A DNA stretch of 28,722 nt from a virus, in the IMG/VR virus record IMGVR_UViG_3300044987_002856, positions 1-28,722 of that record. One strand, given 5' to 3'. Within the stretch, counting starts at the first letter, position 1; each line of letters opens with the position of its first letter. The translations under genes were made by a program, and so were the position numbers. The notes beneath the pieces were generated by a model. That model did no database searches. It had not been told where the DNA came from and worked only from the letters and a program-made list of their open reading frames with translations. This document shows positions 1 to 28,722 of the stretch, piece by piece.

Positions 1-79
1 CCTGTGACGCCAGGGACTGTATTTTGCCACCACAAATGAGACTTTCTGACAAAAAAATGAGACAAATCGAGTTTTAACA
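1..79 (-). mobile_element. Probable end of an IS21-type insertion sequence (partial)
   Basis: The octamer AATGAGAC occurs at 35-42 and again at 56-63, 21 bp apart, within an AT-rich stretch unlike the GC-rich phage genes. Read on the minus strand, the block begins TGTTAAAACTCG at 79 and runs leftwards. A 5'-TG end followed by spaced internal repeats is typical of IS21-family termini, and the composition resembles the region upstream of istA in that family as I remember it. The element would extend left, out of the window. An alternative is a terminal transposase-binding region of the phage itself, since its head genes are Mu-like. No transposase gene is visible, so this is a tentative call. 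Confidence 0.35.
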
Positions 80-268
80 GAAAATCCGGTGGATCTGCAA
101 GGCAATTGCAGACGCGATGCAGGCTATCTGCTGTGAGTCCAATCCGGGATCCATGTTGCCGCCTCATCCATGATCCGCCAGCCGTGTGTCGAATATGTTC
201 CGCTTGCCGGTGGGGGCTCTGCAAACGCCCTGCAAGATCTTTGCAAAGCTATCTGGCGAGACCACCGC
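80..268. other. Non-coding stretch after the last late gene
   Basis: I see no convincing gene here. A 7-bp inverted repeat (TCTGCAA at 94-100, TTGCAGA at 106-112, 5-nt spacer) is followed on the minus strand, after nine bases, by a short TTTT run. It could be a weak terminator for the leftward late operon. A 10-bp palindrome CTTTGCAAAG lies near 241-250. Neither is strong evidence of function. Confidence 0.4.
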
Positions 269-1681
269 CTACCGCAGTTCGATGTTCCACGGCATCCAGG
301 TCCACTTGGCGCAGCCAAGGGGCCCCTCGACGGGGATCGCCCGTGCCACCCGGCTCACGGTCGTCGCAACCACGATAATGCCGGAGGATGGGGTTGCCAC
401 GGTGACCGGCCATACATGCCCCAGCGGATAGTCCTTGTCCACCTCGGCCGCCAACACCGCCGTGATGGGTGTGTCGGTGCCGGACACCGGGAAGGTTTCC
501 AGTGTCCCTTCCCAGAAGGCACGCCGGGCCACCACACCGGCGGTGGTGTTGGCGTCCAGGTGGGTGTTAAGGGCACCGAGGATGACCGCAGGGAGCGCCA
601 ACACGCCGGGTACATAGTAGACCAGCACCCGGCCAACGAGGCCCACCGTTGGGGCGGGCAGGGACACCGCGTCGCCCCCCGTGGGGTCCGGCACAAACAC
701 AAGGCCCTTTTTCTCCCCGGCCGCCGCCGGGTGATATGCGCGGGTGTGGATATGGCGGTGAAGGGTTGCCTTAAAATCTACCGCAGAGATCCCGGTGAAG
801 TTATAGGCCCCGCCGCCGGGGACCACATCATAGTTCCCGATAACCGAGTGCCATAGGGACCGGGCCGCTTGGGGGTTAGCTTCCAGGGCGGCGAAGGTGT
901 ACCCGCCCAACGTGTCGACCATGTCCGGCCCCAACGCCGTCTCCGCCCGCATTATGGCGGCCGAGTCCGGGATTTGGGAGCTGTCGCCCACCCATGGGGC
1001 CGGGTCCGCCGCCACCGAGGAGCCGAATACCGTAACGGCCGCCGCGCCATGAATGAGCCCGGCACCCTCAATCCAGAAGCCGCGAGTCGTGGCGTAGTCT
1101 TCCAATGTGAGGATGACGTATATGTATTTCTTGCTGGCGGTGGAAACGGGCCAGTTTAGGGTTGTGGTACCGTTTTTCTCGATTACTATCCGCTCGCCTG
1201 CAGGGTCGGTGTAGGTCATCGGCAGAACGTCTGCAGTGTTGATGTCGCCGGCGCGGATTATGGCCCAGTCTGACGGCGGAGATGAGGAATCCGAAAGGTA
1301 GGCGGAAACGCGGACCCCGTCGACAAGCCAGCGGTCCACGTAAATAGGAACGGCGATGCTGGTGATGTCGGTTGGTCCGGTAAGCGCGGCGGCCGGTACC
1401 TTAAAGCCGTAGGCGACGGCTCCTGCGTATGCCTTCTGCTTGCCGTCAGCGTAGTCGCCGCAGTATTTGTAGGCGTCGAAGACGGGGGATGGCGTGCCGA
1501 CTGTGAGCATGGACGCACGGGCGGGAAAAGTCGGGGTTGGCGCGGTCTGCTCGACCCACGGGGCTGATTGGAGCAGTTGCGCGGCGGCGGCAGCGGCGAC
1601 GTTGGTCGATAGTAGGGCCATAGGCTCTGTGACGGCCTGCTTGGTGAAACGGACGTAGGGTAGGTTGTGGGTGGTGCTCAT
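269..1681 (-). CDS. Phage structural protein, probably tail tip or receptor-binding, unrecognised
   Basis: The product is 470 residues and is the last gene of the leftward late operon. It starts 9 nt after the tail hub gene with an AGGAG site a few bases upstream of ATG. There is no recognisable domain. An Ala-rich stretch lies near residues 29-36, and the rest is rich in small residues and beta-forming sequence without long charged helices, as in virion surface proteins. A His-rich patch (RHIHTRAYHP) lies in the C-terminal half. Position after tape measure and hub suggests a distal tail or adsorption role. That role is inferred from gene order only; a capsid or minor structural protein is also possible. 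Confidence 0.6.
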   Translation of the reverse strand: MSTTHNLPYVRFTKQAVTEPMALLSTNVAAAAAAQLLQSAPWVEQTAPTPTFPARASMLTVGTPSPVFDAYKYCGDYADGKQKAYAGAVAYGFKVPAAALTGPTDITSIAVPIYVDRWLVDGVRVSAYLSDSSSPPSDWAIIRAGDINTADVLPMTYTDPAGERIVIEKNGTTTLNWPVSTASKKYIYVILTLEDYATTRGFWIEGAGLIHGAAAVTVFGSSVAADPAPWVGDSSQIPDSAAIMRAETALGPDMVDTLGGYTFAALEANPQAARSLWHSVIGNYDVVPGGGAYNFTGISAVDFKATLHRHIHTRAYHPAAAGEKKGLVFVPDPTGGDAVSLPAPTVGLVGRVLVYYVPGVLALPAVILGALNTHLDANTTAGVVARRAFWEGTLETFPVSGTDTPITAVLAAEVDKDYPLGHVWPVTVATPSSGIIVVATTVSRVARAIPVEGPLGCAKWTWMPWNIELR

Positions 1682-1690
1682 GTCATGCTC

Positions 1691-3820
1691 CTATGTGGTG
1701 GTGTAACAGTCCTGTGATCCGGGGTGGTTGGTGTCGTCTTCATCCGCAGCACCGCCGCCTGGATGGTCGCCGGTTCCTGCGTCATTGTCGCCGGGGTGCC
1801 GATCATCACCACCGGTTATGGCGGTGTCGTAGTCATTATCTCCGGGGTGGGTGTTCTGGTCGCAGTCTTCGTCGCCAGGATTCTCCGGGCCTCCGCCGCC
1901 TGGCTCATCTGGATCTATGACAACGGCATCGGAAACCGGGTCGCTGACCAAGTAGGCGCGCTGGACGCGGACCAGCTCGTCGCCGTCCCGTTCGATCGTC
2001 TGTATAATGCGGGGCTTAATGACTATAGATTCGGTGCGAGTGGCTGCGTCACTTGGGACGATGGCGTCCGGATCCAGCTCTATCTCCTTATTAAATGTAG
2101 CGCCAGGATCGTAGCCCGGGGAAATGTTGAGGTATGTGCGCTGGCCGGCGCTGGTAGAAGTCTGCTTATCCGGACCGAGTCCACCTTGCTCGATCATGTT
2201 GCCTCGATCGGTGGCAAGGCCGCTGACGCGGCAGATGTGATTTAGAGGAAGCATTCTTGCCCGGACACGACGCATGAGACTGAGCAAGGTGTCCGGATCA
2301 ATCCGCTTTGCGGGGCCGATCACATACGATGTGTGACCACTGGCGATATTATACTGGACCTGCTGGATGTGGGCGGCCATCGTCGCCCAGGCTGACAGAC
2401 CAGATGCGATATTCAGGACATCTCCAGGAATCGCCAGATGCTCAACCTCGACCGCCTCGATGCTGATGGTTCCATCGTACTGCAGCGGGTGCCAGGATGC
2501 GTACAGCGCGGCCGCAAAGCCGACCGGTGCAGGCTCCGCGTAATCCACGCCGCTGCGTGTGTAGGTGCCATCCGGGACGTTTGTCAGAGTCAGCTGGTGG
2601 CTGATCACCTCATCCTTAATTTTTTCGACAATCTTGTTGTCGGCATCCCGTTCCCTCACAATATAGCTGTATGTCAGGTCAAGTGTGACGCGGGCCGCTA
2701 TTGCCCCGCCCAGCCATCCCGGTATATTGCCTTCCATGAGCACGCGGGGTAAATCCTCGATATCCTCTGCCGATCCGCCTTCCTCTGCCGGGTGTACAGT
2801 CTGAGTGCATGATTTCAGGGTCAATTCCTCGGCCACAATCTTTCCGAGAGACGGTACCTGGGCAATCCACCACGGCTTATCGAGCCAGTTAACGGTCACG
2901 GTCGGCGGCGATCCGGTTGCCGGCAAGGCTTCGGACAGGATGCGTACCGACTGGGTCGTCACATTCATTCCGGCCAGCGGCAGCGTGATGCTGATCGCAT
3001 CCAGATCATCCGGATCCCCAGCCACCTGCGCCTCAATGGACTCGAAGCTGGAGCCGTCAAACTCATGGGTCCGCTCGAAAATCACACGCACTCCAGGGCA
3101 TGCCAGGTCATTACGGGCGGCTATGCTGATTTCGGTGATGTCGGAGGTGCCGATCGTCAGGGTCATCGCGGTGGCAGACGTCCGGTTGACCAGCTCAAAG
3201 ACAGGAGGATCCTCGGAATAGTCGAACCGGCATTTCCAGTCTGGCACAAACGATAGACACCGGATGATGACATCGGCACATGTCAGGTTCGAGATTTCCT
3301 CCCAAGGTATTTTGACTGATGGCCATCCGGTTGTGTCTGCCGGCACGTCCAGATTCGCGCCGCAGTCCACGGCATAATCCAGCACTTCGGCAATGATTTC
3401 GCCGACTGTCATTGCACTGCCGTCTTCCGCCTGCCCAAGGATGATCCTGCTTTTGCGCTGCCAAGTCGCGGTCTCGGTGGCTGCATCCCATATTTTCCAG
3501 CGCTGCTGGAACGTCAAACGCTGCAAGTCAAACCACGGTCCGAGGATCTCGTAACGCACTATTTCCTGCGGATTCGTACCTTGCCGGGGGTTTGTGCGGC
3601 AGACGCCGCTGAAGAACGGCTCGTCGTCGCGGGTAATCTGGCACTGCGCATTAAATGGAATTAGCACGGCGGCCATGATTCCGTTGTCGGGTTCAACTTC
3701 AAGGGTAAGGCGGTCCACATCGCATGACCCGAGGCTGACCGAAGCGCCGGTGATGTCCAGATCCTCAAATTCGGCATCAATCGAGGGCGATGCGCAGACC
3801 AGTTTCCAGACACTACTCAT
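1691..3820 (-). CDS. Tail hub / baseplate protein with acidic HPG-repeat C-terminus
   Basis: The product is 709 residues, encoded directly after the tape measure gene with a 4-nt ATGA overlap. Length, position and the N-terminal part (beta-rich, with segments such as YEILGPWFDLQRL) fit tail hub proteins that cap the tail tube and hold the distal end of the tape measure. Residues about 640-709 differ strongly: they are rich in Asp, Gly and Pro, with four HPG units (THPGDND, RHPGDND, DHPGGG, NHPGSQD) and a Cys near each end of the block. Such acidic repeats often bind divalent metal or act as flexible linkers. Hub assignment rests mainly on synteny and size; the tail suggests an added surface module. 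Confidence 0.65.
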   Translation of the reverse strand: MSSVWKLVCASPSIDAEFEDLDITGASVSLGSCDVDRLTLEVEPDNGIMAAVLIPFNAQCQITRDDEPFFSGVCRTNPRQGTNPQEIVRYEILGPWFDLQRLTFQQRWKIWDAATETATWQRKSRIILGQAEDGSAMTVGEIIAEVLDYAVDCGANLDVPADTTGWPSVKIPWEEISNLTCADVIIRCLSFVPDWKCRFDYSEDPPVFELVNRTSATAMTLTIGTSDITEISIAARNDLACPGVRVIFERTHEFDGSSFESIEAQVAGDPDDLDAISITLPLAGMNVTTQSVRILSEALPATGSPPTVTVNWLDKPWWIAQVPSLGKIVAEELTLKSCTQTVHPAEEGGSAEDIEDLPRVLMEGNIPGWLGGAIAARVTLDLTYSYIVRERDADNKIVEKIKDEVISHQLTLTNVPDGTYTRSGVDYAEPAPVGFAAALYASWHPLQYDGTISIEAVEVEHLAIPGDVLNIASGLSAWATMAAHIQQVQYNIASGHTSYVIGPAKRIDPDTLLSLMRRVRARMLPLNHICRVSGLATDRGNMIEQGGLGPDKQTSTSAGQRTYLNISPGYDPGATFNKEIELDPDAIVPSDAATRTESIVIKPRIIQTIERDGDELVRVQRAYLVSDPVSDAVVIDPDEPGGGGPENPGDEDCDQNTHPGDNDYDTAITGGDDRHPGDNDAGTGDHPGGGAADEDDTNHPGSQDCYTTT

Positions 3821-5649
3821 GGCGCGTTCCTTATCTGGCCTTCCACATCCTTGAGGCGAGTGGAGAACTGGGAGATCATGCCAGCCAGGCTGGCAAGCGT
3901 TTGCGCGGCTTCGGCGGCGGCCTTGTCAGCATCCGACTGGCTTGACCTGGCGGCGGCGGCAAGGCTCTGGCCAGTCTGGTATTCGTGTGATCGTGGAGAG
4001 TAATTGCGCTTGCCTTCCCTCGATTGCCATTGGGAAAACTGGGAAGATGCCGCGGCGGCCGTTGATACAGACTGCCCCGCTCTTGATTTGACGTCGTTCT
4101 CCTGGCGCTGAAGCTCCGCCAGCTTGGCTGCCAGTTCCTGCTTCTCGCGTTCAAGCTTCGCTTTCTCCCACATGGGATCCTTCGGTTCCGGGCCGGCAGG
4201 CGCACTGGTTTTCCCCAAGAACGTATCCAGCTCGGTCTTGTTGCCGGCGGCGGCGGCATCCCAGTTGAACCCTCCCCCGGAGGCGACGCCGGCAGACGCC
4301 TTGATGCTGCCCTTTGATTTCTCCCACTGGGCGTCAACATCCTTGAGCGTGTCCTTGATTTTCTCGCTTGTCTTCTTGATCTCATCTGCTATTCCAGATG
4401 TGCTTTCGTAGGCTGCAATAGATGAATCCAGATTCCCGCTCTTGAATTTGTCAGACCCGTACATTTCTTGAGATGATTTAAAGCCGAGACTTTTTGCCAT
4501 TTCTTCTGTTTTGTTATAGTCCAAGCTTTCGGCCTTATCCAAAGCCATATCTGCCACTTTCCCGCGTAGACCGGGGATCATTCTGACGACATCAAGCAGT
4601 TCTTTCTTGAACACTGCAGCGACTACTTTAACGATAGTGATCAACACTGAAATCTGTGATTTAATGAGCGCCATCAGCAGCGTCACGGCCATGGTGACCA
4701 GCTCGACAACGATGGTTTTCCCGACTTCGGCCATGCGAGTCATGCCGAAGTCCTGGCTGCGGAGGTGGCTGATCAGGTCGGCGGCCGTCTTGACCTGGAC
4801 AATGACATAGCTGACGGCAGATCGCAGTCCGGTGGCGATCTTGTCGAAGACGGCTGAGTCAATCAGGCTGTTGACGGCGCGCTCGGCTTTCTCGAATGCG
4901 CCGGACAGGTTCAGGGCTTCCGCCACGGTCTGACCGATCTTCTCCCAGAGGTCCCCGACCCGGTTCTTGAGCTGGTCCCAGCGCCCCGCCAGTGTTCCGG
5001 ATGCGGCCTGGGCCTGCTCGAATCCGCGCGCCATGACGCCTTGAACAATCGCCATTTTCTCGGCATCGGTTGTGGCAGTGCGCAGGGCCGGAATGTAGCG
5101 GGCCAGCATCGTGAACTGCCCCTCGTAGGCAAGGGCCAGATTCTGGGCGGCGCTTCCAAGATCCATGCGCATTGCCGTGGCAAGGCCGATCGTGCCACGG
5201 ATGGCGGGTTCGATCTTTTCCGGGGCAACCCCGAAATTCAGCAGTGTACTGGCCAGCGAAAGCGTCTCATCGTCGCCCACACGGGTCAACAGCTGCAGCT
5301 CGCTTGCCAGTGCCGTGAACTTCGGCATCAGCTCATCTGCATTGTAGCCGAGTGAGCTCAGGGAAGCGCTCAGACTTTTCGCCGCGTCATCTGATTCCAT
5401 GAATGCAGAAACGCCTTTGATGGCAATGCCAGTCATCGCGGCAGCAGCCCCGATAGCGGCATTGCGCACAAAACGCAGTTCGGCCCCGATCAGCGACAGG
5501 GAGGCTTTCGCGACAGATGCCGTCGCCTGGTACGTCCTGCCAAGGCCTTTAACGACAATTGAATGTTCCTTGATGTGCTGCCCGAGCTTGGTAATGCCGG
5601 TGGCGTCGGAGAACGTCTTGAGATAAACTTTCAGATCACGAGCGGCCAT
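3817..5649 (-). CDS. Tail tape measure protein
   Basis: The product is 610 residues. It acts as the internal ruler of the tail and typically helps DNA pass the cell envelope. It is mostly helical and Ala-rich. A hydrophobic segment lies near residues 63-84 (GAAAAMTGIAIKG) and a second, longer one near 305-350. Between them is a region resembling the conserved tape-measure core (FGVAPEKIEPAIRG, LALAYEGQF). A charged coiled-coil follows near 490-530 (KLEREKQELAAKLAELQRQ). The start overlaps the previous stop as TGATG with an AGGAGG site 6 nt upstream. Using the usual 1.5 angstroms per residue, 610 residues suggest a tail of about 90 nm, short for a siphovirus. This is a confident call. Confidence 0.85.
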   Translation of the reverse strand: MAARDLKVYLKTFSDATGITKLGQHIKEHSIVVKGLGRTYQATASVAKASLSLIGAELRFVRNAAIGAAAAMTGIAIKGVSAFMESDDAAKSLSASLSSLGYNADELMPKFTALASELQLLTRVGDDETLSLASTLLNFGVAPEKIEPAIRGTIGLATAMRMDLGSAAQNLALAYEGQFTMLARYIPALRTATTDAEKMAIVQGVMARGFEQAQAASGTLAGRWDQLKNRVGDLWEKIGQTVAEALNLSGAFEKAERAVNSLIDSAVFDKIATGLRSAVSYVIVQVKTAADLISHLRSQDFGMTRMAEVGKTIVVELVTMAVTLLMALIKSQISVLITIVKVVAAVFKKELLDVVRMIPGLRGKVADMALDKAESLDYNKTEEMAKSLGFKSSQEMYGSDKFKSGNLDSSIAAYESTSGIADEIKKTSEKIKDTLKDVDAQWEKSKGSIKASAGVASGGGFNWDAAAAGNKTELDTFLGKTSAPAGPEPKDPMWEKAKLEREKQELAAKLAELQRQENDVKSRAGQSVSTAAAASSQFSQWQSREGKRNYSPRSHEYQTGQSLAAAARSSQSDADKAAAEAAQTLASLAGMISQFSTRLKDVEGQIRNAP

Positions 5650-6245
5650 CAGTTGCCTCCTTTGACAAACGGGCGGGTTTCGACGTTCTTCGCCATGACG
5701 CTGTCGAGGTAGGCGTTTATGCCTTCCACGCCTGCCTCGGCGTACTCCTCGGCGGATGGCAGCACGGATTCATCCGGGGACTGCGTGACCTCGTCTACCA
5801 GGGCGAAGATAGCGGTACCATCCTTCAGGGCCACGCCCTTGTTGCTGGTGCGGTTGATGATCACCTCCAGCCCGTCAAACTCCCCGGGGGCCTTTCCCTC
5901 GGCTTCCGTGCCAGGCAGCGGGATCCAGAGGTGCGAGTAGTTGACGGGCTTGATCGTGCCGCCGTAGAAACGCTGGGCCATGCCCGCCTTGTCTATGCGG
6001 ATCTCCACGCCGCCGCCAAGGTCCTTCGTGCTGACGCTGTCCGCGGCATCCTCGTAGAAGTTAAGGGCGACGTTCGAGCGGTGGCGGGAATTGGCCAGCC
6101 CGTAGAGGTGCTTTTTCGTGAGATTCGCCCCGGATCTGGCGACCGCCTTGTTGACGGCCGCCTTGTCCGAGAATCCCAGGACAAGCGCGCGGATGATGCC
6201 GGTGAGGCCGGTGCCGATTTCGTCGTTGACGCTTAGCGTGAACAT
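5649..6245 (-). CDS. gpG/HK97-gp10-like virion morphogenesis (neck) protein
   Basis: The product is 198 residues. The N-terminal helical part (KAAVNKAVARSGANLTKKH) followed by a beta segment with AQRFYGGTIKP and a later LWIPLPGTEAEGK is the pattern seen in small head-tail joining or tail-completion proteins annotated as phage virion morphogenesis family (Mu gpG-like). It would act at the neck, joining head and tail. Translation starts at ATG with AAGGAA about 7 nt upstream, immediately after a region with strong inverted repeats (6260-6363). It ends in a TGATG overlap with the tape measure gene. In related phages it usually sits nearer the head genes; here it precedes the tape measure. Family assignment is from motif memory, moderate confidence. 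Confidence 0.6.
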   Translation of the reverse strand: MFTLSVNDEIGTGLTGIIRALVLGFSDKAAVNKAVARSGANLTKKHLYGLANSRHRSNVALNFYEDAADSVSTKDLGGGVEIRIDKAGMAQRFYGGTIKPVNYSHLWIPLPGTEAEGKAPGEFDGLEVIINRTSNKGVALKDGTAIFALVDEVTQSPDESVLPSAEEYAEAGVEGINAYLDSVMAKNVETRPFVKGGN

Positions 6246-6370
6246 GATAGCATTTCCTTGTGGCAGTGAGGAACCCGGGCGGAGTCAGACGTATCTCCGG
6301 GGCATGCACACCGGAGACCGGAGCACTGCCACGTTAGGCCGATCCTGTTTTTACGGGGTCGGCTTTTCAT
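6233..6370 (-). CDS. Possible 45-residue Cys-rich small protein
   Basis: The ATG overlaps the stop of the minor head gene as ATGA and has a perfect AGGAGG site 6 nt upstream, formed by the last Arg codons of that gene. The product is basic at its N-terminus (MKSRPRKNRIG) and has five Cys and one His, including CSGLRCACPG and later PHCH. It overlaps the first codons of the following gene. Mu carries a small zinc-finger translational activator, Com, near mom, but I see no convincing similarity to it. The good initiation signals support expression. Overlap with strong RNA structure means it could equally be a coupling device rather than a functional protein. Confidence 0.35.
   Translation of the reverse strand: MKSRPRKNRIGLTWQCSGLRCACPGDTSDSARVPHCHKEMLSCSR
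6260..6363 (-). promoter_or_regulatory. Nested inverted repeats: possible structured RNA upstream of the gpG-like gene
   Basis: GTGGCAGTG at 6260-6268 is the exact complement of CACTGCCAC at 6324-6332. Inside this, TCTCCGG at 6294-6300 pairs with CCGGAGA at 6311-6317 across a 10-nt loop. A third imperfect hairpin (8 bp, one mismatch) lies at 6338-6345 and 6356-6363. In the minus-strand transcript the outer stem ends directly before the AAGGAA ribosome site of the 6245 gene. There is no U-tract, so it is not a simple terminator. It may control translation or mRNA processing. The 45-codon reading frame at 6233-6370 overlaps it. Confidence 0.4.
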
Positions 6371-7668
6371 TTGGCCCTCCTGTAGAGTGTGCGGATGAGT
6401 AGTCGCTTGTGCTTGGTGGAGTAGGCCCCGCCGGCTATGTAGCCGTCTGCGCAATCGAATGCGAGGTCGTTTTTTTCAGGTTTCTTGAGTTCGGCAATTG
6501 TCGGTCGGCGGGGCTCACCGGTTGCGATGATGGTGTCGAGGCGGGCTATATCCTGGTCGGTTACGGGGATCTGGCCGCGCATGCGTTCGGCGACTGTGCC
6601 GTGTGCGTTACGGATATGGTTGATGTGGGCTGCATCAATGTCGAATGTGGCTCCGCCTGGTATGTCGCTATTGAGGATGCGGGCAGCGGATGCCTGCTGC
6701 GCGGGGCTGATGAAGGCTATTGCGCCTGCGGCCTGCTGGCCCTGCGTCGCGCGGTAGGCAAGTTCGGCCAGTGTTTTTACGGGGTCCGCGATGAAATGCA
6801 GGGTACCGTCGCTGTCGCGCATAGCCTGTTTTCCGAAAGCGCTCTGCAGGGCATCGGCAATGTCCGGGCGGGTATCCTGCATGGCCATAGATACAGGCTG
6901 GTTCAGCGGGTCCATAGAGGATTTGATCTTGTGGCCGGGCGCGATGACGCCGAGTTCCTCCGCGCGGCGACGGGACACGTCGCGCACGCGCATACCGCTC
7001 ATGAAGTCGAAGGGCGGATAGGGATTGCCGAAAGCGGAAATGGCACGCCAGATGGGATCGTTCTTGATGGCGACGAATGGTCCGGATTGGAACTGGGCGA
7101 TAGTGGCGGTGGTACGGGAGCCTAGGGAGCGGCGGGCATCGTTCCAGCGGCCCTGCCAGTCGCGTTCTTCCTTGCGATTGATGGCTCGGTAGAGCTCGTC
7201 TGCCGGCCAAACGTCAAGGACGGTGGGGTCCTGCTGCTGGCGCCAGGAGCCGTAGCCGCGTGCCATCTTCAGCTGGGTGTCGATGATGAGGTTGACGCGC
7301 TTGTCGCTGGAAAGGTCCTGGAGTCCGCCTCGCTTGTCCTGATCCGGCTGGTAGCCGAGCGAGGCGAGTGTGCGTTTCATGCGGGCACGGACTTGCGCGG
7401 GGGAAATGGATTCGCCTGATTTGGTGGGGATTAGACCATCAGGCGTGATGCGCACGTCGGGCTGCACCATGCGCTGGATCTGGGTGGATACATCGGAGAG
7501 GTATCCGGCGTAGGGGGTGCGGGCGGAAAAGAACGCGCGTTCGCGTATCTGCTGGGGTATGAACTCCCCGATGTCCCGGCTGCCGACCGATGGCGACAAC
7601 GCCACAACGCGCTTGAGCGAGGCGTAGCGCAGGGCATCGGTCATGGTTACGGGAGCAGAGAAAATCAT
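6367..7668 (-). CDS. Minor head (Mu F-like) protein with C-terminal BECR-type nuclease domain
   Basis: The product is 433 residues. The middle region (RDWQGRWNDARRSLG, then FGNPYPPFDFMSGMRVRDVS) resembles the head-morphogenesis/minor capsid family of Mu F and SPP1 gp7. Residues about 340-433 look like the phage-associated Barnase-EndoU-ColicinE5-RelE (PBECR) fold: HINHIRNAHG, then a helix with VTDQDIARLDTIIATG, then strands ending KRLLIRTLYR. Such RNase or toxin-like domains are known fused to minor head proteins, possibly injected with the DNA. The gene is not next to the portal as usual but lies between tail fibre and tape measure. ATG is 3 nt after the upstream stop, with GGAG about 10 nt away. 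Catalytic residues are not proven. Confidence 0.65.
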   Translation of the reverse strand: MIFSAPVTMTDALRYASLKRVVALSPSVGSRDIGEFIPQQIRERAFFSARTPYAGYLSDVSTQIQRMVQPDVRITPDGLIPTKSGESISPAQVRARMKRTLASLGYQPDQDKRGGLQDLSSDKRVNLIIDTQLKMARGYGSWRQQQDPTVLDVWPADELYRAINRKEERDWQGRWNDARRSLGSRTTATIAQFQSGPFVAIKNDPIWRAISAFGNPYPPFDFMSGMRVRDVSRRRAEELGVIAPGHKIKSSMDPLNQPVSMAMQDTRPDIADALQSAFGKQAMRDSDGTLHFIADPVKTLAELAYRATQGQQAAGAIAFISPAQQASAARILNSDIPGGATFDIDAAHINHIRNAHGTVAERMRGQIPVTDQDIARLDTIIATGEPRRPTIAELKKPEKNDLAFDCADGYIAGGAYSTKHKRLLIRTLYRRAK

Positions 7669-7671
7669 GAA

Positions 7672-7818
7672 TCAGTAGTCTCCGGATACAGTGATGTCGC
7701 GGGCAATGACAGATACGCTGACCGTGATCGGCGGCAGGCGGGCGGCCAAGATTAGGACCGCCGCCAGGATGATGACGGCGGCGATGAGCTGCAGGGCGTA
7801 TGGGATGAGATCGCGCAT
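7672..7818 (-). CDS. 48-residue single-pass membrane protein
   Basis: The reading frame from ATG at 7818 gives a 48-residue protein with a hydrophobic helix at about residues 5-28 (YALQLIAAVIILAAVLILAA), then a short polar tail. It starts 10 nt after the lipoprotein gene, with AAAGG upstream, and ends 3 nt before the minor head gene. It overlaps nothing else, so it is probably a true small gene rather than a shadow. Size and single helix would allow a pinholin or holin-like role together with the neighbouring lipoprotein and protease, but no lysis motif identifies it. Longer upstream in-frame extension is only the antisense of the previous gene. Confidence 0.5.
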   Translation of the reverse strand: MRDLIPYALQLIAAVIILAAVLILAARLPPITVSVSVIARDITVSGDY

Positions 7819-7828
7819 GGAATGCCTT

Positions 7829-8467
7829 TCAGAGTTCCGACTGCCATCCGGTGTTGTCGATGTTCTTGACCGGCGCACGGCCACCGATGGTGCCGTACTG
7901 CTGCGCCGGATGGACCCAAAAGGCGACTTGCCCCCCAACGTTGCACTTGCAGAACACCATGATGACTGGCCCGGACGAACGGCCGTAAGCCTGGGCGGCT
8001 GCGGCGATCTCGGCGCAACTTCGGTCCAGAACCCACTCGGCATAGCCGTCCACAATGCGCTGAGGCGAGCGTCCGTTGTTGGCGGCTAACCACTGAGACT
8101 CGGTCATCGGCGGCCTTGGATCCACGTCTTTGTGGCCGTGGGCGGTGACCAGCGAATACCCGCGCGGCGAGAATGCGGCCTTGATCCGGAGCACGGCCCG
8201 GCCATCCCTTTCAAACCACTGCATTTCCGAGATGGCTTCTGCCGACGGGGGCTCTGCCGCGGGTGCCTCTGGCTCTGCCGGCAACGCCGGGGCGGGTGCT
8301 TCGGGCTCGTTTACCGGGACATCTGCCGCAGGGACATCCTCGCGCCAGGGCAGGCGGTCGATTTCCGCCTGGATGCGGTCGCCGGTTGTCTTGCAGCCGC
8401 CTCCAATAAGGCAAACGAGCTGCAGTGCGCAGATTAACATGATGGCGGTGGGGATGTGGTCTCTCAT
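7829..8467 (-). CDS. Predicted lipoprotein with Pro/Ala/Glu-rich linker, unknown function
   Basis: The product is 212 residues. The N-terminus has a hydrophobic stretch ending LIGGGC at about residue 25, resembling a lipobox, so the mature protein may be lipid-anchored and exported. A linker rich in Pro, Ala and Glu follows (residues about 50-75). A folded C-terminal region has several Trp and a pair of Cys (VFCKCNV). The ATG overlaps the protease stop (ATGA) and has AGGAGG 7 nt upstream. Outer-membrane spanins are lipoproteins with Pro-rich linkers, but they are shorter and lack such a C-terminal domain. Superinfection-exclusion lipoproteins are another option. No family recognised. Confidence 0.5.
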   Translation of the reverse strand: MRDHIPTAIMLICALQLVCLIGGGCKTTGDRIQAEIDRLPWREDVPAADVPVNEPEAPAPALPAEPEAPAAEPPSAEAISEMQWFERDGRAVLRIKAAFSPRGYSLVTAHGHKDVDPRPPMTESQWLAANNGRSPQRIVDGYAEWVLDRSCAEIAAAAQAYGRSSGPVIMVFCKCNVGGQVAFWVHPAQQYGTIGGRAPVKNIDNTGWQSEL

Positions 8468-9297
8468 TCTCTAGCCTCCTGGAGGGTTTGCCATGCGGCG
8501 TTTATGCGGGCCGCGTCCATGCCTGCCTGCACCAGCAGGAGGTAGACGGCGGCAAGATTGGATTTTGCGCGCTCCTGGTCGGCGGTGAGCTGGCGCGTCA
8601 TCGAGCGGCGGATGATATCCGGCATGATCAGGTCGGCATCTGCCGGCAGCCCTCGATAACCGAGGGCCAGCAGGTTGAGGTGCAGCGCCGCGAGCTGGTC
8701 GCGGAGGGTCTGCGGGATCCCCGCGGCGGCGGCGCGGACGGCCTCTGCCGGTGTCGATGGCTGGCCGGGGATGATTACCTGCCACATCTCGGTTGATAGA
8801 TAGATGTGATCGCCGAGGCTGATGCGTCCAAATCCGGACGCACCCCAATCGCTGCCCCACGAGTTGGCAATCCGTAGATACGCGCCATCGTATCCCAGCA
8901 GGCAAACGGCATGACTGCCGATGTACATACCCAATGATCTGACCAGCCCATCCGGATAGGGACTCCGCCAGTCATCCGGGATGTTGTACGCGACCAGCAG
9001 CGGGCCGTAAGCAAGGCGGGATATGTCTGGCGTCCGCCGCATTGTCGTGCCTGCAGGGAGCCAGCCAGCGGAATACGCCGCGAAAAAGCCCTCTGGCATA
9101 GTGAGCTTAGTGCCTTTGCCGTCTGGGTAGCGTTTGGCTCGCTCGGCCTGGTAGGCGGCGATGATGGCCTCGTCGTTTGGTCGGGATCCCGTGACGGCCT
9201 CCAGCCAATGCGCAACGGCAAAGACCGTGCAGGCTCCAGATTCTTCGGCATCGCGTCCTGGGTGGACGGTGGCGGACCAGTCAATACGCGGTATCAT
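8464..9297 (-). CDS. Papain-like (C1 family) cysteine protease
   Basis: The product is 277 residues from ATG at 9297, chosen because GGAGG lies 5 nt upstream and the ATG overlaps the previous stop; a start four codons earlier is less likely. The C1 signature is clear in order: Cys23 in SGACTVFA, His129 in GSHAVCLLGYDG and Asn145 in IANSWGSDWGASGFGRISL, which matches the NSWG block of papain. The usual oxyanion-hole Gln six residues before Cys is not present (Ala or Glu there). No signal peptide or propeptide is seen. The C-terminal 100 residues are helical and unassigned. Roles could be virion maturation, host entry, lysis or host-protein cleavage. The catalytic triad is visible; biological role is unknown. 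Confidence 0.75.
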   Translation of the reverse strand: MIPRIDWSATVHPGRDAEESGACTVFAVAHWLEAVTGSRPNDEAIIAAYQAERAKRYPDGKGTKLTMPEGFFAAYSAGWLPAGTTMRRTPDISRLAYGPLLVAYNIPDDWRSPYPDGLVRSLGMYIGSHAVCLLGYDGAYLRIANSWGSDWGASGFGRISLGDHIYLSTEMWQVIIPGQPSTPAEAVRAAAAGIPQTLRDQLAALHLNLLALGYRGLPADADLIMPDIIRRSMTRQLTADQERAKSNLAAVYLLLVQAGMDAARINAAWQTLQEARE

Positions 9298-9779
9298 GAT
9301 TCCTCCCATAGCCTTTGCAGTTCCTGATTGCGGCGCAGCAGGCGTCTGTAGGCCGATGCATACTGCATGGCCGATTTGATGTCATGGCGCTGGCTGACCG
9401 GAATCGCCTTTTCCAATGCAGATCGCAGCTCCTGCAGATAGTCGCGGCGAGCCAAATCCTTGACATGATCATCATCAGATGCTGCAACAGAATCCGGAAG
9501 TAGATCGATATCACATGTCGAAACCACATCTTCCCCAGTGTATGGACGTGACACAACATCGCTCATGCGATTGCGATATTTAAGGATGTATCCGCGGATG
9601 TAGGCATAAATCAGGCGAGCACCGCCAGTGCCATTGGCCCGGCCATCGTGTTTATTGGCGGCCTTGATCAACCCCAGCATGCCGGATGCAACAATATCAT
9701 CGTAGTCGTGGCGGTAGCGATATGGCCTGGAGAGTGCCAAAACCATAGGGCGATATTGCTCGACAATGTCCGCGATCAT
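9294..9779 (-). CDS. Sigma-70 region 2-like protein lacking region 4
   Basis: The product is 161 residues. Residues about 5-72 follow sigma-70 region 2: IVEQYRPMVLALSRPYRYRH, then YDDIVASGMLGLIKAANKHD (compare the family's DLxQEGxxGLIRAxxxFD), then GARLIYAYIRGYILKYRNRM (compare FSTYAxxxIRGAI). This segment normally binds the beta-prime clamp helices and the -10 element. The C-terminal half (RRDYLQELRSALEKAI and following) is helical and charged and does not look like region 4. It starts in an ATGA overlap with AGGTGG 6 nt upstream. It may redirect or block host RNA polymerase, or be an orphan regulator of late genes. The fold call is from motif reading only. Confidence 0.65.
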   Translation of the reverse strand: MIADIVEQYRPMVLALSRPYRYRHDYDDIVASGMLGLIKAANKHDGRANGTGGARLIYAYIRGYILKYRNRMSDVVSRPYTGEDVVSTCDIDLLPDSVAASDDDHVKDLARRDYLQELRSALEKAIPVSQRHDIKSAMQYASAYRRLLRRNQELQRLWEES

Positions 9780-10486
9780 GGTGCCACCTGCAGGGTGTGG
9801 CGGCGGTAGCAGAGCGGATCGGCGAGCGACTGGATGATGATCTCGGTCGCGCCGCCCTGGATGTCGCTGACGGCCCAGACGGCGCTGTTGGTCGTAGCCC
9901 CCTGGTTGGAGTCTATCGACGCAAAGACGGCCTGCGCTGACCAGTCGTTAGTCGTCCCGACCGCGCGGGTACCAAGCTGCACCAGGCTGCCAGCGCCGGC
10001 GGCCACCCAGCGCAGGGTGGTGTTGCTGCCGTTGGTCACGGCAGAAGGCGGGTTGACCAGGTGAATACCGGAAATGACGACGGCAGAGGCCTGCACGGCG
10101 AGCGTGCGGCCGTACTGGGGCAAAGAGCTGACGCGGACGATTCCGGCAGAGGTCAGCCACTCCGGGGCATCCGGTAGATTAAACGTCCACGTGTTGTCGC
10201 CGTACTGGCTGGGCACGCCATTGGCCAGAGGGCGGTAGACGCTGCCGCCGTTGAGGCTGATGTCCAGGTTGACCCGCTCCGGGGCCATCGTCATCCAAGG
10301 ATAGCGGGATTGCACGGCGGCTGCAGTGGAGTTGCTTGGCCAGTTCCAGGTGATTGGATACGGGCCGGCGGCCATGGCGGCAGAGGCCAGCATTAGACAC
10401 ACCCCGCACGCATATTGCATGACTCTGGTGGGTACGATTGCGGAGACCGGCACACGCCGGTCCGCTATGCGTGCGGGGTAGATCAC
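9776..10486 (-). CDS. Exported protein of the tail region, unknown function
   Basis: GTG at 10486 is the chosen start because it overlaps the fibre stop as GTGA and has GGAGG 7 nt upstream; the frame is open further but would overlap the fibre gene by 52 nt. The 236-residue product has a long basic N-region (RIADRRVPVSAIVPTRV) followed by a Sec-type hydrophobic core and cleavage motif (CLMLASAAMAAG). The mature part is beta-rich with many Thr, Asn and Ser and possibly one Ig-like domain. Its place directly after the fibre suggests a fibre-associated or host-surface protein. A signal peptide on a virion gene is odd and noted separately. Confidence 0.55.
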   Translation of the reverse strand: MIYPARIADRRVPVSAIVPTRVMQYACGVCLMLASAAMAAGPYPITWNWPSNSTAAAVQSRYPWMTMAPERVNLDISLNGGSVYRPLANGVPSQYGDNTWTFNLPDAPEWLTSAGIVRVSSLPQYGRTLAVQASAVVISGIHLVNPPSAVTNGSNTTLRWVAAGAGSLVQLGTRAVGTTNDWSAQAVFASIDSNQGATTNSAVWAVSDIQGGATEIIIQSLADPLCYRRHTLQVAP

Positions 10487-13400
10487 GGGTACGCCTCCAA
10501 AACAACGCGGTTGGTGACGCCGGACGCAACCCATAGCAGATTCGTGCCACCTGAGATGAGTAAAACAGTCCCCTTAATTTTGATCTCATCGCCATCTGCC
10601 GGCAGACGCACAACTGGCATACCGCCAAATGTTGAGCCCCAGCCGGTGGCGGTGGGGTTGGTGACGTAGTTAATGACGTTTGGAGAGGATGCGTAGATAT
10701 TAGCGCCAGCGGACGGATTGTTGCCGTAAAATGTCACGTTCGTAAGCACATCGCAGCCTTCAAACGCATATGTTCCAATGCTAGTCACTTGTCCAAGATT
10801 GGCGACCGTGAGTGCGTCGCATGAGTCGAATGCGGCATCGCCAAGGCTTGTTAAGTTGGGGAAGTTTACGCTTGGTAGTATAATGCAACCGCCAAACGCA
10901 TTATAGCCAATACTTGTCACATTTTGAAGAGTAACGTTTGTAAGGATAGAGCAACTGCAAAATGCATTTTCGCCAATGCTCTTTATATTATCCCCACCTT
11001 TCACAGATGTTATATTAGACCCGGCTTGACCAGGCGAGAACAGCGACTCGCCTAGGCTACGCACCGGTACCCCGTCTAGCATGTCCGGAATCACGACATT
11101 CGCGGGGCCGCTGTAGTTGGTCAACGTGATCTCTAATCCATCGCTGATCCATTGCCAGTTGGTTGCGTCTGCCGGATTTTGCCAAGCCGAGAAGATGTCG
11201 TTAGTGAACGGAGCGATTACGGCCTGGGCGGCGCTGGTCGCGGCGGGAGCTTGGATATAGCCGAGCAGCGTCCAGGGAGTGCCAGTGGAGTATCCGGCAG
11301 AGGCATGGTTGCCCCAGGAGTAGGCGGTAGACCAGGTACCGGTAGGCCATGCCTCGACGGACTGCAGGCGCGTGTTGATCGCGCCGACCGTGCCTGTGGT
11401 GGCGTAACCGGTCAGGCCCGTTATGGTTTTCCCGGACCGCATTGACAGGCCGGCGACGCCCCAGTCAGCGACCAGGTTCCCGGCGGCCACGTAGGTCCAG
11501 ACATCCTCGGCGGATCGATACCAGCCGGTGTCCGGATCCGAGACGGTGGAGAGCGCAGGCTGGGCGGCGCTGCCGTCGTAGAGGCGGACGTTGGCGGTGA
11601 GGTTGCTCTGCAGGATGTTGATCGTGCCCATCGGGATCGTCAGCCCATCGCGGCCAAACCAGCCCACAATCTGCTGATCAAGCACGACCGGCATGATGGA
11701 GTTGGTGCCGTACATGGCACGGTAGAAGGCGGCCGCGTTGGCGGGGACAGACTCGATGCTGTTCGTTCCAGCGGAATAGACCAGGTTTGACGACAGGACC
11801 GACTGCCAGACGATCTTACCCTGCGCAAGGTCATAAACCGGAGTGGTCTGGTTCACCGTGGGGGTGTCGATTACCTTGCCCCGGATCCGGGCGACGGTGC
11901 TCGTCTGCAGGTGGCTGCCGGTCACGTCGCCGCTGATCGCGACGCCGCCAGCCTCTGCCGCCGATACCCGGGCGGCCAGCGCCAGGTGGTCTACCTGCGT
12001 GGCTCGGAGCGCTACGGCCGCGTCCAGCTCGAACTGTGTCGCCATGTCCACGTAGCGGTGCTCGCTGACACTCTGGTACCAGATCAGGCCGTAGCCGTTG
12101 GCTCGGGCAGTGTTGTTGACGATCCCCTGGGCGATCTTGTCCACTCGGTACCCCGTCGCGAACGTACCGGAGATGTCGCCAGTGGCGGCCAGTGTCCGGA
12201 CGTACTGCACGTTGACGGCCTCACGGAGCTGGTCGCCGGGCGGGGTATCGACCAGCAGGTGCAGCCCGGCAAAGTCCCGCGAGAACGCTACCCTCTCCGG
12301 GAATGTCCATGTGTAGAAGTCCACCTGGCCTACCGTGAGCGAGGATCCGGATGTGTTGCGCAGTTTGACGCCGAACATATTGGTCGCGACGATGTTGTCA
12401 CGGGTGGCATCGTACCCGAACCAGGTAGCGGCGGTGGTGTTGCTGGCGTACTGTGCTGACCAGATGCCTGCAGAGGGCGTCAGGACGATCCGGCTGACGC
12501 ACTGGGTGGCGGACAAAAGGATGTATCCGACATCCGCTGTCAGGATCAGGTTGCCATCGAGGATATTGGCGTTGTAAGCCATCCATCCTTTGTTGTGCTG
12601 CCAGACCCCGCTGGCGATCTCCAGCCAGTTTGAGCTCGCGAACGACTCGGTTAACTGATGGGTGTGGTCATTACCGTCCACCAGCCCGCGCACCTCGCTG
12701 ATCTCCGTATCCACGTAGGATTTGGAAACGGCGTTCGACTGGAGATTGGCGATGCTGCTGTTGATCCCGGAGAGGTCAACGCTGCCGTGCACATAGCGGT
12801 TGAGGTTGGTTGACCACACGATAGCCTGTTGGTTGCCTGGCACATCATTGGCCAGCGGCAGCGTGCGACCGCGGGTGGCGACCACAACGGCGTTGGAGCT
12901 TTGCCCCGTCACGTCCCCGTTCATGGTGGCCCCAGCGGCGGCCGCCGCGATCGCCACATCCTGCCCGGCATCGCGGATCACCTGCCCGGACGCCTGCGCC
13001 TGCAGGTTGCTGGTCAAGCCGGCGGCGGCTACCGCGAGGGCCTGGTCCTGCGCCGCGTTGGTTTGTCCGGCCTGCACGATGTACGCCTGCAGGTTGCTGG
13101 TGACGCCAGCAACGCCGTCGCCGACCAGGTCGGTGACGTTGCTGATGGCGGCGTCGTGGCCGTCGATGCGGTTATTGATGGCGAGTACGTCGCCGGGGCC
13201 TGCGAACGGGGCGGCTTCCGGGTGCAGATGCTCGGTGACAAGCGACCAGTCAACCACCTCCGTGATCTCCGGTACGCGGTTGGTGGCATCGCCCTCGACG
13301 ATGCCGCGCAGTTTGATGGTGCCTGCGGCGCGCGGGTTGACCCCGTTGGTGCTCTGGGTGATGAAGTTGTAGGAAAGGCTGCTGACGGTGCCGGTCGGTA

Positions 13401-13782
13401 CGTTTCCCGGGCTCCACGTAACGCGGATCACCCCGCTCGTGGCGTTGTGGACGCTTCCGCTGGCGGAGTAGTATGTCCCTTCCGCCATGCCTGCATGACG
13501 GTAGCGCATGCGGACCTCGTAGACGGCGGACAGGTCCATCGGCTGGGAAAGGTTCAGGAAACGCGGCTCCAGGATGACCGTCTCCCCGCGGTAGAGTTCC
13601 AGCGGGAACACGGCCGGGCGCGTGGTCTCGACATCCCAGGGTATTACCGTGACATCCCCTTCCGCTGCATTGACTCTGCAGCCGCCCAGAATGAACGATG
13701 CAACAAACACCCAGAACACGACACCGCAGAGGATAGCCGACAGCCAGAAGAAGAACCCGGAAACCAATGCTTTCAATGTCAT
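10483..13782 (-). CDS. Large tail fibre with N-terminal membrane/signal segment and BspA-like LRR C-terminus
   Basis: The product is 1099 residues, the largest in the window. Residues about 9-33 are a hydrophobic segment ending ILGGC, a possible signal or lipobox. Residues about 45-175 are beta-rich and resemble the upper-baseplate (BppU) N-terminal type (VFPLELYRGETVILEPRFL). The long middle has repeated Ala-rich and Asn/Thr-rich segments (TSNLQAQASG, SGDVTG motifs) typical of trimeric fibres. Residues about 890-1045 carry BspA-type leucine-rich repeats: NVVIPDMLDGVPVRSLGES, then several copies of SIG-x(2-3)-AF-x-x-C (NAFCSC, NAFGGC, AAFDSC, YAFEGC). The DNA for this part is visibly more AT-rich than its flanks, suggesting recent acquisition. 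Likely host recognition protein. Confidence 0.7.
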   Translation of the reverse strand: MTLKALVSGFFFWLSAILCGVVFWVFVASFILGGCRVNAAEGDVTVIPWDVETTRPAVFPLELYRGETVILEPRFLNLSQPMDLSAVYEVRMRYRHAGMAEGTYYSASGSVHNATSGVIRVTWSPGNVPTGTVSSLSYNFITQSTNGVNPRAAGTIKLRGIVEGDATNRVPEITEVVDWSLVTEHLHPEAAPFAGPGDVLAINNRIDGHDAAISNVTDLVGDGVAGVTSNLQAYIVQAGQTNAAQDQALAVAAAGLTSNLQAQASGQVIRDAGQDVAIAAAAAGATMNGDVTGQSSNAVVVATRGRTLPLANDVPGNQQAIVWSTNLNRYVHGSVDLSGINSSIANLQSNAVSKSYVDTEISEVRGLVDGNDHTHQLTESFASSNWLEIASGVWQHNKGWMAYNANILDGNLILTADVGYILLSATQCVSRIVLTPSAGIWSAQYASNTTAATWFGYDATRDNIVATNMFGVKLRNTSGSSLTVGQVDFYTWTFPERVAFSRDFAGLHLLVDTPPGDQLREAVNVQYVRTLAATGDISGTFATGYRVDKIAQGIVNNTARANGYGLIWYQSVSEHRYVDMATQFELDAAVALRATQVDHLALAARVSAAEAGGVAISGDVTGSHLQTSTVARIRGKVIDTPTVNQTTPVYDLAQGKIVWQSVLSSNLVYSAGTNSIESVPANAAAFYRAMYGTNSIMPVVLDQQIVGWFGRDGLTIPMGTINILQSNLTANVRLYDGSAAQPALSTVSDPDTGWYRSAEDVWTYVAAGNLVADWGVAGLSMRSGKTITGLTGYATTGTVGAINTRLQSVEAWPTGTWSTAYSWGNHASAGYSTGTPWTLLGYIQAPAATSAAQAVIAPFTNDIFSAWQNPADATNWQWISDGLEITLTNYSGPANVVIPDMLDGVPVRSLGESLFSPGQAGSNITSVKGGDNIKSIGENAFCSCSILTNVTLQNVTSIGYNAFGGCIILPSVNFPNLTSLGDAAFDSCDALTVANLGQVTSIGTYAFEGCDVLTNVTFYGNNPSAGANIYASSPNVINYVTNPTATGWGSTFGGMPVVRLPADGDEIKIKGTVLLISGGTNLLWVASGVTNRVVLEAYP

Positions 13783-14186
13783 GACGATACTCCCGCGATG
13801 AATGTGTATCTGATCTGGAGCGTCACGCCGATCTGGACCAGACTGTAGCTCTGCAAGGCGGCATCCGCGAAACTGCGGGTGCCGCCGCCGTCGTAGGTGA
13901 TCACCAGCGTGCCAGCGGTATTACTGTTCAAGAAGGCGGAGATTGCCGCCTCGGCCAGGGCGTTCGTGGCGTACTCGGTCTCGGTGGAGAACGAGATGGT
14001 CTCGACCTTGCCGCCCCGGCCGATGGGGCGGGCGTGCGTCTTGCGGATGGGCAGGCGCGTCTGCACCTGGTACCCGCCGTCAATCTCCAGCCGTCCGATC
14101 GGTCCCTGCGCCTGGCCAAGCACGCGGGCATGGCCGTGGCAAAGGGTGGTTGACCCGCCGCCGGTATGATTGAGCACAATCTGCAC
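13779..14186 (-). CDS. Small tail-region protein, unrecognised
   Basis: The product is 135 residues. It starts at GTG (14186) 24 nt after the tail tube gene with a GGGGGTG-type site upstream, and ends in an ATGA overlap with the fibre gene. The sequence is beta-rich with a GRLEIDGGYQVQTRLPI segment, a helix near ALAEAAISAFLN and no hydrophobic signal. In siphoviruses this position often holds a tail assembly chaperone pair made by frameshifting, but I see no second frame or slippery heptamer. It may be a tail-completion or minor tail protein. Function is inferred from location only. Confidence 0.5.
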   Translation of the reverse strand: MQIVLNHTGGGSTTLCHGHARVLGQAQGPIGRLEIDGGYQVQTRLPIRKTHARPIGRGGKVETISFSTETEYATNALAEAAISAFLNSNTAGTLVITYDGGGTRSFADAALQSYSLVQIGVTLQIRYTFIAGVSS

Positions 14187-14210
14187 GCCGCACCCCCTTC
14201 GAGCCTGCCG

Positions 14211-15137
14211 TTATGCCGCCGCGATGGCCAGCGTGCCGACAGCACCCATCCCGGTGCTCTCGAAGCCGATCTCGCCGCTACGCAGCGAGGTGGACCCCCA
14301 CTGGCAGGGACCTTCCACGACGCTGATGCCGTTGAGCACCACAATCAGCCCGCCGACTGCTCCGGTGATGGTCAGCGTGTAAGCCGTGCCGCCGTCGATC
14401 TGGCTGCCGAGGGCCGCGCCGGAAGGCTTCATGTAGCCGAGGATGTCGTCATAGTCCAGGTTGGCGATGCTGGCCTTTGCTTTCCACGTCACGCCCTTGA
14501 CCTTCTTGTCCACCGTGCCGATGCTGTTGATGTAGCGCTCTTCCAGCTGTGGCTCGATCGAGACCTTCCACGCGCCATCGGTAAAAAGCGTCACCGGGGA
14601 GGCTCCGCCGCTGAGCACGGCGGTGTAGGGCACGGCGATGATGTCGGCATCGCTGAACGTCTCGCTGTAGGCCGTGGTGCCGGTGGTGTAGAGACTGGCG
14701 GCCGTGGCCCGCTCCAGCCCGCTGCCGATCAGGTGCCCGATCGTGCACTGCCCGAAGGCGGTCTCGCGCGGGTCGAGGATCAGCTCCGGAGGCTGCTCGA
14801 CGGCGCTGCTGGTGAACTGCACCCAGTTGCCATCGGTGCCGTGGATCTTGCAGATGGTATCGGTCGCCCCGAATACGGAGGTATTGACCGCGACGGTCCG
14901 GCACCAGGCCGGGAAGAGCGCGGCGATGATGTCCGCCGTGATGCGCCCGGCGGGGGTGAAGGTGGTCTGCGCCTTGCCGTCCGCCCGGCGCGGCTTGCCC
15001 TCGCCGTGCGTGGAGACCATCGGCCTCCAGGGCGCGAGGTCAGGTGTCGAGACGATGTTCTCCTTGGCGAACAGCTTGAGCGTTCCCAGTACCAGCGATC
15101 CCGGTCCGTCAAATATGGCGTTGCGTGCGATTCCCAT
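14211..15137 (-). CDS. Major tail tube protein
   Basis: The product is 308 residues, preceded by AAAGGAGAAAGATC before ATG. It is rich in beta-forming residues, with a C-terminal Ig-like-looking segment (AYTLTITGAVGGLIVVLNGI) and many Gly/Thr, as expected for the tube subunit that polymerises around the tape measure. The N-terminal MGIARNAIFDGPGSLVLG resembles tube proteins that begin with a short segment followed by a pore-lining strand. It lies after the neck genes and before the fibre gene. Size is within the range for tube proteins carrying an additional C-terminal domain. A contractile system would need a sheath gene next to it; none is present, which supports a non-contractile tail. Confidence 0.6.
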   Translation of the reverse strand: MGIARNAIFDGPGSLVLGTLKLFAKENIVSTPDLAPWRPMVSTHGEGKPRRADGKAQTTFTPAGRITADIIAALFPAWCRTVAVNTSVFGATDTICKIHGTDGNWVQFTSSAVEQPPELILDPRETAFGQCTIGHLIGSGLERATAASLYTTGTTAYSETFSDADIIAVPYTAVLSGGASPVTLFTDGAWKVSIEPQLEERYINSIGTVDKKVKGVTWKAKASIANLDYDDILGYMKPSGAALGSQIDGGTAYTLTITGAVGGLIVVLNGISVVEGPCQWGSTSLRSGEIGFESTGMGAVGTLAIAAA

Positions 15138-15149
15138 GATCTTTCTCCT

Positions 15150-15593
15150 TTATTCTTCCTTTGCGAGCTGGACGATCGTCTGGAACGTGTTCCGGCAGAT
15201 GACCAGCCCCTTTTCATCGAATGTGTCCGTGTCCACGTGCGGCAGCGACTTGCCCCGCACCCAAATCCTGTTGTGCAGATGGGCGGCCACCTGCTCACCG
15301 GCGGCGTTCGCGCTGATCTGCGTCCCCTTCGCGCTCTGGTTGAACATCACGTTCTCCAGTACATCCACGACGAGCTTGCACTCGAGGGTTACGTAGGGAG
15401 CCCCCGGCGTGATGTTCTTCCCTCCGGGGGTATGCACCAGCACCAGGATCCCCGTCTTGCTCTTGAGCGTGACGTTCAGCTCCGTGCGCAGGTCCTTCTT
15501 GCGCTCCCATACGATCGGGAGCCGCTGGAAGAACCGCTCCGCCGTGAGGAGGGCCACCACGCTCTGCTGACAGGTTTCCAGTGCCGATGCCAT
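15150..15593 (-). CDS. Neck or tail terminator-like protein
   Basis: The product is 147 residues, starting 3 nt after the upstream stop with AAGGGGG before ATG. It combines an N-terminal helix (CQQSVVALLTAERFFQRLPI) with alternating strands and a helix, the layout typical of tail terminator or tail-completion proteins in the position of Mu gp37. A VLVHTPGGKN turn and a conserved-looking EVQLKCE-type strand pattern (TLECKLVVDVLENVMFN) also fit. It would close the tail tube and dock it to the head. Sequence similarity to a named family is not certain; the call rests on order and secondary-structure pattern. Confidence 0.45.
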   Translation of the reverse strand: MASALETCQQSVVALLTAERFFQRLPIVWERKKDLRTELNVTLKSKTGILVLVHTPGGKNITPGAPYVTLECKLVVDVLENVMFNQSAKGTQISANAAGEQVAAHLHNRIWVRGKSLPHVDTDTFDEKGLVICRNTFQTIVQLAKEE

Positions 15594-15596
15594 CGG

Positions 15597-15860
15597 TTAT
15601 TCCCCCTTGCCGGTCCGGATGGTGATGGTCATGCCGTCCACCCCGCACATCACGCGGTAGCGCTCGGCCTGGATATTGCCGCGCGCGGCGACCTGGGCGG
15701 CCGCCTCCATCGCCTCCACATTGGTGCCGGCGAACCCGGCGAGCATCACCGCGCCGGGCTGCTTGGTCGCCCCGTGCCGGAAACCGGCCTCGCGGGCTTC
15801 GGCATCCAGCGTGCGAGGTTCCTTCGCCCCGGCTCCCGGGGTGGCCTTCGCGCCGCTCAC
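15597..15860 (-). CDS. Small protein of the head-tail junction region, unrecognised
   Basis: The product is 87 residues. It overlaps the upstream gene by 4 nt (ATGA), which supports translation in this frame. The N-terminal third is Ala/Gly-rich and polar; a helix with VEAMEAAAQVAARGNIQAE follows, then a short strand pair (MCGVDGMTITIRTGKGE). No signal peptide, Cys pair or HTH is visible. Location between the connector-like gene and neck gene suggests a minor morphogenesis role, but nothing in the sequence proves this. Confidence 0.45.
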   Translation of the reverse strand: MSGAKATPGAGAKEPRTLDAEAREAGFRHGATKQPGAVMLAGFAGTNVEAMEAAAQVAARGNIQAERYRVMCGVDGMTITIRTGKGE

Positions 15861-16123
15861 GCCGCACCGCCTTCCAGCTCCTGCAGGCCGGTGATGACCA
15901 GCACCAGGGATCCGTGATGCTGGTAGCTGCGCATGTCCACGCGCTGCATGCCGGCGGCGGCGATCGCGGCGTCGGCCCGCTCGAACACGTCCGCCGATCC
16001 GGTCGGCAGCCGCAGCAGGGCGGTGCCTTTCTCATCCTCGCGGACAAGCTCCCAGCCCGCAGGCAGCTGGGATTGCAGGGTCGGGTTCTCGATCAGGTCT
16101 TCCTTGTCTTTTTTCTTGGCCAT
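15857..16123 (-). CDS. Small protein of the head-tail junction region, unrecognised
   Basis: The product is 88 residues with a strongly basic/acidic start (MAKKKDKEDLIEN), and AGAGGA about 8 nt before ATG. The middle section (GWELVREDEKGTALLRLP) looks like a small mixed alpha/beta fold. It ends in a 4-nt overlap with the next gene. No family is recognised. It is transcribed with gp36-like and neck genes and is probably a minor head-tail joining or structural component. Confidence 0.45.
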   Translation of the reverse strand: MAKKKDKEDLIENPTLQSQLPAGWELVREDEKGTALLRLPTGSADVFERADAAIAAAGMQRVDMRSYQHHGSLVLVITGLQELEGGAA

Positions 16124-16150
16124 GGTCTTTTCCTCTTGTCGGGTTGCGTT

Positions 16151-16597
16151 TCAGATGCCGTCCTGGAGCGATTCGGTCCAGCGGCGGTCAGGGGTTGAGA
16201 TGCGTGGGGATTGGGCGGCGCTCTGTCCGGCGTTGTCCGGATCCTCGATCGCGAATAGGCCGCTGGTAACATCATTGCGCAGGATGTCGATGGCCACGTC
16301 GCGGGATTTGGCGCGCTGCTTGGAATCGTCGATCAGCACGCCGCCCGCGCGGGTGTTGAGGTCCACGATGCAGATGTCGGCGGCAAGCAGGATCAGGCTG
16401 TCGGGCAGCGTGCCGGCAGCCCCGAGGGTGTTGCGGCGGCATCCGGCGACGAACCCGCGCACCAGGTCCGTGGTCAGCGCGATCTGCGCGGCCACGGGAT
16501 CGCCCTGGCTGTCGCCCAGCAGGACTTCCCGCATGGTCTCCAGCTCCGCGCCGCTAATCCGCTGCAGCAGGTCCGCTTCTGTCATCGCTCTCCACAT
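16151..16597 (-). CDS. Mu gp36-like (DUF1320) head-tail connector
   Basis: The product is 148 residues from ATG at 16597, with AGGAG 7 nt upstream; a second ATG four codons later is less well spaced. The protein is largely helical with the pattern of DUF1320 proteins: EADLLQRISGAELETM at the start, a helix ending LVRGFVAGCRR, then a segment SRDVAIDILRNDVT. Members of this family sit next to the capsid gene in Mu-like phages and bind the portal as a head-closure component. Order here (capsid, then this gene, then neck genes) fits. The terminator-like hairpin just upstream suggests lower expression than the capsid gene. Confidence 0.6.
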   Translation of the reverse strand: MWRAMTEADLLQRISGAELETMREVLLGDSQGDPVAAQIALTTDLVRGFVAGCRRNTLGAAGTLPDSLILLAADICIVDLNTRAGGVLIDDSKQRAKSRDVAIDILRNDVTSGLFAIEDPDNAGQSAAQSPRISTPDRRWTESLQDGI

Positions 16598-16629
16598 CGC
16601 CTGTCTCCTGGTTCCTGGTTCCTGTTTTC

Positions 16630-16676
16630 AAAAAGGTCGCGCGCCTGTGTTGCTTTTCATCGGCTGCAGGCGCGCG
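16630..16676 (-). terminator. Partial Rho-independent terminator after the capsid block
   Basis: CGCGCGCCTG at 16638-16647 is an exact 10-bp inverted copy of CAGGCGCGCG at 16667-16676, separated by 19 nt. On the minus strand the second arm is followed by ACC and then TTTTT (16634-16630). This has the layout of an intrinsic terminator in the leftward transcript, though the loop is long. Genes downstream stay in the same direction, so it probably attenuates rather than stops transcription. Confidence 0.55.
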
Positions 16677-16698
16677 CCCGGCAGATGAGGGGTGTGGA

Positions 16699-17109
16699 TC
16701 AATGTTCCTGGACCTCGTACTCCACGATGACCGTCGAGCCCGTGGACACCAGCGAGCTGAATCGCAGCGTGTCCCCGTACTTGAGCAGCGTGTGCGCCAG
16801 GGTCGCCTGCGTGCCGACGCCGGCGGCGCAGGTCACCGAGCCCACGGTCTGCGTGTACAGCGTGCCCGCCGCATCGGCGATGACGCGGGAGGCGGTGATC
16901 ACGTTCGTCGCGTTGATGCTGCCCTCCACGCTGATGCGCTTGAGGTCCAGCACCTGGTACTGCTCCGCGACCGTCAGCGTTCCCGCCCCGGTCGTCACCG
17001 CCAGGGTTACAAACTGCCGCCCGCCGACGCTGCCCGCATACGCCGCCGCCGCGATGAGCACGAAGGCCACCAGGGCCAGCGTCATCCGGATGATCGATGT
17101 CTTCTTCAT
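16699..17109 (-). CDS. Small exported protein encoded next to the major capsid gene
   Basis: The product is 136 residues with a textbook Sec signal peptide: basic start MKKTSIIRM, hydrophobic core LALVAFVLIAAAAYA and an Ala-x-Ala type cleavage before GSVGG. The mature part (about 110 residues) is beta-rich with alternating Thr/Val strands (FVTLAVTTGAGTLTV) and a short Cys-containing loop. AAGGAA lies 8 nt before ATG. It sits directly behind the major capsid gene and before a terminator-like hairpin, so it should be highly expressed. Proteins in this place are usually capsid decoration or minor proteins, which do not carry signal peptides. Its role is unknown. Confidence 0.6.
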   Translation of the reverse strand: MKKTSIIRMTLALVAFVLIAAAAYAGSVGGRQFVTLAVTTGAGTLTVAEQYQVLDLKRISVEGSINATNVITASRVIADAAGTLYTQTVGSVTCAAGVGTQATLAHTLLKYGDTLRFSSLVSTGSTVIVEYEVQEH

Positions 17110-17152
17110 GTTGCGTGTTCCTTCTCTCCGTTTAAGGCCCGGAGGGGCCGGA

Positions 17153-17178
17153 GGCGGGCGGCGCCATTGCCGCCCGCC
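17153..17178 (-). repeat. Strong hairpin after the capsid gene stop
   Basis: GGCGGGCGGC at 17153-17162 and GCCGCCCGCC at 17169-17178 form a perfect 10-bp stem with a 6-nt loop, 10 nt after the capsid stop codon. There is no T-tract on the minus strand, so it is more likely an mRNA 3'-end stabiliser or processing site than a terminator. Confidence 0.5.
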
Positions 17179-17188
17179 AGGGTGGTGG

Positions 17189-18139
17189 TTATTGGTTCGC
17201 GCCGGTCACGTCGATGCGCTTGCACAGCGAGCTGGCGACAACCACCGGGTGGCAGGTCCAGTCGTTCTCGTACCAGGTGAAGTGCGGCTGCTCCTCGTAG
17301 GAGTAGACTTCCGTGAAGAGGCTCGCCGCCGGCGAGAAGCACTTCATGAAGCTCGGGTCGTACTGCGTGGCCATGCGGCTGGAGAAGAACACCAGCACGC
17401 TGCCGCCAAGGATCCCGGCGCGGCCGGCCGTGGAATTGCCCAGTCCGCCGCCGCTCAGGATCGCCGTCTCCGCGATCGTGATCACGGCGTTCGGGTTGAC
17501 GAGCAGCCCCTGGATGCGGGCAGGCGTCACGTAGGCGACATCCGCCCCCGGCATGCGCGCAAGCACCTTCGGGTGCTGCGAGAACACGCACCAGGAGCCG
17601 AAGTCGAACACGACGTTGTTGGGGATCACCCCCGTCGCGAGCCACACGGCCTTGATCTGCTCATTGATCTGGGCGATCGGGTCCACGTTCGGGTCCGTCC
17701 AGACGCCCTTGCCGGACACCGCGCTGATCGCGGCCTTGATCAGGGTCACGACATACGCCAGGTGCGAGAGCACGCAGTTGATCATCAGCGTGCGCGTCTT
17801 GCCCTGCTCCAGCAGCGTGACCGCCCCGCCGGCGTTGTCGCGCTCCTGCTGGTCGATGTTGATCCGCAGCCCGTAGGCCTTGGCGTTGTAGTTGGCGGTG
17901 TCGCCCAGGAACTCGATGGTCTGGGCATGGCCGCCAATGGCGCGCCGGGCGACGACTTCCGCGTAGGCCTTGAAGCTCTGCGTGTTGTCGAAGCGGTTGT
18001 AGAGGCCGCTGGTCCCGCCGGTGGGGACCGTGGGGGCCAGCAGGTTGGCCAGGGCCAGCGCCGGGGCGAGGTCCTGGGTAATGGTATGCGCGTAGGTCGT
18101 GAGATCCTTGCGCACGGTGGTCGATGCGGGTCTGGGCAT
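17189..18139 (-). CDS. Major capsid protein
   Basis: The product is 316 residues, of the size and position of an HK97-fold coat protein: after the protease/scaffold and decoration genes and before the gp36 connector. AAGGAG sits 8 nt before ATG. The N-terminal 30 residues are polar and helical; the body contains segments typical of such coats (LGDTANYNAKAYGLRINID, GVIPNNVVFDFGSWCVF, RIQGLLVNPNAVITIAE). Four Cys occur (MINCVL, SWCVF, MKCFS, TCHPV, SSLCKR give five). It has no strong resemblance to Mu gpT, so the coat lineage may differ from the Mu-type packaging genes. Upstream UTR has a 7-bp hairpin (GCCGCCT/AGGCGGC near 18210-18235). Confidence 0.75.
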   Translation of the reverse strand: MPRPASTTVRKDLTTYAHTITQDLAPALALANLLAPTVPTGGTSGLYNRFDNTQSFKAYAEVVARRAIGGHAQTIEFLGDTANYNAKAYGLRINIDQQERDNAGGAVTLLEQGKTRTLMINCVLSHLAYVVTLIKAAISAVSGKGVWTDPNVDPIAQINEQIKAVWLATGVIPNNVVFDFGSWCVFSQHPKVLARMPGADVAYVTPARIQGLLVNPNAVITIAETAILSGGGLGNSTAGRAGILGGSVLVFFSSRMATQYDPSFMKCFSPAASLFTEVYSYEEQPHFTWYENDWTCHPVVVASSLCKRIDVTGANQ

Positions 18140-18258
18140 GATGTCTTCTCCTTCTTTCCTGATTCAGCTTTCCGGCGTCCGCCGGGGTTGGTCACTCTTG
18201 GTTTTGAACGTTTGCCGCCTTCAGAGGCAGGCGGCCGGGCCTTTACCTGCTACGTTGC

Positions 18259-18612
18259 TCAGCTCTGCGTCTTGGTCGCTCCAAGCACGAAGACCTGCAC
18301 CCAGTCCCCGGCGACGCCGTCTTCCAGCGCCAGCGCGAACTCCTGCGAGCTGGCCGCCGTCGCCTTGACGGTGCCGTCCGTGTGCGGGATCACCATCTTG
18401 CCGCGCGTCACGGCCGCGCCTGCAATCGCGGCGACCTCGCCGAAGATCACCACTTCGCTCTCCGTCTCGCCGCCGACTTTCACCACGCCGACCGCCTGGT
18501 CGGTGATCGCGTTGCAGACGTTCATGCCGTCCGTGTCGAACTCCACGGCATAGCCCGCCTTCGTAGACAGGTCCACGCCCGTCTTGTTCTTGAACACCCT
18601 GGTCATATTCAT
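18259..18612 (-). CDS. Head decoration / capsid cement protein (DUF2190-like)
   Basis: The product is 117 residues from ATG at 18612, chosen because a GGGAGA site lies upstream and the preceding nine codons of the open frame look unlikely. The sequence is Gly/Val/Ala-rich and beta-dominated, with NMTRVFKNKTGVDLSTKAG and GVVKVGGETESEVVIFG. This looks like the DUF2190-type decoration protein found between protease and coat genes in many phages; it binds the outside of the expanded capsid. Assignment is from pattern and synteny. Confidence 0.6.
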   Translation of the reverse strand: MNMTRVFKNKTGVDLSTKAGYAVEFDTDGMNVCNAITDQAVGVVKVGGETESEVVIFGEVAAIAGAAVTRGKMVIPHTDGTVKATAASSQEFALALEDGVAGDWVQVFVLGATKTQS

Positions 18613-18699
18613 CGTTCCATCTCCCTCGTTTTGGGGCATCGCCCCGGTTTTGACTTACACCACACGGTCTGTCGGTGGTGGTGTTTACGTTCCCTGCTA

Positions 18700-19800
18700 C
18701 TACTCCCCGGCCTGCTCCACGAACAGGTCCGGCCGCTTTTCCGCCGCGATCTGCCACGCCTGCACATGCGAGCAGCGGTGCTCGACGGCCACCATGCTCA
18801 CGAATGCCCGCTGCTCGGCTGCGCGCTGCGCCGCCGCCGTATCCGACGCATCCCGCTCCGGCGTGGATCCCTCGGCCCGGTGCAGTACGCGCGGCGCCGG
18901 CGTTTCCGCCACCACCGGCACCTTGATGATGCCGACCATCCCGCGCGCCGCATCGCGGTGGGCGATGAACAGCTCGCGCAGCTTGGCCGGATCGTTGAAG
19001 CGGTCCTTGTGCTCGGCGACAAAGGCGTCCGCCTCGCGTTCCAGTTCCGCCTTCTCCAGTTCCTGCACGCGGTGCTCGGATGCCAGGAGCTTTGCCTTGT
19101 CCGCCGTGTGCTGCGCCGTCACGACAGGCAGCTGCGCCGCCTCCGTGGCGATGGTGTGCATGACCGTCTCCAGCGCCGTCATGACCGTATCCTCGCCTGC
19201 GTCATCGGCCACCGTGACCGAATGCCTGGCGAGCAGTTTCCTCAGTTTGTCCAGCATATCGCTGTCCTCCTCATTGTGGTTGCGGTCGCGGTGCTCGGCC
19301 GGGACCAGGGTTTTATACGCGGGCCGGTTGGTCAGCCCGATGTCCTCGATTGATACCGGCCGCCAGCGGTTGCCGCCGATGTTCTCCATGAGATTGACGG
19401 CGCTCAGGAACTTGTAGACCGTGCCGATCGCCTGCTCGCCGAGCGGCGTCTTGTGCAGCTTCACCCAGATGCCGCGCTCGTTTTCCGGGATGTCCGCCCC
19501 CGTCCGGGCCTCCAGCTCCACGCCCCAGGCGTAGGCCGCCGTGCTGCCGTCCTGCCGGCGGCTGAGATGCTCGATGTCCACCAGGTAGCCCGGCCAGTCG
19601 GTCTTGCCTGCCGCCAGTGTCCGGTGCGCCGCCATCATCGCGGCGACCGCCTCGTCGTCGATCACCTCGATCGTCTCCTCGCGCTTGCCGCCCTTGCCGG
19701 TCATCACGCCGGGGTGCTCGCCCATCGGCATGAGGTGGTACCAGCCTTCCGCCGCCTCCCCGATCGCCCTGTGCATCGCCAGACATCCGCGTTCTCTCAT
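18700..19800 (-). CDS. Mu I-like prohead protease / scaffold
   Basis: The product is 366 residues with two parts. Residues about 10-175 resemble the serine protease domain of Mu protein I (MEROPS U35-like): WYHLMPMGEHPG, DWPGYLVDIEHLSR with a conserved-looking His, WGVELEA and RPVSIEDIGLTNRPAYK. The second half (about 180-366) is helical and charged, with a coiled-coil (LLASEHRVQELEKAELEREA), as expected of the scaffold that is cleaved or released during head maturation. It is encoded directly upstream of decoration and coat genes. The exact start is uncertain; GGGAG is about 11 nt before ATG at 19800, and the 269-residue gene overlaps it by 4 nt. Confidence 0.7.
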   Translation of the reverse strand: MRERGCLAMHRAIGEAAEGWYHLMPMGEHPGVMTGKGGKREETIEVIDDEAVAAMMAAHRTLAAGKTDWPGYLVDIEHLSRRQDGSTAAYAWGVELEARTGADIPENERGIWVKLHKTPLGEQAIGTVYKFLSAVNLMENIGGNRWRPVSIEDIGLTNRPAYKTLVPAEHRDRNHNEEDSDMLDKLRKLLARHSVTVADDAGEDTVMTALETVMHTIATEAAQLPVVTAQHTADKAKLLASEHRVQELEKAELEREADAFVAEHKDRFNDPAKLRELFIAHRDAARGMVGIIKVPVVAETPAPRVLHRAEGSTPERDASDTAAAQRAAEQRAFVSMVAVEHRCSHVQAWQIAAEKRPDLFVEQAGE

Positions 19801-20606
19801 CGCTGCGCGCTCCCTTCGTTTTTCAACATGGCCCCATCATCCTCCGGAACGGCCTCGCGCGTCAGATGGCTGTTGGAACCATCGGCGGCTTTTCGGGGGT
19901 AAACCGGGGTGGAAAACCTCCACAGGGCATCCGCGTGCGGAGAAATGGACGGATCCGGCTGAATTTGCGATTGCAAGCTATTGCAAGTTTTAGAGCCGGG
20001 TTTTTCCGGACATTGGCCAGCGTCGGGAGCCCGACGCGTTTTAAGGGCCTTTACGGCGTTTTTCGTGTGGACGATGAAAAGCTCGGTCAGGAGCGGGCTG
20101 CGGTAGAGGTCGGACGGGGCGACAAAATGCGCCATGATCCGCTTGAGCAGCGCCACGCCTCCCTCGGCCAGCGCGATATGCACCAGCTCGCTGCAGAACA
20201 TCCGGTCCTTGTTGTTCCGGTCGATCCGGAGGGCGAAGCGAGCCAGCCCCCACCAGTCGTACCCGAGGCGGCGCTCGACGCATTTGTCCAGGAAGGCGAC
20301 GACGGCCCGCTCATTGAGATCAAAGTCGAACTCGCGTTCCAGGCGCATGAGCCGGATCTTCGTATCCGGCTTGTGGCCGTCGTGGATCCCGACGCGCTTG
20401 ACGACCCCTGCGGTGGCCCATGCCTCCCAGAGCGGGCAGGTCTCCAGCGCCTCCTTGATTTGGTGCCAGCGGATCTCGCCGGTGATTTTCCGGATGCAGT
20501 CATCCGGGATCTGCATGATGGACACGTGCGAGATGTTGCTGCGTGTCTCCCAGCGGATCACTTTCGACAGGACGCTGTGGCCCTCGTAGAATCCCAGCAC
20601 GATCAT
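19797..20606 (-). CDS. Permuted NlpC/P60-like cysteine hydrolase (YiiX/C92-like)
   Basis: The product is 269 residues, with ATG overlapping the portal stop by 4 nt. His27 in NISHVSIM comes before Cys138 in MFCSELVHIAL. This order, His before Cys, and the CSEL motif are the marks of permuted papain-like amidases such as YiiX and YaeF. The segment VRRLGYDWWGLARFALR between them also fits. The enzyme family acts on amide bonds, often in lipids or peptidoglycan-linked substrates. A place between portal and protease is unusual, and it could be a capsid-associated entry enzyme. The last 60 residues (after RRAPDAG) look low-complexity and may be an extension. Catalysis is inferred from motifs only. 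Confidence 0.6.
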   Translation of the reverse strand: MIVLGFYEGHSVLSKVIRWETRSNISHVSIMQIPDDCIRKITGEIRWHQIKEALETCPLWEAWATAGVVKRVGIHDGHKPDTKIRLMRLEREFDFDLNERAVVAFLDKCVERRLGYDWWGLARFALRIDRNNKDRMFCSELVHIALAEGGVALLKRIMAHFVAPSDLYRSPLLTELFIVHTKNAVKALKTRRAPDAGQCPEKPGSKTCNSLQSQIQPDPSISPHADALWRFSTPVYPRKAADGSNSHLTREAVPEDDGAMLKNEGSAQR

Positions 20607-22201
20607 TCCTGTTCCTCCGGTGCCGCGTGGCGGGCCGCTCCGGCGGCGATGCCGTTGAAGAGGGCGGCGGTCAGCGCTTCCTCCAGCGCGGCCTCCGCCT
20701 TCGGGTTCTTGCAGATCTCCACCAGCAGCGCGGGCAGCTCCGCGTTGATGCGGGAAAGCTCGTCAAGCATCGCCTGGTCATCCTCCAGGGCAAGGGCCTG
20801 CTCGATGCGGGCACGCACGGGCGAGAGGTCGTCGGCCATGGCGCGGGCCAGCGACTCGCGGGCGGTGGCCATCAGTTTATCCTCGGTGCGCTCGCTCAGC
20901 GCCTCCACCGTCGCATCGCGGTCGCCGCCCAGCAGGCCGCTTTCCCGGTGCATCGCCCGGCGGTGCCCGAGCTGCTCCTGGCGGGCGCGGTCCTCGGGCG
21001 TCAGCGGCTCGGTGACCGCGGATGTGACCGGGATCAGCTTGTAGCCGGTGCGCTCGGCCAGGTCCTCCGGGTCCATCTGGTGGCCGGGCAGGGCCTGGCG
21101 GATCTTCACGGCGTGATCCACGATCTCGCCCACGTCGCGCTCCTCTTCCGCCGCGATGTCGAAATAGGCCAGCCGCGGGCGGCCGGGGAACGCGGTGCCA
21201 AGCACCTCGCTGTCGATGGACCGCTGCAGGACCTCGGAGATCTTCTCCGCCCTTGCGCGGGCGATGGCCGCAAAGGTCTCGGCATGCGCCCCGCCCGCCA
21301 GCGTGCCGCTGCCGCTTTCCGCCAGCATGGTCAGCATTCCGCCCGTCCCGGCCAGGACAAGCTTCTTGCTGAGCCATTCCAGACGCTCTGCAAAGGGCTG
21401 GATTCCGCGCGCCTCATTGGCGGTGCTTACCGTGCTGCCGAAGGGCAGGTAGCCGCTGCCGCCGGCGGCCGCGTTCTCTGCCGCCTCCTTGTACTCCTCT
21501 TCTTTGCCCTCGGGCACCTGCTCCGGGCCGATGACGAAGACGGCGGGGATGCCGTAGATCTCGACATAGGCGTCCCAGTCCTTCTCGGAGAGATTCGCCC
21601 GCACGAACTTGATCAGCCCCAGGCGGTTGATCGGCCGGCGGTGCGTCATGCAGATCGTGTCGCGCGGATCCAGCAGTGCCTCATCGCCCAGGTTGCGCGC
21701 CGGGACAACCTTCGCCTCCGGGTTCCAGTACCACGCGCCGTAGCGACCGTCGCGTGTAAAGTTCCACTGGTCCAGCGGCTCCAGGTGCGTGATCGCCCCG
21801 TCCTTCGAGCGGTGCGGGTTGACGTGGGCGAAGCCACGGAAAGCGCTCATCTCGAAATGCTCGATGGCCTCGTAGAGGTTATCGATGCGCTCGTATGCCT
21901 CGCGCAGCGCCGCCTGCTGGTCCTCCGCCAGCTTCTCGTCGTAGCCGCTCTTCTCCTGGGAAACAATCTTGATGTTCCAGTCCATCTCGACGATCGCGCT
22001 GGTGCGCCGCTCGACGATCGCCATGAGGTCGCTGTCGCTCTTCTCGACAAAGTCGTAGGTGTACTGCAGGTCGGCATAGATGCCTTCCTCGCCCTGCTCC
22101 AGGAGCTGCACCGCGCGCGCTATCGTGAGCGAGCGCAGCGGGTTGAGGGTCTTGCGCCAGGCGTCGTACCCGCTCATGAGCTGTTGCCGTGTTCGTGCCA
22201 T
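20603..22201 (-). CDS. Portal protein (DUF935, Mu gp29-like)
   Basis: The product is 532 residues, close to Mu gp29 in length. It begins at ATG in a TAATG overlap with the terminase stop. The N-terminal region (AVQLLEQGEEGIYADLQYTYDFVEKSDSDL then AIVERRTSAI) matches the pattern of DUF935 portals, and NLSEKDWDAYVEIYGIP with FVIGPEQVPEGKEEE is another typical block. The C-terminal third is helical and Glu-rich. The portal is the twelve-subunit ring through which DNA enters and leaves the head. Position between terminase and protease agrees. High confidence in the portal role. Confidence 0.8.
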   Translation of the reverse strand: MARTRQQLMSGYDAWRKTLNPLRSLTIARAVQLLEQGEEGIYADLQYTYDFVEKSDSDLMAIVERRTSAIVEMDWNIKIVSQEKSGYDEKLAEDQQAALREAYERIDNLYEAIEHFEMSAFRGFAHVNPHRSKDGAITHLEPLDQWNFTRDGRYGAWYWNPEAKVVPARNLGDEALLDPRDTICMTHRRPINRLGLIKFVRANLSEKDWDAYVEIYGIPAVFVIGPEQVPEGKEEEYKEAAENAAAGGSGYLPFGSTVSTANEARGIQPFAERLEWLSKKLVLAGTGGMLTMLAESGSGTLAGGAHAETFAAIARARAEKISEVLQRSIDSEVLGTAFPGRPRLAYFDIAAEEERDVGEIVDHAVKIRQALPGHQMDPEDLAERTGYKLIPVTSAVTEPLTPEDRARQEQLGHRRAMHRESGLLGGDRDATVEALSERTEDKLMATARESLARAMADDLSPVRARIEQALALEDDQAMLDELSRINAELPALLVEICKNPKAEAALEEALTAALFNGIAAGAARHAAPEEQE

Positions 22202-23517
22202 TATGCTGTTACCTCCCTGTTTTCGCGCCGCCCGCGGCGCTTGTTGCGGCCCGCGCGCCGGTCAACGGGGCGGGGGGTGAAAGTGGATGCGCCCGTGGTG
22301 GCGGCGGCTTCCAGTGCCAGCGCCAGCCCGGCGGCCCGGTCGCTGTGGCCGTCCGCCGTGGAGGGGGCGATGTAGCGGACCGTGCCGCTGTTGCTGCTGA
22401 CCTTGTGCACGGCGTGCAGGTCCTCGCGCACATCGCGGGCATTGGGGACGCGGACAGTGCGGTCCTGGAAGGCGCGGCGCATGCGCTCGTACATGGTCTG
22501 CTTGGATTCCTGGGTGAACTTCTTTTCAATGACCTTGCCGGGGTGTTTCCGCGCGATTTCCTCCGCCAGCATCTCGCCGTTGCCGGTGGCGTCCACCGCC
22601 AGCCGGGAGAGGCGGGGCATCTGCGCTTCCAGGAAGGCGAGCTGCTGGTGGTAGGGGGTTTTCTGGAACACCTGCACATCGCTGGTCCACTGGATGCCCG
22701 CCAGCTCGGTAAGCTCCCAGTAGACGGCCAGATCCTTGTGGCGGCCCACGTCGTAACCGGCGCGGCGCCTGGGCGTGAGGCCGAAATCATCCGGGACGCC
22801 GTCCACCTCGCAAAGGGCGATCAGCTCGTAGGGCAGCAGGATCGAGGAGGCGTCGATGAACTCGCAGAGGTATTCCTGCTGCCAGGCCTCGGCATCGTCG
22901 ATCGCCGCCTTGAGTTCCTCCGGATCAACGGGCAGGCCGCGCCGGACGGCATCGTAGATCGTCAGCAGGTGGTGGCTGTACTTGTCGTTCTTCGTCCAGA
23001 GGTCATAGAACTTGTTGCCGCGCCCGTTGGGGGTGCTTACGATCCGCAGCTTGAGCTCCCCCTTGAGCGGGTTGCTGATGCTCGGGTAGATCGCCTTCCA
23101 GATCGCGTCCGGATCCTCGTGGAAGGCGAACTCGTCGAGAACCAGGTTGGCGCTGTAGCCGCGGGCGGTCTTGGGGTTGGCCGGGATGGCGATCAGGCGG
23201 GAGCCATTGGCATAGCGGATCTCCGCGCTCTTCATCAGGGATTGCGCATTGTCCCGCAGAACCTCGTCGAAGCTGATCGCCGTCTCGAACGCCTCCGTCC
23301 ACTGCTTGGCCTTCTCCATCCACTCCAGCGCCTGCCGTTCCCCGGCGGACATGCAGACCCATGTGCGGTTCGCATTGGCGGAGCAGTCGCGGACCGCCTC
23401 CCCGGCGGTGGCGAAGCTCTTGCCCGTCTGGCGGGACCACATGCCGATCTTGAAGCGGGCGGGGTCATCAACCCAGTCGCGCTGGTACGGCAGCAGGATG
23501 TCGAGCGGCGTTTTCAT
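22201..23517 (-). CDS. Large terminase subunit (Mu gp28-like)
   Basis: The product is 438 residues. Motor motifs are visible: Walker A-like WSRQTGKS at residues 27-34, Walker B LVLDEF at 125-130, and a coupling motif VSTPNG at 160-165. The nuclease domain begins with GYDVGRHKD, placing a catalytic Asp near residue 256, followed later by DATGNG. This is the large terminase pattern of Mu-like phages. It packages DNA into proheads by ATP hydrolysis and cuts it. It overlaps the gp27-like gene by 4 nt and the portal by 1 nt. The last 20 residues are Arg-rich (RRAGRNKRRGRR). Strong call. Confidence 0.85.
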   Translation of the reverse strand: MKTPLDILLPYQRDWVDDPARFKIGMWSRQTGKSFATAGEAVRDCSANANRTWVCMSAGERQALEWMEKAKQWTEAFETAISFDEVLRDNAQSLMKSAEIRYANGSRLIAIPANPKTARGYSANLVLDEFAFHEDPDAIWKAIYPSISNPLKGELKLRIVSTPNGRGNKFYDLWTKNDKYSHHLLTIYDAVRRGLPVDPEELKAAIDDAEAWQQEYLCEFIDASSILLPYELIALCEVDGVPDDFGLTPRRRAGYDVGRHKDLAVYWELTELAGIQWTSDVQVFQKTPYHQQLAFLEAQMPRLSRLAVDATGNGEMLAEEIARKHPGKVIEKKFTQESKQTMYERMRRAFQDRTVRVPNARDVREDLHAVHKVSSNSGTVRYIAPSTADGHSDRAAGLALALEAAATTGASTFTPRPVDRRAGRNKRRGRRENREVTA

Positions 23518-24089
23518 TTAAGGCCGAATATCTCCTTGAGCTTCTTCTCGCGCTCTTCAGGGGTGAGGTCGCTGCTGGCGACGGTCTCCGCCCGGTCCGC
23601 CAGGGCGGCGCGGCGCTCGGCCGCCTCGAACTTCTCGCGCATCAGGGCAAGCTGGTTCTCGGCGCGTTCCTGGGCCTTGGCCTTTAGCGCCAGCTCGGCA
23701 CGGTTGTTCATGGCCTCGCCCAGGTTCAAGGCCAGCTTGAGCCACTTCTCCGCGCCTTGGTGGTCGCCACGCAGCTCGCTCTCCAGGGACCGCTGCTCGA
23801 AGGCACGCTTGAGTTCCGGGGAGATCTCCCCGATGGCGTCCATCTCGCGGGAGATCCTGCCCTTCTCGGTGATGGCCATCTCGATGCGGTGCTCGCTCTC
23901 GCGCTCCGCCATGCGGGAGCGGAAGCGGTAGTAGGCGCTGCGGGTCGGCGGCTCGATCGAGAACTCGGCGACGGCCCAGTCGCAGACGGCCTCCCAGGAG
24001 TCGTGCGTGTAGTGGGCGCGGTACAGCTCCCAGCGCTGCTCCTCGGTAAGGGTCGCTCCCCAGGCGTCTATGCGGTCGGGTGCGCTCAT
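23514..24089 (-). CDS. Mu gp27-like (DUF3486) small terminase-type protein
   Basis: The product is 191 residues. The N-terminal part resembles a helix-turn-helix of the Mu gp27/DUF3486 family (EEQRWELYRAHYTHDSWEAV then EPPTRSAYYRFRSRMAERES). A long helical and coiled C-terminal half follows (ALKAKAQERAENQLALMREK). It lies directly before the large terminase with an ATGA overlap and just after a small winged-helix-like gene. In this position it is expected to recognise phage DNA ends or load the packaging motor, the small-terminase role. Family assignment is from motif and synteny. Confidence 0.65.
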   Translation of the reverse strand: MSAPDRIDAWGATLTEEQRWELYRAHYTHDSWEAVCDWAVAEFSIEPPTRSAYYRFRSRMAERESEHRIEMAITEKGRISREMDAIGEISPELKRAFEQRSLESELRGDHQGAEKWLKLALNLGEAMNNRAELALKAKAQERAENQLALMREKFEAAERRAALADRAETVASSDLTPEEREKKLKEIFGLK

Positions 24090-24325
24090 GCCTTTTGTCC
24101 CTCCTCGGTGATCTCCCAGGTATCCTCGCCCCAGATATCCTCCTCGCTCTTCACCAGGCCGCGCCCCCGGGCCGCCAGAAGAGCATCGCGCACGCGGTCC
24201 ACCGGCACGGTCTTCCGCAGGTCGCAGGTCACCAGGTCGGCGATGGTGTCCGCCGTGACGGCGTTACCGTCGAAGCGCTTGAGGATGCGCAGCACAAGGG
24301 TGATGAGGGTCATGTCAACAGCCAT
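24086..24325 (-). CDS. Small winged-helix-like protein
   Basis: The product is 79 residues. TADTIADLVTCDLRKTVPVDRVRDALLAARGRGLV followed by a short acidic beta-like segment and a final helix has the layout of a small winged-helix fold. It starts 3 nt after the upstream gene and overlaps the gp27-like gene by 4 nt. In Mu-like phages this spot holds another small protein with unknown function. It could help bind DNA for packaging or act as a late regulator. No family name can be given. Confidence 0.5.
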   Translation of the reverse strand: MAVDMTLITLVLRILKRFDGNAVTADTIADLVTCDLRKTVPVDRVRDALLAARGRGLVKSEEDIWGEDTWEITEEGQKA

Positions 24326-24328
24326 GAT

Positions 24329-24979
24329 TCAGGGTGCCTTTCCGGCCCGGTGGTCGGCCAAATGGGTTTCAATGGATCGGGTGTTTACCGCTATCGCCGC
24401 CGGCAGCGGATCAAGACGCTCGTGGAGATGCAGGATGCGCTTCTCGTTTTTGTCATCCATCTTGTTGATCTCTGCCATCATCTGGGCATTCTGGGTGCCG
24501 ATCAGGTTGCGCAGATGGTCGAGCTGGCGCTCCATCTTGCCGGTGAATCCGCCCATCTCCTGGCGGATCGTCATCAGTTCCCTGGTGTGCTCCGCGCGGC
24601 AGGTCTCCTGCTCCGGCTTCGTGATAACGTCCGCATGGCGGTGATCTATCGGCGAGAACTGCCGGTGGTTCGGCGGATTCGGCTGGCGCATCTGCCATAC
24701 GCGGGCGGCCATGTAGACCAGGCCCATGACATAGGCGAGGTTGGCCAGCCAGTTATCCAGCAGCGGCGGCGGTGTGCCGCCTCCATCCCCTGCCATGGCC
24801 GGGGATGCAAACAGCAGCAGGAGGGTGGCCGCCCGCAACGGGGGAAACAGTAAAACCCCGCTGCGGGACGGCCGGGCCGCATCCACGCGGCGAATGTTGC
24901 AGATCCGGCGATGTGTGGCCGGCTTGCTGCCGGATGTGACTATGCGATCAATAATCATGCCCCGACTGTAGCGGGGCAT
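24329..24979 (-). CDS. Membrane-anchored coiled-coil protein (DUF2730-like position)
   Basis: The open frame is 216 residues but the true start is unsettled: ATG at 24979 and ATG at 24958 both lie in an inverted repeat (24954-24982) and lack a clear ribosome site. Residues about 50-64 form a hydrophobic stretch ending SPAMAG, like a signal peptide, followed by a second helix near residues 76-94 (NLAYVMGLVYMAARVWQM). The remainder is a charged coiled-coil (RELMTIRQEMGGFTGKMERQ; LIGTQNAQMMAEINKMDDKN). Mu and its relatives carry a similar membrane plus coiled-coil protein (DUF2730, gp25/gp26 region) just before gp27. It is the first gene after the late promoter. Spanin- or holin-related roles are possible but unproven. 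Confidence 0.5.
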   Translation of the reverse strand: MPRYSRGMIIDRIVTSGSKPATHRRICNIRRVDAARPSRSGVLLFPPLRAATLLLLFASPAMAGDGGGTPPPLLDNWLANLAYVMGLVYMAARVWQMRQPNPPNHRQFSPIDHRHADVITKPEQETCRAEHTRELMTIRQEMGGFTGKMERQLDHLRNLIGTQNAQMMAEINKMDDKNEKRILHLHERLDPLPAAIAVNTRSIETHLADHRAGKAP

Positions 24980-24982
24980 GAT
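24954..24982. repeat. 11-bp inverted repeat at the start of the late operon
   Basis: ATCATGCCCCG (24954-24964) and CGGGGCATGAT (24972-24982) form perfect 11-bp arms around a 7-nt loop. Both candidate start codons of the 24329-24979 gene lie in the arms. It could be an operator or a translation-controlling hairpin in the late leader; no U-tract follows. Confidence 0.5.
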
Positions 24983-25073
24983 CGCGGCGTCAGAAGGCCG
25001 TTGGCTTTATCGGCGGAAAGCGGGATTCTGTTTTGCAGGCCGGAGCGCAGGGCTCGACGGCAAGCAGGGGCGC

Positions 25074-25101
25074 ATTATAGCAGGCCGTCCTGAAAAGGCA
25101 A
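25074..25101 (-). promoter_or_regulatory. Predicted late promoter (extended -10)
   Basis: On the minus strand TATAAT lies at 25079-25074, preceded by TGC, giving TGCTATAAT, an ideal extended -10. A -35 candidate TTGCCT is at 25101-25096, 16 bp upstream. It lies 3 bp after the T-run of the terminator that closes the immunity cassette, and upstream of all late genes. Predicted transcription start is near 25067. An unknown activator may also be required. Confidence 0.55.
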
Positions 25102-25103
25102 AG

Positions 25104-25135
25104 AAAAAGCCGCCGGGCGATAAAGCCGGGCGGCT
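25104..25135 (-). terminator. Rho-independent terminator ending the accessory cassette
   Basis: AGCCGCC at 25108-25114 pairs with GGCGGCT at 25129-25135; a bulged GG/CC extends the stem. On the minus strand the second arm runs straight into TTTTT (25108-25104). It lies 20 nt after the stop of the membrane gene at 25156, so transcription of the two-gene cassette should end here. Confidence 0.7.
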
Positions 25136-25155
25136 GAGGGGGTGGAGCCTTTGCT

Positions 25156-25776
25156 TTAGTGGTTTAGGCCAGGTGGTAATCGTTTGGAGACAAACATTGT
25201 GCGCCGCAGGTCGCCGACCGCCTTGCTGCTCTCGTCGTCAATCGCATTCAGGATGGCCTTGTGCTGTTCCTTCATGGTCTCGGCCCGCATCTGCTTGAAC
25301 TCTCCGGCCACGCGGTCAAAGCATCCGCAGATCACGCCAGGGATGCGCTTGGCAAGAATATAAACCCAATCCACTAAAGCGGCAATCAGCAGGATGGCGG
25401 CTGTGATTATCGCGGTCAGCCAACGGTGCAGGCTGCGGTTGTGGCGAATGACATCATCCCGCAGGCGTCTGAAATTCTCGTGCGACTCCTTCAGGCAGTG
25501 GATGGAAAGGTTGGCGGCTTCGCGCAAGGCGACGGCTTTTTCATCCACGGGTTCATGCTCCTTGTTGTAGTCTACGAGCTGCCGCAGGTACATCCCATCC
25601 ATCAGCATGGAATGGGCGTACCGATCCTTGTAATCCCCTTCCTGCAAAATGACATTGTACTGCTGCAGGCTGTTCTGGTCGAAAAGAAACACCGGGATAA
25701 CCAGGTAACTGGCCACGGCTCCAGCCAGGGCCACGACACCGAGAAGGACCGTCACAAAAGGGATACTACCCTTCAC
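25156..25776 (-). CDS. Two-helix membrane protein of accessory cassette
   Basis: The product is 206 residues from GTG at 25776, overlapping the upstream stop as GTGA. One helix spans residues about 6-31 (TVLLGVVALAGAVASYLVIP) and a second about 119-143 (TAIITAAILLIAALVDWVYI). The region between them, about 85 residues, is helical and would lie on one side of the membrane, possibly outside. The C-terminal 60 residues (RVAGEFKQMRAETMKEQHK) are charged and probably cytoplasmic. No pore or enzyme motif is seen. Tight coupling to the PLD-like gene suggests the two proteins work together, as sensor and membrane effector or exclusion factor. No family recognised; role is inference from context. Confidence 0.65.
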   Translation of the reverse strand: MKGSIPFVTVLLGVVALAGAVASYLVIPVFLFDQNSLQQYNVILQEGDYKDRYAHSMLMDGMYLRQLVDYNKEHEPVDEKAVALREAANLSIHCLKESHENFRRLRDDVIRHNRSLHRWLTAIITAAILLIAALVDWVYILAKRIPGVICGCFDRVAGEFKQMRAETMKEQHKAILNAIDDESSKAVGDLRRTMFVSKRLPPGLNH

Positions 25777-26336
25777 GCGGCAACCTTTTCGCAGTGCTTG
25801 AGAGTATCTTCGAAGAACGCCACCAACTGCCCGGCGATATCCGGGCAGTTAAAGTTCGCCACGGCGGATACGGCCTTGTCCTTCGAGAAATCCTGGTCGA
25901 ACGGATGGTTGCGCTCGATCCGGTAGCGGCAGCCGTCCGATACACAGAAATGGCCCATCTCCCGTGCCTTTTCGCGCATTTCCGCATTGATACGGTGCAG
26001 GACCAGCCGGCCAGGGTGTGCCTTCTGCAGGGCGGCGATCTCCGGCGGCATATCGCCGTTCTCCACAAAGATGATCTCCACCCGGCATCCATTCGCCAGG
26101 GCTTCTTCCAGCTCCGCGCGGATAGAGGCGCAGAACTCCTGGTGCAGCCGACCGGTCAGGAAGAAGACCTTCTTGCGGCTGTTCTTGAGAATATGCTTCG
26201 TCAGGATCACGGCATGATCGATGTGACGGTTGCGCAGATCAAACGGCAAATCATGCTCCGCGCACTGTTTCACCATGAACTCGTACTCATCGTTGTAAAG
26301 TTCCCGGTCCGCGCAGCAGGTCTTGTCTTTTTCCAC
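25773..26336 (-). CDS. PLD-like fold protein without catalytic HKD motif
   Basis: The product is 187 residues from GTG at 26336, with AAGGAGAG about 7 nt upstream. A segment HAVILTKHILKNSRKKVFFL then LEEALANGCRVEIIFVEN has the alternating helix-strand pattern of a phospholipase D N-terminal half. Near the C-terminus MGHFCVSDGCRYRIERNHPF and SKDKAVSAVANFNCPDIAGQ resemble the second half of PLD-like non-enzymatic proteins (His followed by an Asp-Gly turn and an Arg-Ile-Glu strand). The HxK(x4)D signature is absent, so a phospholipase or nuclease activity is not expected. Five Cys lie in the N-terminal part (TCCAD, KQCAE) and core. It is followed by a membrane protein with a 4-nt overlap. Probable sensor or adaptor. 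Confidence 0.6.
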   Translation of the reverse strand: MEKDKTCCADRELYNDEYEFMVKQCAEHDLPFDLRNRHIDHAVILTKHILKNSRKKVFFLTGRLHQEFCASIRAELEEALANGCRVEIIFVENGDMPPEIAALQKAHPGRLVLHRINAEMREKAREMGHFCVSDGCRYRIERNHPFDQDFSKDKAVSAVANFNCPDIAGQLVAFFEDTLKHCEKVAA

Positions 26337-26377
26337 TATTACTCTCCTTTTTCCATTGCCTTCATGAACGATCCGGG

Positions 26378-26406
26378 ATTCTGTACCGCATGCGCCTGCA
26401 AGTCAA
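26378..26406 (-). promoter_or_regulatory. Predicted promoter of the accessory cassette
   Basis: On the minus strand TTGACT (26406-26401) and CAGAAT (26383-26378) are 17 bp apart, matching sigma-70 boxes at 5/6 and 4/6 positions. The -35 overlaps the repressor stop codon. An 8-bp palindrome CGCATGCG lies in the spacer. The cassette can therefore be transcribed apart from the repressor. Confidence 0.4.
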
Positions 26407-26948
26407 GTACCGCTTTCGCCTTGCGCATCCGCCCCATCCTCCACCCCTTCTCCTCCCGCATCTTTCCCCTTCTCCATCTTCAGCCGCTCCTCCTCGAAAT
26501 AATCCTTCATCGCGTCCTTGACATAGGCATTGATCGCCGCCTGCACCGCCGGATCCCGCAGCAGCTCCAGGCGGCTGATCCGCAGATTCAGCGCATCCAC
26601 CCGCGCCGCGAACTCCCGGTTATCCGCCTCCAGCCTGGCAATCTCATCCGAATAGGACTTGCAGACACCAGGCAGATCCACGGCATCACCCGCCTGGGGC
26701 AAATCGGCAATCTGTTGCCGATTTGGCAACATTGTGCAAATATCGCTTCTTCCCAAAAGCCAGTCAACCGTTACATCCAGCTCGGCAGCGAATTTTTCAA
26801 TGAGTAATTTCGCTGGGTTCGCTCGCTTTCCGCTTTCAAGTTCCGATAGATAACTCGCCGAAATACAGCATTTTACAGCAAGTTCATTGGCTTTCATGCC
26901 AGCATTTGTCCTAGCACGTTTTAGCCTCTTTGAAAAATCTTCGTTCAT
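26403..26948 (-). CDS. Lysogeny repressor: HTH (XRE) with coiled-coil C-terminus
   Basis: The product is 181 residues from ATG at 26948; an ATG eight codons upstream (26972) is in frame, and neither has a clear ribosome site. Residues about 5-60 are a classic XRE helix-turn-helix: KRLKRARTNAGMKANELAVK, then CCISASYLSELESGKR and AAELDVTVDWLLGRSD. The remainder is a coiled-coil (EIARLEADNREFAARVDALN) and an acidic helical tail, without the S24 peptidase domain found in lambda CI, so RecA-driven cleavage is not expected. It faces the Cro-like gene across shared operators. It probably maintains lysogeny and regulates itself. Confidence 0.75.
   Translation of the reverse strand: MNEDFSKRLKRARTNAGMKANELAVKCCISASYLSELESGKRANPAKLLIEKFAAELDVTVDWLLGRSDICTMLPNRQQIADLPQAGDAVDLPGVCKSYSDEIARLEADNREFAARVDALNLRISRLELLRDPAVQAAINAYVKDAMKDYFEEERLKMEKGKDAGGEGVEDGADAQGESGT
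26700..26725. repeat. 11-bp inverted repeat inside the repressor gene
   Basis: CAAATCGGCAA at 26700-26710 and TTGCCGATTTG at 26715-26725 form a perfect stem with a 4-nt loop. It encodes the linker after the HTH (around NRQQIADLP). It is unusual for coding DNA to hold such an exact repeat. It may be an internal operator or an RNA hairpin that slows translation. Confidence 0.55.
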
Positions 26949-26985
26949 AGCGAACTTTTTTGTTGACTGCATTCGCTTAGCGAAT
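26943..26985. promoter_or_regulatory. Two candidate operators of the lysis-lysogeny switch
   Basis: ATTCGCTTAGCGAAT at 26971-26985 is a palindrome with two perfect 7-bp arms around one base. A second related site, GTTCATAGCGAAC at 26943-26955, has arms of 4 bp and shares the AGCGAA half. The second covers the repressor start codon. Binding of repressor or the Cro-like protein here would control both directions. Confidence 0.55.
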
Positions 26986-26991
26986 TATCTT
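26963..26991 (+). promoter_or_regulatory. Rightward early promoter with built-in operator
   Basis: TTGACT (26963-26968) and TATCTT (26986-26991) are separated by exactly 17 bp, and the 15-bp palindrome fills the last part of that spacer. Transcription should begin about 7 nt after the -10, that is at or next to the ATG at 26998, giving a leaderless message. Leftward transcription of the repressor may use GATAAT at 26989-26984 on the other strand, with a poor -35. Confidence 0.5.
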
Positions 26992-26997
26992 GGCACC

Positions 26998-27225
26998 ATG
27001 AAACAGAATAAAACTAAAAAAACGACGGAGCGCGACGATGATTTCGTGGCGCTTGACAACAACACCGTGATTGGCCTGATGAGGCTCCGCCAGACGACGC
27101 TGACGGCGTGGTCACACAAGAACGGCCTTGCCCGCCCCTTTGTCTGCCTGGCCATGACTGGGCGGAGGCGCGGCCCCAAGGCCCGCATGATCGTGCGCAT
27201 GCTGCGCGAGGAACTTGGTTTGTAA
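26998..27225 (+). CDS. Cro/Ner-like small DNA-binding protein
   Basis: The product is 75 residues from ATG at 26998. An upstream in-frame ATG at 26887 lies inside the repressor gene and is not supported. Residues about 22-70 look like a helix-turn-helix: TVIGLMRLRQTTLTAWSHKN then GLARPFVCLAMTGRRRGPKA, where a Gly-Arg-Arg-Arg-Gly turn precedes a final helix (RMIVRMLREELG). Small phage regulators of the Cro, Ner or Nlp type have this layout. The N-terminal 16 residues are basic and probably flexible. It is the first gene transcribed rightward and divergent from the repressor, so it should favour lytic growth. No ribosome site is seen, consistent with a leaderless mRNA. Confidence 0.65.
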   Translation: MKQNKTKKTTERDDDFVALDNNTVIGLMRLRQTTLTAWSHKNGLARPFVCLAMTGRRRGPKARMIVRMLREELGL

Positions 27226-27278
27226 GCACTCATGGCGATCCATACGGTACGCCGATAAAAACAGGAGGCAAGCACAAA

Positions 27279-27950
27279 ATGAAACCGAATCCCGCTTTTG
27301 ATCAAAAACAGCAACACAACAAAACAGGAGAACAGATCATGATGAACAGTTTGCAGGAAAGAAACAAAAGCCATCTTGAACGCGAGCATGAACTCAGGAC
27401 ATCCCTCGCTGCCGCTTGTAATAAACCGTCAGCAGCGGGATGCAGGCACTCCCGACTGTTACCCCGGATTCCGCAGGCACTGCCATTGCAAGCGGACTGG
27501 GAATTGCAGACCATTCACGCAGACGCTCTTCCAGCCAGCCAAATCTACGGTGTGCGGCCCACGCTATCGTTGATTGCGTGCGAGGCCACGTTTCTCGGGA
27601 AAAGAGCTGGACTATGGCTTCGTCTGTTTCTCTGCGCACTGCGTTTTCGTGCTGCCAGATTTGATCTTCTTGCAGGTGCCGCTCCGTCTCCGGGTCCTCT
27701 CCCCTTGAAAAAAGCATGGGCTCATCGTCGTAAGGCACACGTGCCTCTGCCCCATGCAGCATCCTGCGCAGGAACTGCAAATCCACCGCCACCATTGGAG
27801 TTCGATCCCCATGCGCTTCTCCAACCATTATCCACCTCCTGTTTTGCCGCGAAATCTACACCGCAGGCGGCTCCGCTGTCGAGCGGTATCCCTCCCGCCG
27901 CCGCCGCCCTTGGTATCGCCATCGCCATGGTCATCATCAACCTGCTCTAG
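27279..27950 (+). CDS. Uncertain early reading frame, possibly split by an inserted gene
   Basis: ATG at 27279 (AGGAGG upstream) and ATG at 27339 (AGGAG 8 nt upstream) are well-placed starts in one open frame that ends at 27950. The first about 45 residues (SLQERNKSHLEREHELRTSL) look like real protein, and the last about 30 (SGIPPAAAALGIAIAMVIIN) form a membrane helix. The middle is antisense to a better-supported minus gene at 27394-27828 and has poor codon character. It may be an ancestral early gene disrupted by insertion, or two small genes. I keep it as a low-confidence entry. Confidence 0.25.
   Translation: MKPNPAFDQKQQHNKTGEQIMMNSLQERNKSHLEREHELRTSLAAACNKPSAAGCRHSRLLPRIPQALPLQADWELQTIHADALPASQIYGVRPTLSLIACEATFLGKRAGLWLRLFLCALRFRAARFDLLAGAAPSPGPLPLKKAWAHRRKAHVPLPHAASCAGTANPPPPLEFDPHALLQPLSTSCFAAKSTPQAAPLSSGIPPAAAALGIAIAMVIINLL
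27394..27828 (-). CDS. Opposite-strand accessory (moron-type) gene, unrecognised
   Basis: The product is 144 residues. AGGAGGTGGATA stands directly before ATG, an ideal ribosome site, and codon use looks coding throughout. The protein is rich in Arg, Glu and Trp (WAAHRRFGWLEERLREW) with no signal peptide or membrane helix and no motif I recognise. It runs against the rightward early genes on both sides, which is typical of an inserted accessory gene. Nothing in the sequence shows its function; anti-phage, anti-host or superinfection roles would be guesses. Confidence 0.6.
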   Translation of the reverse strand: MVGEAHGDRTPMVAVDLQFLRRMLHGAEARVPYDDEPMLFSRGEDPETERHLQEDQIWQHENAVRRETDEAIVQLFSRETWPRTQSTIAWAAHRRFGWLEERLREWSAIPSPLAMAVPAESGVTVGSACIPLLTVYYKRQRGMS

Positions 27951-27961
27951 GAGGCACGCAG

Positions 27962-28420
27962 ATGGATTGGCAGCTCAACATGTTCGGCCCCCCGGAACCG
28001 GCGCAAAGCCTTTCGCCCCGCGCCCTTCTCCGGGACGACGCTCCCGTCCCCAGCGAGCGCCAGCTTCTCTGGCCTTCCGACCTGGTGCAGGCGCTCGGGA
28101 CCGATCTGCTGGAGCGGCTCTACGGCGATGTGATCAAGCGTTCCCGCCTGCGCATGGACGAGGTCTGCCGCGCCCTGCGCGTGGACTCGGAGCACGTCCG
28201 CCGCCTGATCCTGGCCGGATCCCTGGACGCCACGGACGTTCGCCACCCGGAGGCCACCGAACGCTCCTACCGGATCTACCGCTACAGCATCATCCGTTGG
28301 CTTTTTATCCGCGAATTTGTAACGGCGGAGGCACCCCGGTGCAACCTGCCCGAAGACGATCTTGACCGCTGCATGGTTGCGGCGGACGCCATGAGGAAAC
28401 AGAGGAGGAAAATAGCATGA
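27962..28420 (+). CDS. HTH DNA-binding protein (excisionase/MerR-like fold)
   Basis: The product is 152 residues, with AGGAGG 7 nt before ATG. Residues about 64-115 resemble the HTH_17/excisionase pattern: RLRMDEVCRALRVDSEHVRR, LILAGSLDATDVRHPEATE and RSYRIYRYSIIRWL, where a recognition helix is followed by a wing with the SYRIYR strand. The N-terminal 50 residues are Pro-rich and without assigned fold. It is the second or third early rightward gene, so an early regulator, recombination directionality factor or replication accessory are options. It ends in a 4-nt overlap with the next gene. Confidence 0.55.
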   Translation: MDWQLNMFGPPEPAQSLSPRALLRDDAPVPSERQLLWPSDLVQALGTDLLERLYGDVIKRSRLRMDEVCRALRVDSEHVRRLILAGSLDATDVRHPEATERSYRIYRYSIIRWLFIREFVTAEAPRCNLPEDDLDRCMVAADAMRKQRRKIA

Positions 28421-28683
28421 GAATGAACCCCGAGACCATCAAGGCCGTCGCCGCAATGACGGACTCCCTCGCGGCCCTGCGCCGCGAGCTGCAGCGCGCT
28501 GACCGCGCCACCGAAACCGCCGAGCCAGGATCGCCCGAGGAACGCTACGCGCTCCAGCTCGGCCGCATGGTCCGCCACCTGGGCGATGCGATTGCCGACG
28601 TGCCCACCGAACTCTGGCTGGACATGTGCAAGGCCAGGCCGGAAGCCGACATCAACACAGACCTCAAGAACAAAGCCGCCTGA
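28417..28683 (+). CDS. Small helical early protein, unrecognised
   Basis: The product is 88 residues, starting in an ATGA overlap with GAGGAGG about 8 nt upstream. It is helical with a heptad-like N-terminal half (VAAMTDSLAALRRELQRADR) and a second helix (LQLGRMVRHLGDAIADVPTE). There is no Cys pair, signal or HTH. Its place in the early operon suggests a small regulatory or host-takeover protein, but nothing identifies it. Confidence 0.5.
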   Translation: MRMNPETIKAVAAMTDSLAALRRELQRADRATETAEPGSPEERYALQLGRMVRHLGDAIADVPTELWLDMCKARPEADINTDLKNKAA

Positions 28684-28709
28684 GAGGCTGCTCAAACAAG
28701 GAAACAGAT

Positions 28710-28722
28710 ATGCTCTTCTTTG
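28710..28722 (+). CDS. Start of the next early gene (cut by the window end)
   Basis: AAGGAAA at about 28698-28704 precedes ATG at 28710, and the frame begins MLFF. Only four codons are in the window, so no product can be named. Confidence 0.35.

Follow-up and report, generated by a model that had tools for sequence, protein, structure and literature searches.

A sigma-70 region-2-only protein encoded among the fibre and tail genes of a Verrucomicrobiota-related phage

Introduction

What does a phage gain from a protein that carries sigma-70 region 2, has no region 4, and is encoded among tail genes? This question is raised by a gene in a 28.7-kb virus record, a single linear contig of 28,722 nucleotides, which was analyzed over its full length and is referred to here as the window. 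A preliminary description had proposed that the gene product could capture or block the host RNA polymerase or, alternatively, direct the late genes from a promoter at position 25074. Region 4 of sigma-70 is a helix-turn-helix (HTH) domain that binds the -35 element and the beta flap.

Results

The gene and its operon

The open reading frame is present as the preliminary description gave it (Table 1), and it is packed tightly between its neighbors. Its ATG shares an ATGA with the stop codon of the upstream gene, and its TGA shares another with the ATG of the downstream gene, whose strong Shine-Dalgarno sequence (GGGAGGAATCATG, with GGGAGG in the last codons of the sigma gene) lies within the sigma reading frame. 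Given the overlaps on both sides and the strong Shine-Dalgarno sequence, the gene is very probably real and translated within an operon of tightly coupled genes. It has a GC3 of 0.56, compared with 0.72-0.94 in the seven neighboring and structural genes measured, and has therefore probably been acquired later or experiences relaxed selection on its codons.

The minus strand carries all of the terminase, portal, head protease, scaffold-like, capsid, fibre and tape-measure-like genes. The sigma gene is in the fibre/tail part of this late operon; as had been described, it lies among tail genes, with a long LRR_5 fibre gene upstream and a weak tape-measure match downstream. Long plus-strand reading frames at 14166-18553 (583, 251 and 622 aa) were rejected, as they run antisense to real late genes, the capsid gene being on the minus strand. 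An enoyl-CoA hydratase-like protein (19797-20606, minus strand; phrog_1128, 3.6e-17) is encoded between portal and head protease.

A near-identical contig (99.9 %) extends the window by 4.4 kb on the right. Past the window end, the early region (L002 970-4376, minus strand) contains a 715-aa transposase-like reading frame, MuA-like by eye, and a 432-aa neighbor, suggesting a transposable temperate phage; Pfam yields weak HTH matches only for this region. The repressor-like gene within the window likewise points to a phage of the temperate type. Several of the closest terminases encoded in bacterial genomes come from Verrucomicrobiota (50-59 % identical), and the host is therefore probably in or near that phylum.

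Table 1. Positions of the sigma gene, its neighbors and other features in the window.
Feature	Position	Strand	Remarks
Sigma-70 region-2-only protein	9294..9779	-	161 aa, 486-base ORF
Region 2 (2.1-2.4), residues 5-78	9546..9767	-	core-binding 2.2 motif DYDDIVASGMLGLIKA conserved, 2.3 segment diverged
C-terminal residues 101-161	9297..9479	-	two long helices predicted, low confidence; at the place of region 4 without a region-4 score
Upstream neighbor, 252 aa	9776..10534	-	no family match; ATGA overlap with sigma gene
Long tail-fibre-like protein	10483..13782	-	LRR_5 (BspA-type) repeats; upstream of sigma gene
Papain-family (C1) peptidase-like protein	8464..9297	-	ATGA start overlaps sigma stop; Shine-Dalgarno sequence in sigma C-terminal codons
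Putative lipoprotein	7829..8467	-	signal sequence ending LIGGGC, by eye; no family match
Conserved late gene	6367..7668	-	weak minor-head/PBECR3 matches; marks syntenic position in related phages
Tape-measure, weak match	3817-5649		downstream of sigma gene
Capsid gene	17189-18139	-	
Repressor-like gene	26403-26972		
Late-operon promoter-like site	25074..25101	-	TTGCCT-16-TATAAT, TG before second hexamer; host primary-sigma type
Terminator-like hairpin	25103..25135	-	followed by TTTTTCTTT (T-run); just upstream of promoter-like site

Sequence and predicted structure of region 2

Three profile libraries matched residues 3-78 of the protein to region 2 of sigma-70 (best E 3e-7). The strongest matches were to TIGR02937 (E 3.3e-7, residues 3-126), with 30.1 bits against a curated cut-off of 42.9, and to the sigma factor family phrog_351 (E 3.5e-7, residues 5-79). 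Pfam Sigma70_r2 gave 7.9e-5 and 22.8 bits, just under its cut-off of 24 (25.8 bits in frame context). Since the TIGR02937 and Pfam bit scores fall below the curated cut-offs, the sigma assignment rests on the agreement between libraries and on controls. As a yardstick, the proven sigma factor T4 gp55 obtains just 0.087 with the same Pfam model. A home-built region-2 profile of 21 other sigma sequences gave 15.2 bits for residues 1-100, compared with a maximum of 7.2 for shuffles of the tested residues. The earlier assignment of residues about 5-72 to region 2 is thus upheld by the profiles and the shuffle control.

The best-scoring cellular relatives of this region are sigma factors of the FliA/WhiG/SigB group, whose models span 1e-4 to 7e-4 (SigBFG 1.2e-4, FliA 2.7e-4); unlike the window protein, these sigma factors possess regions 3 and 4. 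The closest viral region 2 is found in Paenibacillus-type phage sigma factors (L106, L184, L185 and L187-L190; 33-37 % over ~65-80 residues), which in contrast to the window protein are full-length (~370 aa) and include region 4. In phage Hayley, the sigma gene adjoins RusA and RinA genes rather than fibres. Taken over the whole protein, the nearest viral sequences are likewise common full-length sigma factors from other phages, for the most part of this Paenibacillus-phage type.

The core-binding segment 2.2 (DYDDIVASGMLGLIKA) is well kept. A Q and an E are typical for region 2.2 of primary sigma factors; in the window protein they are replaced by A and S, which could lessen its binding to the polymerase core. 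Segment 2.3 has diverged from the consensus FSTYAxxxIRG: it reads RLIYA--YIRG, as compared with FSTYAMPMIRG in the closest viral relatives, so that F, S and T are substituted and two residues are lost. In sigma-70, these residues help to open the -10 DNA. The change is suggestive but short of decisive, because FST is likewise missing from ECF-like sigma factors such as that of prophage L142 (see below).

A structure model was obtained from a six-sequence alignment made of sigma relatives. Block means of pLDDT were 77-83 for residues 1-40 and 63-72 for residues 41-70, with low confidence outside region 2. Its best PDB neighbors were sigma factors, among them region-2 domains on their own, which matched at 2.4-2.8 A across ~70 residues, e.g. 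the N-terminal domain of SigE (8b3z; probability 1.00, target TM 0.72-0.75, rmsd 2.6-2.8 A, ~71 residues) and domain 2 of sigma-A (4x8k; 2.4 A over 72 residues). The E-values of the fold matches were just 0.02-0.5, the best of them 0.02-0.05. The comparison with sigma region 2 that had been proposed as a check came out positive, and the model lends support to the sequence-based assignment; as sigma relatives made up its alignment, it is not independent evidence. A single-sequence AlphaFold model (mean pLDDT 42, meaningless fold matches) was discarded, as were RPB4 matches in a PDB sequence search (E 0.1, in an acidic linker), which were judged compositional.

Absence of region 4

None of the libraries reported region 4 in the window protein, and Sigma70_r4 had no match anywhere in the window. 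With a region-4 profile, the 61 residues 101-161 scored 1.3 bits, whereas their own shuffles reached 6.9. These results agree with the preliminary description, which had considered region 4 missing. Nor did the Sigma70_r4 search reveal a separate region-4 protein in the window and the overlapping contig (4.4 kb more; ~33 kb in total), a search that would miss T4 gp33, since gp33 is itself unlike region 4; the phage genome may also be incomplete.

At the C-terminus, ELQRLWEES vaguely resembles SLDFLYEAND of T4 gp55. The LxxLWE likeness is superficial and coincides with codons that hold the Shine-Dalgarno sequence of the next gene; a clamp-binding C-terminus would be a weak lead.

Known sigma factors with region 2 only

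The preliminary description had stated that phage sigma factors usually carry both regions. The window protein does have region 2 only, but there are precedents for this arrangement. T4 gp55 is a small phage sigma factor (185 aa) with region 2 and without region 4, which works with gp33 and the clamp (PMC2988020, PMC7892883). In Bacillus subtilis, sigma regions 4 and 2 are split over the two subunits SigO and RsoA, the latter being a stand-alone region 2 (PMC8103513).

The window protein resembles gp55 in being phage-encoded, small and restricted to region 2. It differs in several respects: (i) BLASTP gave no meaningful alignment between the two proteins; (ii) they fall into separate PHROGs (phrog_234 for gp55, phrog_351 for the window protein); (iii) gp55 has a clamp-binding C-terminus and its partner gp33, neither of which was recognized for the window protein in a search for the partner as a region-4 protein; and (iv) the gp55 gene lies outside any fibre cassette. 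By sequence, the window protein is outside the gp55 family. RsoA provides a precedent for a stand-alone region-2 protein, but it works with SigO, and the Sigma70_r4 search found no partner of that type in the window or the extending contig.

Homologues and fibre-sigma cassettes

Searches of viral contigs, species genomes, phages and plasmids, together with protein searches of 384 + 388 + 30 genomes or records, returned no close homologue of the window protein. Two candidates were rejected: a match in G528 had arisen by chance within a different frame, and a Sigma70_r2 match in G002 was antisense to other ORFs. Scanning for the neighboring genes returned nothing with the peptidase and only the same phage with the fibre.

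Comparable gene orders were found in prophages of one Verrucomicrobiota genome (G560). Prophage L142 was located through the conserved late gene (Table 1), among the phages in which that gene could be placed. It encodes two successive fibres, a 181-aa sigma factor with region 4 (5.8e-8; 13820-14365, fibre-sigma stretch 11269-14365), and then the conserved late gene. Prophage L183 of the same genome has a homologous fibre pair and a sigma factor with region 4 (1.8e-7; 12676-13221, stretch 9842-13221), followed by lipoprotein, subtilase and terminase genes. Between both prophages, the fibres are 66 and 73 % identical and the sigma factors 44 %, while the flanks differ. The homologous fibre pair and its sigma gene thus seem to be transferred together, as one cassette, into differing genomic contexts. 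The occurrence of a sigma gene in a fibre cassette is thus recurrent, and what is new here is the small sigma factor with region 4 placed right after homologous fibre pairs. These cases also show that the expectation of finding phage sigma factors with control genes is not general.

G560 has three small-sigma copies. Two are those of L142 and L183, each immediately behind its fibre pair. The third (L182, 12931-13482) follows a gene for a large secreted protein, and no recognizable phage genes were seen beside it in the stretch read. A GDSGSP serine-protease-like motif was noted by eye in the first fibre of L142; the sigma gene in the window adjoins the papain-family peptidase-like gene, and the L183 subtilase lies near the matching place. 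At the same position in eight related phages (L004, L006, L085, L086, L131, L135, L143 and L144), no sigma gene was present, and the sigma is therefore an accessory gene.

In the window, the order is LRR fibre, 252-aa protein, sigma, papain-like peptidase and lipoprotein, with fibre genes that are unrelated to those of L142 and L183. The window protein and the L142 and L183 sigma factors have in common their position directly after fibre genes, similar size, best PHROG (phrog_351) and linker register. They differ in region 4, and their pairwise similarity is weak: hhalign gave E 0.15 in the expected register, which is below significance, and BLASTP gave no alignment. Despite this weak sequence link, the window protein is best read as a reduced or divergent, or independently acquired, counterpart of the cassette sigma.

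The promoter-like site and the timing of expression

The site at 25074 resembles an extended -10 promoter of the kind read by the host primary sigma, situated behind a terminator. Transcription from it would reach the sigma gene, in the same orientation, only after ~15 kb; the protein would thus be a late product and an unlikely first activator of this promoter, and feedback is the most that might be expected. The proposal that the protein directs the late genes from this site is therefore weak. A further promoter-like sequence (TTCAAA-17-TATAAT, 10900-10928, minus strand) is located inside the fibre gene, ~1.1 kb before the sigma gene; it may serve the cassette as an internal promoter or be a chance occurrence.

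Discussion

Late polymerase binding with competition against the host sigma is the likeliest role, since the protein has preserved the core-binding helix while its remaining promoter-reading parts are absent or changed. We tentatively favor, at somewhat less than even confidence, a derived phage sigma factor that has been reduced to region 2 and would bind the host polymerase late, competing with or modifying the host sigma. The protein would be expressed late, together with the fibre genes of the operon, and its region 2.2-like helix at residues 25-41 would attach to the beta-prime clamp helices of the host RNA polymerase; through this contact it may compete with or modify the host sigma in the late phase, the protein not itself reading -35/-10 promoters. 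It would descend by loss of region 4, or by separate acquisition, in the position of the cassette sigma. The earlier suggestion of a protein that captures or blocks the host polymerase is still viable.

An alternative that we regard as unlikely, though worth weighing, is a half sigma in the manner of gp55 or RsoA, whose region 2 would read a -10-like late or cassette promoter while a separate protein, such as a region-4 mimic or a clamp-like factor, would provide the upstream contact. Both gp55, acting with gp33 and the clamp (PMC7892883, PMC2988020), and the SigO-RsoA split (PMC8103513) are examples of such a division, and region 2 of the window protein runs through 2.4-like sequence. This alternative is weakened by the lack of a Sigma70_r4 protein in the window and its overlapping contig, by the absence of similarity to gp55 and the different PHROG, and by a 2.3 segment that is without FST and two further residues of its closest relatives, even though L142-type sigma factors are without FST as well.

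Somewhat more doubtful is that the gene is a decaying remnant, i.e. a cassette sigma minus regions 3 and 4 that has no function and whose frame is kept only for the start site of the peptidase. The loss of region 4, the diverged 2.3 segment and the lack of any homologue found would fit such decay, and the low GC3 relative to the sampled neighbors suggests a foreign or relaxed gene. Yet the reading frame is intact and undamaged, with overlapping start and stop, region 2.2 is well kept, and the C-terminal 61 residues are still predicted to be helical. Recruitment to a role outside transcription, e.g. as a virion or fibre-assembly protein, is very improbable, as its one argument is the position between fibre and peptidase genes, whereas the family and fold matches beyond chance level point almost exclusively to sigma factors, and complete sigma factors with an HTH occupy the same position in other prophages.

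The favored reading of a late polymerase-binding protein may be extended to the phage group. Verrucomicrobiota phages might possess mobile fibre cassettes with a built-in sigma factor, which in this phage would have been reduced to the half that grips the polymerase and have become a late polymerase capturer; as a whole, this picture is speculative and rather improbable. A region-2-only phage sigma factor is already known in T4 gp55, and such proteins are rare, the examples met being gp55 and RsoA of B. subtilis. A second phage case, with no detectable relation to gp55 and with full-length counterparts at the same place, would allow a comparison of what a sigma factor can lose and yet remain useful, and of the reasons for a transcription factor to move together with fibre genes. 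That fibre and sigma genes are paired in both prophages of G560 can be checked directly.
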